This document shows, piece after piece, positions 1-64,000 of a stretch of 64,000 nt of DNA. Below the pieces are notes generated by a model. That model was given only the letters and a program-made list of their open reading frames with translations. It was not told the DNA's origin and searched no databases. The translations under genes and the position numbers were made by a program. The stretch is from Candidatus Gracilibacteria bacterium CG17_big_fil_post_rev_8_21_14_2_50_48_13 (GTDB lineage: Bacteria; Patescibacteriota; Gracilibacteria; 1-14-2-50-48-13): NCBI GenBank assembly GCA_002783265.1, contig PFFG01000006.1:62001-126000 (forward strand). The letters are read 5' to 3'. Each line of letters opens with the position of its first letter. The first letter of the stretch is position 1.

Positions 1-1
1 C

Positions 2-1507
2 GATCTTGAACTTCTTGCGGAGTACGAAAAGAATACGCGTAGCGATGCATTTATACAGTTGGCGGAGGAAATTTTTCATCCATCACATCTCGTTATTATT
101 GCGGAGCTCCCGGAAAATCACAATACACTAAAGACACGGGAAATTCTTGAACAGTGCCTTGGAAAGAGCCATGACGATCTTCTACCCCTTGAAGAACAAG
201 GAGCAAGTTTCGATCTTTCTCGTTTCACAGGGGCACCATTACAAACGTTAAAGGTTTTACCTGCCCCTTTGGAACTTAGTCAGAGCACCCTTCCTTGTGG
301 CGCACCCGTTTATACCAAATCGACAACATTTCAAAAGGGTCGGATTCATGTGCGCATGGTTTTTGAAGCAGGAAATATCTATTTACCCAAGGGGCTCCAA
401 GGTCTACCCGATGCCCTGATACGCTTTTTGATTGAAGGAGGTAGCAATGGAATGAGCTTCATCGATATCAGTAAAATGCTGCAGGAAAGAAATCTTTCTA
501 TTTCCTTAGAAATGGAGGGACCAAGCAGTCTTGTGCTTTATGGTACAAGCCGAACGGAGCAGGCAGAGGAGCTTTTTGCACTGATGCACGACGTTATCTT
601 TCTTCCCGTATGGAAAGCATCGGCTTGGCCTCGCGTGCAGCGTTTTATGCAACTCGGTATTCAAGAGGAGCGAGCAAACCCACAGGTACAGTTCTGGCAG
701 GAGCACAACCAGAGGTTACTGAGTCACCATCCCTCCAGTTATCTTCTTGAAGAGGACGCTCTCGCAACCTGGACACCGGAAATGATACAAGAATACTATA
801 ACAAAACCGTACATGGTCAGAACATGTATGTCGTTATTGTCTCTAGCCTGTCTGTAGACAAGCAATTGGCTCTTGCAGGACGTTTCTTTTCTCACATCCC
901 CCTTGGCACGAAACCTTCCTATGATGCCCTTAAGACGGAGCTTTCCTTCCCAAGCTCCGCACCACGGACGGAGCTTGCACTTGCGAATGAACCTAAAGCG
1001 TCGATTCGTCTAAGTTTTCCTGGCGTACATTACCTGCATCCAGAAAAACATCTCTACGCCCTTGCAGGTGAAATTCTCACGGACCGACTGCGCAAAGCCA
1101 TTCGGGAGGATATGGGAAATACCTACAGTATCGGTGCTCATCACAGCGCTTATCGATGTCTCAAAGGCGGAGATTTTACCATACGGGTTTCCACCAGCCC
1201 TGAAGAACTGCGCGCCGTCGAAGCGCGCATTCGGGCAGAAGTCGATCGGTTCAGAAAGGGGGTCACAGCAGATGAATTAGAACGTGCCCTGGCACCTATA
1301 CGAACAGAGTTCGAAGCGGATCTAAAAGAAAATTCTTTTTGGCTGTCCATTCTCATTGACCCTTGGAACCGCGTGCCGCCGACCTATAGCTTTGACGAAT
1401 ATGCACGCCTGCAAAAAGCGACCATAGAAGATATGAATCGCTTTCTGCAAACACGGTTTGATACGTCCAAAGAAGTGGTCACCGTCCTCCTCCCGAAAAA
1501 GACCTAG
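2..1507 (+). CDS. M16 family metallopeptidase (insulinase/pitrilysin-like), 3' part
   Basis: The reading frame is open from the first bases of the window, so the gene starts upstream. A TTG at 59 is internal. About 500 residues are visible. They match the second half of an M16 peptidase: a repeated alpha/beta sandwich, the segment RLRKAIREDMGNTYSI that carries the conserved Arg and Tyr of the C-terminal half, and a C-terminal helical region. The HxxEH zinc motif of this family lies in the N-terminal half and is outside the window, so activity cannot be judged. Such enzymes degrade peptides in a clamshell chamber. No membrane segment is visible in this part. The gene converges on metG and the two stop codons share one CTAG. 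Confidence 0.85.
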   Translation, partial: DLELLAEYEKNTRSDAFIQLAEEIFHPSHLVIIAELPENHNTLKTREILEQCLGKSHDDLLPLEEQGASFDLSRFTGAPLQTLKVLPAPLELSQSTLPCGAPVYTKSTTFQKGRIHVRMVFEAGNIYLPKGLQGLPDALIRFLIEGGSNGMSFIDISKMLQERNLSISLEMEGPSSLVLYGTSRTEQAEELFALMHDVIFLPVWKASAWPRVQRFMQLGIQEERANPQVQFWQEHNQRLLSHHPSSYLLEEDALATWTPEMIQEYYNKTVHGQNMYVVIVSSLSVDKQLALAGRFFSHIPLGTKPSYDALKTELSFPSSAPRTELALANEPKASIRLSFPGVHYLHPEKHLYALAGEILTDRLRKAIREDMGNTYSIGAHHSAYRCLKGGDFTIRVSTSPEELRAVEARIRAEVDRFRKGVTADELERALAPIRTEFEADLKENSFWLSILIDPWNRVPPTYSFDEYARLQKATIEDMNRFLQTRFDTSKEVVTVLLPKKT

Positions 1508-3207
1508 CCAAGTTTTTCCTTTTCCATTGCCACCATGGAGTCCTCAAACTTGGTCACATAAGGCAATATCTCGGAAGGTAGGGTCCATGAAGGCACGCTC
1601 CCCTTTGGCTGCCATGTCTTTTGATCCTCCTCCAAGGAATTGGTATAGCCCAAATCCTTATGGAGTTTTTCTGCGAGATCAGGCGTCACAGGAGCAAGAA
1701 GAACACGGAGCGCATCGAGTATGGCCACCGCATTCCCTACCACTTGCTTTGCCGCAGCTTCGTCGGTTTTTACGAGTTTCCAGAACTCATAGGAGGTGAG
1801 GTATTCATTACCAAATTCCGCAAGACTGCAGATTTCCAGCACCGCTTCTCGAACCTTCCCACTGCTATAGGCTTGCTTTGTTTTTTCAAAGGCCTCCTCA
1901 ATGCGGTCGAGAACTTCTTGCTCGAGATTGATTGCAGTTTCCACAAGAAATTCTGTTCCAAAATTCTTGAGAGAAAAAGTCATGACGCGATACATGAGAT
2001 TGCCGATTTTTGCGAGAAATACCCCGTTGTTGACATGAAAGAAATCTTCCCACAGGAAATTGGTCTGATCGTCTCCCGTCATGATGTAGGCAAGGTAGAA
2101 GCGTATGGAATCCAGGGGGTAGGTATCCAGGAGATACCGCGTATCGATAATCCAGTTTTTGCTTTTGCTAATTTTATCACCTTCCAGAAGCAAGAACTTG
2201 TTCACGAAAACGTCCGTCGGCAGCACATAGTCCTTCCCCGTTCCCAGAAGCTGTGCGGGCCAGTTAATAGTGTGGAAAACCAGGTTATCTTCACCGACAA
2301 AGTAATACTGCTTCGCGTCGAAGGATTTGTCCCAGAATTGTTTCCAAGTCTCGGGGTTGCCAGAATTCTTTGCCCATTCCACCGTCGCAGACAAATATCC
2401 AATCACCGCTTCAAACCACACATAGAACACTTTTTTTTCAATATCCTTTACACGGTCCTTCTCTTGAATGCGGTCAATGGGTAGTGGCACGCCATATTCC
2501 ATGTCGCGGGTGATTGCGCGAGGCCGTAGCCCTTCGCGGAACCAACCACGGGTTTCTGCAAGAATCCACGGACGCCAAACGCCCTCCTTTGATGCTAAAA
2601 ACTTCTCAAGATCAGGCTGCAGGGCGGCAAGATCCAAGAAGTAGTTTTCCGTCTCACGCACTTCCAGAACATCGCCGGACACTTTTGAGCGAGGCTCTAT
2701 AAGCTCTAACGCATCCAGAACCCGTCCACATTTTTCACATTGATCGCCACGAGCACCGGGGCTTTGACAGTAGGGGCACGTTCCTTCCACATATCGATCT
2801 TGGAGATACTTCTCTTCCTTCGCACTATAGAGCTGACGTGACGTTTCCTTAATGATAAAGCCGCGAGCAAGCAGCTCGAGAAACATGGTTTGCACGACGT
2901 CCCGATGATTTTCCGTGCTCGTCTTGGTAAAGAGCGAGTAGTCAATTTTCAGATCGTGCAACAGCTCCGTGTTAATCGCATGAAACTTTTCCGCGAGCTC
3001 TTGTGGTGCAATCCCCTCCTCTTCTGCCTTCAGGGTAATAGGGGTTCCGTGACAGTCAGATCCCGAGACCATGACGACATCATTTCCAGCCAGGCGGTGA
3101 AAACGCGCAAAAATATCTGCAGGATAGTGTGAGCCATAGAGATTTCCCACATGAAAAGCCGCATAGGAATAGGGCCAGGCAACACCGATATAAATTTTTT
3201 CAGACAT
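1504..3207 (-). CDS. metG: Methionyl-tRNA synthetase
   Basis: Class I aminoacyl-tRNA synthetase that charges tRNA-Met in the cytoplasm. At 567 aa it has the HIGH-box variant HVGN at residues 19-22, a zinc knuckle with paired cysteines at about 144/147 and 157/160, and the KISKS loop at about 345-349. An all-alpha anticodon-binding region follows. It stops before the C-terminal EMAPII-like tRNA-binding domain found in the longer E. coli-type enzyme, so it is the short form. ATG start; the upstream bases are T/C-rich (TTTTTTCCCTGCTC) with no Shine-Dalgarno. It is about 20 nt downstream of recR on the same strand and may be cotranscribed with it. Confidence 0.97.
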   Translation of the reverse strand: MSEKIYIGVAWPYSYAAFHVGNLYGSHYPADIFARFHRLAGNDVVMVSGSDCHGTPITLKAEEEGIAPQELAEKFHAINTELLHDLKIDYSLFTKTSTENHRDVVQTMFLELLARGFIIKETSRQLYSAKEEKYLQDRYVEGTCPYCQSPGARGDQCEKCGRVLDALELIEPRSKVSGDVLEVRETENYFLDLAALQPDLEKFLASKEGVWRPWILAETRGWFREGLRPRAITRDMEYGVPLPIDRIQEKDRVKDIEKKVFYVWFEAVIGYLSATVEWAKNSGNPETWKQFWDKSFDAKQYYFVGEDNLVFHTINWPAQLLGTGKDYVLPTDVFVNKFLLLEGDKISKSKNWIIDTRYLLDTYPLDSIRFYLAYIMTGDDQTNFLWEDFFHVNNGVFLAKIGNLMYRVMTFSLKNFGTEFLVETAINLEQEVLDRIEEAFEKTKQAYSSGKVREAVLEICSLAEFGNEYLTSYEFWKLVKTDEAAAKQVVGNAVAILDALRVLLAPVTPDLAEKLHKDLGYTNSLEEDQKTWQPKGSVPSWTLPSEILPYVTKFEDSMVAMEKEKLG

Positions 3208-3227
3208 GAGCAGGGAAAAAAGTGGAG

Positions 3228-3836
3228 TTAAAAATGCACACGTGCAGAGAGGGCATTACCGAGGGTGATTTCATCTGCATAGTCGATATCTCCCCCCATG
3301 GGCATTCCCTTAGCAATCCGCGTAAATGAGACCTCTATATGCGCAGGCATGTGTTCTTTGATATACATCGCCGTCGCTTCACCTTCCAGCGTGGGATTCG
3401 TCGCAAAAATGAGCTCAATAGGGCCATCCATACCCAGCATACGATGAAACAGCTCAGCAATTTTCAATTTCTCGGGTCCAATACCGGATATGGGAGAAAG
3501 TGTTCCGTACAGCACATGATACACTCCCGTAAAACTCCTGGTTTGTTCGATGGCAAAGACATCCATAAAATCTTCAACCACACAAATCTGTTGTTTGTCC
3601 CGCAAAGGATTATCACAGATTGCACAAAGAACACGGTCCTTTTCCGTAATGTGATAGCATTGTTTGCATGGGTGAATCTTCGCGTGCAAGTCTGCAATAC
3701 TGCTTGCAAATCGTTCTGCCTGAAACGCATCGTGTTTTAAGAGATGCTGCACCAGACGCTGGGCAGTTTTACGTCCAATACCGGGTAATCGGCAAAAGGC
3801 TTCTATGGCTTCATCAGCCGCTTTGGGGAATTCCAT
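3228..3836 (-). CDS. recR: Recombination mediator protein RecR
   Basis: At 202 aa this has the normal RecR length. It shows the N-terminal helix-hairpin-helix (LPGIGRKTAQRL, residues 17-28), a four-cysteine zinc finger (C57, C60, C71, C74) and a Toprim domain beginning near CVVED at residue 85. RecR works with RecO (and RecF) to load RecA on single-stranded DNA during gap repair. It lies between priA and metG on the same strand. An extended -10 promoter in the priA-recR gap suggests it can be transcribed on its own with metG. Confidence 0.96.
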   Translation of the reverse strand: MEFPKAADEAIEAFCRLPGIGRKTAQRLVQHLLKHDAFQAERFASSIADLHAKIHPCKQCYHITEKDRVLCAICDNPLRDKQQICVVEDFMDVFAIEQTRSFTGVYHVLYGTLSPISGIGPEKLKIAELFHRMLGMDGPIELIFATNPTLEGEATAMYIKEHMPAHIEVSFTRIAKGMPMGGDIDYADEITLGNALSARVHF

Positions 3837-3863
3837 ATAGTATCAAAATCGAGGGGCCGCACC

Positions 3864-3872
3864 ATTGTAGCA
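3864..3872 (-). promoter_or_regulatory. Extended -10 promoter for recR-metG
   Basis: On the minus strand this reads TGC-TACAAT, about 28 nt upstream of the recR ATG. No convincing -35 was found at 16-18 nt. The same TATGnTACAAT shape occurs upstream of the 3D-domain gene (6747-6755). Confidence 0.55.
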
Positions 3873-3900
3873 TAGGGATGGGGCGCGAAAAGTAATTTTC

Positions 3901-5067
3901 TTAGATGAAGGTCTGTTCGTAGATGCGACGGTCAAGGGTATAAAGCCGAAGTGGCTGAGCTTCGGGGACATCTCCACGTGCGCGGGCAAAACGCTCTAAG
4001 GCGGGCGTACCCGAGGCAAAAAGGACACCGATTTCCCCCTTCGCTATGGTTGCCATCTGCTCCGCAACCGTATGGGTCAAATATCGGGGATTTTGTTCAT
4101 TTTTATAGGTCCACTCGTGTTCTTCATCCAGAATGATTTGCCCCAAGGTACGGTAAGGGGCAAACAGAGCAGATCGACTACCAATCACCACATCCACGTC
4201 CCCCGCAGCGATTCGCAGCCACTCCTGACATTTTTCCCCTTCTGAAAGACGCGAGTGCAAGACGGCAAGACGCTCTCCAAAGACGTTTTGAAAGTATGTC
4301 AGAAGTTGAGGCGTGAGCGCAATCTCCGGTACAAGAAGAGCCGTTTGCTTGCCCTTCTCGCGCATGCGCTCTGCAATATGCACGTACATTTCCGTTTTAC
4401 CTGCCCCGGTCACACCATATAAAAGTGATGTTTCCGGATAGTGTGCCTCCATCTCATTGAGAATCGCACGCTGTTCCACAGACAAGATTTTCGGCTGCGT
4501 TGTCGGCCCGGATGGACGATGTACAGGCAAAAGACCCCGCTCCTCTACTTCTACATAGCCCGCATCCACTGCTGCCCTCAAAACACCGCTTGAGACCTGC
4601 TCAAGGACAGCATGTTTTGGTCGCACTCCTTCTTGTTCAAGATAGGTCAGGAGCTTCGTCACTTGCTTTTTCTGTCGTGGGATTGCACCTGAAGACACCC
4701 TTGGAACAACCTCAACCAGTCGTTTGGGTTGAAACGTCCCTTCCCAAAGTGCGAGTGGTACAAAGAGGCGAAGGACACGATGGAGTGGCGACAAGTAATA
4801 GGCGGACATCCAGAGCATAAGGCTGCAGGAGAGCGCAGGAAGGCGAAAATCTAAGGGGTGCGACTCCACTGCCCAAACCGCATGTACTGTTGTGCCCTCC
4901 AGAAGCTGATCACCTGGCCCTACAATAACACCTAAAGCATCCTTTGAGCCAAAAGGTACACGAACCCATAGCCCAAGCACCTCGTGCATATCCCTTTCTT
5001 CCGGAAGATCGAAGGTAAAGCCCTGCCCTATCATGCCTCGATCGTACAGCGCCACGGAAACAAGCAT
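3901..5067 (-). CDS. priA: PriA-like primosomal helicase, N-terminal half only
   Basis: PriA restarts stalled replication forks. This 388-aa protein has the N-terminal DNA-binding and winged-helix regions (residues 1-190), Walker A GVTGAGKT (218-225), the DEEH motif (314-317) and motif III ASGTPALE (351-358). It then ends 30 residues later at a TAA. The usual PriA is roughly 700 aa or more; the zinc-binding insert and the second helicase lobe (motifs IV-VI) are absent. The 64 nt between this stop and the recR start hold no continuation in any frame, so this is not a simple recent frameshift. Either the missing half is encoded elsewhere or the protein acts without translocating. The start codon touches the terminator of the upstream gene. 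Confidence 0.85.
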   Translation of the reverse strand: MLVSVALYDRGMIGQGFTFDLPEERDMHEVLGLWVRVPFGSKDALGVIVGPGDQLLEGTTVHAVWAVESHPLDFRLPALSCSLMLWMSAYYLSPLHRVLRLFVPLALWEGTFQPKRLVEVVPRVSSGAIPRQKKQVTKLLTYLEQEGVRPKHAVLEQVSSGVLRAAVDAGYVEVEERGLLPVHRPSGPTTQPKILSVEQRAILNEMEAHYPETSLLYGVTGAGKTEMYVHIAERMREKGKQTALLVPEIALTPQLLTYFQNVFGERLAVLHSRLSEGEKCQEWLRIAAGDVDVVIGSRSALFAPYRTLGQIILDEEHEWTYKNEQNPRYLTHTVAEQMATIAKGEIGVLFASGTPALERFARARGDVPEAQPLRLYTLDRRIYEQTFI

Positions 5068-5096
5068 AAAAAAAGCACGAAGGAATATTCGTGCTT
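5068..5096 (-). terminator. Rho-independent terminator after the 3D-domain gene
   Basis: The minus strand reads a 9-bp stem AAGCACGAA / TTCGTGCTT with a 6-nt loop, then seven T. The T run ends exactly at the priA ATG (5067), so priA has essentially no leader of its own after this hairpin. Confidence 0.85.
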
Positions 5097-5117
5097 TAGG
5101 CTACTTGAAAGCTGTTT

Positions 5118-6719
5118 TTACTGCAACTGGAAGAGCAGCGCATTGAGTTTTGTCACCGTTTTGGGACCAACCAATCCAGCTCCATAAATAGATGTGTCAG
5201 CTACAAGACCATGCAGTACCTGGAAATCCAAGACAGCTTTCGCCGTCGTCTCACCATATTTCCCGTCAATCATGCCGGTATACAGCTTCTGGCGGGTCAA
5301 AAAGCTCTGTAAACGCATCACTTGTTCACCCGAGCTCTCCGTATTCATTGTGGTAGAAAATCCCCAGGTTTGCACATGGGTATTCCATAAATCTGCCAAG
5401 TACTCTTTTGTTTCCTGAGTAAAAGTGCCCTTTGCTGCCGCAATACCTGCCTGTTTTTGTAGTACCGTAAGAGCACTGGTCAGTTCTGCATTCCACTGTC
5501 CACCTGTCTCCCCCGCATAAAACCCAAGACTCTTCAGTTGTTTCTTCAACAGGGTCACATCAGCTGAGGAGAGTGCGTTGGCCTCAAGATTCACTGCCGG
5601 TGCAGTCGCAGGCTCAACGTGGCTTGTACTCGCAGCGGCAAGCGTTGCCGACGTACTCACCGGTGTTATTGCAGAGTTTACTCCAGCCTTCACCTCCTGT
5701 TTCGAAACGGAGAGGCGCACGGGAGCCGCTTCAAGAATGTCCATTTGTGAGGATGGCATAGTGGCAAACACAAGTTCCTGCTTTAACTTTTCCTCATCAC
5801 GAATCTCCGATCCGCGGAGGTCTTCCAAAAGTGCTTCGTTCTCGAGCACTTCCATAGTCACCTTAATATGCTGCAGCTGCTCGATAAGCGCTACGCGTGA
5901 TTTCGCTCCAAAGTAACCGGCGGCTGTATCATCAAGCCCCGTAATGAGCTTTTTATCAATCTGGAAGCGTAGTAAGGCATCAATGGTCGCTTCATCGTAG
6001 ATACCGGAGAGAGTACGCTTATAATACCCCAGCTGCTTCAACGCAGATTGAAGAATTTTCACGGGAATCCCCTCCGCACCTCGCCCCATGGACCCAGGAA
6101 AAGAATTCATAAGCTCATCCTGCTCTGTCACGGCCTCCACCTCTGCAATCATCTGCTTTGTTGCTTCCTTGGAGATCGTTTCCTCTACCCGTTCCTGCGG
6201 TGTCATGGTTGTTATACCGGGAGACATACTGTCAAAGTAGATGGTGTCTGGCGTATTTGCATCCGTGAGCACCTCACCCTCGACGGTTCGAACACCCCAC
6301 TGGAGTGCACGGCGGAGGCCAGGCTCACCATAACCCATCCATACATCGATGCGGTCGTATTCCTGCCCACGTTCACCGGCGTGAACAATTGCCCCTCCTC
6401 GATCTGTGACCGTTCCAACACCAAGACCCGCCAGGCGAATCTTCGTTCCAAAGGCATAGGTCTTTGGTGCTGCAATCATGCCAGGAAATACAGGACGTCC
6501 AGAGGCGCCGTGTGTTCCCTCACCGTTTAGGCGCTTTTCTGCCTCATAATTACCCTTTAAATAGAAACTCTGATTCGGCAAAGGTGAGTAATACGCCGTT
6601 ACCTTAAAGGTTCTCTTCCCTGGTGCAACCGCCTGAGCAGCGGGAGCAGGGAGCAATGTCACCATGAGAAGAAACAGGGAGACAGAAGCACAGAGACCTT
6701 TGATTCGCTTTGAAATCAT
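5118..6719 (-). CDS. Secreted 3D-domain / peptidoglycan-binding protein
   Basis: 533 aa with an N-terminal signal peptide (about residues 1-31, cleavage near PAAQA). A 3D/RlpA-like double-psi barrel domain follows (about 38-150) with the conserved Asp-rich core VTDRGG and RIDVWMG. This fold is found in lytic transglycosylases and resuscitation-type proteins. Three peptidoglycan-binding (PG_binding_1) repeats lie at roughly 220-275, 390-445 and 463-530, separated by a Ser/Thr/Ala linker. The likely role is cell-wall remodelling outside the membrane; the catalytic activity is inferred from the fold only. It is transcribed from its own extended -10 promoter, divergently from rpmH, and ends at a strong terminator. 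Confidence 0.88.
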   Translation of the reverse strand: MISKRIKGLCASVSLFLLMVTLLPAPAAQAVAPGKRTFKVTAYYSPLPNQSFYLKGNYEAEKRLNGEGTHGASGRPVFPGMIAAPKTYAFGTKIRLAGLGVGTVTDRGGAIVHAGERGQEYDRIDVWMGYGEPGLRRALQWGVRTVEGEVLTDANTPDTIYFDSMSPGITTMTPQERVEETISKEATKQMIAEVEAVTEQDELMNSFPGSMGRGAEGIPVKILQSALKQLGYYKRTLSGIYDEATIDALLRFQIDKKLITGLDDTAAGYFGAKSRVALIEQLQHIKVTMEVLENEALLEDLRGSEIRDEEKLKQELVFATMPSSQMDILEAAPVRLSVSKQEVKAGVNSAITPVSTSATLAAASTSHVEPATAPAVNLEANALSSADVTLLKKQLKSLGFYAGETGGQWNAELTSALTVLQKQAGIAAAKGTFTQETKEYLADLWNTHVQTWGFSTTMNTESSGEQVMRLQSFLTRQKLYTGMIDGKYGETTAKAVLDFQVLHGLVADTSIYGAGLVGPKTVTKLNALLFQLQ

Positions 6720-6746
6720 GTTGTGGGTGAGAAAACTAATCTAACC

Positions 6747-6755
6747 ATTGTACCA
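6747..6755 (-). promoter_or_regulatory. Extended -10 promoter for the 3D-domain gene
   Basis: The minus strand reads TGG-TACAAT about 28 nt before the ATG. No clear -35 is visible. Confidence 0.55.
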
Positions 6756-6850
6756 TAGGTATATACCAAAACATTATTGACCTGTAAATGAATATGTTTC
6801 GCAGATATACATTTAAAGAGAAAACCAGTGGCGCATTCCAAAAGAAAATC

Positions 6851-6879
6851 TTGACTCGAAGGTGATTCATCCATAGGAT
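6851..6879 (+). promoter_or_regulatory. Promoter for the rpmH-rnpA-yidC operon
   Basis: TTGACT (6851-6856), a 17-nt spacer and TAGGAT (6874-6879) lie 29 nt before the rpmH ATG. The 6720-6908 gap also holds the divergent promoter of the 3D-domain gene and nothing else recognisable. Confidence 0.6.
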
Positions 6880-6908
6880 AGACGGGCTAATATTGTTATT
6901 TTGGACCC

Positions 6909-7037
6909 ATGCTCGGCAAATTGAAAAAGCGTAAGAGAAAAAGAACTCACGGATTCCTTGTCCGTATGCGAACGCCAAATGGACGCAAGGTCATTGCCCG
7001 ACGCCGTTCTATCAAGCGTAAGGCCATTACGGTTTAA
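6909..7037 (+). CDS. rpmH: 50S ribosomal protein L34 (bL34)
   Basis: 42 residues, Arg/Lys-rich. The diagnostic block [10 protein letters not shown], then RM and GRKVIARRR, is bL34. The usual N-terminus (MKRTYQPS) is replaced by MLGKLK. The codons just upstream read Tyr-Phe-Gly-Pro in frame after a TAA at 6888, which hints that an older, longer N-terminus may have used an earlier start. ATG at 6909 is the only normal start. It lies directly before rnpA, the usual bacterial arrangement. Confidence 0.93.
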
Positions 7038-7039
7038 GT

Positions 7040-7414
7040 ATGCTTCCCCGCCCGTCACGTTTGTCCTCCCGGGACCTTCGTCTGCTTTTTGCACGGGATC
7101 ATCATAAAATACATGCACAGTACCTTTCTGCGCATGTATTTTTTTTGCGTGACGTGCCAGTGAAGCCACCTCGTCACCGCTTTGGCGTTATTCTCCGACG
7201 TGGACGCTATAAGAACAGCCCGCATATGCACCGCTTGCGCAGGCTCGTCTATGCCGCTCTTGCCCCTTTTCTTGCAGATTTGGAAAAAGACGATACGCTG
7301 AATCCACTCTATTGTGGCATAATTCCTCTTCAGGGGTTTGAAGACCTCTCGCACGCAGAACGTCTTGAGGCCATGCGCCACCTCCTATCGCTCCTTCGTA
7401 CACGCACACCATGA
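7040..7414 (+). CDS. rnpA: Ribonuclease P protein component
   Basis: 124 aa, starting 2 nt after rpmH. It begins with MLPRPSRLSSRDLRLLF, the usual RnpA opening, and has a basic helix MHRLRRLVYAAL in the place of the RNR motif (R-N-R-x-K-R), although the canonical RNR is not intact. RnpA assists the RNase P RNA in removing 5' leaders of tRNAs. Divergent in sequence, but position and length make the call firm. The stop TGA overlaps the next ATG (ATGA), which also shows that TGA is a stop in this organism. Confidence 0.9.
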   Translation: MLPRPSRLSSRDLRLLFARDHHKIHAQYLSAHVFFLRDVPVKPPRHRFGVILRRGRYKNSPHMHRLRRLVYAALAPFLADLEKDDTLNPLYCGIIPLQGFEDLSHAERLEAMRHLLSLLRTRTP

Positions 7415-7695
7415 TTCCTCTCGAAGCACTTCGATCTGGTTCCTACTACGCATTCCTCCTGACGGGAGGCATTTTTCTTGTCTCTTCACTGCTCACTGCC
7501 GGAGAGTTGCAGGCAGGAAACTCCCATTTTCTCCATAGCATGATGCTTTTTGGTTCCGTTCTCTCTCTTCTGCTGACCATCAGTTTCTCCCTTGCGCTCC
7601 TCGCTCATGAGAAACAGTCCAATAAGGGAACCATCGTTCTTGGAGCATCACTTCTCATCAGCACAATGATTGCAGCAGCGCTTTTCCTCCTGTAA
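7411..7695 (+). CDS. Small three-helix membrane protein between rnpA and yidC
   Basis: 94 aa with three hydrophobic segments (about 14-30, 42-67 and 74-94), almost the whole protein. The start overlaps the rnpA stop by 4 nt, so it is translationally coupled. Many bacteria have yidD at this position, but YidD is soluble and Cys-containing and this is not it. No family recognised. The operon suggests a role linked to membrane insertion by YidC, which is inference. Confidence 0.75.
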   Translation: MIPLEALRSGSYYAFLLTGGIFLVSSLLTAGELQAGNSHFLHSMMLFGSVLSLLLTISFSLALLAHEKQSNKGTIVLGASLLISTMIAAALFLL

Positions 7696-7725
7696 ACTGT
7701 TTGCAGATTTCTCATATTCCCCTCC

Positions 7726-8298
7726 ATGGTCCGACACACCAAACTTTTCGTTCTCAGCATTGTACTCACCCTTGCCCTCACCAGTTGTGTAGGCAGCACG
7801 CCGGTTGCCACAGAAACAAGTAGTACGAAGATGTTGACGGATACAGCCTATACCATGCAGGTGTTTTCTTCTTGGAACAATGTTGCAGCGACGGATTTAG
7901 ATACCACAATTGCACCCTCGCACGTGCAGGTATTCCAGTCTCTGCAACCTATTAAAGGCATCTATTCAAAATTGAGTGTTATTAAGGAGGATCTACTCAC
8001 GCCCACCACCTCTGTGGCCTTTGCGGACCAAAACATACTCAACACACCGAAAATCACGCAAAATTACACGCGCATGCAGACGATGGAAGCGACCATCGCA
8101 GGAGAACGCACGGTTATACATATCTATGAAGGTCAAAGTACGGCCCTCTCGCCACAGATGCTCTTTATTCAAACCTTTCTCGTCAAAAACGGCACAACGG
8201 GGTTCACGATCACCTTTTCCGTTTCACCAAGCGTCACAGATACAACGCCCTATCTCAATCTCCTCCAGAGCTTTCAGTTCACGAACACTTCTCAGTAG
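7726..8298 (+). CDS. Putative lipoprotein, unknown function
   Basis: 190 aa with a lipoprotein signal: hydrophobic h-region and lipobox LTSC (Cys at about residue 21), then a Ser/Thr-rich spacer. The remaining 150 residues look like a single alpha/beta domain (predicted strands around YTMQVF, TTSVAF, TVIHIYEG, GFTITFSV). The overall layout resembles the PsbP/DUF1795-type lipoproteins, but no diagnostic motif is visible. The start is preceded by the tract TTCCCCTCC. It sits between the small membrane gene and yidC in one operon. Confidence 0.75.
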   Translation: MVRHTKLFVLSIVLTLALTSCVGSTPVATETSSTKMLTDTAYTMQVFSSWNNVAATDLDTTIAPSHVQVFQSLQPIKGIYSKLSVIKEDLLTPTTSVAFADQNILNTPKITQNYTRMQTMEATIAGERTVIHIYEGQSTALSPQMLFIQTFLVKNGTTGFTITFSVSPSVTDTTPYLNLLQSFQFTNTSQ

Positions 8299-8371
8299 AA
8301 AACATTGTTTTCACTCAAAAAGTGCCTAGTATGGATTGGCTACTATTCTCGCTTCCATACTGGAATTTTCT

Positions 8372-9538
8372 ATGTTTAAAAAAGATTTTTGGGTCACCTT
8401 TGCCTTTGCCTTTCTTCTCGCATGGCTTTTGCAGGTCACGTTTTTTGCGCAGCCTCCCGCTGCCGCACCCATTTCCGGAACGGGAAATCTCCTAACGGTT
8501 ACCTCGCATAAAAGCACATACACCGTGGGCGATGAAGTGATCATAACCATTAAGGCGAATACGGGCAGCCTCATGAAGCCACTGGTAACGACATGTCCTG
8601 AATCTCCCTTCGAAGTGCGCAAGGATGGAGAAATTATCACAGCAAAGACAACCTATGCCTGTGCGCCCTCCAGCATGATTCCCACTCCCGATACGCCTCT
8701 TGTGTTCTCCTACCGCAACTGGAACGCGCAGCTTTTTAGCACACCGGGTAAATACACCATTACGATTCCCTATGAAGGGGGGACCTACGTAACAGATTTC
8801 AACATTGAAGCCGAGGGTTGGTTCGCGGCTGCGTGGAACACGGTCTTTACCCGTCCAATCTATAATGCGCTCGTGGGACTCACGCTCCTGCTCGGCAATA
8901 ATCTTGGCTGGGGTATCATTGCTCTCACTTTGATCATTCGCTTACTCCTCCTGATTCCTAGCCAGCAGGCCATGGAATCACAGCGGCGCATGCAAAAAAT
9001 TCAGCCTCGACTCCAGGAGTTCCAAAAGCTCTACAAAAATGACCAGCAGCGACTCAGCACGGAAACCATGAAGCTGATGAAAGAGAATAAGGTCAATCCG
9101 CTGGGTAGCTGTCTCCCGCTTCTCCTACAAATCCCTGTTTTGCTTGCCGTGTTCCTCAGTATTCAAAATGGTCTCAATGTAAGTTTTACGCATCATTTGT
9201 ACGAGCCACTCCGTGCCACCAACATCGAAGCAATTCAGTATGTTTTCCTGGGCTTCCTTGATCTGTCCAAACCAGAGGTTTGGGTCCTGCCCTGGCTCCT
9301 TGGCGCAATCCAGTTTTTGCAGCTCAAAATGTCTTTTGCGAAATTGCCTAAGCAAGCAAAGGCGCAAGCTGGTGTTCCAGACATGTCTTCCATGAACAAA
9401 GTGTTTACCTATATGATTCCCGGAATCATTGCCATTTCTGCACTGACTCTGCCTGCTGGAGTAGGTCTCTACTGGCTCATTTCCACGATTTTTGGCATCG
9501 GGCAGCAATACTTTGTGAATAAGGAAAAACTCGTTTAA
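8372..9538 (+). CDS. yidC: Membrane protein insertase YidC/Oxa1
   Basis: 388 aa from ATG 8372; an upstream in-frame TTG at 8336 would add 12 poor residues. It has an N-terminal membrane anchor (about 6-25) and an extracytoplasmic domain of about 120 residues that looks like a beta-sandwich (TYTVGDEVIITIK, GKYTITIPYEGG). The conserved Oxa1 core of five helices starts at about residue 155, with the cytoplasmic loop rich in Gln/Arg/Lys (SQRRMQKIQPRLQEFQKLY) and NPLGSCLPLLLQIPVL. It inserts membrane proteins with or without Sec. The extracytoplasmic domain is intermediate in size between the Gram-positive and E. coli forms. Confidence 0.95.
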   Translation: MFKKDFWVTFAFAFLLAWLLQVTFFAQPPAAAPISGTGNLLTVTSHKSTYTVGDEVIITIKANTGSLMKPLVTTCPESPFEVRKDGEIITAKTTYACAPSSMIPTPDTPLVFSYRNWNAQLFSTPGKYTITIPYEGGTYVTDFNIEAEGWFAAAWNTVFTRPIYNALVGLTLLLGNNLGWGIIALTLIIRLLLLIPSQQAMESQRRMQKIQPRLQEFQKLYKNDQQRLSTETMKLMKENKVNPLGSCLPLLLQIPVLLAVFLSIQNGLNVSFTHHLYEPLRATNIEAIQYVFLGFLDLSKPEVWVLPWLLGAIQFLQLKMSFAKLPKQAKAQAGVPDMSSMNKVFTYMIPGIIAISALTLPAGVGLYWLISTIFGIGQQYFVNKEKLV

Positions 9539-9556
9539 TTCCCTTCTTGTGATCCT

Positions 9557-10021
9557 ATGGATACAGCTTCTACTCTTGTAGCGTGCGTAGAAAACCTTCT
9601 CGACCGAATGGGTATTCGCTCTGAAGTGGCCGTGACAGAAATTGCCGAACAAACCTATGATGTGGATATTCAAAGTGATGATGCCCCGCTTTTGATTGGA
9701 CACCACGGGCAGGTTCTTTCTTCGCTTCAGTTAGTCGTTTCTCTTATGATGCGAGAAGCAACAGGTGATCATCTACGGATTCGTTTGAACGTGGGTAACT
9801 ACCGTGAACAGTTGGAAGAACGACTCATGGAACTGGTGGATAAGAAAGCTGCCAAAGTCCTTGCCGAAGATGTACGTGAAACACTCTACCCCATGAATTC
9901 CTACCTACGGCGATTTGTGCACACGTACATTCTTGAAAAACATGCGGATATTGCTAGTGATAGTATCGGTGAGGAACCCAATAGACGGGTTATTATGATG
10001 AAAAAAACTTCCAACGCATAA
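9557..10021 (+). CDS. jag: Jag/KhpB RNA-binding protein (KH + R3H)
   Basis: 154 aa. It has a KH-type region with the loop IGHHGQVLSSLQ at about residues 55-66, then an R3H domain at the C-terminus (SYLRRFVHTYILE, with Arg-x3-His). The N-terminal Jag-N domain is missing, so it is the short form. Jag/KhpB binds RNA and influences cell division and elongation in other bacteria. Location directly after yidC is the standard arrangement. Confidence 0.92.
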   Translation: MDTASTLVACVENLLDRMGIRSEVAVTEIAEQTYDVDIQSDDAPLLIGHHGQVLSSLQLVVSLMMREATGDHLRIRLNVGNYREQLEERLMELVDKKAAKVLAEDVRETLYPMNSYLRRFVHTYILEKHADIASDSIGEEPNRRVIMMKKTSNA

Positions 10022-10028
10022 AAAGTCC

Positions 10029-10217
10029 ATGCCTCTTTCACACCCTGAGGAACAAACCTCCTCTCTGCCAGAATCCCTCCCTGCAGAGATCCTTGATACC
10101 AATCCTGCGTTTCTTGCGTACCGCAAACAACATCCGGAGCTCTCTCGTGAAGAGTGTCTCAAACAACTGCTTGATGATTTGATTCTCACATCGAGAGCAG
10201 AATATGATCATCTTTAA
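10029..10217 (+). CDS. Small acidic protein at the end of the yidC operon
   Basis: 62 aa, starting 7 nt after jag and ending directly at the operon terminator. It has a Ser/Glu/Pro-rich N-terminus and a helical half (FLAYRKQHPELSREECLKQLLDDLI). No family recognised. The tight spacing and the terminator right after the stop support a real gene. Confidence 0.6.
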   Translation: MPLSHPEEQTSSLPESLPAEILDTNPAFLAYRKQHPELSREECLKQLLDDLILTSRAEYDHL

Positions 10218-10248
10218 AAAAACCGCTCTATGGGAAGAGCGGTTTTTT
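10216..10248. terminator. Bidirectional terminator between the yidC operon and the surface operon
   Basis: A 9-bp stem AACCGCTCT / AGAGCGGTT with a 6-nt loop, flanked by an A run on the left and a T run on the right. It serves both the plus-strand yidC operon and the minus-strand surface gene ending at 10254. Confidence 0.92.
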
Positions 10249-10253
10249 GTTGG

Positions 10254-13200
10254 TTAGTTTCGGAGGAGATCATAGACTCCACCGAGAATTTCCCTGAGAC
10301 CTGGAGGCGGGAAACTGTAGATACGGCCATCAAAGTTCACCGTAATACCGGAGCTTTGAATAATATCGTTGATGCCACTTCCACGAACCGTCACATTGGG
10401 ACGACTTGGGATGAGATCGTCAATGTTTCCATAGAGAGCACCGTTCACCACAAGAGTTTGCGGCTGCCCAGCTCCACTTTCATAGTACGATCGCCAGTCA
10501 GAGGTGCCACGAATCTTACCCGTACCGAGCACCACAATCACTGCATCAATACGTTTAACACGGGGGTGAATAAAGATATCTCCATCACGTACGATGATGG
10601 CAAAAGACGGTGTCCCAGCGCCATTGGCGTACGCTATATCACTATTAATGGTGACATTTCCTTTCTCAAGATAGATCGTACTACGCTCTGCGAGGGTTAG
10701 CGCACTGGAGGCAAGGGATCCCACCGTGATATTTTGATTCTTCGCAGAGAAAATACGTGTTTTGTCCGGGCGAATATTGAGGCGAGACAAGTCTGATTCA
10801 CTCAGGATGGAGACAGAACTTCCCGCGGTCTTATTCTGATCCGCAACGATAGTAATACCGGAAACCGTATTCCCGAATCCTAGATTCGTGCGATTCACGG
10901 CAGATTGGTTATTCTCCAGTTTCACACCAGAGATGGCGTTACCAACCCCCATAACGTTACTAAAGACCCGTGTAAAGTTTGAAAGCCCCTTCAAAATGCC
11001 ACTCGTGAGCGTATCACCATCGTTCACCGTAATAAGGAACGGACGAGCAATGGTCAATTCCTTCACGCCATTGTTTGAAGGAGACTTCATAAAATAATTG
11101 TAATTCACATCGTTCGTCTCTGGGGAGAACTCTTTGCCAGGAAGGCTTGTGCGCGCAATTCCCGTGACCATAAGATCCACCGAATCACCTGGATAAAGAT
11201 TCGTCACGATAACAGGTTTTCGTTGATCTTTCGCAAAGTCCGTAAAGTCAATACCGATGGGGTTTGCCGACGCCCCTGCAAAACTGTTACGATTACTGGA
11301 TGGTTTCGGCGTTGCCTTGACACCAGTTACCTGGAAGCTTCCTTCTTCCTTCGGTACGCAGTTTTGACCTTCCGAATTTTTTCCATTTGTACACGTATCA
11401 TCAAAGATTTGCGCAACAGACCCCTGGCCACGCACGTATCCCATGGATGTTATTTGATAACCCTTTTTGCCGTCGGGGCGAAGATTGTAAATTTCAGCAC
11501 GTTTGGTGACAGTCTGTGAGGTCGTTGATTTGTTGGAAATATTGGTCGTAAAAGTTGCGACATTGTAATCTCCCGCTGACTTAGGATCCACTTCGATTTC
11601 TACACAGGCACAAACACCTGGTCGGCATTCCTTATCATCATGCACAATAATTTTTCCATCATCTGTACACGTGTCATCTGGGCCAGTGTAACCGTTGTCA
11701 TCACATTCTCTATCGAGACATGTAGGGACCTTAAAAGAAGGACCTGGATAAATCTGACCATCTAAACGAAGGCGCCAGTAGTAGGTCTTTTCGCCCTCAA
11801 ATTTGAGTGTTCGATTATAGGGTTCAAAGTAGCTAAATCCGTCAGGACCAGTAGTCTGAGTCAAATTCGATACATCCTTTCGGAAGTAGGTCGCAAACGT
11901 AGGATCCGTACTCACTTCTAGCACTTTATTTCGCGCTGAGGTATTCCACTGAAAACTTGGACTATAGACGGGGTTCGCACAACTTGGCAGCACGCCTAAA
12001 CGAAGACCATCCTGCAGATTTGCACAATCCTGCACCGTTGCTTCATACCATGATGAGAATCGTGTATCTTTCCCCACTCGCCATCGAAGGCGGTCTCCCG
12101 CGCGCAAATAAGGCGTTTGTCCGTTACTCGAGCGAAGTGACTGGTGATCCATCGATCCATAGTTTGTGGATACTGTCTGTGTATAAACCGTCATAGTGCC
12201 GCCATTGGGCGTATGCTCGAGGGTCAAGGTATCGCCAATCTGTGCATTCGCCCACACAAAACGGGCAAGGGTAACCCCAGAAACACAACGTTGATACGTC
12301 CCTGGGGTTTCCGCATTGCTTGGTGGAGGTGTAATGATGCCTGTAGAACCTCCTGTCGTACTACCCGTGTTGCCACCAGTAGAACCGCCTGTAGAACCTC
12401 CTTGAGACTTTTTCACCACCAAATCTACCATGACGAACATATCATTTTCCTTACTTCCGACCATTCGCCCATGGCTATAGGTGAAGGTCTTTCCAGAAAG
12501 CGAGAAAGCGCCACCATTCAAGGGGAATGGATCCCCAACGACCTGCAGCTGACATTTGTCATTCACAATAGATCCACACTTCGCAACGCGTCCTGCAAGC
12601 AGTGAACTGTTGCCTTGAATCCAGCCAAGCTCGTACCCGGTTGGAAGATTTACAAAAGCAGCATCCTCAAAGGTCGCGCTGACATTCGGGATGTAACCAT
12701 TTTTGTATGCAGTCATGGTCAGATAGTCCGGTTCTTCCACAAAGGCATTTTTCGCGGTAATTTTGCCGCTGACTGTTCTATTGTCCAACGTCACATGCAC
12801 CTGCACATCACGGGCTTCATAGCGGCTATCCTTGTAGATTGTTGATGCATTATTGTGCACATACAGGTAGGCACGCACCACATCGCCTTCCTTCAAATCC
12901 GAGGAGGTATAGTCATGAAATTTTCGCTCATCCGCATTTGTAATCTGCACTGTTCCGTTACTTCCAAGACGGCCCACCTTTCGCAGCGTCACAAACTCTC
13001 GTTCATCCATGTAATTTGTGTCCGTACACTTTCCATTGGCGTAAAAACCATTCTGCTGACAGAGTTTCCAGTTATCGCGAAAACGGTTAAACGTATTATA
13101 CGTTGCGCCATATATCGTATCTTCGTTGAGAGTAACACCATTATTGCTCGATAAAAAATCCGCACCATAGAGTGGTGTCGGCTTTGCATAGGCAACAGTC

Positions 13201-13277
13201 AGTGTTGAGGTCACCATCACTGTGAGGAGCAGCCCGTGAAGGAGGGATTTTATTTTGTGTGACAAGAAAGTGTGCAT
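10254..13277 (-). CDS. Large secreted surface protein (1007 aa)
   Basis: Signal peptide at about residues 1-31 (cleavage near VAYAK). Visible regions are: N-terminal beta-rich domain (35-285); a flexible Gly/Ser/Thr repeat linker (291-312) built from GGSTGG units; Fn3-like domains (325-510); a cysteine- and Asp-rich stretch at about 516-556 (spaced CxxxxC and CxC pairs); a further beta domain with asparagines; and a C-terminal region (780-1007) with short strands and many V/I/N repeats that could form a beta-helix. No transmembrane anchor or sorting signal is visible, so it may be held by another protein. It is the last gene of a five-gene cluster with 18-27 nt spacings. No enzymatic motif recognised. 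Confidence 0.85.
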   Translation of the reverse strand: MHTFLSHKIKSLLHGLLLTVMVTSTLTVAYAKPTPLYGADFLSSNNGVTLNEDTIYGATYNTFNRFRDNWKLCQQNGFYANGKCTDTNYMDEREFVTLRKVGRLGSNGTVQITNADERKFHDYTSSDLKEGDVVRAYLYVHNNASTIYKDSRYEARDVQVHVTLDNRTVSGKITAKNAFVEEPDYLTMTAYKNGYIPNVSATFEDAAFVNLPTGYELGWIQGNSSLLAGRVAKCGSIVNDKCQLQVVGDPFPLNGGAFSLSGKTFTYSHGRMVGSKENDMFVMVDLVVKKSQGGSTGGSTGGNTGSTTGGSTGIITPPPSNAETPGTYQRCVSGVTLARFVWANAQIGDTLTLEHTPNGGTMTVYTQTVSTNYGSMDHQSLRSSNGQTPYLRAGDRLRWRVGKDTRFSSWYEATVQDCANLQDGLRLGVLPSCANPVYSPSFQWNTSARNKVLEVSTDPTFATYFRKDVSNLTQTTGPDGFSYFEPYNRTLKFEGEKTYYWRLRLDGQIYPGPSFKVPTCLDRECDDNGYTGPDDTCTDDGKIIVHDDKECRPGVCACVEIEVDPKSAGDYNVATFTTNISNKSTTSQTVTKRAEIYNLRPDGKKGYQITSMGYVRGQGSVAQIFDDTCTNGKNSEGQNCVPKEEGSFQVTGVKATPKPSSNRNSFAGASANPIGIDFTDFAKDQRKPVIVTNLYPGDSVDLMVTGIARTSLPGKEFSPETNDVNYNYFMKSPSNNGVKELTIARPFLITVNDGDTLTSGILKGLSNFTRVFSNVMGVGNAISGVKLENNQSAVNRTNLGFGNTVSGITIVADQNKTAGSSVSILSESDLSRLNIRPDKTRIFSAKNQNITVGSLASSALTLAERSTIYLEKGNVTINSDIAYANGAGTPSFAIIVRDGDIFIHPRVKRIDAVIVVLGTGKIRGTSDWRSYYESGAGQPQTLVVNGALYGNIDDLIPSRPNVTVRGSGINDIIQSSGITVNFDGRIYSFPPPGLREILGGVYDLLRN
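12342..12404 (-). repeat. Gly/Ser/Thr repeat linker inside the 1007-aa protein
   Basis: Short tandem units encoding GGSTGG / GGNTGS-type residues. It acts as a flexible linker between the N-terminal domain and the Fn3-like part. Confidence 0.75.
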
Positions 13278-13297
13278 AGGGGTGCGAGTGAGTGGTT

Positions 13298-13534
13298 CTA
13301 AAATCCTTCTAACGTTGTTCCTGTCTGTGCCGGCTCCTGTATTCTGTTATCGAGTTGATTGTCTATATCAGGAGCCAGGACAGCCGGCTCGCTGATAGTT
13401 ATATTCTCATTTCCATTCATGGTATTCGTGGACACGGAGGTCCCTGTATCCTTGTTCTTCTCTGGAGCAGCTTGCCCACATGCTGTCAAAGGCAAGACGG
13501 CGGCACAGCAAAGCAATACTAGAATTTTTTTCAT
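13298..13534 (-). CDS. Small lipoprotein (78 aa)
   Basis: Begins MKKILVLLCC and has a lipobox LTAC, so the mature protein is lipid-anchored at a Cys near residue 19. The rest is about 58 residues of Ser/Thr/Asn/Asp-rich, probably disordered chain. A TTG nine bases upstream is a weaker start. It sits between the 1465-aa and 1007-aa genes. Its role is unknown; a membrane tether or chaperone for the large neighbours is one possibility (inference). Confidence 0.7.
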   Translation of the reverse strand: MKKILVLLCCAAVLPLTACGQAAPEKNKDTGTSVSTNTMNGNENITISEPAVLAPDIDNQLDNRIQEPAQTGTTLEGF

Positions 13535-13552
13535 ATTTGTCAATGGTTGGAA

Positions 13553-16500
13553 TTAGAAGGTTCCGAGAATTTCCGTACTCGGGGAGGTTGGTTTCGCCTT
13601 TGTTGGTGTTGGTGTTGGCGTCGGCTTGACCGGATCTGGCGTTGGTGTTGGTTTCTGGGTCACGGGTTCCGGTGGAATACGCGATCCCGGTTCTGTTGGC
13701 TTTTGCTTTGTTGGAATCGTCTCACGAGGTATTTCCGTGGAAGGCTCCGTTGGTTTCAAAGGAACCTTATTTGGTGTAGGCGTAAAGACTGGTGTATCAG
13801 GAACAAAACTTGCTAAGAGTGCGAGAAGCGCAACAGGAATGGTCACAGCGTTCTTTTCAATGAGGAGCTTAAGATCGTAGGCCTCTTTGAGCGCGACAGA
13901 TCTCGTAACAGATGGCATTTCCGGAATCGGAACTTCTCTGCTCATACCTGGTTTTGGCAGATTCAGCTTTGTTCGAAGTTGCCGCACAACGCTGAGAATA
14001 CTTGTAGGAGCGACCTGCACATTCATACATCCGCGCTTCAAGTACACCGTATATTTCAGTTCAACACCATCAATGTTTTTGATAATGTCGCCCATAAAAA
14101 TATTCTTGTCATTGTTTTTCACGAGAATGCTACTTCCTCGTCCATCAATGCCCATATTCACGAACCTGAGTGTACCGGGTAGGTTACTGACCGGGCGAAG
14201 ATTTTGCGCCACTTCAAACATATCTTTCTCCTCCACAAATTTCGCAATGAAATCTGCTTCGGCATATCCTTCCACCGTTTTGCCATAGACAGGGAGATTT
14301 TTACGGAAGCGAGGCAGATAACTCGTCAGGGCATGGAGCATCGTATCCGCACTCGTTTCATGACCACGGGATGTATCCACAGAACGGCTTTGCCCACGCT
14401 GTCCTCCAAGAAATACCAGCGTATTCATAAGCCCTGCCAATTCCTGGGCCGGGTTCTTCAGTTTCTTTGCTGGATCAAGAAACCGTACTGCATCAGGCGA
14501 AATGTCTGCAGGTGTAAAAATTCCCAGGTTACTATAGGCATTGGCTCCAACGCGATCAGAAGAGGTTGGCGACACAAACTTGAGACCGCGAAGACGTGCT
14601 AAAATTGCCTTGTCTCGATTCCCCGGCAGCTTGGATATATCGCCAAGACGTGCGAGGAGGCGTTCGTAACTCTCAGCGCGTGCTAGCATGGTCGCAAATC
14701 GTGTTTTCTGCTCCGTAACATCCTTTGCTTCCGTGGGAATAAGCTGAAACTGTGTTCCCATACCTTGGTCAAAGGCAGTTTCGTCGATAATCATCAGTTT
14801 ATCAATGGTTGCTCGGTCTGCAGATGTAGGATTTTGCATCATGCGTTCAAGCTCTGCTGCACTATTGACGCCATAAAAGGACGCCATTGCCTGATTGATC
14901 TGCGCAAGCTTTTTGCGATAGGCATCTCTTGTCGCAATGTATTCCTGAATGTCTGGTCGTGCCTTTTCCGCCTCACTGTACCCTTCCGCAGAAGACTTGG
15001 AAAGCGTGCGATACGACGTCTGCTCGTTGTAAATTTCTCGTGAGAGGGGATCCTTCATAGCAGCCTCGGCCTTTCCTTGCTCTGCTTTGTAGAGATCCAG
15101 TTTTTGTTTCACTGCCGCGAAGGCCGTCTGCATTGGTGCCAGATGTGTTGATTCAAAGGCAGTGAGCAGTCGCGCCTGTTCCTCTGGCGTTGCCTTTTCG
15201 GCCTGGCTAATAATCTCCTGCATTTTCGTGCGGAGAGAAGCAAGGTTGTTATTGGCAACAAAGGCACGAGCCGTTCGAACATAGTCTGCAAAAGCCTCAC
15301 TCACTCCACGTCGGCCAGCATCTCCCAGAAGAGCCGCCATCTGTTCCTGGCTGAACTGGTCCAGTGAATGGTGCGTCGCCATGAGATTCTGCTGGTAGCT
15401 TTCTAGAGAGCCACGCAAGCGAGACTTCAGATCATTCCCCAACTTGCTTTGCGTAATCGACTCCGAGAGAGTCGAATAGAGTTCCGTTTCCTTTGAAAGC
15501 TGTGCATAAAAGGATTCCACATCCGTAAGGGCGGAACCGAGGGTGGCGACATCTTTTCGTGCAAACTTCTGTGCATGCAGCTGTGCAAGTTCCTTTGCTC
15601 TATCCCCTGTGCCGTAGCCTTCATTGGCTGCACCATACATTTCCAGGGTTGATCGCAGGAGTTCATCGACGCTACTTGCACTGACAAAACTTGCTAAGGC
15701 GCCACTGGCGAGTTGTTTTTCTGGTTCATCCGACCAAATAGTGAGCGTCAAAATACTACGGGCTGCAGCAAATCCCGTAATTTGCGCATGCATAGCCTCG
15801 ATATGCGGTTTGAGTATCGCACGAGCTTCATCAATAGTCATGGAACCCTTTGCCTCTTTTACTTGCCGGAATGCCTGTGCAAGAGCATCGCCCCGTGTTT
15901 CCATCTTGGACTCAAAAGTTGCGAGCAAGCTATCATAGGTCGGAGCTGAGGCAATGTGGGCATCAAGCTGTGTCTTTACAGCCTCAAAGACGCGCTTTGC
16001 AGCGGCAATCTTTTCTGAAGCGGAGCTACTCTCCAGCCCAGCTGTATCAACTGAAACGGGGATTCCTGCTGAAGAGAGAGTCTCAAGTGCATGTTTTGCA
16101 TAAAGAACCGCTTGGTTGGCCGTTTGTTCCTTTCCCTGGGACAAGGTCTGCATATACTGCTGATATTCCCCGGAAGCGAGAAGTTTCGACAACTCGGCAG
16201 CAGGCAGATTCTGGCTTAGTGAAGAGAAAAACGGTGTTTGGTCTGGAAGACGCACAGAAATGCCTGCAGCGCGACGTACTTCATCCATGAACCCAAGCAC
16301 CACAATACCCTTCTCCCGTAGCTGTTTCTCCAGTAAAAGAAGCTTGTCTATTTGCGGTTTGAGTGCAGCGTCCTCGAGATTTTTGCCCGTGAGCTGCGCC
16401 GTGAGTTGAGTATATTCCTCATAGAGAGGCACTACCCCACCCGTATCCGCACTTTTCAGCTGAGCCAATTGTTGATCGAGCGCTGATTTTTCTTCTGTTT

Positions 16501-17950
16501 TCGCTTGTTCCCAAGGCATACCGGTGCGCATATCGGCGGCACGTCGCTGCGTTGAGACTGATCGATGCTGCATAAGGACTGCAAGGTTCTGCAGCTCAGC
16601 CGAAAGCTTCGCTTTATCTGCCTCTGATGCTGCCTCCAGTTGCTTTCCTTTCGCGGCGTACTGTGCAAACAACTCGATATCATTGCTGCTCACTGTCTTC
16701 AGCACTGCCACATTCCCGAGACGCAAATCTCCGAAGAGTGTACCCCAGAGCGTGACCAGACCTAGTGCCAAAGTTCTCCATGTAAGTACCGCCGGTGCAG
16801 CAGCAATACTTGCCACCAGCATGCCGACCGTCACCATCCACCCCGCAAGGGAAATGAAAGCGGCCAGTTCATCGGGATTTCCCTGAAACTTCTCACCACC
16901 TATTTGACGAATCATAGCTGTTTCCAGTTCTGTGTTCCGTGGAATATTCATGCGGTGCACAAAACCCACGACTCCTCCAGGATTAAAGGACGGATCCGAC
17001 ATCTTTTGAGACAACATCGTCATGATGTTCTGAAACTCGGGATTGGAAGCAATATTCGGGTTTGTACGTACCATCTCAAATCCTGCGAGTTTTTCACCTA
17101 TCGCATCCGTACTTGCATCCTTCACGGCTTCAAAATTGACCTGGGCAAACGAAAGCCCCATGTGCGCCACTTCATTTTGAATAGGTGCTTCTTCACGTGA
17201 TCCAGAAAGTACCTTTTCAAGGCGTTTTGCTGCTTCTCCTGCAGTAATTTTTGACACCTTTGCTTCTGATTTCGCTGATGGAAATGCAGATTCAAGCATT
17301 TTTACGCCTTCAGCTGTTGTTTTCTGGAGTAATTGTATGAGTGCGTCCGCCGTGCTGCGCTCTGCATTTTCAGGCAGTGATCCCAACCCGGCAAGAACAT
17401 GTTGCAAAGCATTTCTATACACATCCATAAGCTTATCCGCATCCACTTTCCCTGATCGCTGCAAAGCATCTGCCGTATCTTCTAGGGGCAAAAGAACACC
17501 GAAAGCTTCGGAAAGACTTGAACTCAGTAGTGGATAGGAGCGTAGGGCCATGGCAAGGGAGCGTTCTAGCAAAACGGCATCAGAGCGTCTTTCCTTCGAT
17601 TCACGGGCCTCCTGCAAAGTAGCTATAGTCTGTGCCTGTTTTGCCGGCAAATCTACTTTTTGCTGAGTAATTTCCTGCTCAAGGGCACGGATTTCTTGTT
17701 CGTATACTGCTTTAAGCGCGGCAAACTCAGCGCGTTGTGCGGCCGCTTTATTTGCGCGCTCTGTTGCGCTCAGTGTTTTCATGGAGTCGATCATGGCTAT
17801 ACGATCCTCGACATTTTTTGCCGCGTAATCCAAAAGACCTTTCCATTTTGCAAGGCGTACCTGGAGATCATCCAGTTTTTTGGTCGTATCGACCTGGGGA
17901 GATTGCTCCTTTTGCTGTTCCTGGAGCGTGTGGGTTTCAAAAGGTTTCAT
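13553..17950 (-). CDS. Giant coiled-coil membrane protein (1465 aa) with Pro/Thr tail
   Basis: No N-terminal signal peptide. Residues 1-350 are charged and helical (EQEIRALEQEITQQK type). A hydrophobic pair lies at about 358-410 (FISLAGWMVTVGMLVASIAAAP and a second helix). About 900 residues rich in Ala/Glu/Lys/Gln coiled coil follow. A single hydrophobic helix at about 1365-1385 (VTIPVALLALLASFV) leads into a C-terminal tail of about 80 residues made of Pro/Thr/Glu/Lys repeats (TPTPTPT and two PSTEI copies). One topology consistent with this is a cytoplasmic N-terminus and long cytoplasmic coiled coil, with the Pro/Thr tail exposed outside; this is inference. No known family recognised. It is the central gene of the five-gene operon. 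Confidence 0.82.
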   Translation of the reverse strand: MKPFETHTLQEQQKEQSPQVDTTKKLDDLQVRLAKWKGLLDYAAKNVEDRIAMIDSMKTLSATERANKAAAQRAEFAALKAVYEQEIRALEQEITQQKVDLPAKQAQTIATLQEARESKERRSDAVLLERSLAMALRSYPLLSSSLSEAFGVLLPLEDTADALQRSGKVDADKLMDVYRNALQHVLAGLGSLPENAERSTADALIQLLQKTTAEGVKMLESAFPSAKSEAKVSKITAGEAAKRLEKVLSGSREEAPIQNEVAHMGLSFAQVNFEAVKDASTDAIGEKLAGFEMVRTNPNIASNPEFQNIMTMLSQKMSDPSFNPGGVVGFVHRMNIPRNTELETAMIRQIGGEKFQGNPDELAAFISLAGWMVTVGMLVASIAAAPAVLTWRTLALGLVTLWGTLFGDLRLGNVAVLKTVSSNDIELFAQYAAKGKQLEAASEADKAKLSAELQNLAVLMQHRSVSTQRRAADMRTGMPWEQAKTEEKSALDQQLAQLKSADTGGVVPLYEEYTQLTAQLTGKNLEDAALKPQIDKLLLLEKQLREKGIVVLGFMDEVRRAAGISVRLPDQTPFFSSLSQNLPAAELSKLLASGEYQQYMQTLSQGKEQTANQAVLYAKHALETLSSAGIPVSVDTAGLESSSASEKIAAAKRVFEAVKTQLDAHIASAPTYDSLLATFESKMETRGDALAQAFRQVKEAKGSMTIDEARAILKPHIEAMHAQITGFAAARSILTLTIWSDEPEKQLASGALASFVSASSVDELLRSTLEMYGAANEGYGTGDRAKELAQLHAQKFARKDVATLGSALTDVESFYAQLSKETELYSTLSESITQSKLGNDLKSRLRGSLESYQQNLMATHHSLDQFSQEQMAALLGDAGRRGVSEAFADYVRTARAFVANNNLASLRTKMQEIISQAEKATPEEQARLLTAFESTHLAPMQTAFAAVKQKLDLYKAEQGKAEAAMKDPLSREIYNEQTSYRTLSKSSAEGYSEAEKARPDIQEYIATRDAYRKKLAQINQAMASFYGVNSAAELERMMQNPTSADRATIDKLMIIDETAFDQGMGTQFQLIPTEAKDVTEQKTRFATMLARAESYERLLARLGDISKLPGNRDKAILARLRGLKFVSPTSSDRVGANAYSNLGIFTPADISPDAVRFLDPAKKLKNPAQELAGLMNTLVFLGGQRGQSRSVDTSRGHETSADTMLHALTSYLPRFRKNLPVYGKTVEGYAEADFIAKFVEEKDMFEVAQNLRPVSNLPGTLRFVNMGIDGRGSSILVKNNDKNIFMGDIIKNIDGVELKYTVYLKRGCMNVQVAPTSILSVVRQLRTKLNLPKPGMSREVPIPEMPSVTRSVALKEAYDLKLLIEKNAVTIPVALLALLASFVPDTPVFTPTPNKVPLKPTEPSTEIPRETIPTKQKPTEPGSRIPPEPVTQKPTPTPDPVKPTPTPTPTKAKPTSPSTEILGTF

Positions 17951-17977
17951 AAGGTGGGTTTTTGTGTATGGAAAGGA

Positions 17978-18283
17978 TTACGCGAGCATAAGATCTTCAG
18001 GATCCTCCTCAAAAGACTGAGCAAAGGCTGTGAGCCGATGCTCGAGATCTTGTGCTGTATTTGTCAGTCGCTGCAGCTCAGATCGAAGCTCATCATCGAG
18101 CACTTTCCTGTGCTCGCGATATTCCGCCTTTAATTGCCCCTTCTCCTCGTGATAGCTCGAAAGCGCCCCGAGAAACTCGGCACGCTTTTGCTCGTCTAAA
18201 GACGATGCTCTTTCCAGAAGAAATGCTTTCGTGTGATCATCAAACAGGGGGATGCTCGCAAGGAGCTGGGAAATCTGTTGCAT
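17978..18283 (-). CDS. Small coiled-coil protein (101 aa)
   Basis: Mostly one long charged helix (residues 28-95) with heptad-like spacing of Leu/Ala, ending in an acidic tail. No signal peptide or membrane segment. 26 nt after the sorting-tail gene and 27 nt before the 1465-aa gene, so probably cotranscribed. It could pair with the coiled coil of its large neighbour (inference). Confidence 0.7.
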   Translation of the reverse strand: MQQISQLLASIPLFDDHTKAFLLERASSLDEQKRAEFLGALSSYHEEKGQLKAEYREHRKVLDDELRSELQRLTNTAQDLEHRLTAFAQSFEEDPEDLMLA

Positions 18284-18309
18284 GGGAAGAGGAGAAGAAA
18301 AGAGCGAAA

Positions 18310-19026
18310 TTATGCACGATCCTGACGACGACGGCGTCGTCGGGCTGTGAGAATACCTGCTGCACCGAGTGCAAGGGTCAGGGTCAAAAAGGTTTCAGGA
18401 CCTGTCTGTGGCACCACAGGTGCCTTCGTTGTCACAGGTGTCACCGTCGTTTTCACTGGTGCTGGTGTATTGGTTTGCACAGGTGCAGGTGTACTACAAG
18501 AAAGTGCAACACGCCGTGTTTTTTCCTGGAAATTAATGAGCATATTTCCGGTCACTAACTGAGGAAAGTCCTGACACATCGTTTCAACGAGCTGGACACT
18601 GAAAGCAATTTTTTCTTCACAGTTACATCCGGCAGCGAGATTAATAGCGGGAAATTCAATAGCACGGGAATCACGAGGGACGCCACCATTTCCTGGATCG
18701 ATAATCTGACCCAGCTTAAAGAGTTCCTCTGAAAGGACACGTGGAACAAAGTTGTTTAAATCACCGTTTCCGACATTGCGGATTGTCGCCGTAACGCGGA
18801 GAGTGTCTCCAGGTTTTGCAGGTGTCGTTTCTGCGTTGGTGTTGGTACGCATATTGACGACATCGAAGGTTGCTTCAACGATGGCAGATCCTGTGGCGAC
18901 CATGCCTGTACCATTCGTGTTGGTGTTTGTTGAGCTTACCTGCGCGGAAGCTGGAGCGAGCATAGTCGCTGCGAGTCCAATGACCGCAAGAAAGCGAAGA
19001 ACATGTTTGTGGGTGTTTGTGACCAT
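18310..19026 (-). CDS. Secreted protein with PQTGPE sorting-type tail
   Basis: 238 aa from ATG 19026. An upstream TTG at 19056 would lie at or above the predicted transcription start. Signal peptide at about 1-28 (LAPASAQV). A beta-sandwich domain (about 45-165) resembles the DUF11/CARDB-type repeats (GDTLRVTATIRNVGNGDL) and includes a Cys-x-Cys. A Pro/Thr linker follows. The tail is VPQTGPE, a hydrophobic helix and a run of six Arg, which is the layout of a sortase-type or PEP-type anchor signal. No sortase gene is present in the window. First gene of the surface operon. Confidence 0.82.
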   Translation of the reverse strand: MVTNTHKHVLRFLAVIGLAATMLAPASAQVSSTNTNTNGTGMVATGSAIVEATFDVVNMRTNTNAETTPAKPGDTLRVTATIRNVGNGDLNNFVPRVLSEELFKLGQIIDPGNGGVPRDSRAIEFPAINLAAGCNCEEKIAFSVQLVETMCQDFPQLVTGNMLINFQEKTRRVALSCSTPAPVQTNTPAPVKTTVTPVTTKAPVVPQTGPETFLTLTLALGAAGILTARRRRRRQDRA

Positions 19027-19059
19027 AGAACCAAGGTGAAAAAAATTAGGGTTCAAAGG

Positions 19060-19068
19060 ATTATATCA
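19060..19068 (-). promoter_or_regulatory. Extended -10 promoter of the surface operon
   Basis: The minus strand reads TGA-TATAAT, a perfect consensus extended -10, 34 nt before the ATG at 19026. No good -35. It supports the ATG start of the first gene. Confidence 0.65.
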
Positions 19069-19089
19069 CAGCCCAGCCGTATTAGCGAA

Positions 19090-19119
19090 CAAAAAAACAC
19101 CCCGCAACTGCGAGGTGTT
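19090..19119 (-). terminator. Terminator after rpsG
   Basis: The minus strand forms an 11-bp stem AACACCTCGCA / TGCGGGGTGTT (one mismatch) and then at least seven T. It ends the rpmB-rpoBC-rpsL-rpsG operon and lies just upstream of the surface-operon promoter. Confidence 0.85.
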
Positions 19120-19134
19120 CTTTATTTGCGAGCT

Positions 19135-19596
19135 TTATGCAAAGCGAGCAAGGTGAGCAAAGGTCTTGTTTGCCTCTGCCATACGGTGGATATCATCACG
19201 TTTCTTGATTGCAGGCCCCGTATTCTCAGCAGACTCCATAAGAATCTGTGCAAGACGCTTTGGGAAGCTGCTTCCCTTCAGGCTTCGTGCCGCTGCAAGA
19301 ATCCATCGGACTGCGAGGGCCACCTGACGCTTTGGCTTCACTTCAATAGGAACCTGGTAGACACCTTCACCAATACGCTTTGGACGTACTTCCATACTTG
19401 GCATAACGTTTTCCAAAGCCTGTTCGAAGACCTTCATCGGTGCAGTTTTACCTGCTGCCTTGATCTCTTCAAGGGTCTCATCGAATAAACGACGTGCGAG
19501 ACTCTTCTTTCCACGCTCCATGATGTAGTTGATAAACTTCTCCTGGAGTGGAGTGGTATAGGACAATGTGCGAGATTTACTCATGACTGCTGACAT
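19135..19596 (-). CDS. rpsG: 30S ribosomal protein S7 (uS7)
   Basis: 153 aa, normal uS7 length. It has the conserved FINYIMERGKKSLA segment and the basic C-terminal part with EVKPKRQVALAVRWI. It binds the 3' major domain of 16S rRNA and starts head assembly. ATG 19596 is chosen; an in-frame ATG at 19584 gives MSKSRT, also reasonable. It follows rpsL, the usual str order, but fusA and tuf are not next: the operon ends here with a terminator. Confidence 0.96.
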   Translation of the reverse strand: MSAVMSKSRTLSYTTPLQEKFINYIMERGKKSLARRLFDETLEEIKAAGKTAPMKVFEQALENVMPSMEVRPKRIGEGVYQVPIEVKPKRQVALAVRWILAAARSLKGSSFPKRLAQILMESAENTGPAIKKRDDIHRMAEANKTFAHLARFA

Positions 19597-19634
19597 AGAG
19601 GTGGAAGCTTAGAAACAAAAAATATCAGATGGGT

Positions 19635-20051
19635 TTACTTACCTTTTTTCGCACCATAGAGACTGCGTCCCTGCTTGCGACCATTCACTCCCTGCGTATC
19701 GAGGATACCGCGAACGATATGGTATCGAACACCTGGAAGATCCTTCACACGACCACCGCGGATAAGCACAACAGAGTGCTCCTGAAGATTGTGTCCTTCT
19801 CCTGGAATATAGGCTGTTACTTCCATTCCATTGGTAAGACGCACCTTGGCGATCTTACGAAGAGCGGAGTTTGGCTTCTTTGGAGTCGTCGTGGTAACTT
19901 TCGTACAAACACCACGCTTTTGAGGACATCCCTTACGCATCGCCACGTCGCGAGACTTCAGCGTGTTGAGGGTCGTCTGCAATGCAGGTGACTTGGACTT
20001 CTTACTACGGGTCTTTCTTGGTTTCTTTACTAGCTGTTGAATCGTTGGCAC
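19635..20051 (-). CDS. rpsL: 30S ribosomal protein S12 (uS12)
   Basis: 138 aa, GTG start. It contains the decoding-site segments [17 protein letters not shown] and [17 protein letters not shown], which hold the lysines associated with streptomycin resistance in other bacteria. It begins 44 nt after rpoC and is followed by rpsG. Confidence 0.97.
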
Positions 20052-20095
20052 GGGAACGCGAAAATGATGTAATTTTGCCGACTTAAGATATGGAC

Positions 20096-23000
20096 TTAGT
20101 CGAGGTTTGTCAATGCCTTCTTCTTATAGAAATTCTCCCCTGTTGGGATAAGTTTACCGATGATGACATTTTCCTTGAGACCACGGAGGTAATCTACCTG
20201 CTTACGCACGGAAGCCTCCACGAGAACACGAATGGTTTCCTGGAAGGATGCGGAGGAAAGCCAGCTATCCGTACACATGGCAACCTTCGTAAGACCAAAG
20301 AGGAGACGATCAAAGGTCACTTTGCGCTTCCCATCCATCTCAAGCTCGCGGTTCATGCGCATAAGGCGCACATAGTTCAGCACTTCACCGGGAAGAAGTG
20401 GTGCATCACCCGGATCAATAACAGAGACCTTGGAGAACATTTGTTTCACGACAACCTCAAGGTGCTTATCGTTGATAGACTGTCCTTGCGACATATAGAT
20501 CGACTGAACGTCGTTGATAATATACTCCTGCGTTGCGAGAACCCCTTTGAGTTCCATACCCTTCGTGAGGTCGAGGTGACCTTGCGTCAGCATATCACCC
20601 GTTTCCACACGTTGTCCGTCCTTCACGGAAACAATAAACTTACTTGGAATCGTGTAGCGCTTCGTCACAAACTCGGTGTGGCGAATACGAATGTGTGCGC
20701 CATCCACTTCCTCTACGCGGCCACCAATGCGGGATTTGATGGTGTTCTTATCGACCTGGGAACGAGCGATAATCTGACCATCCTTCACAATTTCACCCAC
20801 CTTGACTGCAGGTTTGAAGTTGCCAAGATCGTAGTTATCCAGGGACAGTTCATCAGATGTGACCGTAATCTCAGAGGAATCTTTCTTCTGCTCGAGAGAC
20901 ACAATTCCACCGACTTCTGTGATAGCAGCAGGTGTCTTTGGTGTTCGTGCTTCGAAAAGCTCTTCAACACGGGAAAGACCCTGGGTAATATCGGCACCAC
21001 CGGCAACACCTCCTGAGTGGAAGGTTCGCATAGTCAGCTGTGTACCTGGTTCACCGATACTCTGTGCCGCAATGACACCCACCGCCGTTCCGACCTCAAC
21101 GATATTGTTCTTACCAAGATCGAAGCCGTAACATTTCTGACAGACACCTTCTTCTGTGAGACATCCAATAATGGAACGTACCCAGATATCCCCGAGTTCA
21201 CGGTTTTCCAGTTTCTCCAGTGCGTGGCGGTCAACCTGTTCATCCTTTTGCAGGATAATTTCACCGGTCTTTTGATCCACAATATTCTCTGCCACCACAC
21301 GTCCGAAGATTTTTGCAGAGAAATCGGAGTCGAAGACACCAACTTTCTTATTGGAAATGAGGCGATATTCTTCTGTACCACAGTCCTCCTCCTTCACGAG
21401 AATGGTCTGTACAGAGTCCACCAGCTTACGTGTCAGGTAACCAGCATTCGCGGTCTTAAGAGCCGTGTCCGCTTTACCCTTACGACCTGAGTGAGCTGCA
21501 ATAAAGAACTCTAGGATAGAGAATCCTTCGAGAAGCGATGAACGAATCGGCAGCTCGATAATCTTACCAGACGGACTTGCAACGGATCCCTTCATACCAG
21601 CAAGCTGCGCCAAGTGTTCAATACCTCCGCGGGCTCCTGATTGAATGATGTAGGAAACGTGGTTGTATTCGTTAAACTGCTTACTCATGGACTCCGTGAC
21701 CTTCTTCTTCACGTCAAGCCAGCTGTTCACCACATGGCGATACCGCTCATCTTCTGTAATATGACCTCTCCAGTACTGATTGATAATCTTACGGACGCGG
21801 TTTTCTGTTTCTTCTAACAGTGCCGTCTTCTCTTCAGGAACCACGAGATCGCGGTACCCCATGGAGAGACCAGAAAGCGTTGAATATTTAAATCCAATCG
21901 CCTTGAGGTTATCACACAGGCGAACCGTTTCCTCTTCACCAAGATCATCGTAGGAACGAGAAACCATCTTTTCGAGGGCTTTCTTGTTCATATTGATATT
22001 CACAAAGCCAAGGGCTGTAGGGAGAGCGCGGTTGAACAGCAAACGACCGACGGTGGTTTCCACAATCTTGCCGTCCAAACGAATATCGATAGCCTGTTGA
22101 AGACCAATCTTCCCCATTTCGAACACGCGGATCGCCTCGAGTTCATCGGCGAAGGTTGAAGTAGATTTTTCAATGCGCGTATCCACCTTTGTGAGGTAGA
22201 AACATCCAAGAACAATATCCTGTGTTGGTGTTGTGACGGGGTTACCAGAGGCAGGCTTCAAAAGGTTGCGATTTGATGCAATCACATGCTTTGCCTCTTC
22301 CTGCGCCTTCACAGAAAGTGGAAGGTGGACCGCCATTTGGTCACCGTCGAAGTCGGCGTTGAAGGCAGAACACACAAGCGGGTGAATACGAATCGCCTTT
22401 CCTTCGATGAGAACAGGCTGGAAGGCCTGAATACCAAGACGGTGGAGCGTTGGTGCACGGTTGAGGAGCACATAGCGATCCAAAGTCACTTTCTCCAGAA
22501 TATCCCAGACCTCCTTCTTGCCCGAGGTAATAACACGTTCAGCATTCTTGAGGTTATACGCAAGACCACTGCGCATCAGTTCACCAATGACGAGTGGCTT
22601 GAAAAGCTTGAGGGCCATTTCCTTGGGAAGACCACACTGATGGAGCTGCAAATCTGGACCAACCACGATAACGGAACGACCCGAGTAGTCGACACGTTTT
22701 CCAAGAAGGTTCTGACGGAAACGCCCTTGCTTTCCCTTCAGCATATCAGAAAGTGAGCGCAGTTTGCGTCGCTCATTGACGTTGAAGGTGGTCTTACCCT
22801 GACGAGCGTCAGAGTTGAGCAGTGCGTCCACGGCTTCCTGCAGCATACGTTTTTCATTACGGCAGATAACCTCCGGAGCATTGATTTCCAAAAGGCGGCG
22901 AAGACGGTTGTTGCGGTTTATAACACGACGATAGAGATCGTTGAGGTCAGAGGCAGCAAAGCGCCCACCATCCAGCTGCACCATCGGACGAAGATCCGGT

Positions 23001-23929
23001 GGAATAACAGGAAGAACGGTCATAACCATCCATTCTGGCCTTACATTTGAGCGGAGCAACGCATTTGCGAGCTTCAGACGCTTAATAATTTTCTTTTGCT
23101 TCTGACCGGATGTCTTTTTGAGATCCTCCTGACGATCAAGAATAAACTTTTCTAAGTCGATCTTCTCGATGATTTCACGGACACCTTCCGCACCAATGCC
23201 CACTTTGAACACATGGCCAAATTGCATTGCAAGTCCACGATATTCTACTTCAGAAAGAACCTGACACTGCTCAAGGGATTCAAGATCTTCCTTTGAACGC
23301 ATGAAGTTTTCCTTCAGTTCATCGAGCTGGCGAGCATTCTGCTCTTCCATTTCCACAATTTTCTTCTCAAAGCCTTTTTCCTTTTCTGCCTTGAGTCGCG
23401 TGACTTCATTTTGATGCTCGACCTTAATTTCAGCGGCCAGGCGCTTCATTTCTTCCTCGAGTTCCACCAGCGCCTTTGTACGCTCGTTTTCGTCGATACT
23501 GGTCACGATGTAGGCAGCAAAATACACCACCTGTTCAATTTGACGTACAGGGAGATTCAACAACAGGCCAATACGGCTTGGTGTTGAACGAAGATACCAA
23601 ATGTGTGTGACGGGGACCGCAAGCTTAATGTGCCCCATACGTTCACGTCGAACGATGTTGCGCGTTACCTCAACACCACATTTTTCACAAACGACGCCTT
23701 CATAACGCACGCGCTTGTACTTTCCACAATAACACTGCCAGTTCTTCGTTGGACCAAAGATTTTTTCACAAAAAAGTCCACCGCGTTCAGGCTTCTGTGT
23801 TCGGTAGTTGATGGTCTCTGGTTTGACGACTTCGCCGTAGGACCAGGACATAATATCTTCGGGCGATGCTATAGAAATAGCAATACCTTCAAATTCCTTA
23901 ATATTATTCGTCTTATTGACTTGGGGCAT
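20096..23929 (-). CDS. rpoC: RNA polymerase subunit beta'
   Basis: 1277 aa. It shows the N-terminal zinc finger [19 protein letters not shown], the catalytic Mg-binding motif NADFDGDQM, the trigger-loop region [14 protein letters not shown] and a second zinc site (CxxxxxxCxxC around VCQKCYG). No lineage-specific large insert stands out. It forms the active site with rpoB. The start is preceded by TTCCCTCC with no Shine-Dalgarno. The gap to rpoB contains a 10-bp hairpin. Confidence 0.98.
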
Positions 23930-23956
23930 GGAGGGAATGTTAGAAATTCACTGTGT

Positions 23957-23985
23957 GGGAAGAGCGCCATGGAAACGCCCTTCCC
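23957..23985 (-). promoter_or_regulatory. Stable hairpin in the rpoB-rpoC intercistronic region
   Basis: The minus strand pairs GGGAAGGGCG with CGCTCTTCCC (10 bp, one G-U) around a 9-nt loop. No T run follows, so it is not a simple terminator. A processing site or partial attenuator is possible. Confidence 0.55.
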
Positions 23986-24003
23986 TTCTTCTCACCGGGA
24001 GGA

Positions 24004-27000
24004 TTACTCCTCAATTGTGCTGATATCATAGTCGATAGGGGAAGCTTCTAATTCAGAAAGCTCCTCTGAGGTCAGCAAGTCGACACGAAGTCCAAGACTC
24101 TGGAGCTCCTTCACCAAAACGTTGAAGGAAGCTGGAATATTAGGATTCTTAATCGTCTCACCCTTGACTATCGATTCGTATGCCTTTGCTCGCCCAATCA
24201 CGTCGTCAGACTTAATGGTGAGCATCTCTTGTAGAGTGTACGCTGCACCGTAGGCCTCGAGGGCCCACACCTCCATTTCTCCGAAACGTTGTCCACCATG
24301 CTGTGCCTTACCACCAAGCGGCTGCTGGGTGACCAGTGAGTATGGTCCGACGCTTCGTGCGTGGATCTTGTCTTCAACGAGGTGATGGAGTTTGACCATG
24401 TAGGTGATACCCACAACCGTCTTCTCCTGGAATGGTTCTCCGGTGTAGCCATCGAAGAGCTGAACACGACCACTGCGAGGCAAATCTGCCGCAGCGAGGA
24501 ATTCTTCAATCTGGTCGTTGGTGATACCACTGAGCACCGGTGTTGCCACCTTGATACCCAGGCGCTTTGCCGCCCATCCGAGGTGGGTCTCTAAGAGCTG
24601 ACCGATATTCATACGAGAGAGTACACCAATCGGCGACAAAATAATGTCGACGGGCGTACCGTCCTCGAGGTATGGCATGTTCTCAAGAGGAACAATTTTC
24701 GAGATGACACCCTTGTTTCCGTGACGTCCTGCCATCTTATCACCGACTTCAATCTTACGCGTTTGCGCAACGAAGACTTTGATCTGACGAAGGACACCCG
24801 TAGGTAGTTCATCTCCTGCCTCACGTGTCAGTACATGGACCGCAACGACCTTTCCACCTTCTCCTCCAGGTAAGCGCAGTGAGGTGTCTTTCACATCCTT
24901 TGCCTTCTCACCAAAGATAGCTTGGAGGAGCCGCTCTTCAGCAGTCACCTCAGTCTCACCCTTTGGTGTAATCTTACCAACCAAAATGTCTCCCTCCTTG
25001 ACCGTCGCACCAACGCGGATGATTCCATCTTCGTCGAGATCCTTGAGTTTGGTCTCGCCCACGTTTGGAATATCCCGTGTAATGATTTCAGGCCCGAGTT
25101 TCGTATCATGAACATCGACGGAAAATCCATCAATGTGAATCGAACTAAAGTAATCTTCCTCAAACACCTTTTTGGACACGATAATGGCGTCCTCGAAGTT
25201 GTACCCGAACCAGGTCATGTAGGCCACAAGCAGGTTGCGTCCGAGAGAAAGCTCTCCATGATCAATGGCTGTTCCATCCACAAGGATATCTCCCTTACTT
25301 AGCTTCTGTCCCTTCACGACACGCGCTGTCTGGTGCGATACCGTCGACTGGTTCGTACGCACGTAGTTCTCCAGAAGGTAGTTCTTTCGCTTTCCGTTCT
25401 TGTACATCACCGTCACGTGCTGTGCATCTGCACTCAGCACTTCTCCTTCATCCTCCGCCTCAACGACGTATCCGGAATTTCGCCCCACGAGAGACTCCAT
25501 TCCTGTTCCCACAATAGGTGCTTCTGCAACCAACGGTGGTACAACCTGACGTTGCATGATCGTACCCATGGAGGCACGCGCCGCGTCATCGTGCTCGACA
25601 AACGGGATAAGGGCCGTCGTCACAGAGACAATCTGCCGTGGCGAGACGTCAATATGCGTAATATCGTTACGGTGCGTGAGATTCGGCTCCGTGTTATGAC
25701 GAGCAGAGACACGATCGTGCAGAATATTGCCATATTCATCCGCATCCGTACTTGCCTGAGCGATGTAGAGCTCTTCTTCCTGCTCTGCATCAAAATATTC
25801 CACATCATCCGTGATGTACGCACGGACAGGAATACGCTCTTCCTTCCACTCTTTTTTCAGTTTTTCTGCAAGTTTTGCATCAATGACTGTTCCCTTTTCA
25901 AAGAGCACTTTCCCCTTTGCTCCTTCAAGATCGATACGAAGCGTGCGGTGAATTGCATCCTTCCCGTCGTTGAGTGCAAATTGGCGCACAACACGATAGG
26001 GCGTCTCAATGAAGCCAAAAGGATTCACCTTTGCATAGGAAGCCAAGTGGACAACAAGTCCAATATTCGGACCTTCCGGTGTCGCAATCGGGCAGATACG
26101 GCCATAGTGGGACGTGTGAAGATCACGTACTTCAAAACTTGCACGCTCTCTGGAAAGTCCTCCAGGCCCGAGGGCACTGATACGACGCTTGTGCTCCAGC
26201 TCAGAAAGTGGGTTGGTTTGATCCATAAACTGGGAGAGCTGAGAACTCGTAAAGAATTCCTTCAGCGCTGCCGTCAACGGACGAGAGTTCACCAGCTGCG
26301 TTGGCGTTACCGTTTCAATATCCATCACGGAGAGACGGTCGCGAACGATACGCTCTGTACGCATCAATCCAACACGGAACTTGTTTTGCACGAGCTCACC
26401 AACAGATCGCACACGGCGATTTGCAAGGTGGTCAATATCGTCAATGCGGGATTCACCCGTGTGAATTTTGATCAAATGACGAATTGCGCGCACAAGGTCC
26501 TCCTTCATCAAAATACGGAATTCCTTCTCGTATGGCACATCGAGCTTGAACTTCTTGTTAATCTTGTAGCGAGCTACCGTTCCCATGTCATACTTCTTAA
26601 TGTCGAAGAACATGGATTCAATGAGGTTCTTTGCGTTCTCAGGTGTTGCAAGATCTCCAGGGCGGATACGCTTGTAAATCGCTTGATATGCTTCGTTCTC
26701 CGTCTTCACGGTGTCTTTCTCCAGAGTCTTTGTAATGAAATCATCCTCCGCATCGAGATTCATATCGGCAAACAATTCCAAAATCTCCGCATCCTTCTTG
26801 AAACCAAAAGCACGAAGTAGTGTCGTAATAGGAAGCTTACGCTTTCGGTCGATTTTCACATTCATGATGCCCTTCTTGTCGACCTCAATTTCCAGCCATG
26901 CGCCGCGCTTCGGAATGATTTTCGCCATATATTTCCCGTGGGCCTGAGGGTTGTCCGTGAAGAACACACCCTGTGAACGCACAATCTGGTTCACGACAAC

Positions 27001-27510
27001 ACGTTCAATTCCGTTAATCACAAATGTTCCCCGTTCTGTCATGAGGGGAATTCCACCAAGGAACACATCCTGCTCCTTAATTTCACCCGTTTCCTTGTTG
27101 ACCATCTGAACGTGCACCTTGAGTGCAGCTTCATAGTTGAGATTCTTGAGTTTCACCTCTTGAACACTGTAGCGGGGACGCTCGAGTTCATACTCCTTAA
27201 AGAACAGTTCAATTTTCTTACCGGAAACGTCCGTAATTGGGGAAATCTCGTTGAAGAGTTCACGAATTCCCTCTTCCATAAACCATCGATAGGAGTCCGT
27301 TTGCACTTCCAAAAGGTCTGGATAGGCAAAAGGTCGTCCTTCTGGCGTGAAAAAATGGCGACCATCAACAACTTTCGTCGGCTCGTAGGGGAGCTTCAGA
27401 GTAGTTGTTGCGGTAGCCAAGGCCTTTGTTGTCGTCTTTTTCGCTGGGGCAGTTTTTTTTGCGGGAGCGGAAGCAGATGTTGCTTTTTTTGCTGCAGGTT
27501 TTTGTGGCAT
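24004..27510 (-). CDS. rpoB: RNA polymerase subunit beta
   Basis: 1168 aa. The conserved beta blocks are present, including the rifampicin-region segment SQLSQFMDQTNPLSELEHKRR and the C-terminal KVATPVLSG and GKAQHGGQRFGEMEVWALEAYGA motifs. The first 36 residues are a lineage-specific extension of Ala/Lys/Pro repeats (AKKA, APAKK) with histone-H1-like composition. The canonical beta then begins near residue 40. Second gene of the rpmB-rpoB-rpoC-rpsL-rpsG operon. Confidence 0.98.
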   Translation of the reverse strand: MPQKPAAKKATSASAPAKKTAPAKKTTTKALATATTTLKLPYEPTKVVDGRHFFTPEGRPFAYPDLLEVQTDSYRWFMEEGIRELFNEISPITDVSGKKIELFFKEYELERPRYSVQEVKLKNLNYEAALKVHVQMVNKETGEIKEQDVFLGGIPLMTERGTFVINGIERVVVNQIVRSQGVFFTDNPQAHGKYMAKIIPKRGAWLEIEVDKKGIMNVKIDRKRKLPITTLLRAFGFKKDAEILELFADMNLDAEDDFITKTLEKDTVKTENEAYQAIYKRIRPGDLATPENAKNLIESMFFDIKKYDMGTVARYKINKKFKLDVPYEKEFRILMKEDLVRAIRHLIKIHTGESRIDDIDHLANRRVRSVGELVQNKFRVGLMRTERIVRDRLSVMDIETVTPTQLVNSRPLTAALKEFFTSSQLSQFMDQTNPLSELEHKRRISALGPGGLSRERASFEVRDLHTSHYGRICPIATPEGPNIGLVVHLASYAKVNPFGFIETPYRVVRQFALNDGKDAIHRTLRIDLEGAKGKVLFEKGTVIDAKLAEKLKKEWKEERIPVRAYITDDVEYFDAEQEEELYIAQASTDADEYGNILHDRVSARHNTEPNLTHRNDITHIDVSPRQIVSVTTALIPFVEHDDAARASMGTIMQRQVVPPLVAEAPIVGTGMESLVGRNSGYVVEAEDEGEVLSADAQHVTVMYKNGKRKNYLLENYVRTNQSTVSHQTARVVKGQKLSKGDILVDGTAIDHGELSLGRNLLVAYMTWFGYNFEDAIIVSKKVFEEDYFSSIHIDGFSVDVHDTKLGPEIITRDIPNVGETKLKDLDEDGIIRVGATVKEGDILVGKITPKGETEVTAEERLLQAIFGEKAKDVKDTSLRLPGGEGGKVVAVHVLTREAGDELPTGVLRQIKVFVAQTRKIEVGDKMAGRHGNKGVISKIVPLENMPYLEDGTPVDIILSPIGVLSRMNIGQLLETHLGWAAKRLGIKVATPVLSGITNDQIEEFLAAADLPRSGRVQLFDGYTGEPFQEKTVVGITYMVKLHHLVEDKIHARSVGPYSLVTQQPLGGKAQHGGQRFGEMEVWALEAYGAAYTLQEMLTIKSDDVIGRAKAYESIVKGETIKNPNIPASFNVLVKELQSLGLRVDLLTSEELSELEASPIDYDISTIEE

Positions 27511-27567
27511 ATCGCAAAGGGGGGTTAGAGTGCTTTGGGAACCTCACACCTCAAACATGTTCGAAGT

Positions 27568-27768
27568 TTACTTCGCTGCCGACTGCTTAGCGACGGTTTT
27601 AATACAACGACTGCACACCTTCAGTGTGACAAACATTTGCATAGCAGTGCTAAACAAACGCTTCTTAAAAATGTTGGGAAGAAACTTACGCTTCGTTGCT
27701 CGATTCGAGTGACTTCGGTTATTTCCAACCTGTGTTCTTTTGCTACACAATTCGCATACTTTAGCCAT
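27568..27768 (-). CDS. rpmB: 50S ribosomal protein L28 (bL28)
   Basis: 66 aa starting MAKVCELCSKR, then RSHSNRATKRKFLPN, the bL28 signature. Two CxxC pairs (residues 5/8 and near 52/55) make this a zinc-binding form. The start is preceded by TTCCTTTCCCT. It is the first gene of the RNA-polymerase operon, in an unusual position next to rpoB. Confidence 0.94.
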   Translation of the reverse strand: MAKVCELCSKRTQVGNNRSHSNRATKRKFLPNIFKKRLFSTAMQMFVTLKVCSRCIKTVAKQSAAK

Positions 27769-27797
27769 AGGGAAAGGAAACGTTTACAAATAACAAG

Positions 27798-27806
27798 ATT
27801 ATGACA
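27798..27806 (-). promoter_or_regulatory. Extended -10 promoter for rpmB-rpoBC
   Basis: The minus strand reads TGT-CATAAT, 30 nt before the rpmB ATG. The -35 is weak. The divergent gene starting at 27915 shares this gap. Confidence 0.45.
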
Positions 27807-27914
27807 ACAATGGACCATGCTTCGGTGTGAAAAGACACAATACACCCAAGACTAGACATAGTTGTGTCTCAATGTAAGTTTTTTTCGTGGGTATGCAAGA
27901 CTTTTTTTCATCTT

Positions 27915-28520
27915 ATGCTTGACTTTTTCATTCAATTGGCAGCTATGGGGCTCGGGTATACCCTCGGCACTATGCTCTTTAGTCAGGTATTTATGCGACT
28001 CAGCGATGTTTTGGGCCATGGCTCCAAAGGGAGCTTTTTGCCCGTTACTTTACGAGACTACGCACGACATTTTCTTCCACTCCTCTCCTTGGTACTCACA
28101 GGCGTACCCTGGATTCCGATCACCTATCAGAAAGGAGAAGAGCCGGGGCGAAGCCAAAAGGTCAATGCTGTACTTTTACTTCTCGTCCCTGCTGCGAGCC
28201 TGCTTCTCGTCAGTTTTGTCCTCACGCTTCTTCTCAAGGCGGTGGTTTTGATCCCGCTTGCTGCTCTTGCTTTAGAGACCATCATTCGCGTACTGCTTTT
28301 GCTTCTCATCACCAGTTTCCTCCCCCTCCCACCTCTTCCTGGATGGCATGTCCTTATGACTCTTCTTGAGCGAAGACCAACCAACAATTTCCCTTGGTTT
28401 TTCCCTTCTCTTCTCTTTGGTGTATTCGTTCTTGAACTCCTGACAAAATTTGTCATACTGGCAACATTCTTTGGTCGCCTGACCGATACCCTCCTCCAGT
28501 ACCTTTATCTTATTGGCTAA
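27915..28520 (+). CDS. M50 (site-2 protease)-like membrane protein without zinc ligands
   Basis: 201 aa from ATG 27915; upstream GTG or TTG codons would add a T-rich leader. Four to five hydrophobic helices. The pattern follows the M50B/S2P family: the KGSFLPVTLRDYARHFLPL block, the short PWIPI turn equivalent to KPVPVNP, a helix pair after KVNAVLLLLVPAASLLL (AGPxxN region), and LPLPPLPGWHVL in place of the P-x-DG motif. HExxH is replaced by AAMGLGYTLG, and the Asp of the DG motif is missing. So this looks like a catalytically dead homologue. It overlaps the next ATG by 1 nt (TAATG). Confidence 0.7.
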   Translation: MLDFFIQLAAMGLGYTLGTMLFSQVFMRLSDVLGHGSKGSFLPVTLRDYARHFLPLLSLVLTGVPWIPITYQKGEEPGRSQKVNAVLLLLVPAASLLLVSFVLTLLLKAVVLIPLAALALETIIRVLLLLLITSFLPLPPLPGWHVLMTLLERRPTNNFPWFFPSLLFGVFVLELLTKFVILATFFGRLTDTLLQYLYLIG

Positions 28521-29965
28521 TGCGCACTCCTTCTCGATTCTGCCTTTTCCTGGCAACAAGTGCCTGCCTCTTGGGGAGCATGCCCGCCCTCGCCAGTGCC
28601 GATATGATGACACTATTGCGATCGACGGCGCCTGATGCGGTGCTCACACGAGCAGATGCTGCCGTCTACCTCTACCGAGCCTTTGAGAAAGAACGTGCAG
28701 GGGAAACAAACACATCTCCACTACCCAATTTTTTGGATGTGGGCAGTAATTCACCTCTTTTGCCTATGCTAGCTCCACTGTGTGAAGCTCAGGCGATACG
28801 CTGTAGCGGGGGTGATTTTTTGCCTGATCAACCGGTGAGTTTGCCTGCAATTCTGAAGATGTACGATAAGCTTCTGCACTTTTATACAGATACGGCGGCG
28901 GATTCCGTTGCCGAAGAGATGGCCACAAGCCCCGACTGGAATACCGCCTATATGACCTGGGGAGAAAACCTTGGACTCATTCCCAGTGGTGCACTCATGA
29001 CCCCCGTGACGACGCAGCAAATGCAGTATCTGCTTGCACAACATGCCTACCTGCGTTCATGGCATTACACCCTACGCGAAGGAAAAGTACGCCTACCAGA
29101 CAACCTCGATGCCATTAATGATCAGGCGTACCCAACGCTCGATGCTGTGCATGCGGCAATGGACCACATTGGGCGCCTTCGAGCCAGTATTCAAGACCGT
29201 GGAAAGGTTCGCACATCGCTCAAGCACCGGAGTGAAGACACCATTGTTATCGGTCGTCTTCTCGCACTTGAAGTGGGACTCCGCCACCTCGAAGCATTTA
29301 TGGCAGAACATCCGCTCTATTATGATGCATCCTTTAGCCAGGAAGAACGCGAAGAATTTCAGCAGCTTGGCCTCAAAGAAATCATTGGTGTTGGAGAATA
29401 CGATTTCAGAACTAACCCGAGTTATCGGAAACACAACATTCGTGCAACCCTCAAGCATATTCATAAAATGGTGCTCGCCCCAGATGAAGAGTTTGACTAT
29501 TGGAAGCTCATGTATGCAAAGGGCATGGACGATGTAGTGAATGGCTGGCTCATTGTGGAAGGCGAGGAAGTATGGGGCTGGGGTGGCGGACTATGTGGCA
29601 CAGCAACCGCAATTTTCCGGGGTGCGTGGTTTTCCGGACTAGAGATCACCGAACGGCGCCCACACACCAATTACTACAATAGCCTCTACGGACGCGACAT
29701 GGGCCTTGATGCCACAGTTTATCAAAACTCCCCTAACCTGCGATTCAAAAACAACACGGGGCACCCGATAATGCTCTACCTACGCTACAACGCGACGGAG
29801 GACGATGCAAAAGTACTCGTGCTCGGCACCAAACACTTCAGTTCCTTTACCTTTGCCAAAGGGACGCGACGCGGCAAGTCTATCCAGCACAAACGAATTC
29901 TCACCATGCTCGACGGAACGGTTTGGGAAGATCCTCTCTACAGTAGCTACAGAAAACTGGAATAA
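28520..29965 (+). CDS. Secreted SLH-like / VanW-domain protein
   Basis: 481 aa with a signal peptide (1-26). An N-terminal region of about 150 residues resembles SLH-type helices (TRADAAVYLYRAFEK, PVSLPAILKMYDKLL). A VanW domain sits at about 295-425 with the hallmark GWGGGLCGTATAIF, then RRPHTNYYNSLYGRDMGLDATV. VanW domains occur in secreted proteins; their biochemical role is unclear. It is coupled to the M50-like gene by a TAATG overlap. Ends in a strong bidirectional terminator. Confidence 0.85.
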   Translation: MRTPSRFCLFLATSACLLGSMPALASADMMTLLRSTAPDAVLTRADAAVYLYRAFEKERAGETNTSPLPNFLDVGSNSPLLPMLAPLCEAQAIRCSGGDFLPDQPVSLPAILKMYDKLLHFYTDTAADSVAEEMATSPDWNTAYMTWGENLGLIPSGALMTPVTTQQMQYLLAQHAYLRSWHYTLREGKVRLPDNLDAINDQAYPTLDAVHAAMDHIGRLRASIQDRGKVRTSLKHRSEDTIVIGRLLALEVGLRHLEAFMAEHPLYYDASFSQEEREEFQQLGLKEIIGVGEYDFRTNPSYRKHNIRATLKHIHKMVLAPDEEFDYWKLMYAKGMDDVVNGWLIVEGEEVWGWGGGLCGTATAIFRGAWFSGLEITERRPHTNYYNSLYGRDMGLDATVYQNSPNLRFKNNTGHPIMLYLRYNATEDDAKVLVLGTKHFSSFTFAKGTRRGKSIQHKRILTMLDGTVWEDPLYSSYRKLE

Positions 29966-29996
29966 AAAAACCCCGGTCCGAGGACCGGGGTTTTTG
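29964..29996. terminator. Bidirectional terminator between the VanW and kelch genes
   Basis: Stem CCCCGGTC / GACCGGGG with a 4-nt loop, an A run to the left and five T to the right. It serves both converging genes. Confidence 0.93.
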
Positions 29997-30006
29997 CTTT
30001 ACAAGA

Positions 30007-33000
30007 CTACTTCGTCTCGCTCGTTTCCTCCATCACAGGAGTTCCTACCTTTTTCTGCTCTTCCTCCGCCACCTGGGCCATTTCCACATAGGCTGCATTA
30101 TCCAAAATCTTGCGACTCTGGAGATACACCTTACCGTCAAAGGCTTCCACGTGCTTTGGATCAATACTCATGAGTTCGAAGACATAGCTGATCTTATAGA
30201 GATGCAGTTCCTTCTCATCAATACTGTCGCGAGCAAAGATCACCTCTTCCCCTTCTTTTTCAAGCAGGAAGCGTTCTTCAATAATGCGTCCGAAGAGACC
30301 AAGCGTTCCCTCCTTCACATCCTTGAATTCACTGAGTGCGATAACCTTTTCATTTTCCATCGGTGCGATGAAGAAAGCAAGGTATTCCATACTGAGATCC
30401 TGCTTAATGACAGGAAGATCAGAGCTATAGACAAAGGTATTTCCTACCATGGTCTTTTCCATCTGCAGAAGATCTTCTTTCGTCAAGCTATACGCCACCG
30501 TATCTTTTCGCGTCAGAAGCATGTAGAGGAGACCTGCTGCAAGAAGCAACAAGGGGAGAAGCATACCTAGTACCCACCAGATATTCCCTGCATCGTCAGC
30601 CCCCGCAAGACTTGCACGAAGTTTTCCGTCTGCGTCCGCTGTGTAAGAAGCATCCTTCTCACCAACCGTGAAGGGCACCACAACGGTCTTACTACGTCGT
30701 CCATCAGGATAGGTCGCATAGAGGGACACCTTGTGTTCTCCTACCTCGAGCGGTGTAGCAGAAACCACAATGAAGTCGCCGTAGGTCGTGTCCGCAATAA
30801 TGGAGGAAGAGGTAATAATACTCTGGAAGTGTGACACCACCGCCGTACCGTACACCGTCTTTCCATACACATGCGGCTTACGATCCTTGATCGTAATTTC
30901 TTCGACCACAGGTGTTGGAATATCGAGTTCAGGATTGATTTCTATCTGAGCAAGAGGTGACATATCGACGATACGTCCGTTTTCATCAAGAAGTCCTGTG
31001 GCGAGTGTATGTTTTCCAGCAGAAAGTTCTTCGTCTGGAATGAGCACACATCGACCATTAGCATCCGCTGTTGTCTTGTTGAGAATCTTCTGCTCACCGT
31101 TTGCAAGGAGCTCAATGAGAGCCACATTTGCGCCAGGTTTTGCAGCACACGTCAGCATCGGCTTCGTGTCGTTGGTAATCATACCGGCAGGCAAGTTGGT
31201 GAAGAGAACACCCTTCCCTGGCTTGCTGTTAGGATCAAGAGGATCCGTGCTGTATGCAAGAACCTCATCTCCATCCGTAAAGCCATCGCCGTCAGAGTCA
31301 CGCTTGAAGGGATCCGTTCCCATATCCAGCTCCTGAGCATCGGAAAGTCCATCACTATCCGTATCACGCATACCAAGGGTATCGTACGCGGAAGGAAGCA
31401 AGGTGACACCTGGGTTCTCCTTCAGGAATGCCTCACGACCAGCAACATAGGCTGGATCCGTTGGAGACTGACCAAAGGGTGAAGTGACCAAGTTCATGAT
31501 TCCTCCAAAGTCTGGAAGTTTCAGTCCATCGAGCGTTGTTGCCGTTGAGGCAGGCTGCGTCGGTGTACTGGTTGAGGGAACCTGTGTCGTGGAAACCGGG
31601 GTCGTCGATACGGGCGTCGAAACTGCAGGCGCAGAGGTTCTCGTCGTCGTTGTCGTTACAGACACGGGGCGCTTTGACAAGGCATCAACTTCGCCAATCA
31701 ATGCATCCATCTTATCGAGAAGAGCGCTGAGATCCGTTACAGGAACCGTACTACCATCAGCATTTGTTGCCCCATTTGTGTTTTCGTTGCTTGTCGATGT
31801 CAGAGGAGCCGTTTCACCATCAAACATAAAGTTCGATTGTGATGCAATAGTCTGGCGATTACCAGAAGCATCCACCGCCGTTGCGGTTACAGAGTACCGA
31901 TGACCCTTCGTAAAGGCAGGAGCCATTGGCAGTGACCACAGACCACTACTCATCATCGTTGCACGGAAAACCTGACGATCGTTTGTTCCACTTGGGAAGG
32001 CAGAACCGTTGTAATATCCACGTGCCGTCTCATCGTAGGCAACGACCTCCACATAGGAGACACCGCTACCACCCTGAGCATCAACTGCTGTTCCTTGAAT
32101 CTGTGCAACACTCATGACGTTACTTCCATCTGCTGGATACGAAATCATGGATGTTGGAGGCGTAATGTCCGCCGTAGTCGTTGCCGCTGGGACAGCAGGC
32201 GTTTGATTCTGATAGAGTGGCGTCGGCAAGTAGACCGTTCCTCCACCCGAACCTCCTGAAGACGGAACGACAACCACCTGTGGCGTTGGTACAGAGAGAA
32301 TCGAAACCGTAGGAGTCGTCGACCCACCAGTACTTCCACCCGTTGACGTGTTGGTATTGGTATTGCCCGCACCCGTGTTCGTATTCGTGTTCGTCGCATT
32401 CGTGTTCCCATTGCCTGTATTGGTATTCGTATTTCCTGTATTCGTATTGGAGTTTCCGGCATTGGTATTGCCGTTGGATGTATTCGAATTACCGTTACTT
32501 GGAGCAGGAATCGTGATCGTTGTCGTGGTTACTCCCTCATTACCTGACGTATCCTTCACATACACCTTGATGACGTAGGTACCAGGATCTGAAAGCACTG
32601 GGGAGAGCGTGTACGATCCAAGACCAGTACCACTATCGAAGGTGGTTACATCCTGACGAAGCTCTGTTGGGCTTGTGAATGCACTTCCATCCCAGAATCC
32701 GGTTCCCTGCTTTTCAAGAGAAACCTGCACATTGCCCGCGATAGTCGCCGGCAGACCACCTGCATCACTTGCGGAGAAGTTCACTGCAGAAACAGAAGCT
32801 GGAGAACCAGTCGGAGAAGTAATGGCAACAACGGGAGCCGTGGAATCGGGAACAAATGTGGAATCGTAAGTGAAGCTTGCTGTGTGGGACGTTGCCTCAA
32901 CGTTGAAGAACGTATCGAGGGCAAAACTCTTTACTTCATAGGTATGCCCTGTTTGCATTGCTGCCTGCATGGCACCTGAGTTGAAATCCCATGTGCGGTT

Positions 33001-36000
33001 TGGAGCACTTCCACCGAGAGAGGCGTCATCAAAGCGCTCAGCCGTAGCAGAGAAAGCCGTAGAACCATTCCACCAAAGTGGAGAAGCTGGATTCGTGATA
33101 TCCTTCACTGCAACGCGCACTTTGGAAACATCCGTGTCGTCTGTCGCCGTACCATGAATATCAACCAACGCTGGGTCATTGTAGGTTGGATTGAAGGCTG
33201 CAAGTGTACTGGTTGGTGGATTCGTTTCCGTGTTAATACGGAAACGCACGACGTCAGACCAAGCAGAATATTTCTTTCCACCAATGGCATCGTAGGTACG
33301 TACACGGATCTGATAATCCTTTCCAGATGCGTTGTTTGGGAGTGCACAGTTGTAGACCTGACCACAGCTAGAAAGCAGAGAGAAGTCAAAGCTTGCTGTT
33401 GCACCCGATTCGAAATAGAGTGAGTCAAATCCCGTCATTCCGTCGAATCCAGCAGGATCGCGCATCTGATCAAAATTCCAAATGAGATTATCTGGGTCAT
33501 TCACTGCATCATCGGCCGGGAATACACCCGTAGGATATTCCACTATTTCCATCTGATAGATGAGTTCATCACCTTCACGATCCGTTCCTGTAAAGTCAAA
33601 ACGTGGCTGACGAGTATTCGTGAATTCCTGAAGAGCCGCTGGTGTGACAATCACTGGTTTGTCAGGTGTCTGATTTTCAGGGTCATAAATTTCTGCAGAA
33701 TCCTGCGTTAAATTCACTCCACCAAAGACTGCAATTTTCCCCATGGCATGTACAGCATTTGCGAGGCCGGACAAGATCGTCATAGCAAATCCAGAACGTT
33801 GCGACTTAAGCGCAAAAGGAGCTGAGAGCGTACTGGGAGCCGCAGGGTCCCATGTATAAGCACGAGGCCCAACCAGGGTATATTTCCCGTTATTCTGCAG
33901 CTGAGACTTTGGCGTTGTCATAGAATCCGAGAAGGTCGGACCAGCAGTCGTTGTCGCAGCACCTAGGGTGTAGAGTTTAGATGTTGTAATTCCTGGATTC
34001 GTAGGACCAAAAGCCATGCGGTATCCAACACTGGTTGCACCGCTCATAAATCCTGTCACATCAGAATTTGTCGTATTTCCACCATAGATAAGCACCTTGG
34101 AAAGATTGTCATACTGCAGTACATCACCAAAGGCCTGATTCGGTCCAGCGCTACTCACCACCGTGGCCGTATCTGCCGTCACGTTAATCTTATAAATGTT
34201 TGCGCTTCCACCACCAATTGCATAGACATCACCAAGTGCGTCAGAAATAAGTTTGTGACCATAACGAGCATCGGTTGCCGAAGTCAGCGTACGAAGGGTG
34301 TTGGTCTGGGTATTATAGACCATTAAGTCACCGAGAATCCCCGTTTCACAGTAGATCACAGCAAAACCACCTGAAATACATGCATAGTAACTTCGTCCAA
34401 AGGTTGACCCACCAGAGAGCAAGATCTCGTTACTACTCACAGGAATCGCTGCATGAAATGCTCGAGGGGTAAAGGCAGAACCGCTTGGCGTTAAAGCTGT
34501 AAAGGTTTCCGTCGCAGGATCAAAGACTTCGAAGGCCTCAGCTGCTGGCAATAACCCTGGGCTAGCAAAGAATCCCGCTGGGTTTCCCTGGCGCTTTCCA
34601 CCAATAAAGTAGATTTTCCCATCCTGCATTTTCGTTGCTGTGAAACCATAGCGGCCCGCACGCATTTCTTTTGACGGGTCAGTACAATTTCCAGATCCAT
34701 CCCGTGCCGGACACAAATCTTCAAAGGCATTCGTTACTGGGTTGTACAGTTCTACCTTTTTCACTTCCAAACCAGTATAGACATTTCCTGGTGTTGGCGC
34801 TGTAGAAGAGTCATCAATTCCACCAACAACCAGATATTTTCCATAGTTCGGAGACGCAGGGTTTGCGTTAAGTTCAAAGGTTTCAGCAAAGGAGCGAGGA
34901 AATTTCATATCACCGGCAGCATACTGGAAACGCTTCATATCAAAACTCTCCGCCGTACGCAACCGCGTAGTACTATCGCTGTTACCGCCAAAAATCATGA
35001 ATTGTGCATTATTTGCAGCAGCACCTTCCGCGGAAGTCGTAGGAAGAAGAACACCACGAGCAGCATAACGTCCATTCGTAAGCATAGGAGAAGACGGTGC
35101 CGAAAACGCCAGACTCGTCACATCGAACGTTTCAAAATCCCGCATTCCCTTCCCCAGCACGTCACGTCCTCCAAATATATATGCCTTTTTCGTTGAACTA
35201 GTACTTACAGAATCTTCATACCCTACCACTGCTACTGCATCACGACGCGCAGTCGTAAGAGAAGTCCCCAAGGCCGTCACCACAAAGTTACCACCTGCAA
35301 AGGTAATCAGATCCGCACTTGTATTTAAGGTTCCTGTATTCGTTCGCTGTCCACCAGCAACAAGCGTACGAGGAGATGCTGGAGTATCCACATTGATTAC
35401 AATCCCACCAAGACGCTCCTGCGTTAAGGTAGGTGTCACCGTTGAAACTGCCTTTGTTGCCACATCAAACTTCTCCATAGACTTCAGAGGTGCGGAGGAT
35501 GCACCGCCCTTACCACCAAGGAAAAGAATTTGCCCCTGGGTTCCTGCATTCGGGTAAAACATCGCATTATGCTCCGTTCTGGCAGTGGCCAGTGTTCCTG
35601 TAGCCTCTGTAAGCACATTATTCGTCACGTCATAGACGTAGACCTTATTGCGCAAAACACCCGCCGCATCCTCACCACCAGCAATAACGATAAAATCATC
35701 CGCACCAACAGTATATTTGGTCACAGACATGTTCTTAGCCGTCTCTGTCATTGTTGGCAAAGGATTTGTCGGGAGATTATAGTAGGTCTCAAAGTTTTGT
35801 GAGACAGGGTTGTACACTTCGAGCGTGTTCACTGCTGTTCCCGCAGCATTCTGACCTCCGACAAAAAGAATTTTGCCGTCGCTCAGCGCGACCGTCTTGT
35901 GAAATGCCCTAGGAGTAGTAAGTGATTTTCCTCCTCCAGACAAGAGAGTAAATCGCCCATCTTGCGGATTATATAGTTCTGCGGAATTCAGATAATTCGT

Positions 36001-36276
36001 TCCATCAAAACCACCAGCGATCAGGACTTTTCCTTTATGAATACCCGTCGTAATCAGATTTGCCGAAAAGGCTTCTCGAGTGGTTGTCATCTGCCCCGGA
36101 ACCATGCGCGTTTCTAAGAAACGCGCATCAGCCGCCGGTAACTTCGGTGCGAAGGGGAAGGTCCCCATAACCGTTGTCACGAGCATAACAAGTAAAACAA
36201 CGGCATAGGTTATCCGTTGGGAGAGGGTGTGGGTGCGAGAGATCGTGGTGACCCCTGCGCGAGGACGTTTTTTCAT
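30007..36276 (-). CDS. Giant kelch-repeat surface protein with cytoplasmic tail (2089 aa)
   Basis: A signal/anchor lies at residues 22-50. Residues about 65-860 carry kelch repeats (recurring GKVLIAGG, YNPQDG, VGG), forming one or two beta-propellers. Ig/Fn3-like domains follow (865-1250), then an Asn/Thr/Gly repeat linker (1258-1315), more Ig-like domains, and a Ser/Thr/Pro linker. Two thrombospondin-type-3 calcium motifs (DTDSDGLSDAQE and DSDGDGFTDGDE, about 1635-1680) precede another Ig block. A transmembrane helix sits at about 1896-1925. The final 164 residues are polar and would be cytoplasmic. This suggests a type I membrane adhesin or receptor with an intracellular domain. Transcribed from a TTGACA promoter with a 150-nt leader. 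Confidence 0.87.
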   Translation of the reverse strand: MKKRPRAGVTTISRTHTLSQRITYAVVLLVMLVTTVMGTFPFAPKLPAADARFLETRMVPGQMTTTREAFSANLITTGIHKGKVLIAGGFDGTNYLNSAELYNPQDGRFTLLSGGGKSLTTPRAFHKTVALSDGKILFVGGQNAAGTAVNTLEVYNPVSQNFETYYNLPTNPLPTMTETAKNMSVTKYTVGADDFIVIAGGEDAAGVLRNKVYVYDVTNNVLTEATGTLATARTEHNAMFYPNAGTQGQILFLGGKGGASSAPLKSMEKFDVATKAVSTVTPTLTQERLGGIVINVDTPASPRTLVAGGQRTNTGTLNTSADLITFAGGNFVVTALGTSLTTARRDAVAVVGYEDSVSTSSTKKAYIFGGRDVLGKGMRDFETFDVTSLAFSAPSSPMLTNGRYAARGVLLPTTSAEGAAANNAQFMIFGGNSDSTTRLRTAESFDMKRFQYAAGDMKFPRSFAETFELNANPASPNYGKYLVVGGIDDSSTAPTPGNVYTGLEVKKVELYNPVTNAFEDLCPARDGSGNCTDPSKEMRAGRYGFTATKMQDGKIYFIGGKRQGNPAGFFASPGLLPAAEAFEVFDPATETFTALTPSGSAFTPRAFHAAIPVSSNEILLSGGSTFGRSYYACISGGFAVIYCETGILGDLMVYNTQTNTLRTLTSATDARYGHKLISDALGDVYAIGGGSANIYKINVTADTATVVSSAGPNQAFGDVLQYDNLSKVLIYGGNTTNSDVTGFMSGATSVGYRMAFGPTNPGITTSKLYTLGAATTTAGPTFSDSMTTPKSQLQNNGKYTLVGPRAYTWDPAAPSTLSAPFALKSQRSGFAMTILSGLANAVHAMGKIAVFGGVNLTQDSAEIYDPENQTPDKPVIVTPAALQEFTNTRQPRFDFTGTDREGDELIYQMEIVEYPTGVFPADDAVNDPDNLIWNFDQMRDPAGFDGMTGFDSLYFESGATASFDFSLLSSCGQVYNCALPNNASGKDYQIRVRTYDAIGGKKYSAWSDVVRFRINTETNPPTSTLAAFNPTYNDPALVDIHGTATDDTDVSKVRVAVKDITNPASPLWWNGSTAFSATAERFDDASLGGSAPNRTWDFNSGAMQAAMQTGHTYEVKSFALDTFFNVEATSHTASFTYDSTFVPDSTAPVVAITSPTGSPASVSAVNFSASDAGGLPATIAGNVQVSLEKQGTGFWDGSAFTSPTELRQDVTTFDSGTGLGSYTLSPVLSDPGTYVIKVYVKDTSGNEGVTTTTITIPAPSNGNSNTSNGNTNAGNSNTNTGNTNTNTGNGNTNATNTNTNTGAGNTNTNTSTGGSTGGSTTPTVSILSVPTPQVVVVPSSGGSGGGTVYLPTPLYQNQTPAVPAATTTADITPPTSMISYPADGSNVMSVAQIQGTAVDAQGGSGVSYVEVVAYDETARGYYNGSAFPSGTNDRQVFRATMMSSGLWSLPMAPAFTKGHRYSVTATAVDASGNRQTIASQSNFMFDGETAPLTSTSNENTNGATNADGSTVPVTDLSALLDKMDALIGEVDALSKRPVSVTTTTTRTSAPAVSTPVSTTPVSTTQVPSTSTPTQPASTATTLDGLKLPDFGGIMNLVTSPFGQSPTDPAYVAGREAFLKENPGVTLLPSAYDTLGMRDTDSDGLSDAQELDMGTDPFKRDSDGDGFTDGDEVLAYSTDPLDPNSKPGKGVLFTNLPAGMITNDTKPMLTCAAKPGANVALIELLANGEQKILNKTTADANGRCVLIPDEELSAGKHTLATGLLDENGRIVDMSPLAQIEINPELDIPTPVVEEITIKDRKPHVYGKTVYGTAVVSHFQSIITSSSIIADTTYGDFIVVSATPLEVGEHKVSLYATYPDGRRSKTVVVPFTVGEKDASYTADADGKLRASLAGADDAGNIWWVLGMLLPLLLLAAGLLYMLLTRKDTVAYSLTKEDLLQMEKTMVGNTFVYSSDLPVIKQDLSMEYLAFFIAPMENEKVIALSEFKDVKEGTLGLFGRIIEERFLLEKEGEEVIFARDSIDEKELHLYKISYVFELMSIDPKHVEAFDGKVYLQSRKILDNAAYVEMAQVAEEEQKKVGTPVMEETSETK
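32331..32502 (-). repeat. Asn/Thr repeat linker in the kelch protein
   Basis: Short tandem codons for TNTN, GNTN and NTNTG units, about 57 residues. A low-complexity spacer, of a kind often seen in Patescibacteria surface proteins. Confidence 0.8.
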
Positions 36277-36332
36277 GGTGTGTGTGTGGGTATGTAAGTT
36301 TTTGTGTAGATGTTTTTAAGCCGAACCTTGGT

Positions 36333-36350
36333 GAGGCGGTCCGTCGCCTC
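36333..36350 (-). promoter_or_regulatory. Leader hairpin of the kelch gene
   Basis: A 6-bp perfect stem GAGGCG / CGCCTC with a 6-nt loop, about 57 nt upstream of the start codon and inside the predicted 5' leader. No T run follows. Confidence 0.4.
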
Positions 36351-36436
36351 CAGAGCCGTCCAGGCCAGGCGAAGAGCCGCATAAAACGAGTTGTATGTGT
36401 CCGTACATGTGGGTATGAGAAAGAATCTATCCGTGT

Positions 36437-36466
36437 ATAATACAGGACATCACAAGTTTTTGTCAA
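36437..36466 (-). promoter_or_regulatory. Promoter of the kelch gene
   Basis: The minus strand has TTGACA (36461-36466), 18-nt spacing and TATTAT (36437-36442). Transcription would start near 36429, giving a leader of about 150 nt. It abuts the 3' end of the cysteine-synthase gene. Confidence 0.65.
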
Positions 36467-36470
36467 AACA

Positions 36471-37907
36471 TTACCGCATGCAAAATTCTGACTTGATTCT
36501 GGGCATGTCTGCTTTCGACCACGACAACATACCTCCGGAAATCGAAAACGCGTTAATTCCCTTTGCTCGCAGCTGAGAAACTACCTCCAAAGAAACGCCA
36601 CCGTAGGGACAGAAAACAAAAATTGTTCTCGATGGATGACCACTTGCTACCTCAATTTCCAAGTCATCCATGGTTTTCCACAGAGCATAGGGAACATGTA
36701 CTTCCGCGAATCTTTTGGCATCGGAGAAGTCCCAAATCTCTACATTGTCCTGTAAAGAAAAGGACACTCCCTTTGCTTCCAGTTGTTGCCCTTCCTTGGG
36801 TGTCACTCCATAGAGCCTTCGAAACGCCTCTGAGGCAGATATCTCAAAATCAGGAGAAAATTTTACCCTACTGCGAAAAGTCACATTTTCCATGTCATGT
36901 TGAACAGGTGGAAAATACACCTCTGGCAAATACTGCATATATTCGTCGATATAGGGATAGGGCAGATCGCAGCATATAAAGACAGCATGTAGTCTACCGT
37001 ACTGACGAATATGATCTTCCCATTGACGCCTATGCCGCAATAATGAAGCTCTGAGACCAGCCAGCGCGAAGCCTGAACTTGGACCAACCAGCATACCAGA
37101 ACGAATCATCTTAAGACTTGTCGCAAAAGCATCGACGGTTCCTACTGCTTCGAGATAGTCCACCGTTTTATCATAGGAAAAGCCCGTTGGAGACAAGAGA
37201 GCCTGGGTACGAACGCCCGGTACAGGATTATTCGGAGCCCGCACAACACCGATAGTGCGTAACTCTGGCCTTGCTTCTCTCAGAGCTGTAGCGGTACCAA
37301 CCATTGTACCCGTCGTCCCCAACCCTGCAGCAAATAGATCAATCTGATGATCCAGCTGAGCTAAAATTTGCGCCGCAGTCACATCTTTGTGTCCACGTGG
37401 ATTGGCAGCGTTCTGATACTGATCCATGTTGAGCCATCCTGGTTCCCCGCCCTTTCTTCTTGCTTTCACAATTCCACTCTTGGGATCATCTGGATTGGGA
37501 CAAATCGGTTCTTCATGCAACGTCACATGTATGCCGGCAAGTCGCAACATATCCAGTTTTCCTTTGGAGACCTCTTTGGATGCAAAGGCGTGCACATCTC
37601 CCAGACCAAAAGCCTTCGCCAGCAAAGCTAGGGAAAAAACTGTATTTCCTGAAGAGCTCTCTACAAGCTGTGTGTTCGGCGAACATCGCCCCCTCTCTTT
37701 TGCTTCTTTCAGCATATGAAATGCAGGCACAGACTTCACATTCCCGAGGGGAAGCATTTGCATCATTTTTGCGAACACGCGTAATCCAGGCATGTGCACT
37801 CCGTGGAGTTCTTCGGGAATTTCCACTAGAGGTACCGGGGCATGCTTGCTGGGATCGAGAAAGTCCTGCAGGGATGAGGGGCCGGAAAAAAAGTTAGACC
37901 TGTTCAT
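36471..37907 (-). CDS. Cysteine synthase-like PLP enzyme fused to rhodanese
   Basis: 478 aa from ATG 37907 (an in-frame ATG at 37922 is possible). The N-terminal part is a fold-type II PLP enzyme of the CysK/CysM/CBS family. The PLP lysine is at about residue 58 in GNVKSVPAF, where the usual NxGSxKDR has lost the Asp. SSSGNT is the substrate-binding loop and AGLGTTGTMVG binds the PLP phosphate. The C-terminal 90 residues are a rhodanese domain with active-site Cys in VFCPYGGVS, expected to carry a persulfide. Together the fusion could make or consume cysteine and pass sulfur on. It overlaps the CooC-like gene by 14 nt, so the two are translationally coupled. Confidence 0.88.
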   Translation of the reverse strand: MNRSNFFSGPSSLQDFLDPSKHAPVPLVEIPEELHGVHMPGLRVFAKMMQMLPLGNVKSVPAFHMLKEAKERGRCSPNTQLVESSSGNTVFSLALLAKAFGLGDVHAFASKEVSKGKLDMLRLAGIHVTLHEEPICPNPDDPKSGIVKARRKGGEPGWLNMDQYQNAANPRGHKDVTAAQILAQLDHQIDLFAAGLGTTGTMVGTATALREARPELRTIGVVRAPNNPVPGVRTQALLSPTGFSYDKTVDYLEAVGTVDAFATSLKMIRSGMLVGPSSGFALAGLRASLLRHRRQWEDHIRQYGRLHAVFICCDLPYPYIDEYMQYLPEVYFPPVQHDMENVTFRSRVKFSPDFEISASEAFRRLYGVTPKEGQQLEAKGVSFSLQDNVEIWDFSDAKRFAEVHVPYALWKTMDDLEIEVASGHPSRTIFVFCPYGGVSLEVVSQLRAKGINAFSISGGMLSWSKADMPRIKSEFCMR

Positions 37908-38856
37908 GCATGCAAAAGTCATGATCTATTTGGCCGGATAAATCACCGTGAGCGCGCATGACGTGTGCTTGCGAGGCGTACCGAGCATGAAGTTTCTGCA
38001 GGTTGTTCAGATGTTCTCTCGGCTTAAGACGCAATCGATGTAAGGTTTGAAGTACCCTCTCGCCCATTTTTGCATAGACGTGAAAGACCTCATCTTGCCG
38101 CGGTACTACTGCATCTATATCGAAACGCTGTAAGAGAGATAGTTCCGGCAATACGCCCAGAAGAATTTCCTCTGGTATGGACTCTCGAATAAACGACTCT
38201 TGTTCCGCCGTGCGTATTTTATTCCCTACGACCACTACCCTTTGCGCCACACCTGATGCTTCGGCCAGAGCCATATACTGATGATACACCTGCAGACCAC
38301 GTAAGGTTGGTTCAATTTGAAGGACCAGCACATCAAATTGCGTAAAGAGTGAGGAGGCAAAGGCATCTGTCCCCGCCACCATATCCATGACCACGACGGC
38401 TGATGGGTCCATGAAATGCGATAACAGGTTTTCTGCTATGCTCAGATGGTTGTGATAACACGTTGCACCAATATGTTCTGTATCATAGGTTCCCACTACT
38501 CCGAGACGCATACGAGGGTCGGGTGATGAAAACAAATGCCTGAGTTCTGGATGGTCAAGGAGTTGCCACGAGAGCAACCTGGAACCTCTCCCTGGAGGTG
38601 TCGTTTTCTTCATTTCCGCCTCAGAACGGATGCGTTCATTTGTGCCGCGAAGGAACTTTTTTATCTGCTCTGCATGCGATACATGAGCAAGGTGGGGATG
38701 TGCCATTGCGTCCACCCCAAAGAAGGAGGGTAAATGCATATTTATATCCCCATCCAAAGCAAAAACTGCATATCCAGAGTGCAGGAGATAATGCGTGAAC
38801 AAAGCAGCATGACTTGTTTTCCCGCTCCCCCCTTTCCCAACAAAAGCGATTTTCAT
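37894..38856 (-). CDS. CooC-like MinD/ParA-superfamily ATPase
   Basis: 320 aa from ATG 38856; the longer frame upstream is not protein-like. It starts with the deviant Walker A GKGGSGKTS (residues 7-15), then DGDINMHL (CooC DxD region), VVVMDMVAGTDAF (Walker B) and VVVVGNKI. The C-terminal 60 residues are extra. CooC proteins are dimeric ATPases that help insert nickel into CODH; related ATPases load other metal or sulfur cofactors. No CODH or Ni enzyme is in the window. Overlap with the cysteine-synthase/rhodanese gene points to sulfur or metal-cluster delivery (inference). Confidence 0.85.
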   Translation of the reverse strand: MKIAFVGKGGSGKTSHAALFTHYLLHSGYAVFALDGDINMHLPSFFGVDAMAHPHLAHVSHAEQIKKFLRGTNERIRSEAEMKKTTPPGRGSRLLSWQLLDHPELRHLFSSPDPRMRLGVVGTYDTEHIGATCYHNHLSIAENLLSHFMDPSAVVVMDMVAGTDAFASSLFTQFDVLVLQIEPTLRGLQVYHQYMALAEASGVAQRVVVVGNKIRTAEQESFIRESIPEEILLGVLPELSLLQRFDIDAVVPRQDEVFHVYAKMGERVLQTLHRLRLKPREHLNNLQKLHARYASQAHVMRAHGDLSGQIDHDFCMHEQV

Positions 38857-38920
38857 ACAGAAGAAAAAAGTATCGTCCGCATGTATATCACTTTCGCAAC
38901 TTAGTTGCAATAAGAAATTT

Positions 38921-39832
38921 CTAGGAGAGAAAGTGCGACCACAAGGCTCGCATCTTCGCCACTTTTGGAGCAATGACTGCGCGGCAATATCCTTGATCGG
39001 GGTTTTTCTCCATATACTTCTGATGATAGTCCTCTGCCTTCCAAAAAGTGCCCAGGGGCTCGACGCGTGTCACAATTGGGTCATCCCACACCTGTTCTTT
39101 CGTCAGCTTTTCTATTACCTCAAGCGCTGTCGCCTTTTGTTCCTCGGAGTGATAGAAGATAGCCGATGCATATTGCTCACCGATGTCATTTCCTTGCAGA
39201 TTGAGAGTCGTCGGATCATGCAGGGTAAAAAAAACCAGGAGGAGTTCCGCAAAGGAAATATGCTCGGGGTCAAATACAATTTGTGCCACTTCCACATGTC
39301 CCGTCGTCCCACGCGATACTTGCTCGTAGGTAGGATGATCGACATGTCCCCCTGTATACCCTGAGATGACGTCCGTCACACCCCGAAGCATGCGCAGAGT
39401 TGCTTCAATACACCAGAAACAGCCTCCACCAAGCGTTGCCCGCTCGAGGGCGACCTCCTCTATGATTTCTGGCACAAAGGTCATTGAGACAGAGTTCACA
39501 CAATGACGAGTATTTTTCTCTGTGAGTGCCTCACCTCGAAATACATGCCCAAGATGGGCGCCGCAATGTTTGCAGGTAATTTCAGTGCGTCTGCCATCTG
39601 CATCGAGGGTTTCCTGCACGCGCCCTGGCAGTGCATCATCAAAACTCGGCCATCCACAGCCACTGCGGAACTTATCCTTTGAGCGGTACAGCGGTGAACC
39701 ACATCTGCGGCAAAGGTAAGTGCCCTGCTGAAAGAAATCATCGTATTTTCCGGAAAAGGGTGCTTCCGTCCCCTTGCCTTCTATGACACGTGCCTCTTCT
39801 TCCGTGAGGGGCGGTTGATTCGATGTATTCAT
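38921..39832 (-). CDS. msrBA: Peptide methionine sulfoxide reductase MsrB-MsrA fusion
   Basis: 303 aa, in the order MsrB then MsrA. MsrB has its zinc cysteines at 41, 44, 87, 90 and the catalytic Cys 111 in RHCVNSVSM. MsrA has GCFWC with catalytic Cys 138, the GYTGG and EPGTFWKAEDYHQKY-like segments. It reduces both epimers of methionine sulfoxide in proteins. No signal peptide, so cytoplasmic. It lies upstream of the CooC/cysteine-synthase pair on the same strand (64-nt gap), possibly a sulfur or redox neighbourhood. Promoter: TATACT at 39862-39867. Confidence 0.96.
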   Translation of the reverse strand: MNTSNQPPLTEEEARVIEGKGTEAPFSGKYDDFFQQGTYLCRRCGSPLYRSKDKFRSGCGWPSFDDALPGRVQETLDADGRRTEITCKHCGAHLGHVFRGEALTEKNTRHCVNSVSMTFVPEIIEEVALERATLGGGCFWCIEATLRMLRGVTDVISGYTGGHVDHPTYEQVSRGTTGHVEVAQIVFDPEHISFAELLLVFFTLHDPTTLNLQGNDIGEQYASAIFYHSEEQKATALEVIEKLTKEQVWDDPIVTRVEPLGTFWKAEDYHQKYMEKNPDQGYCRAVIAPKVAKMRALWSHFLS

Positions 39833-39861
39833 ACGCGAAGGCTGAGAAAATATACCCTCCC

Positions 39862-39867
39862 AGTATA
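39862..39867 (-). promoter_or_regulatory. -10 element of msrBA
   Basis: TATACT on the minus strand, 29 nt before the ATG. No clear -35. Confidence 0.45.
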
Positions 39868-39895
39868 CACAAGGAGCAGGTCCGAAGGAAAAGTT

Positions 39896-39923
39896 TTGAC
39901 GACATCAACCTTGGGCTTATACT
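39896..39923 (+). promoter_or_regulatory. Promoter for the DUF6498-like gene
   Basis: TTGACG (39896-39901), a 16-nt spacer and TATACT (39918-39923), 23 nt before the ATG at 39947. Supports that start over longer in-frame ones. Confidence 0.7.
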
Positions 39924-39946
39924 CCTATGCGAAATTACCCTTCCCT

Positions 39947-40540
39947 ATGCGCTCCATCCGTTTTGTGCTTGGCCTCATCTCGCTTTTGCTGGTCAGTAGC
40001 ATTCCCCTTCTCGGTCTCCTTTTCGGCGGATGGCAGGCACCCGATCTCCTTTTCTGTTTTTGGATTGAAAGTTTTGTCGTAGGTATTTTTACCATGCTCA
40101 AACTGGCAAAATACCCGGACCGATTCCTGTTGTACTTTTTCCCGGTCCATTACGGTATGTTTATGCTGGTGCACCTGATTTTTCTTGTAGCAGGCGCGTA
40201 CTTGAATTTTTTTGGTGTACCTTTTGTCAGTGACCCCATAAGCCTCGTGGTGGGCACCTTTATTTTTGGCCTGGGCTGTTTTGGATCCCACGGGATTTCC
40301 TATCTCTCGAATTTTCTGCATGGACGAGAGTGGGAACGCAGAACGAACTTTTACTACTTTATTCTGCCCTACGGCCGCATTCTCCCGATGCACCTTGCGA
40401 TCATATTTGGGGCCCTCGCTGGCTTTGCCCCACTGCTGCTGCTTATTATCAAGTATGTGGTTGATGTTCTTGGTTACTGCTTGGAACACGCAACCCTTCC
40501 CCATCGGTCTTCCGTTTTGCGGGGGCAGCGGTACAGATAA
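39947..40540 (+). CDS. Multi-pass membrane protein, DUF6498-like
   Basis: 197 aa, about five to six transmembrane helices. The pattern FCFWIESFVVGIFTMLK, followed by an HYGMFMLVHLIFL helix, and GREWERR before the NFYYFILPYGRI helix, fits the DUF6498 family of small membrane proteins. Function unknown. The start is given by the promoter spacing; the tract before it is ACCCTTCCCT. Confidence 0.75.
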   Translation: MRSIRFVLGLISLLLVSSIPLLGLLFGGWQAPDLLFCFWIESFVVGIFTMLKLAKYPDRFLLYFFPVHYGMFMLVHLIFLVAGAYLNFFGVPFVSDPISLVVGTFIFGLGCFGSHGISYLSNFLHGREWERRTNFYYFILPYGRILPMHLAIIFGALAGFAPLLLLIIKYVVDVLGYCLEHATLPHRSSVLRGQRYR

Positions 40541-40545
40541 AACTG

Positions 40546-40554
40546 TGGTATACT
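40546..40554 (+). promoter_or_regulatory. Extended -10 promoter for the DUF389 gene
   Basis: TGG-TATACT, 22 nt before the ATG at 40577. -35 is not clear. Confidence 0.55.
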
Positions 40555-40576
40555 GAGTGGAAGTTATTTCTCTCGT

Positions 40577-42133
40577 ATGCATTTTTCTCAAACCATATCG
40601 ACATTCCTCCATCGTAGCCAAGTGCAGGCGCATGTGAGTGAAGAAATGCGCCCTACGGTGAAGTATTGTATTTTACTCACGCTGTCGACACTTCTTGCCC
40701 ATCTGGGTATTATGGCCAATCAGTCCACGGTGACGATAGGTTCCATGCTCATTTCACCCTTGATGTGGCCACTTATCGGGATGACCTTAGGCCTTGTCGC
40801 AGGAAAACCGAAAATGATTGTGAAGGGCGCCTTGGTTTTCGCAGGCAGCATGCTTTTTGCCATTGGTCTCAGTGCACTTCTCACCTATGCCTTTAGTCCC
40901 ACGGCTATACTCCTCAATGCGGAAATCACTTCCCGCATTTCCCCGACCTTATTTGACCTTCTAATTGCTCTGCTCACCGGGCTTGCGGGGGCGTTTATCG
41001 TATCATGGGAAAAGGTTGCGGACGCCGCTGCTGGTGTTGCCATCGCCTCTTCTATTCTCCTCCCCATGACGGTCACAGGCATTGGTCTCTCCATCGGCAA
41101 TATGGACATCGCCTACGGAAGCTTTCTTCTCTTTCTGACCAATGTCGGCTCCATTGTCTGTACGGGTATTCTGGTGTTTCTGTTTTTAGGACACCACGAA
41201 AACACCAACAAAAAAAGTAATGAATTGCTCACGGTGGGTTTGGTGGGTAGCAGCATGACCATTATTCTTCTTGCCTTCCCGCTCACCTCAACCTTTATCA
41301 ATATTCTTGAAACCAATGCCACGGAGTCGCTCGCGAAAAGCACCCTGGAAACTCAGCTACTCATGATCGACGACAGCATCGTCACCGACAGTGTCAGCAC
41401 ACGCAACGTCAGTGTGGGCAGCGGCACTCGATTGCAAGTCACGGCGCTCCTGCGAGCGAAGGACAATTTTCGCGTTCCCTATACGAGTCTTCGTGATATG
41501 GAGAAACACCTCTCGGAGACGCTTGGCAAAATGGTCCAACTGGATATCCGCGTTCTTCCTCCCGTGACGACAATCACCGATGATCTCTCCGCTAAAGAGA
41601 AACGTCTCGCACTGGAAGAAAAACTTGGGAACATTATCAGCACGTTTCTTCGCAGTATCGACAATCGTATTGGCATTGAGTCACTGCAAATTGCCGGAAC
41701 AAATCCCCTGCAGATTGGCCTCGTGTTAAAGGCGCCAACGGATACAGTCCTTACGAATACAGATCGCCTCGACCTCAAGGACGTTCTGGAAAAGGAACTC
41801 CTTGCGGGTGTGCGTCTGGAAATGAGCATCCTTCGTACGGATGTCATTACCGAGGTTGTGGAACCCCATCGTGACGACATGCTGAGCAGTCTTGAAACCA
41901 CCGTTGACCGCTTTGCGGCAAAACAAAACACGGATGGAGTCACCATTGCTTCTCGCGTTGCCATAAAAACTCCAACGGGATATGTCCTTCAAATGCAACT
42001 GCGAGTGCGTGAGGACATTGACAATCTGTCTCTCTATACAACGAGCTTACGGAACACCGTCATGGCGAGTTATCAGGGGACTTCTGAGCCCTTAAGTATT
42101 CAAATAACCGAGGAACGGTACAAGACGCTCTAG
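40577..42133 (+). CDS. DUF389 membrane protein
   Basis: 518 aa. The first 270 residues hold about six helices with the DUF389 signature (GSMLISPLMWPLIGMTLGL). A soluble C-terminal half with repeated ACT-like strands follows (VTALLRAKDNFRVP, LDIRVLPPVT). DUF389/TIGR00341 proteins are widespread but their activity is not established. The gene converges on the aminoglycoside-phosphotransferase-like gene and shares a CTAG stop with it. Confidence 0.9.
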   Translation: MHFSQTISTFLHRSQVQAHVSEEMRPTVKYCILLTLSTLLAHLGIMANQSTVTIGSMLISPLMWPLIGMTLGLVAGKPKMIVKGALVFAGSMLFAIGLSALLTYAFSPTAILLNAEITSRISPTLFDLLIALLTGLAGAFIVSWEKVADAAAGVAIASSILLPMTVTGIGLSIGNMDIAYGSFLLFLTNVGSIVCTGILVFLFLGHHENTNKKSNELLTVGLVGSSMTIILLAFPLTSTFINILETNATESLAKSTLETQLLMIDDSIVTDSVSTRNVSVGSGTRLQVTALLRAKDNFRVPYTSLRDMEKHLSETLGKMVQLDIRVLPPVTTITDDLSAKEKRLALEEKLGNIISTFLRSIDNRIGIESLQIAGTNPLQIGLVLKAPTDTVLTNTDRLDLKDVLEKELLAGVRLEMSILRTDVITEVVEPHRDDMLSSLETTVDRFAAKQNTDGVTIASRVAIKTPTGYVLQMQLRVREDIDNLSLYTTSLRNTVMASYQGTSEPLSIQITEERYKTL

Positions 42134-42957
42134 CAGCGATCTTTCTCCTCAAGGTACCGGATTACCTCAAGAAGGTTCGGCTGAAATGGGCTAGGAAACC
42201 GCACAAAAGCGAGCAATCGTGCGTATTGTTCAATGCGGCGTCCTTGTTCTTCCGAAAGACCCCCATACCCAGTACAAAAAGCATCGTACATCATCAGCTC
42301 TTTTGGGTCTTGCGTGGTTACAAAGGATTCCAGAAAATCCAACAAGACAAAGCCCAGATCATATAGTGCGTCGCCCGAAAAAACATCTGATGCTTTATCA
42401 AAAGGGATCAGCTGTTCACCACGAATCAACACATTATTTGAGTGATAGTCGCCATGAAGGAGCGAAAACTCACAAGGCGTCTGCTCCACAAGAGTCTGGA
42501 GAAGTTTTTCCATATCTGTAAGAAGCGAAGTTGGCACCAATGCCTCACTTTTCTTTTGCCGCTTCACTCCATAGCGAAGGAGCCCCTCCAAAAAACTACC
42601 CCAATCGAGAGTATGTTTGGTTCCATCTACATCCATTGTAGTGGCCTCTGCAAACTTGACCGCGTGCATGGCTCGAGTCATTTTCCCCCACGCGTAAGCA
42701 GTTTGTTCTGTGAGATGGTCCCCTAAAACAGGACTCCCTTGCACATACTCCAGCAGAATCTGATTTGGTGGGAGCACTTCCTCCGTATTTTCCTGTAATG
42801 CGATAAGGCCCGCCTTTGAAATAGCGTGTACAAAAGCGCGTTCATTGGCAATTTCTTGCGGCAAGGCCGTCTTACGAACCCAGAAAGTTTGCCCTATACG
42901 CACCAGATCGACCTGGGAAGAATGGCTCCCGGAAAGCGGGTGAAGGATTTCCATCAT
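42130..42957 (-). CDS. APH/choline-kinase-like phosphotransferase
   Basis: 275 aa. It has the conserved catalytic loop LLHGDYHSNNVLI (Brenner HxD-x4-N) at about 165-177, and PFDKASDVFSGDALYDLGF where FDK stands for the usual IDW/DFG metal site. It transfers phosphate from ATP to a small molecule or sugar; the substrate is unknown. Starts 3 nt after the stop of the P-loop kinase gene, so they form an operon. Confidence 0.85.
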   Translation of the reverse strand: MMEILHPLSGSHSSQVDLVRIGQTFWVRKTALPQEIANERAFVHAISKAGLIALQENTEEVLPPNQILLEYVQGSPVLGDHLTEQTAYAWGKMTRAMHAVKFAEATTMDVDGTKHTLDWGSFLEGLLRYGVKRQKKSEALVPTSLLTDMEKLLQTLVEQTPCEFSLLHGDYHSNNVLIRGEQLIPFDKASDVFSGDALYDLGFVLLDFLESFVTTQDPKELMMYDAFCTGYGGLSEEQGRRIEQYARLLAFVRFPSPFQPNLLEVIRYLEEKDRC

Positions 42958-42960
42958 ACA

Positions 42961-43479
42961 TTACATAGACAGAGAATTCAGCCAGGCACGAATGTCCTCG
43001 GCCACTTCCTCGGGCGTTTTTTCCTCCGTGGAGAATTCCACGGCTCCATGCGCTTTCATTTTGGCGAGAAGGCCTCTCGCTTGTTCTTCATCATACTCGG
43101 CAATTTGCGTGGTGCCTCGCTGCAGCAAACGGGCTCGACGCGTCTTGGGCGAACAGGTCATAACACCGTAGGCAAACTGATCGGCATCAAAATGTTGTGC
43201 CGCCTCCAGCTCGGGCACCTGCCAGGGGAAAATACCGACACCGAGCACACACACATGCATGTTCTGCCCGTGCCATGCTTTTGCCACAGACAGCCACCAG
43301 TTGTGTTGCTGCCGACGCCACTCTTTCCCCGATTCACCATCCCTCGGAGGGGGAAACTTTCCGTCATCGAAATCAAAGAATATCCACCCTTGCGGAGGAT
43401 GCTCCAAAAGTCGATGCAGCGTGGTGGTTTTCCCCACACCGCCACGGCCATTGATGAGGACAAAATGTGGTTTTTTCAT
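42961..43479 (-). CDS. P-loop kinase-like NTPase
   Basis: 172 aa with Walker A NGRGGVGKTTT at residues 10-20. A LID-type region (CSPKTRRARLLQRG) at 128-141 suggests the nucleotide/small-molecule kinase fold (AAA_18/33). The FDFDD segment at about 35-39 may hold catalytic acids. The substrate cannot be told. Coupled with the downstream APH-like gene. Confidence 0.75.
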   Translation of the reverse strand: MKKPHFVLINGRGGVGKTTTLHRLLEHPPQGWIFFDFDDGKFPPPRDGESGKEWRRQQHNWWLSVAKAWHGQNMHVCVLGVGIFPWQVPELEAAQHFDADQFAYGVMTCSPKTRRARLLQRGTTQIAEYDEEQARGLLAKMKAHGAVEFSTEEKTPEEVAEDIRAWLNSLSM

Positions 43480-43511
43480 GGAAGAACTGTACGTGAATGT
43501 ACCAAAATAGT

Positions 43512-44447
43512 CTACCCCTCCATAAACCCCGGATTATCAAAACTGAAAAGAGTCACCTGTCGCACAATTGCAATTCTAGCGTCTTCAAATCGTTTCTTCT
43601 TTTCCTGCAGACGGTCAAAACCCAGTTTGATTAGGTTATGAAACGTCTGCCGAGGAAAGCCACGCTCAAGCTGTTGTAGAACCCCGCTGCGCAATTCATC
43701 GTTTATGCAATAACTGTCAAAAAACACTTGAAGAAAGGTTTGAGGATCCAGATTTTTTAAAAGAGCAGCGCTGCACAACGAAAAACAAAACTCCACAATA
43801 TCCATAGATTTCTGAGTTATAGTAGGTACATGCTCCTCATAGATGGAATCAGGGAGTGTCAAACGCGCATCCTTCAAAGCACAAGTACCATCTTCTTGCA
43901 CATCAACTCGCAATAAAATGTCGTTGGTGAGTAACTCACCAATCCCCCGCCCTGTACATCTATGTATTTCCTTTACGAGCGCACCTGCCATACGAATCCC
44001 TTCCTCTGCAGAGAAATTGCCTAAGTATCTTCTATCAGTTTTACGAAGAAGATCATCAAGCAGTACACCATCCTTATAGTCATCTAATAACTCTGTAATG
44101 TATGGGACACTCTCATAGCCCCCATATAGTTCCATCAGACGAGGTATCCGAGGTGTGTATCCAAAATGGCTTCCCAACTGCATAGCAATGACATTGTCAT
44201 ACACTTCTGCTTCACTGGCCTTATGTCGCAAGCTCTTGAAGCTATTATCATCAACTCGGTACACATGCCTCGCCACTGCTCCCACTATCCTATCAAGAAG
44301 GCTCAGTTGAAAAATAATACTATTTCCCTGAATTCCTGCCGACCACTCATAAATACCTACATCTGACTCATATTTTCCCGTTGGAAGTGTATCTTTCGTG
44401 AGAACTGAATTAAGCACCTTGCCCTCCTCATCCTCCTGATTTTCCAC
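43512..44447 (-). CDS. Kinase-fold protein (Bud32/LPS-kinase-like), C-terminal part of a probable frameshifted gene
   Basis: 311 aa from GTG 44447. The pattern of a small atypical kinase is visible: LMELYGGYESVPYITELLDD (hinge region), VKEIHRCTGRGIGELLTNDILL at the place of the catalytic loop HGDLTxxNIL, ALKDARLT at the place of DFGLA, then a helical end (MDIVEFCFSLCSAALLK, LQVFFDSY) like Bud32. The catalytic HGD reads GEL, so activity is doubtful. The same frame stays open upstream to a TAG at 44589 with no ATG/GTG/TTG, and overlaps the ORF ending at 44564 by 25 nt. See the frameshift entry. Confidence 0.65.
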   Translation of the reverse strand: MENQEDEEGKVLNSVLTKDTLPTGKYESDVGIYEWSAGIQGNSIIFQLSLLDRIVGAVARHVYRVDDNSFKSLRHKASEAEVYDNVIAMQLGSHFGYTPRIPRLMELYGGYESVPYITELLDDYKDGVLLDDLLRKTDRRYLGNFSAEEGIRMAGALVKEIHRCTGRGIGELLTNDILLRVDVQEDGTCALKDARLTLPDSIYEEHVPTITQKSMDIVEFCFSLCSAALLKNLDPQTFLQVFFDSYCINDELRSGVLQQLERGFPRQTFHNLIKLGFDRLQEKKKRFEDARIAIVRQVTLFSFDNPGFMEG

Positions 44448-44563
44448 AACAACATGATTGAGATCTTTTGTTGCATACTCCCCCGTGTTTAATAGTTCCT
44501 GAGCAGCATCTGCAAGGTTCTTTTTATTCAGGTTACTAACGTCATCGTCACTCTTTAAAACGC

Positions 44564-44782
44564 TTAATACTGTACGGCCTTCTTTGGACTAAGAAACTTT
44601 TGTACTTCCTTCAGATCTTCAAAGCGATCTCTGTCGCCTTTACGAAATAACGTCTCGTGTACACGAGATTTCTTCACTAGTTGTTTTATCTTTTTCCAGC
44701 CCTCTTCCGATGAGACACCTGCCGTACTTGGGCCAGAGCTAAGCATGCGATGCGTTACTGGATTTTGATTGGAAATACCCAC
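44564..44782 (-). pseudogene. N-terminal part of the frameshifted kinase-fold gene
   Basis: 72 aa from GTG 44782, 26 nt after a TGC-TATACT promoter, ending at TAA 44564. The continuation (KEGRTVLSVLKSDDDV) lies in the -1 frame and runs straight into the next ORF. This is the N-terminal part of one interrupted gene, a small separate gene, or the upstream part of a programmed frameshift. No clear slippery heptamer is seen near the overlap (AGTCCAAAGAAGG). Confidence 0.5.
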
Positions 44783-44807
44783 TGTTGCATGATTAAAGAA
44801 TGACTCC

Positions 44808-44816
44808 AGTATAGCA
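44808..44816 (-). promoter_or_regulatory. Extended -10 promoter for the kinase-fold gene
   Basis: The minus strand reads TGC-TATACT, about 26 nt before the GTG at 44782. -35 not clear. Confidence 0.5.
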
Positions 44817-44831
44817 TATCTGATTCATAAA

Positions 44832-44905
44832 TGGCAGGCCTACCCAGAGTCGAACTGAGATCAACGGTTTTGGAGACCGGTATTCTGCCATTGAACTATA
44901 GGCCT
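44832..44905 (-). tRNA. trnW: tRNA-Trp (CCA anticodon)
   Basis: 74 nt including an encoded CCA end (44832-44834). Acceptor stem AGGCCTA/TAGGCCT is perfect. The anticodon loop CTCCAAA gives anticodon CCA. The anticodon stem has one mismatch at its base and the T stem has one G-U. It sits between two minus-strand genes and has its own promoter. Confidence 0.95.
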
Positions 44906-44916
44906 GTGCGGGGGGT

Positions 44917-44945
44917 ATTGTAGCGAGCCTCCCCCTGTTTGTCTA
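44917..44945 (-). promoter_or_regulatory. Promoter of tRNA-Trp
   Basis: The minus strand shows TAGACA (44940-44945), a 17-nt spacer and TACAAT (44917-44922), 12 nt upstream of the tRNA. A good consensus promoter. Confidence 0.7.
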
Positions 44946-44951
44946 GCTCTG

Positions 44952-45848
44952 TTAACGATGGCGAAGTTTCCTGAGCTTTTTCCACTTTTTCCGTCGTTTT
45001 AAAAATAACGGATACGGAAGTATTGCCTCGATTTTACTCATAAATCGATCAAAGGCGGAAATGGGCTGCTCGTAAAACGCTCTTGCCGAACCCAAGGTTT
45101 TGTTCATTTTTTCAGGCTCTCGTACTGCATTGCCATCGCTGCGTGCCTCCTCTTGATCATTCACACGTATACAGGAAGAAGGGGTTTCCTCTTCAGGAGA
45201 ACGACAAAGCACTGCAAGTGCCTCATCAATTTCCGCTTTCAGAGCAGCAATCATCTTCACATCTTCCTCGTGCCGATGGACCAGCTCATGGTTTTCCTTT
45301 GTGAGTTTGAAAATTTCTGCACGAAGACGCTTCACTTCTGCATCGACTTTTTTTGTTCCCGTTGCGTCCTTTTGCTCTGATATCTCCTGAGTGAAGCTAT
45401 GTGCCGTAACTATATCTGAGCGCTCGTCAGAAGCGCGGCATGCAGCAAGGATTTCCTGCTCAGGACAGTCGGAAGCATTATCACGTTTTTTGTAGGCATG
45501 AAGAATGACAATTTCCGCTGCAGACGAATCTATTGTAAAAAGGAGGCGCACATCATTGCGTGTACCATTTCTACTATTTGGAACCGCAGAGTACTTGTAG
45601 AGTGGGCTCTCGAGATCGTGATTGTATCGCTTTTTCCTCATTAGGCCAATACCCTTCGCTCCAGGATTCACCACCAACATGCCCTCTTTTACGCTAACGG
45701 CAGATGCTAGGCGCTTGCTGAGCTGCTTCCAGTCTATATGAAACTGATGATCAGAAGCAAGCATAGCAATTCCCGTATCCGCATAGCGTGTCGTCACAAG
45801 GGAAAAAGGTGCGATTTGTTCTACAGAAGATTCAGGAGAAGATGCCAT
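44952..45848 (-). CDS. RelE/Gp49-like N-terminus fused to a coiled coil, unknown function
   Basis: 298 aa. Residues about 95-140 (NDVRLLFTIDSSAAEIVILHAYKKR) follow the strand pattern of the RelE/HigB-Gp49 toxin fold (R-xLF-xID ... VILHxxKKR). Residues 160-215 form a charged coiled coil (EVKRLRAEIFKLTKENHELVHRH). The last 60 are basic and end in a run of Lys/Arg, which could bind nucleic acid. There is no partner antitoxin next to it. Called from the pattern only, so uncertain. Transcribed from a TTGACA promoter and followed by the tRNA-Trp. Confidence 0.6.
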   Translation of the reverse strand: MASSPESSVEQIAPFSLVTTRYADTGIAMLASDHQFHIDWKQLSKRLASAVSVKEGMLVVNPGAKGIGLMRKKRYNHDLESPLYKYSAVPNSRNGTRNDVRLLFTIDSSAAEIVILHAYKKRDNASDCPEQEILAACRASDERSDIVTAHSFTQEISEQKDATGTKKVDAEVKRLRAEIFKLTKENHELVHRHEEDVKMIAALKAEIDEALAVLCRSPEEETPSSCIRVNDQEEARSDGNAVREPEKMNKTLGSARAFYEQPISAFDRFMSKIEAILPYPLFLKRRKKWKKLRKLRHR

Positions 45849-45871
45849 TACGAGAAGAAAAAATATACTGC

Positions 45872-45899
45872 TTTATAAATACTTTTTTCATTATGTCAA
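45872..45899 (-). promoter_or_regulatory. Promoter of the RelE-like coiled-coil gene
   Basis: TTGACA (45894-45899), a 16-nt spacer and TATAAA (45872-45877), 24 nt before the ATG. Confidence 0.65.
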
Positions 45900-45911
45900 T
45901 AATTTCACCAT

Positions 45912-45937
45912 AAAAAAAACAGGCCCGAAGACCTGTT
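45912..45937 (-). terminator. Terminator of rpmG
   Basis: The minus strand forms an 8-bp stem AACAGGTC / GGCCTGTT with a UUCG tetraloop and then eight T. Confidence 0.93.
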
Positions 45938-45958
45938 TCTCATGACGAAACCATTCGA

Positions 45959-46123
45959 CTATTTCTTTCCCTTTGGCACCTTGGTATTGTGCTCCTTGTG
46001 CCCCTTGCACTGACGGCAAAAAAGCTTGAGGGAAATCTTTTTCTCGGCACGCTGACCGATTCTACTTGCTTTGTTGATACGATTGCAGTCCTTGCAATGC
46101 CAGACAATGTTGAGGGAAGGCAT
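45959..46123 (-). CDS. rpmG: 50S ribosomal protein L33 (bL33)
   Basis: 54 aa from ATG 46123 (an upstream in-frame start adds residues not usual in L33). Two zinc pairs (WHCKDC and LFCRQC) and the basic tail GHKEHNTK match bL33. It is a monocistronic gene with a strong terminator. A weak TATAAC at 46151-46156 may be its -10. Confidence 0.9.
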   Translation of the reverse strand: MPSLNIVWHCKDCNRINKASRIGQRAEKKISLKLFCRQCKGHKEHNTKVPKGKK

Positions 46124-46197
46124 GAATGTCGAATTATTAGCTACATGCGAGTTATACTTGCACATCATACGAAGAAATACCCCGGAAGCAAGAGATT

Positions 46198-49100
46198 TTA
46201 TCGCCCCGTGCGTCCACGCAACGGAAGTGCCTCAATGATTAGATGGATCACGTCCTTCAAGGTAATACGCTGATCGGGCACAAAAGACTCCCCTGCCCGG
46301 AGCACCACCTTATCTGTAGCAAAGCGCACATATCGTCCATACCACTGACGGTAATCGAGAGGAAATACCTCGAGAGCACCATCCAGCACATCTTCCTGCG
46401 AGAAGAACTCTAAAATAATTTTTAACGCTTCCGCTTCTGAGACCTGCTGATCGGGTCGAAATAACCCATCATGGAGATAGCCAGATACGATTTTATATTT
46501 ACGCCCAACCTGTATATACAAGAAGTTTGTATGTTCAGCAGACACGTCTGGAAACAGAGGCACTCCAGAGACATCGTAGGAGAAGTCTGCACAAGAAATT
46601 TGTAAGAGATACTTGAGCAATTCGGAGCGGGTGACGGGTTCATTGACATCGAGCACCTTTTGCCCCTTGGAGAAATTCACGCCAATTTTCTGCACTAAGG
46701 AAATGTCACTTTTAAGCTTTTCGGAAATATCGTTGGGGACAATATACGAATACTCAGCCTTCAGCTGTGAACAAACAGATTCTTCGTAGGATGCAGGCGC
46801 TCCTGAGCCATTATCACGAGGGGGTAGCGCTGGCACTGAAGATGTGCGTCCGCCTACCTCAGGAAAGAAAAGAGAGGAGAGCGTCGCAATCGTTGCATCC
46901 AATAGGCCATTCGATGCAGGTGCGCTGCCATGGATTCCCTCACCATCAGAAGATGCTCCTCTCGTTTGATTCAGTAAGGATTGCAATAGACCTGAGACCG
47001 CAATTTGACGCATATTGCCTTGTGCATCCGTAAATTGAAGAACAGGAGGCAACTGTGAAGAAGGTATACGTGCCGCGGGCACCTCAGTAATAGACGGCTG
47101 TTGATCATTCTGAACACTGCTCTGATCAGAAGAAGATGCATTTTGTTGATCACTCTGTTGTGCTGCACCTCCTCCCCCACCCGTATACAGCGGGATAACC
47201 GGCGCCGCACTTCCCACTGTGAACGAAAAGGACCCCGTCCCTGTATTTGGTATGGCAGCCTTATCATCCGCACTCCACGTCACCACGACGTTGCCAGGGG
47301 CTAGTGCCGATGCAGGGGTAATAACCACCGTATACCCAGCGCCGACAGCGGTCAATGAGCAGGAAAATCCCACCTGACACACACCTGCGATAATCGCATG
47401 TTGCGCCCCTACATCGACCGTGATGGTCGTACTTTCAATGCCCGCTTTATCATCCGACAGCTGCAGGGTTATGGCCTGAGTACCTACGACACCTGTGGTA
47501 TTGTTGATCGGTGTGGTACTTGCTAGTGTTGGCGCTGAGGTATCCGCTAATGAAAAGGTTGATGTTGCGCTGACGGGGCTCAAGTTTCCTGCAGCGTCTT
47601 CTGCTGCGATACGGAGATAGTATGTCGTTTCAGGAAGCAACCCTGTAGAAGGGATTGCAATATCTTGCAGGCGACCACCAGCCAGTATAGGTATAGTCAG
47701 GTTTTGTACACCACTGTCATAGAGTACACTCGTAAACGCTGCATCTGATGCCACTTCGACTTGATAAGCACGGATAACATCTCCCAAATCCGGATCACTG
47801 GTAAGAGCGCTCACCACCACCGAGGTACTGGTAAGCCCCACTGGGTTAGTTTGTGCCGTCTGGGCTCCAGCAGTTGGAGTATTTATAAACACCCCTGTTG
47901 GTGCATTGGGCGCCTGATTCGTCGTCCCATACGTGAGCTGTACATTATCGAGAGTTGTATACTGTCCGCCATTGGAGAGGAGAAATGCCCGAAATTGCAG
48001 CGTTCCGGTCCCGACTTGTAGCGGGAAAAACGGCAGTCCACTATGCATCTCCGCTGCAGTATTCGTTTGCGCGGGATACCCCGCACCAGTTTCTGGTGTC
48101 CATGTGGTTCCATTCCAGTAATACCAGGTCGTTCCGTTGTTCGTGACCTGATACTCTACTGAGCCTTCATTACCGTTTCCCATCGTTTGTACAAAACCCG
48201 CGAGCGTTTGAAATGCAGTCCCAAGTGACTGTGTAATAACAGGTGCAAGTGCTGAATAGGCCGAAGGCAACAATCGCACAAGCTGTAAACCAGGCGTGTA
48301 GGTTCCGTCACCACGAAGTGTCGCCTGATATTGCGCATAGCGATTACTACCAATATTCGGCGCAACTTGCGTTGGAGGATTTAAAGTCGTATTGCTGGAT
48401 TCATCATAGTAGGTCGACGCTGTACCATCAGGACCCACAAAGGTTTCGGTATCACAGGCAGCATCGTCACAACTGCGCAGTTGTAGCAAGACTTGTAAGC
48501 CATTACGAAGATAATTTGTCAGCACCTCTCCTGCCGTAAGTACGCGAGCATAGACCGCAAATTCATCAAGCAACACGCGCGCAGCAGGACGAATGGGGGT
48601 ACTTGTCCCCACGCTGGCAGCGCCAATTTCTAAAGGTTGTGCTGTATCAGGAATATTGAACACACTCGCCTGTGTCGCAATCTGGGCACCCTTCTTATAC
48701 AGACGAAGAATACTTCCATTAAACGTAGCGGCTATGTGGTTCCAGCCGCTATCGAGCGTCACCCCCTGATCTATCCCGCCAAAACTTGCATACACTTTGT
48801 TTCCCGTAAAGGCAAAGCCATAGGCACCATGTTTACCTGCACCAATAATTTTTTCATCATTATTATCCGAAACGGAAGGCTGGACACCATCAAGCACGCT
48901 CGCAACTTTTCGTAGGGTAATTCGATCAATAAGCATACTTGCATCGTAACTATAGCCACCATTCATGTAGAAACTGATACGCCCTGGCCCTGAAAAGGAC
49001 ACAAAAGATGGGTACGTCGTCACTGGCGCGACATCATTTGCATCAGCTACAGCTCCCGCTGCCCTTGTCGTTCGTGTGCGTCGAAGACCGTCTTTTGCCA

Positions 49101-51855
49101 TGATAAAGTCCATGATTTCGCTATACGCTGTGTTGAAATCGTTCGCCCCAACGACAGGTGCCGTAATGCCAATGCCATTATTCGCATTCTGTGTACTCGA
49201 CACTCCCGAAGACACCATGGGACACTCAAAGGTGTTGTATGTCGGCGCATTAGGATTCGTTGAGGAATCAAAAACATGCATCGAGCTTTGAAATGATCCA
49301 TGGGGTACCCAAAATCCGATACGATTCGACCTCGACACCGCTGGCGCATCGAATTGATTCCCAAAACTCCAACAAGCATAGGCAAGCTGTCCTGAATTAA
49401 AGGAAGATTTAATATTCATAGCGAGCCCTGTCACGGCAGGATTTGAGGGGGCATAGGTTTGAGCAGATGTAAACCGTATCTCTTCCCAAAAGCTTTTATA
49501 CCAGGATCCAAAATTCGCAAATTTTGCTCGCAGCGCAAGGCGTCCGTTCTCCAACTTGGCTGTAAAACCATTATCCGTCGTTGTTGAACCCGGCGTTGCC
49601 GGATCTTCATTTGTCTGCGGGTTTTCAATGGTCCAAAGCACCTGAGACTGTCCATTGGAATTGACCGTTGGTATGTTAAATTTTGTGGTTCCTAATCCGT
49701 CGTCCGAGTTAATACAGTCTGGATCAACCGTATCCGCCTCAAGACAATGTCGCCCATTAAATTCGTCAAAGAGTAAAAAGACATCTTCACCGTTGTATTT
49801 CACGTCTCTTGCGCCTGGATTTCCATAGCGGACTATGAGCGTCGTTTCATCTTTATTGGCCAGTTTTACCCATCGGTGACCCGTGTCCCCTTCTTTCCAA
49901 TATGGCAATTCTTGCCCGTTACTTGCCTGATAAAATCGCACATCATTTGCCCCTTGGTGCAACTTTTCTGTTGGAATCACCGTGTACGGAACAAAAATCT
50001 GAAAATCGTTTTCTGGCACTGTCCCATTAATAGAGAGTGTTTTTTCATACATCCAACTACCGGCATAGGGAACGGCATTTGCTATCGTTTCCTCTGTACC
50101 AACTGTCACTGTATGACTGACCGTATCCACATTGCGCAGGAAGGCCCAGTTATACTGCATATAGGCATAATGGTCCCCTCCCCAATAAATCTTATACTGT
50201 GTCGGATTCCCTGGTAACGAGTTTCCATTTCTTCCATAAACAACAGGCGTTGCTGGATCGAACTGGAGAACATTGCTTCCATCGCGCCCGAATTCGTTAT
50301 AGCTGCTGAGATCAGTAATAGCGACTGAGTTGTCCCCTTCTGAAGAAACCGTGAGCGTTTCTGTATTTCTATCCAGTAAAGTCGAAAGACGAATCTCTTG
50401 GCCCGCAAGCCATGGATCATCGTCATCGATAGCCTGACTATAATGTGGCTGAGTAAAGGCAAATCCATTCGGATTCAAACTATGGTGCGCTGTGTAACTT
50501 TTTGTTCTCGTCAGCGCTGCTTTATTTGCCTTTTCACTTATATGCCAACAGAAGGCATAGGATGCTCCTGTACCCACACCATTATAGAAGCCTTGGCAAT
50601 AGGTTGGCACATTACTCGCTTCAACCGGTGATAACTGCGGACGAACCGTTTGCAACCGCATGGACGTTTCAAAAGACAGCGGCGTCGTGACATCATAAAT
50701 ATTCTTCGAGACCCATGCCGTTTGTTGTAAATAACCACTTGTGACAAAAGATTTATCAAAAAAATACGCGAGCTTATTGGAGTTGTATCCCGAACCTGAT
50801 GTGTCGATAAAATCCCAGATATCCGTCGTATCCAGTGAATGCTCTGCATTTTCAAACAGTGGAAAGACATCCTGTCCATTTGATGTAGATTCCACGTCTG
50901 TATTTCCATAATGCATTGTGATGGCCGAAGTTCCCACCGTCGGAATTTTTACCCAAATACGACTTTTGCCGTTCCATGCCTGGTTTGTATCGGTAACATT
51001 CCAGAATTCAATCCAGTGCGGAAGAACTGATCCAGTTGCATCAGTAAAACGAATATCCTGCCCCTCATCCTGTGCATTTGCATAGCTAAAACTACTCGCA
51101 TCAAACTCCACTTTGAGCTGGACCCCAGCAAGAGCAGTAGCATTACCAAGCGTGATAGGTCGACGGTAGGAAAAAGTCGCATCTCCAATCTTGATCCAGG
51201 ATTCTATGGTCGCGGCATTGCTGAGATCTAAGGAAGCACTGTCAGGGATACTTGCCTGATCATCAACACCATTAAAGGAAGGTGCTGCATTGACCTTGCC
51301 CGTTGAACCGAGTGTAGGACAATTTGTACACGTTGCTGAATTGCCCTGACCAGAACTATCGACAAGCGATGTCCCTGAACTTTCATCACCGTGGAGAAGC
51401 AGAACATTATTGGCCATGTTGACGTTCGTTGTATAGCCCGACTCAGACGCTGCATTATTGGGCAGCGCCTTCCCGTGGGCTTGAAGTGGCAGCCAGGAAA
51501 AGCCTGTCCAAGGTTTTGTGGTGACATTCGAATCAAAAACCCGGGACGTTAATGTACCAAGCCCCGAAGAAACTGTTTGCAGTTTCAATGCAGAAGAGAT
51601 CCCATCCCAAAACGTGTTTGATGCTGTACCAGCGCCAAACTCCCCAGGTTCTGCATCATCTTGAAAAGGGGTGCCAATGAGCCTCGCTTCACCTCCAGTC
51701 ACTTCAATAACGGAGCCATTGTACGAATAGTCTCCGCCATTCGAAAACGTACTATCCACAACAAGCGCTGAGGAGGGCGTTAGGGAGATTAGGAGAGTAC
51801 AAAGCACGAAAATTGCGAGAGGACGCGTAAACCATCGAACAGATGCAAAATCCAT
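46198..51855 (-). CDS. Giant LamG/DUF2341/Ig surface protein with SLH domains (1885 aa)
   Basis: Signal peptide at 1-30. N-terminal LamG-like strands (about 150-225, LHGDESSGTSLVDSSG) run into the first DUF2341 domain (228-320, with HWIEFWN and YGNTD). A second DUF2341 domain is at about 598-690. A complete LamG domain lies at about 1015-1105 (SGWNHIAATFNG), followed by Fn3-like (1318-1430) and Ig-like (1440-1530) domains and a Gly/Gln/Ser-rich linker. Three SLH motifs end the protein (1728-1880, with VTRSELLKYLL and SEAEALKIIL), which would bind secondary wall polymers. DUF2341 and LamG domains often bind glycans. No enzyme motif seen. Promoter TGA-TATACT at 51886. Confidence 0.88.
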   Translation of the reverse strand: MDFASVRWFTRPLAIFVLCTLLISLTPSSALVVDSTFSNGGDYSYNGSVIEVTGGEARLIGTPFQDDAEPGEFGAGTASNTFWDGISSALKLQTVSSGLGTLTSRVFDSNVTTKPWTGFSWLPLQAHGKALPNNAASESGYTTNVNMANNVLLLHGDESSGTSLVDSSGQGNSATCTNCPTLGSTGKVNAAPSFNGVDDQASIPDSASLDLSNAATIESWIKIGDATFSYRRPITLGNATALAGVQLKVEFDASSFSYANAQDEGQDIRFTDATGSVLPHWIEFWNVTDTNQAWNGKSRIWVKIPTVGTSAITMHYGNTDVESTSNGQDVFPLFENAEHSLDTTDIWDFIDTSGSGYNSNKLAYFFDKSFVTSGYLQQTAWVSKNIYDVTTPLSFETSMRLQTVRPQLSPVEASNVPTYCQGFYNGVGTGASYAFCWHISEKANKAALTRTKSYTAHHSLNPNGFAFTQPHYSQAIDDDDPWLAGQEIRLSTLLDRNTETLTVSSEGDNSVAITDLSSYNEFGRDGSNVLQFDPATPVVYGRNGNSLPGNPTQYKIYWGGDHYAYMQYNWAFLRNVDTVSHTVTVGTEETIANAVPYAGSWMYEKTLSINGTVPENDFQIFVPYTVIPTEKLHQGANDVRFYQASNGQELPYWKEGDTGHRWVKLANKDETTLIVRYGNPGARDVKYNGEDVFLLFDEFNGRHCLEADTVDPDCINSDDGLGTTKFNIPTVNSNGQSQVLWTIENPQTNEDPATPGSTTTDNGFTAKLENGRLALRAKFANFGSWYKSFWEEIRFTSAQTYAPSNPAVTGLAMNIKSSFNSGQLAYACWSFGNQFDAPAVSRSNRIGFWVPHGSFQSSMHVFDSSTNPNAPTYNTFECPMVSSGVSSTQNANNGIGITAPVVGANDFNTAYSEIMDFIMAKDGLRRTRTTRAAGAVADANDVAPVTTYPSFVSFSGPGRISFYMNGGYSYDASMLIDRITLRKVASVLDGVQPSVSDNNDEKIIGAGKHGAYGFAFTGNKVYASFGGIDQGVTLDSGWNHIAATFNGSILRLYKKGAQIATQASVFNIPDTAQPLEIGAASVGTSTPIRPAARVLLDEFAVYARVLTAGEVLTNYLRNGLQVLLQLRSCDDAACDTETFVGPDGTASTYYDESSNTTLNPPTQVAPNIGSNRYAQYQATLRGDGTYTPGLQLVRLLPSAYSALAPVITQSLGTAFQTLAGFVQTMGNGNEGSVEYQVTNNGTTWYYWNGTTWTPETGAGYPAQTNTAAEMHSGLPFFPLQVGTGTLQFRAFLLSNGGQYTTLDNVQLTYGTTNQAPNAPTGVFINTPTAGAQTAQTNPVGLTSTSVVVSALTSDPDLGDVIRAYQVEVASDAAFTSVLYDSGVQNLTIPILAGGRLQDIAIPSTGLLPETTYYLRIAAEDAAGNLSPVSATSTFSLADTSAPTLASTTPINNTTGVVGTQAITLQLSDDKAGIESTTITVDVGAQHAIIAGVCQVGFSCSLTAVGAGYTVVITPASALAPGNVVVTWSADDKAAIPNTGTGSFSFTVGSAAPVIPLYTGGGGGAAQQSDQQNASSSDQSSVQNDQQPSITEVPAARIPSSQLPPVLQFTDAQGNMRQIAVSGLLQSLLNQTRGASSDGEGIHGSAPASNGLLDATIATLSSLFFPEVGGRTSSVPALPPRDNGSGAPASYEESVCSQLKAEYSYIVPNDISEKLKSDISLVQKIGVNFSKGQKVLDVNEPVTRSELLKYLLQISCADFSYDVSGVPLFPDVSAEHTNFLYIQVGRKYKIVSGYLHDGLFRPDQQVSEAEALKIILEFFSQEDVLDGALEVFPLDYRQWYGRYVRFATDKVVLRAGESFVPDQRITLKDVIHLIIEALPLRGRTGR

Positions 51856-51885
51856 GGCGAGATGAAATTGTTGATATATCTGAGA

Positions 51886-51894
51886 AGTATATCA
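51886..51894 (-). promoter_or_regulatory. Extended -10 promoter of the SLH surface protein
   Basis: The minus strand reads TGA-TATACT, 31 nt before the ATG. Confidence 0.6.
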
Positions 51895-51929
51895 TATTCA
51901 GCCTCCGATTTGCACGTATATCACCGTTT

Positions 51930-52487
51930 CTAGAAGTTCTTCCACATCTGACTCGCCCGGGGTTTCGTATCTCCGACATACTTTGCATTCCCCATTTTGT
52001 CGTAGGAACGATCACACGTGTCCGACATACGCTCAAAAGCCATCTGGGCAATGGGCATTTTGTAGTAGAGCAAAATCGGCATGTTCGCTGTATTGTGCAG
52101 TTCCAGCGTCATTTTGAGTGAATTTCCTGGGTCCAGAAATCCTGCCGTCACGTGAATCATCACCCCCATACGACCCACAGAGCTCTTCCCTTCCAGACGC
52201 CCCACAAAGGCATCGGACACCCCCGTAGTCTCGTAGATCATACCTAGAGCAAATTCGCCAGGATGCAGCACAAATGGCCGATCCTCCGTAATGACCACTT
52301 CTTTCATCATGTCATCCATGGGCTTTTTCGGATCTATGACAAAGTTTTGTGTTGTATCAAAAACCAGAAAATGCTTGTCGAGATGCAGATCCACGGAAGC
52401 GGGTTGAAGATATTTTTGATCAAAGGGATCAACGACTATGTCACCCGAGGCCATACTTGCGAGAATGTCTTTATCACAAAGAATCAT
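51930..52487 (-). CDS. dcd: dCTP deaminase
   Basis: 185 aa from ATG 52487 (a TTG at 52493 adds two residues). The trimeric dUTPase fold is clear: LQPASVDLHLD, LEGKSSVGRMGVMIHVTAGFLDPG (catalytic region) and the C-terminal nucleotide lid. It makes dUTP (or dUMP) for thymidylate synthesis. The glutamate of the HVTAGFLDPG region is followed by the ordinary TLELHN. Same strand as the zinc-ribbon gene, 10 nt apart. Confidence 0.95.
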   Translation of the reverse strand: MILCDKDILASMASGDIVVDPFDQKYLQPASVDLHLDKHFLVFDTTQNFVIDPKKPMDDMMKEVVITEDRPFVLHPGEFALGMIYETTGVSDAFVGRLEGKSSVGRMGVMIHVTAGFLDPGNSLKMTLELHNTANMPILLYYKMPIAQMAFERMSDTCDRSYDKMGNAKYVGDTKPRASQMWKNF

Positions 52488-52497
52488 GGGCAATATT

Positions 52498-52812
52498 TTA
52501 GGAAAGATGAAAATAGGTGCGAATACTCATTTCAGTTCCGATAGCCACTTTACCACCGCACTCCGTACACACTATGGCGTCAAATTCTTCTTCGACATCC
52601 TGAGTCACAGGTCCACTGATTTTGCAGCTCCGACAATAAAATGCCATACCTCCCCGGTCATCACCAAGAGGCGGTGTCATATCTCCTGTTTCCTGACGCG
52701 CCAAAATATCCTCCACTTTTTCCACCATCTCCTCGGCCCGTTCCAAATCTTTTTCTGCATCACCCGTGGATTTTGCACCACTGAAGGAAGCACTTTGCAA
52801 GGAGTCGGACAT
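52498..52812 (-). CDS. Small zinc-ribbon protein
   Basis: 104 aa. The N-terminal 45 residues are an acidic helix (AEKDLERAEEMVEKVEDIL). The C-terminal part has two CxxC pairs (YCRSC and VCTEC, about 59/62 and 81/84) of a zinc ribbon. No enzyme or DNA-binding signature beyond that. It sits between pilT and dcd; function unknown. Confidence 0.75.
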   Translation of the reverse strand: MSDSLQSASFSGAKSTGDAEKDLERAEEMVEKVEDILARQETGDMTPPLGDDRGGMAFYCRSCKISGPVTQDVEEEFDAIVCTECGGKVAIGTEMSIRTYFHLS

Positions 52813-52851
52813 AAGAAGGCGTACATAAGGAATGTCCCTACCCTACCAAAA

Positions 52852-53949
52852 CTAGCCCTGACCGACAACCCCGTTTTCGGGAATATCTTCCTCGAGACCC
52901 TTGAGTTCGTTCAACACTTTCTGCGCCGTCTCTTTCGTTATGAGCTCCTCCGCAAGGAGCTTTTCAATACTATGATGCATAGGGATCATTCCTTCCTGGG
53001 CAGAAGTCTCAATCAGTGTTGGAATCTGAAAGGTTTTCCCTTTGCGTATCAAATTCGCAAGAGCGAAATTACCCATCAAAATTTCCACCGCCGGCACCAC
53101 GCCTTTGCCGTCTGCTCGCGGAAGAAGCATCTGCCAAACCACAGCTCTCAGCATCTGGGAGAGTTGAATTTTAATCTGTTCCTGCCGCTCCGTGGGAAAC
53201 GCATCTATAATACGTTCTACAGCATGGCTTGCTCCGGCCGTGTGCAGCGATGCAAAGACCAAGGTTCCCGTTTCCGCCGCTGTCAGTGCCATGGACATGG
53301 TCTCTAAGTCGCGAAGCTCACCCAATAAAATCACATCTGCGGATTCTCGCACTGCCCCACGAAGTGCAGCCAAAAAGTTTTTGGAATGCGTCGGCACCTC
53401 CCGCTGTTGAATAAGCGACTGTTTAAGGGTATAGCGATACTCTACAGGATCTTCAATGGTAATAATGTGCTTGCTCGCCGTTTGGTTTATATACTCAATA
53501 ACTGACGCCATGGACGTACTCTTTCCGCTACCCATGGCACCCGTAAACAGCACGAGACCATTGGGAAACTCTGTAAAACGCTGAAATTGCTTTTCAGGGA
53601 GCTCGAGCTGACGAAAGGTAGGAATTTGCTCCGTAATGAAACGAATCACGCAGGAGGCCCCCTTCGTGGTCAAAAATGCGTTGACACGAAAGCGCCCGTA
53701 CTGGGGATGTTCCACAGAAAAGTCGAGATCTTTTTCCGTCATGAGGGTCTGACGAAAATTGTGGATACTGCCATAGCTCACCAGTTCCAAAAATCTCAGC
53801 ACGATTTCAGGCTCAAGAGGCGGCACTTGATCCTGAATATACAGCTTTCCGTGTTTCTTCACCTGTGCATAGGCCTGACTTCCAATAATCAAATCCGACG
53901 CCCCCATTTGGCGGGCAGCGTGTAATAATGAGAGTATGGGATCGTTCAT
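52852..53949 (-). CDS. pilT: Type IV pilus retraction ATPase PilT
   Basis: 365 aa, normal PilT length. Walker A GAMGSGKSTS (about 143-152), the IEDPVEY Asp box, the LGELRD Walker B segment, the His box (ASLHTAGASHAVERIIDAF) and the C-terminal HSIEKLL helix. The AIRNLIRE-like C-terminus reads ALANLIRKGK. PilT powers pilus retraction and thus attachment or DNA uptake. No other pilus genes are in this window. Confidence 0.95.
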   Translation of the reverse strand: MNDPILSLLHAARQMGASDLIIGSQAYAQVKKHGKLYIQDQVPPLEPEIVLRFLELVSYGSIHNFRQTLMTEKDLDFSVEHPQYGRFRVNAFLTTKGASCVIRFITEQIPTFRQLELPEKQFQRFTEFPNGLVLFTGAMGSGKSTSMASVIEYINQTASKHIITIEDPVEYRYTLKQSLIQQREVPTHSKNFLAALRGAVRESADVILLGELRDLETMSMALTAAETGTLVFASLHTAGASHAVERIIDAFPTERQEQIKIQLSQMLRAVVWQMLLPRADGKGVVPAVEILMGNFALANLIRKGKTFQIPTLIETSAQEGMIPMHHSIEKLLAEELITKETAQKVLNELKGLEEDIPENGVVGQG

Positions 53950-53975
53950 AGCATGGGAAGAAAACTAATCAGCGA

Positions 53976-53984
53976 AGTATACCA
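53976..53984 (-). promoter_or_regulatory. Extended -10 promoter of pilT
   Basis: The minus strand reads TGG-TATACT, 27 nt before the ATG. Confidence 0.6.
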
Positions 53985-53998
53985 CACATTGCGCCAAT

Positions 53999-54027
53999 AA
54001 AAAAGAGGGACCCGAAGGCCCCTCTCT
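53999..54027 (-). terminator. Terminator of the 134-aa lipoprotein
   Basis: The minus strand pairs AGAGGGGCC with GGTCCCTCT around a UUCG loop (9 bp, one G-U) and continues with six T. Confidence 0.93.
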
Positions 54028-54044
54028 CTTTGCGGAAGATCGAA

Positions 54045-54449
54045 TTACTTCAATTCAGCAAGAATGTCATTCAAAAGCTCTGGCTTTGGATTACACTTCT
54101 TTGTTGCCTCATCAGAAACTGTCTTGCGGAAAGCTTCCTTATCGGAAATTTTCTTGAATGCATTTTCAGCGGCCTCCTCTGTTTCAAAACCATACTTCTT
54201 TGGCATGTCCTTCATCTTCTCCTGCATCTCCTTCCCCTTCGCTTCGATGTCCGCCTGTGCCTTTGTGAGCTCATCAGCAGACATGGACGTAAAGTCCATA
54301 CTCGTCATGGAAGCAACAGCGTCGCTGCTCATACAGATCGTCTCTACAAGCATAGCCTGAATCTTTGAAGATTCGTCAGCAGCACCCACACAACCCGTTG
54401 TTGCAAGAAGTGCAGCCGTAAGCGTTACTCCAAGAATTGCCTTGTTCAT
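54045..54449 (-). CDS. Putative lipoprotein (134 aa), unknown function
   Basis: Starts at ATG 54449 (MNKAILGVTLTAALLATTGC), with lipobox TTGC and Cys near residue 20. The mature part is mostly helical with Lys/Glu/Met repeats (KGKEMQEKMKDMPKKYGF), and two further Cys residues (VETICMSS and KKCNPK) could form a disulfide. No family recognised. Own promoter and a strong terminator make it monocistronic. Confidence 0.8.
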   Translation of the reverse strand: MNKAILGVTLTAALLATTGCVGAADESSKIQAMLVETICMSSDAVASMTSMDFTSMSADELTKAQADIEAKGKEMQEKMKDMPKKYGFETEEAAENAFKKISDKEAFRKTVSDEATKKCNPKPELLNDILAELK

Positions 54450-54477
54450 TTGGGATGAAAAACATAGTAATGGTCCA

Positions 54478-54486
54478 AATGTACCA
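54478..54486 (-). promoter_or_regulatory. Extended -10 promoter of the 134-aa lipoprotein
   Basis: The minus strand reads TGG-TACATT, 29 nt before the ATG. Confidence 0.5.
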
Positions 54487-54513
54487 TAGGCTCCTGCCGT
54501 TGCAAGAGCATCA

Positions 54514-56349
54514 CTACTCTTCCTGCAGAAATCCACCCGCCTGCGTTTCCCAGAGGGAAGCATAGAGACCCCCCTGAGCCAAGAGCGCATCGTGCGTGCC
54601 ATCTTCAATGATTTGACCGCCATCCATCACGAGAATGCGCGTCATTTCCCGGAGCGTCGAGAGCCGGTGCGCAATGGCAATCACCGTTTTCTGCTCCACC
54701 AAATTGTGGAGAGCCTCGGAAATGGCCACCTCACTCTCAGAGTCCAGACTGGCCGTGGCTTCATCAAGCACCAGAATCGGGGCATTTTTGAGGATTGCCC
54801 GCGCTATGGCTATGCGCTGTCGTTGACCGCCCGAAAGCTTCACCCCACGCTCCCCTACCTTGGTGTCGTACCCCTCCGGAAGCGCAAGAATAAAGTCGTG
54901 GGCTAGGGCTTTTTTTGCCGCGGACTCTACCTCTTCTTTTGTCGCCTCCGGTTTTCCATAGCGAATATTTTCCAAAATGGTCCGATGAAAAAGGAGCGGT
55001 TCCTGCGGCACCATGCTCACCTGGTCGCGAAGACTCTCCTGCGTGATGTCGCGAATATTTTGCCCATCGATCAGAATTGCCCCCTTGGTAACATCATAGA
55101 ACCGCAGCAATAGAGACATGAGTGTTGTTTTGCCGGCACCACTTCTGCCCACGAGGCCCACCTTTTCTCCTGGTTGAATAACAAGCGTAAAATCCTTCAA
55201 TACAGACGCTCTCCCTGCATAGGCAAAGGAGACATGGTCAAAGCGCACTTCCCCTCGAGTAATGACAAGGGGCAGCGCGTGAGGTACGTCCAGAATGCCG
55301 TGCGGTACAAGCAGGGTTTCAAGACCCTCATCAATGGATCCAAGTGCGGAATAGAGACGATTGAGCAACTGGGCCATTTGCCGTAGCTGCGTCGAAAGCG
55401 TGCCCGCAATCCCGAAAACGAGAACAATATCGCCTGTTGTTGCCTGTTTTTCAAACCACAGGTAGGCAACTATCGTCATCAAGACAAGGCGTGCTGTAAG
55501 GGTAATCAACGTGTTTGTGAGTGCCATCAAATCGGAATACCTCCAAGAAGCACGTTTTGCATCAAACTCATCGTAGAGCACGTGACGAAAATTCCGCACT
55601 TCCTTTTCACGGCGTGCAAATAAACTGACCGTCAGCATATTGGACATAGCATCCACCAAGTGCCCTGTTTTACGCGAACCACGGAGAGAAACTTCCTTAC
55701 TGTAATGGCGCTTCCCAGGGCCGAGTACACGATAGCTGATGGCAAAGGCCACCATCCAGCACAGAATGACCAGCAAGAGGTAGGGATGGATGGCGGTAAA
55801 CATGATAAAAGCACCACCAATGCTCACGAGGATGCCGATGGTGGAAAAGAGCATGCCTTCCTGCAAATCAAAATAGCCATCTGCGACATTACGAATTTTA
55901 GTCGCCAGAGCTCCAGCAAAGTGGTCGTAAAAATATCCAGGGTTATGCCCCGCTACATAGGCAAAAAGTGACTGTACCATGCGCTGATACGTCGCAGGAA
56001 GCGCATGGGACGCAGCAAAACCAGACAGCCGCCAAAACAGGCTCGTGAACCCTCCCATTCCTGCAAGAATCAGGAGCAAGAAAAGTGCATGCTGAAAGTT
56101 CAGGGCTTCCGGGGATCCCGTTGAGAAATAATCCACCACAAGCTTCGTCACGTAAAACATGCTGATATCCAAAATTTCTGCACAGGAAACCGCGAATAAG
56201 GCAAGCAAAAGCCAGCCCAAAACGGGGCGCATCACTGACCACCAAAACGTCCGCTTGTTCATGCCCGGACGCAGTGGAGCGACCGCACCAAAAAGCCTAT
56301 CCCGTTCCTTTGTGTTGTTTTTGTAGAACAACCGTCGTTGGCGAGCCAT
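54514..56349 (-). CDS. ABC exporter (MsbA/lipid-flippase type)
   Basis: 611 aa from ATG 56349 (a TTG at 56370 is possible). Six transmembrane helices span residues about 45-310; the nucleotide-binding domain follows. Walker A GRSGAGKTT, signature LSGGQRQRI, Walker B ILVLDEATASLD and the switch IAHRLST are intact. It works as a homodimer exporting lipids, peptides or drugs. The substrate is not clear. No gene near it suggests a peptide substrate. Confidence 0.93.
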   Translation of the reverse strand: MARQRRLFYKNNTKERDRLFGAVAPLRPGMNKRTFWWSVMRPVLGWLLLALFAVSCAEILDISMFYVTKLVVDYFSTGSPEALNFQHALFLLLILAGMGGFTSLFWRLSGFAASHALPATYQRMVQSLFAYVAGHNPGYFYDHFAGALATKIRNVADGYFDLQEGMLFSTIGILVSIGGAFIMFTAIHPYLLLVILCWMVAFAISYRVLGPGKRHYSKEVSLRGSRKTGHLVDAMSNMLTVSLFARREKEVRNFRHVLYDEFDAKRASWRYSDLMALTNTLITLTARLVLMTIVAYLWFEKQATTGDIVLVFGIAGTLSTQLRQMAQLLNRLYSALGSIDEGLETLLVPHGILDVPHALPLVITRGEVRFDHVSFAYAGRASVLKDFTLVIQPGEKVGLVGRSGAGKTTLMSLLLRFYDVTKGAILIDGQNIRDITQESLRDQVSMVPQEPLLFHRTILENIRYGKPEATKEEVESAAKKALAHDFILALPEGYDTKVGERGVKLSGGQRQRIAIARAILKNAPILVLDEATASLDSESEVAISEALHNLVEQKTVIAIAHRLSTLREMTRILVMDGGQIIEDGTHDALLAQGGLYASLWETQAGGFLQEE

Positions 56350-56436
56350 AAAAAAAGCGTTAGGATGCAAGACCCAGCGGAATATAGAACGGTTCGAAAG
56401 CGTTCTTTGTTACAGGGAATTTGACAAAAAATCTGC

Positions 56437-57867
56437 CTAGTACGCTTTTGCAAAAAGTATACGACCTTCGCTCTCCTTTCCACAATAGACGCAGGTACCT
56501 TTTTCTTGCGGGAAATTCAGTGGACGGCATCGCGTCGTTGCTTTGGTTTCTTCTTTTATCGATGCCTCGCACGCTGCATCACCACACCAGTGGAGTGCAA
56601 AGAAACCGCCCTTCTCTTCGAGAAGTTTTTTGAATTCCTCGTAGGTATCTACCGTGTGCGTATATTCATCGCGCCAAGCCAGAGCTCGCGCGTACATGGC
56701 CTCGTGCACAGCATCGAGCGTCGAGCGCACTTTGCTCCCCACATCTGCAAAAGAAACCTGCTCCTTTTCCCCGGTATCGCGGCGTCCGAGCACCACCACA
56801 CCATTTGCTATGTCGCGGGGTCCCACTTCTATCTTCAGGGGCACTCCCTTGAGTTCCCACTCATAAAACTTCGCTCCAGGACTCATGCCGTCGCGTGTAT
56901 CCACATGAACACGAAGCCCTTCGAGCTGGGTTTGCAACTCAGAAACTTTTGCATCCACCAGGGCTTTATCTTCTTCAGTGCGCGCAATAGGCACAATGAT
57001 CACCTGAATAGGCGCAATACGCGGCGGCATCTGTAGCCCCTTGTCGTCACCGTGGATCACGATAAGTGCACCAACAAGACGCGTCGAAACGCCCCAGCTG
57101 GTCTGCCAAACAAACTCCTGCGTATTCTCCGTACTCTGGAACTGCACGTCAAAGGCTTTGGCGAAGTTTTGCCCCAAGTGGTGCGACGTTCCAGCCTGAA
57201 TGGCCTTCATATCGCGCGATAAACACTCAATAGTCAGCGTGTACTCTGCCCCAGCAAAGGTTTCGCTTGGGCTCTTCTTCCCCACATATCCTGGAATGGC
57301 CATGTAGTCCCGTGCAAAATCTTCGTACATACGAATAGCACGAAGCACCTCTGTCTCCGCCTCTTCACGCGTGGCGTGGCATGTGTGCCCTTCCTGCCAT
57401 AAAAACTCCGTCGTGCGCAAAAAGAGGCGCGTGCGTTTTTCCATACGCACCACATTCGCCCATTGGTTAATTTTGAGCGGCAAATCGCGGTAACTCTGAA
57501 TCCAGTCTTTAAAGGTCGCATACATAATCGTCTCCGAAGTCGGACGCACCACCAATGGATCCTCCAGTTTTTCCTCACCTACATGCGTCACCGTCGCAAG
57601 CTCCGGCGCAAACCCCTCCACATGCTGCGCCTCCTTCAAAATATAACTTTGAGGAATAAACAATGGGAAGTAGGCATTCTGCACGCCCGCAGCCTTGATC
57701 ATCGTATCAAGCTGTCGCTGCATATTCTCCCACAGCGCATAGCCATAGGGCTTAATCACCATACACCCCGCCACGGGCGAGTAATCCGCCATTTGGGCGT
57801 GGCGCACCACGTCCGTATACCACTGTGAAAAATCGTCGTGTTGTGTTGGGAGTCCCTGCTTGCTCAT
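56437..57867 (-). CDS. proS: Prolyl-tRNA synthetase, archaeal/eukaryotic type
   Basis: 476 aa, class II synthetase. Motif 2 is in FLRTTEFLWQEGHTCHA and motif 3 in GVSTRLVGALIVIHGDDKGL. An anticodon-binding domain and a C-terminal zinc-type domain (CGDAACE ... CVYCGKE) follow, as in the archaeal/eukaryotic form (ProS type 3). The bacterial form with the INS editing insertion is longer and different. Charges tRNA-Pro; no editing domain of the bacterial kind is visible. Confidence 0.95.
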   Translation of the reverse strand: MSKQGLPTQHDDFSQWYTDVVRHAQMADYSPVAGCMVIKPYGYALWENMQRQLDTMIKAAGVQNAYFPLFIPQSYILKEAQHVEGFAPELATVTHVGEEKLEDPLVVRPTSETIMYATFKDWIQSYRDLPLKINQWANVVRMEKRTRLFLRTTEFLWQEGHTCHATREEAETEVLRAIRMYEDFARDYMAIPGYVGKKSPSETFAGAEYTLTIECLSRDMKAIQAGTSHHLGQNFAKAFDVQFQSTENTQEFVWQTSWGVSTRLVGALIVIHGDDKGLQMPPRIAPIQVIIVPIARTEEDKALVDAKVSELQTQLEGLRVHVDTRDGMSPGAKFYEWELKGVPLKIEVGPRDIANGVVVLGRRDTGEKEQVSFADVGSKVRSTLDAVHEAMYARALAWRDEYTHTVDTYEEFKKLLEEKGGFFALHWCGDAACEASIKEETKATTRCRPLNFPQEKGTCVYCGKESEGRILFAKAY

Positions 57868-57895
57868 ATGGGGCCGAAAAAGAATGAAACTGTCG

Positions 57896-57904
57896 TAGAT
57901 ACCA
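57896..57904 (-). promoter_or_regulatory. Extended -10 promoter of proS
   Basis: The minus strand reads TGG-TATCTA, 29 nt before the ATG. Confidence 0.45.
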
Positions 57905-57962
57905 TACTAACCTCCCCAAACAAGTCAATTTAAGAAGGTGTTTCATGTCCCCGGGGCAATGG

Positions 57963-57992
57963 TTGGAAAAAATCGCCATTATAGGGTATACT
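57963..57992 (+). promoter_or_regulatory. Promoter of the >1993-aa surface protein
   Basis: TTGGAA (57963-57968), an 18-nt spacer and TATACT (57987-57992), 28 nt before the ATG. The tract TTTCTCCCCGC precedes the start codon. Confidence 0.6.
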
Positions 57993-58020
57993 TCTTCGAT
58001 ACTCTCATTTTTCTCCCCGC

Positions 58021-61000
58021 ATGAACGCCTTACGTCATCTGAAAAAAATCCTTTCAACGACATTCCTCGCTTTACTTCTTGCAGTGCTTGGTCAATCCAT
58101 GACCCTGCAAACCTCCTACGCTTGGACGCAAGGCTATTCGCCACGTTCCTCCGGTGGCTTTGGCGAGTGGCAATACGGCGGATGTCCATCCGATGGAAGT
58201 TTCACTGCATCGTACACCATGAATGCAAATGGTTCGACGACCATTAACGTGGTGATGAATGATCGCATGAAGTATTATCTCGAACAAAATGTGTATCCAG
58301 ACTATAACGTTACGGTCAATCAGGTAGCGTGGACTTTTGCCTTTGGAACAGGCAACGACGGGGCAATTTTTGGATGGAAAGATATGCCTCCAACCACTGT
58401 TGCTGCAGACGGAAAGACGTTGTCTTTTCAGATTAATGAGACCATTCCCACAACATACTTCAACTACCAGGCCAATGTGTACTCCCCCACGGAAAGACTC
58501 CTCATCATGAATCAGTCCTACGATGAGTACGATCCAGGATTCAGCTACTCCTTTACGTGTCCAGGAGGAACTCAAGTTCTCACTCTTCCTGATAGAACTC
58601 CTCCGACATATTCAGGAGCACCATTTTATATTAACAACAACGCTGCTAGTGTTTCCAACACGAGTGGCCTAGTTTCTATTTCGGGAATATTCGCGACTGA
58701 CAATGTAGGTCTTGCGCACTGTGATGCCTCAAATGATGGCACATCGTGGACAAATGTCGGCTGTAATACAGCGTTCAATTGGACCCTAGATATCAGTAGT
58801 GGTAGCGGAGACAAATCCGTATGGGGACGAGCATGTGATACAGCGAATAACTGTAATTATATGTATTATGACTATATTACATATAATGACCCAGACTACG
58901 TCTCTGCATACTGTCTTGCCCCTTCCAATGGTATTACGTTGAATTCAGTAACAAAACGTCAGGATGGGCAATATGAGATCAAGTTCTCTATTTCCAGTGC
59001 CATGGCAAGCAAATCCGCCTGGAAAAACAGCACATATAAAGTCGTGGCAAACATTGATACGGATTATAACAAGTATCCATGGGCAAATGCTGAAGAAAAC
59101 GCAGAGCGCTATGCGACCGTGACTCCCACCTTCAATGGCACTGAGGGAACCATCATTGTTGCAGCACCACCAAATGTTGTTGGAAGTTGGGATATACAGC
59201 GAGACTGGTATGATGATCAGCTCGTTCGCTATATCTCCATTTTTCCGGATAAAGCAGTGTATACCAGTAATAACACCTACCTTTGTGATGGATTCGTCAA
59301 AGGTATGAAAATACCGGTCAGTAAAACCATGACGATCACAGGTCGTGATGGCACAGTGTATTCGCTGCTTGTTGAAGATAGCACGAGCATCGAAACAACA
59401 GTAACGGCTACGCTTCTTTCTCCTGCAAACACGTCCGTCACCCTGCAAGGGCAGACACTGACCACCGGAGTACCAGTCACGCTTTCATCGATCCCCGCAG
59501 AAACTGTTCTCAATGTTCGACTTCCCGGTGAAAACTTTGACTATAACTTTGTGCGTCCAATTTATGGCCAACGCAATGGTTCCCCAGAACAAACACTCAG
59601 TAACAACCCTGCACCAGTTCGCACCGTCGACTATACAGACTTTACTTTTAACCGACGGCGGTATCAGAATCTCTCCAATACTCGGTATATGAGTAATGAC
59701 TTTACCCACTATCGTCTCGCAAAAACTGTCCAGACAGGTGAGACGACGACCCAAGAATTCATTGGGGGCTGGACTGCACTTCCCGCTGGAAACTACATCA
59801 ACAGTTCAACACAGGTGCAGTATCGCATAACAAATATACCTCGTGAGGCAACGTCAATTTACTTCACCGTATCTCCTTCTGAGTTCTACACCATCACGAG
59901 TACATGGGGGAACAACAATCGCACCCGCACCGAGTATTTGCTCGATCAGATCAACGCTACGGTTTCCTACCCACTTCCGCCTGCTCCCGATATTGTGCAA
60001 CCCACTGTTACCGAACTCACTGTTGCAGAAGACCGAGCCGGATTTGTGCGAGAAAACACCCTTACTATCAGCCCAATTGTTTCTGATGATGTTGGAGTCA
60101 CGCAGTGTTTGATTGGACGCTCCGCGACAACGATAACAAACGAAGTGAATTGTAGTGGATTTAGCTTCGATCTTTTCTCAGCGCTCCCCGCAGAAGATGG
60201 ACCAAGTACACTCTATTTTATTGCAAAGGATGCAGCAGGAAATTCTTCAGATATTTTTTCAAAAGTTCTCACCTTAGATCGATCAAAACCGACTCTTCCT
60301 GAGTTTGATGCACTCACAACGATGGAATGGTCCGCAAGTCCGTACAGTCTTTCACTGACATGTGCAGACCTCGGTTCTGGATGTGCAAATATTTGGTATT
60401 CCCTCGCAACGACGCAGGAAGCAAACTGTGGAACTCCCACAGAGCCCGTCACAGGTTCCATAAGTATCGCGGAACCGACGCAACTGTGTGTACGCATGAG
60501 GGATAGCGTCGGCAACGAACAAACCTATGGACCTCTCAATGTGAAAGTAGATGGAGAACTCCCTACCTTTGGAACCCCAAGTATCACTTCTGGCGAGACG
60601 ACCATTCTCCCACAAAGCAGCACGTATTATCTTCAGGCGTCTGAAGGAAACATTTCAGTCAATGTGTCTGACAACAGCAAGAGTGGCATTCGTCTTGATT
60701 CATGCACCGTTTCCATCGATGGAAACAACATTGGAACCTCGACGTGTTCCATCGTCGACGACACACTGACCACCTCGATTCCTAACGCACTTGCAGATGG
60801 CATGCATACCATCGACATAACAGTGGCAGATATGGTTGGCAATCCCAATACATTGTCTCTATCTGTGTTTGTCGATACACAAAATCCTACATTTACCCTT
60901 GGAAATGGTGTAAATGCTATCGGTGTAGATGTTCTCGAACCCAATCGGGCTCTTCGCGTTATCATGCCGACATCCTTTGATGACAGCAATAGCACAGACA

Positions 61001-64000
61001 ACCCTTTGGCGAACTCGGGCATTGCCTACACAACTGTTCGCGTCACTCCCGGAAGTAGTGATGCAGGTTACGTGATTACGGAAAACAATATTGTGAACTT
61101 TGACGCTGCCCGTATGCGCCTTGCAGATAACACCCTCACGATATTGCCTGCAACAGATGGAGAAATATTCCCTGCAACTGTTACCTTTACAGGTCTTCCT
61201 GCAACAAACAGTTCTGGTGTTCAAGTTTTATACCGTCTTGATGTTAATGCGGCAGACCGTTCTGGACGGACGCTTGCCTCTCAACCTGGTCTCGCCCTCT
61301 TCCGTGACAACCTTCGATTTGATACGTTGTCACCCACCATCGATGGTATGACACGCCTGAACGTCAGTGCACGACTGGGATTAGGTACTGAAGCAGACCC
61401 ATACCGCGTTGGTTCTTCGAGAGAGTTACGTACACGATTCCTCGTCACTGAGCGCACAAACAACAGTAACAACCTTCCTTCCCTCCCCATAACAGCGGCG
61501 AGCGTGGAAACTTTTGATCGCCAAGGTCTACCCCTCGAAAATGGCGTGAGTATTAGCACACCTCCAAGTTGTGCAAATGTGGATGCGCAGTTAGGTTGTA
61601 GCATGGTCACTGTCTTTACACCGGCAGAAAACTTTGATGGCCGCGTCGACCTTCGAGTGCGGGATAATGCGGGAAACATTTCCGACCCCATCTCCTTTTG
61701 GGTACGACAAGACAGTAACCGTCCAATCCTCTTGCCCGACTTCACACTGAGCGCGAATGTTGCTGAGAACGATCATTTCAAGGGAACACTGTACCGTTTT
61801 ACCGCTCAAGGCATAGATAAAAATGGCGCAGACAAGCAGCTCACTGCCTTTGTCAGCTATACCAATGCAGCAAACCAGGTGGTCACTATCAATGCGGATA
61901 TGACAGAGACTGGCGTCAATACCTACACATTTGATGCAGCTCTCGGCTCCATTATTCAGGGGCAGCAAAATCTCTCCATCTATTTTGAGGATAGCTACGG
62001 AAACCGTCATCAAAATGGAGAAAGCACAGCAGAACACACCCTTTCCTACGGAATTTTTCATGATTCCATTGGACCAGACGTTGCCGACTTTACCTACACA
62101 TGGAATGAGGACAATGTTGACGTACAGTACACAGGCCTAACGGACCTTTCCTTCCCCGTGCGTGTTGTCGTGGAAAGTTCTGAAGATGGCATAACGTGGA
62201 CCTCCTTTGGCGACGCACAGGTTCGAACCGATGGTGCCGGCGATGCATTTACCATTGCCAATGTGCCCGTAGCCTCTTCGGTCCGCGTACGTTTTGAAGA
62301 TAGTGTCAAAGATTACGCTCAAGGAAATACGGTTGCGGCCAGCTTCACACCAAACACCTTCTATATCCAGCGCGATATGGTGCTTTCTGTTGAAGAAAAT
62401 GGTGAGTCTCTGCGAGTCGGCTACGTTCCCGAAACAACGCTCAATCTCGGACGAGTAAGTTCCTACGAGGTTAGCTATACAGGCCCCCATGGTCGTACGG
62501 GAAGCTTCTCCAGCCCAACGAGCTTTGATGCCGCTGGCGGTGAACTTGGATCCATTGATCTTCCTCTTATGGGAACCTACACGTTCACCACGACACTGAA
62601 GTACAACGACGGAACACAGGATCTTGTTGCCGTACGAACCTATGAGCAAACCACAGATATTATCAATCCTCGCGCAACTCTTCGTATTGCCGAAGTAGAA
62701 AACGAAATTCGCTATGATGCGGATCTCGAAACCTATTATGTGCGGAGTAATAATCCTGAACTCGCACTGAACTACACGGTGGCACCGGAATACACCTCAG
62801 GAGCCACAACCATTTACGATGACTCCCTCCCTCTCACCCTTCGCGTTGAAGGCGCGGATATTCCTGCCTCTATGAGTATCAACCCTGATCAGTCACCAAC
62901 AGGCGCCATTCAGGTAGAACTTCTTGAGGACAGAATTTATACACTCCAGGGTGTCTTTACGGATGGTGCTGGACGCAGTGTTTCTCAGACCTTCCGCGTC
63001 GTTAAAGATCGTGCTGAGCCGCAAATTCAAACACGTTTTGTTTCTATAGCAGACGGTACACAGCTCTCTGTTGTATCACGAGCATCCACGGATCCGGCTG
63101 GCACAAGGGTTTCCCCTGCATCAGATGTATACCTTGATGTGCTCGTCCTGAATGAAGAAGAACCCGTGACACTTGCCGTACAAAACAATGAAACGGCACT
63201 TGGTGCAGGCGAAGCAGTACCTGGGCTTCTTGCCGGCCAGCAAGGTGTTCGATACCGATTATCCAACCTCACGGAAGGTACACTCAATACCTACAACATT
63301 ACAGCAACAGACCGCGCAGGATTCACGCGCAACGCTTCTGCTTCTGTGCGATACGATGCATCAGCACCTGCCCTCATTGCAGGAAGTGTTGAATTCAGCT
63401 CAGATGCTTTGGCAAACAATCCAGCAGCTATGACCGCTCAGTTTGAAGATTACACCCCAGTCTATTACCGCACGACTATAGGTGGTGTACAAAGTGAACG
63501 ACAAGCCTACAACGGCAACATTGCCCTACCTGAAGGATCCATAACCGATCTTTCTCTCGTCTTTGAAGATGAGTTTGGCACACAAACGGAAAGTTATCCT
63601 TTTGCCAATCCGATCTATGTCGACTCCATCGTTCCAACAGCAAGCCTCACCCTCTCCCCTTCCGTGAGTGCCAATACTCCTGAAGTGAGCGTTATGGCAA
63701 CGAACATTGTTGATGCCAGCCCGTTTATGGACTGGACTGCTTCGATTGGAGGAAACATCGTTGCATCCGGACGTGTCATTGACACTCAGTACGAGGGACC
63801 AACAACCCTTGGCACGGTGCCTTTGCAGCTCAATACGAACAACGTCATTACCCTTCAATTACGCGATTCCCTCGGTAACCCAAGTGCGCCCATACTTCTC
63901 TCTATTCTTCAAGATGATCAGGCGCCTCAGGTGACCTTTACGGACGAAGCAATTTTGAGTGATCCCGTGTACGACTGGTCCTTTACGGTCACGGATGGTC
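58021..64000 (+). CDS. Giant Ig-rich secreted protein, 3' end outside window
   Basis: One uninterrupted plus-strand frame from ATG 58021 to the end of the window (at least 1993 residues). Signal peptide at about 1-38 (cleavage near TSYAW). Several beta-sandwich domains follow. The first 250 residues end in a Cys-containing domain (DNVGLAHCDASNDG, GRACDTANNC). From about residue 650 onward there are many Ig-like/cadherin-like repeats with DRSKPTLP and VDGELPTFG-type boundary motifs. The composition is rich in Thr/Asn/Asp/Ser/Val and poor in Cys and Lys. No enzyme motif seen. The C-terminal anchor is not in view. Likely an adhesin or surface fibre. The minus-strand ORFs within this region are shadows. 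Confidence 0.88.
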   Translation, partial: MNALRHLKKILSTTFLALLLAVLGQSMTLQTSYAWTQGYSPRSSGGFGEWQYGGCPSDGSFTASYTMNANGSTTINVVMNDRMKYYLEQNVYPDYNVTVNQVAWTFAFGTGNDGAIFGWKDMPPTTVAADGKTLSFQINETIPTTYFNYQANVYSPTERLLIMNQSYDEYDPGFSYSFTCPGGTQVLTLPDRTPPTYSGAPFYINNNAASVSNTSGLVSISGIFATDNVGLAHCDASNDGTSWTNVGCNTAFNWTLDISSGSGDKSVWGRACDTANNCNYMYYDYITYNDPDYVSAYCLAPSNGITLNSVTKRQDGQYEIKFSISSAMASKSAWKNSTYKVVANIDTDYNKYPWANAEENAERYATVTPTFNGTEGTIIVAAPPNVVGSWDIQRDWYDDQLVRYISIFPDKAVYTSNNTYLCDGFVKGMKIPVSKTMTITGRDGTVYSLLVEDSTSIETTVTATLLSPANTSVTLQGQTLTTGVPVTLSSIPAETVLNVRLPGENFDYNFVRPIYGQRNGSPEQTLSNNPAPVRTVDYTDFTFNRRRYQNLSNTRYMSNDFTHYRLAKTVQTGETTTQEFIGGWTALPAGNYINSSTQVQYRITNIPREATSIYFTVSPSEFYTITSTWGNNNRTRTEYLLDQINATVSYPLPPAPDIVQPTVTELTVAEDRAGFVRENTLTISPIVSDDVGVTQCLIGRSATTITNEVNCSGFSFDLFSALPAEDGPSTLYFIAKDAAGNSSDIFSKVLTLDRSKPTLPEFDALTTMEWSASPYSLSLTCADLGSGCANIWYSLATTQEANCGTPTEPVTGSISIAEPTQLCVRMRDSVGNEQTYGPLNVKVDGELPTFGTPSITSGETTILPQSSTYYLQASEGNISVNVSDNSKSGIRLDSCTVSIDGNNIGTSTCSIVDDTLTTSIPNALADGMHTIDITVADMVGNPNTLSLSVFVDTQNPTFTLGNGVNAIGVDVLEPNRALRVIMPTSFDDSNSTDNPLANSGIAYTTVRVTPGSSDAGYVITENNIVNFDAARMRLADNTLTILPATDGEIFPATVTFTGLPATNSSGVQVLYRLDVNAADRSGRTLASQPGLALFRDNLRFDTLSPTIDGMTRLNVSARLGLGTEADPYRVGSSRELRTRFLVTERTNNSNNLPSLPITAASVETFDRQGLPLENGVSISTPPSCANVDAQLGCSMVTVFTPAENFDGRVDLRVRDNAGNISDPISFWVRQDSNRPILLPDFTLSANVAENDHFKGTLYRFTAQGIDKNGADKQLTAFVSYTNAANQVVTINADMTETGVNTYTFDAALGSIIQGQQNLSIYFEDSYGNRHQNGESTAEHTLSYGIFHDSIGPDVADFTYTWNEDNVDVQYTGLTDLSFPVRVVVESSEDGITWTSFGDAQVRTDGAGDAFTIANVPVASSVRVRFEDSVKDYAQGNTVAASFTPNTFYIQRDMVLSVEENGESLRVGYVPETTLNLGRVSSYEVSYTGPHGRTGSFSSPTSFDAAGGELGSIDLPLMGTYTFTTTLKYNDGTQDLVAVRTYEQTTDIINPRATLRIAEVENEIRYDADLETYYVRSNNPELALNYTVAPEYTSGATTIYDDSLPLTLRVEGADIPASMSINPDQSPTGAIQVELLEDRIYTLQGVFTDGAGRSVSQTFRVVKDRAEPQIQTRFVSIADGTQLSVVSRASTDPAGTRVSPASDVYLDVLVLNEEEPVTLAVQNNETALGAGEAVPGLLAGQQGVRYRLSNLTEGTLNTYNITATDRAGFTRNASASVRYDASAPALIAGSVEFSSDALANNPAAMTAQFEDYTPVYYRTTIGGVQSERQAYNGNIALPEGSITDLSLVFEDEFGTQTESYPFANPIYVDSIVPTASLTLSPSVSANTPEVSVMATNIVDASPFMDWTASIGGNIVASGRVIDTQYEGPTTLGTVPLQLNTNNVITLQLRDSLGNPSAPILLSILQDDQAPQVTFTDEAILSDPVYDWSFTVTDG

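Follow-up and report, generated by a model that had tools for sequence, protein, structure and literature searches.

The genes analysed here lie in a 64-kb window (the whole stretch of DNA that was analysed) from a CPR bacterium with a genome of 1.28 Mb, 97% complete. Its relatives were found at class level only (Peribacteria/Peregrinibacteria/Gracilibacteria), and the nearest named matches of its rpsG, at 54-59%, include a Candidatus Peribacteria and several Candidatus Peregrinibacteria. All five ORFs (P1 to P5) were found on the minus strand, with intergenic gaps of 26, 27, 18 and 20 nt. An extended -10, TGA-TATAAT, was read directly from the sequence at 19068-19060 on the same strand. Beyond the other end of the operon, a bidirectional terminator at 10220-10245, common to the yidC-jag operon, folded at about -18 kcal/mol in each direction, with energies far past those of shuffled sequences (z -6.9 and -5.2). 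A second hairpin at 19086-19125 on the minus strand, the rpsG terminator (-20.2 kcal/mol, z -5.5, far beyond shuffles), parts the operon from the ribosomal genes upstream. The neighbours are rpsG, rpsL and rpoC on the upstream side and the convergent yidC and jag on the downstream side. The close spacing, the consensus extended -10 and the bidirectional terminator described by an earlier note on this DNA were all recovered, and the five genes were confirmed as a real operon. Three further very large surface-type proteins are encoded in the window, at 30007-36276 (minus strand; Kelch plus TSP3 repeats), 46198-51855 (minus strand; DUF2341, laminin G and SLH) and 58021-64000 (plus strand; bacterial Ig-like).

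A profile search, which the earlier note had called for, placed none of the five proteins (0/5) above the cut-off of any Pfam or NCBIfam family. The class set searched comprised 353 genomes, which are kin to the host at class level only and some of which are TGA-recoded. Conservation of the operon 3' of rpsG was rejected, as none of P1 to P5 was present there in the relatives searched. The first gene, P1 (18310-19026, minus strand), encodes 238 aa with a signal peptide, a DUF11-like domain (TIGR01451, E 0.0018, under cut-off), the motif VVPQTGPE, one transmembrane (TM) segment and the Arg tail RRRRRR. The start at ATG 19026 was favoured because the alternative TTG at 19056 sits only 4 nt past the -10. 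Against PF00746 the sorting signal of P1 scored 14.1 bits, the Pfam cut-off being 20 bits. The sorting motif, TM segment and basic tail, together with the single sortase encoded in the genome, mark P1 as sortase-anchored, although it stays below the curated Pfam cut-off. This likeness to LPXTG/sortase-anchored surface proteins, seen in the PQTGPE-TM-Arg ending, concerns P1 only. Homologues of P1 belong to one family (best E 3e-11) whose members are 184-277 aa long, end in xTGP or similar tails and are encoded on their own next to recO and ftsX. The earlier note had placed all five genes in a single apparatus. Since P1 stands alone in relatives, five genes are too many for one apparatus, and P1 is best seen as a passenger on the shared transcript, distinct from the rest and anchored at the surface by sortase.

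The last gene, P5 (10254-13277, minus strand), encodes a 1007-aa secreted protein with a Sec-type signal peptide ending AYA-KP, a conserved N-terminal domain (~35-190) and a C-terminal solenoid-like domain (~800-1000). P5 matched the C-terminal family profile with E 1.3e-43, covering 244 of the 266 positions. The C-terminal domain of P5 matched large ORFs in many class genomes, and in several relatives the N-terminal domain pointed to those very ORFs. The alignment of the C-terminal domain (A2) showed conserved solenoid-like repeats and a final motif of the YDxRIxxNTPPGL type, which reads FDGRIYSFPPPGL in the host. Sequence searches of the PDB found no relatives of P5 or of the giant proteins described below, and, as far as sequence comparison reaches, the P5 family is uncatalogued. 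In many P5-like proteins a PxTGxGD-like motif occurs internally, ~270 aa short of the C-terminus and just ahead of the conserved domain; it recalls a sortase motif but has no TM segment after it, and it is absent from the host P5.

The AF2 model of the P5 C-terminal domain is a run of short strands (pLDDT 73.6). Foldseek gave nothing significant for this model (best E 1.3); the most probable match was ComZ (prob 0.38, E 1.8), the Thermus competence tip pilin (6qvi), which is a pilin with a large beta-solenoid (PMC6561018). The P5 domain may be a similar beta-solenoid, and P5 might then be the adhesin at the tip of a fibre resembling a type IV pilus, with the other proteins serving export or assembly. 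However, the resemblance is not significant, and P5 carries a Sec signal peptide, with no pilin N-terminus, prepilin motif or prepilin cleavage site. A pilus tip is regarded as very improbable.

In relatives, the genes for P5-like proteins were found with genes for giant proteins (giants) of 1,450-2,950 aa, which are without signal peptide and have a low-complexity tail. The giants fall into a single superfamily, with E 1e-7 to 1e-66 in alignments between groups; taken singly, giants gave E 1e-8 to 1e-58 against the profile of at least one other family, while several comparisons of single giants with family f16 failed. Giant and P5 genes are usually spaced by 2-50 nt, or one small lipoprotein or TM gene lies between them. 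The giant-positive set was defined by a giant C-terminus profile and comprised 63 genomes, apart from a weak match in G001 (E 3e-4). A strong P5 (E<1e-20) was found in 54 of the 63, immediately downstream on the same contig and strand in 46 and on other contigs in 8, and in 0/16 sampled giant-negative genomes, whose matches were weaker and mostly partial. Among the 80 genomes searched, the host alone had a strong P5 without a giant. In many relatives the locus extends from a divergent tpiA to holA, unlike the host locus, which is flanked by rpsG and jag; the 64-kb window contains no tpiA.

Between P5 and P3 lies P4 (13298-13534, minus strand), which from its ATG encodes a 78-aa lipoprotein with lipobox LTAC and a tail ending GTTLEGF. 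Its positional counterparts are lipoproteins or single-TM proteins of 44-178 aa between giant and P5 (families f16, f20, f30, f31, f3, f34 and part of f33), and this small anchor gene is absent from between giant and P5 in the f18 loci that were read. The anchors of f30 (L263, L264, L266 and L255) are 174-178 aa long and have an extracytoplasmic domain. An assignment of the f30 anchor as a cohesin was rejected, the match being limited to one member and below cut-off (E 0.0018). P2 (17978-18283, minus strand), a 101-aa helical protein, gave marginal matches and no convincing homologue among the 353 class genomes. Its slot is occupied in part of f33 by helical proteins of 155-190 aa encoded 9-39 nt upstream of the giant, with no detectable relationship to P2. 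By eye, such proteins in L251, L253, L267 and L281 look like a single family.

The order P3-P4-P5 is thus that of giant, anchor and P5 in relatives. Of the gene order that the earlier note had expected to be conserved, the P3-P4-P5 part recurs class-wide, with a P2-like slot added in one family, and P1 does not. Five unrelated surface proteins could have become co-transcribed by chance after insertion between rpsG and jag, as would fit the stand-alone relatives of P1, the want of homologues for P2 and P3, and the absence of P1 to P5 3' of rpsG in the relatives searched. But P4-like and P5 genes come after a giant in many families, and the host preserves this order at another site, so such an accident appears distinctly unlikely. 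The recurrent order indicates that P3-P4-P5 is not a chance set of adhesins, and in this respect the earlier note was right. From the co-occurrence of giant and P5, P3-P4-P5 looks like one unit.

The giant slot in the host is filled by P3 (13553-17950, minus strand), a mostly helical protein of 1465 aa with no signal peptide and with hydrophobic segments at 373-389 and 1368-1384. Its 80-residue C-terminal tail holds 23 Pro and 18 Thr and ends STEILGTF. Like the giants, P3 is large, lacks a signal peptide, has a low-complexity tail and is encoded directly upstream of P4-P5. No significant homologue of P3 was found among the 353 class genomes, and a peptide-pattern scan of 84,980 species returned none beyond P3 itself. 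Three class matches within E<=0.01 (below 18 bits, E 2e-4 to 6e-3) were of coiled-coil type or short and hydrophobic, and were rejected as chance. Against giant profiles P3 scored the same as reversed or shuffled controls and its hhalign probability was never above 1.4%, and the giant profile found no giant in the host genome. Membership of P3 in the giant family was rejected, since it failed hhalign and HMM tests that positive controls passed. On this point the case is weaker than the earlier note had it: P3 is a counterpart of the giant by position and architecture but not by profile homology, being either a replacement or a protein diverged beyond detection.

For the second of these, that P3 is a true giant orthologue, speak the shared slot, tail and neighbours, the similar size and the presence of P5 in a genome with no other giant. 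The only Cys of P3 in 1465 aa also lies within C-x-N, 157 aa from the end, and in the giant alignment no columns but this C and N are invariant, and they mostly fall 87-174 aa before the end. However, the 95 residues around the P3 Cys scored below nearly all shuffles, whereas all eight left-out giants (8/8) beat their own shuffles in the positive control, and C-x-N was rejected as proof of homology. Together with the hhalign result, this leaves orthology somewhat unlikely. The giants of relatives are predicted to contain in their middle an antiparallel meander of 8-11 strands (model of about residues 425-1414 of the giant at L214 1869-6323) that resembles transmembrane beta-barrels, with Foldseek prob reaching 1.00 but a best E of only 0.008, and local pLDDT ~50-78. 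Bacteria of this kind are thought to lack an outer membrane, which makes a barrel-like meander odd. P3 showed no sign of the beta meander predicted in the giants of relatives.

The C-termini of giant and anchor were compared in 19 pairs including the host. Matched tails were first noticed in four of the initial ten pairs (permutation p 0.001-0.02 on the ten); those pairs are partly exploratory, and nine later pairs were fetched as a test of the idea. The last residue was identical in 12/19 pairs, a number reached in 0 of 50,000 permutations, and differed in 7/19. Likewise, none of 50,000 permutations equalled the score summed over the final 6-20 residues. When permutation was kept within families and the host pair was left out, the observed match was reached in 0, 9 and 22 of 20,000 permutations when 6, 8 and 12 terminal residues were compared, and in 11/20,000 when the final residue was taken alone. 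Segments of the tail farther from the C-terminus matched too, weakly but above chance (97/20,000). The codons at identical tail residues were the same in 13/40 only. In L267 both giant and anchor end NPDQSG, encoded by six different codons; in L278 the tails APQSSGNIDTTGF and APQSTGIIDPSGF have several codons in common. Recent DNA copying of giant tails into anchors was rejected, as the codons mostly differ. In the host, P3 (EILGTF) and P4 (TLEGF) both end in F, a match that fits the pattern but is neither specific nor significant alone. These results indicate a tendency for giant and anchor of one genome to have matching C-terminal peptides, specific to that genome.

That giant and anchor tend to end in the same peptide suggests a common partner for both C-termini. 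P5 does not carry the tag, and the possibility that P5 itself is the docking partner by containing it was rejected for want of signal. The matched ends might instead be protease tags, or reflect a shared sequence bias, rather than docking signals. Many of these tails have small and hydrophobic residues at the end, like the ligands of PDZ-type proteases, and the weak match of upstream segments would fit this explanation also. Yet the match is pairwise within genomes, peaks at the last residues and is missing from P5, and we consider protease tags or bias unlikely.

We infer that the operon core P3-P4-P5, with P2 as an accessory, may represent the form that an undescribed envelope cluster of the class takes in this lineage, forming a complex for contact with other cells; this is a real possibility, a little short of probable. 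P5 would be exported via Sec, with its C-terminal solenoid-like domain displayed outside the cell, where it probably contacts a partner cell. P4 would be a lipid-anchored peptide on the outer side of the membrane. P3 would stand in for the giant and do its job: a long scaffold of helices, held in the membrane and exposing the Pro/Thr tail outside. The C-termini of giant and anchor may both bind, or be read by, one common partner, which would join scaffold and anchor into one complex. A bolder proposal for the class is a cell-contact apparatus of giant scaffold, anchor and secreted solenoid protein, joined by a genome-specific C-terminal tag, in which the host has swapped in an unrelated scaffold; taken as a whole, it is doubtful.

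Papers on the class describe large surface proteins, for which they propose attachment to other cells (PMC4736985, PMC8080830). Candidatus Peribacter riflensis, of the same class, is described there as having proteins that are very large and variable, for the most part exported, and presumed to act in attachment (PMC4736985). These proteins are Cys-rich and were noted as a set, whereas P3 has its single Cys, and a conserved giant-anchor-solenoid gene order was not found in the accessible text of that description. For Vampirococcus lugosii, also of the CPR, giant membrane proteins of 1392-4163 aa are proposed to recognise and hold its host (PMC8080830); they have named domains such as DUF11, PKD, WD40 and integrin, whereas P3 and P5 have none above cut-off. 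Huge proteins are also stated to be enriched in Peregrinibacteria (PMC11573180). No description of a giant-anchor-solenoid gene unit or of matched tails was found in the accessible portions of the open-licence literature.

Little is known about how CPR bacteria attach to other cells, and most of their giant proteins remain unclassified. If the scaffold was indeed exchanged, the central part of a surface machine would have undergone non-homologous replacement while the rest was kept. A fixed-order unit of uncatalogued families with pairwise-matched C-termini supplies defined partners and a short peptide motif, both of which are open to biochemical testing without growing the organism.
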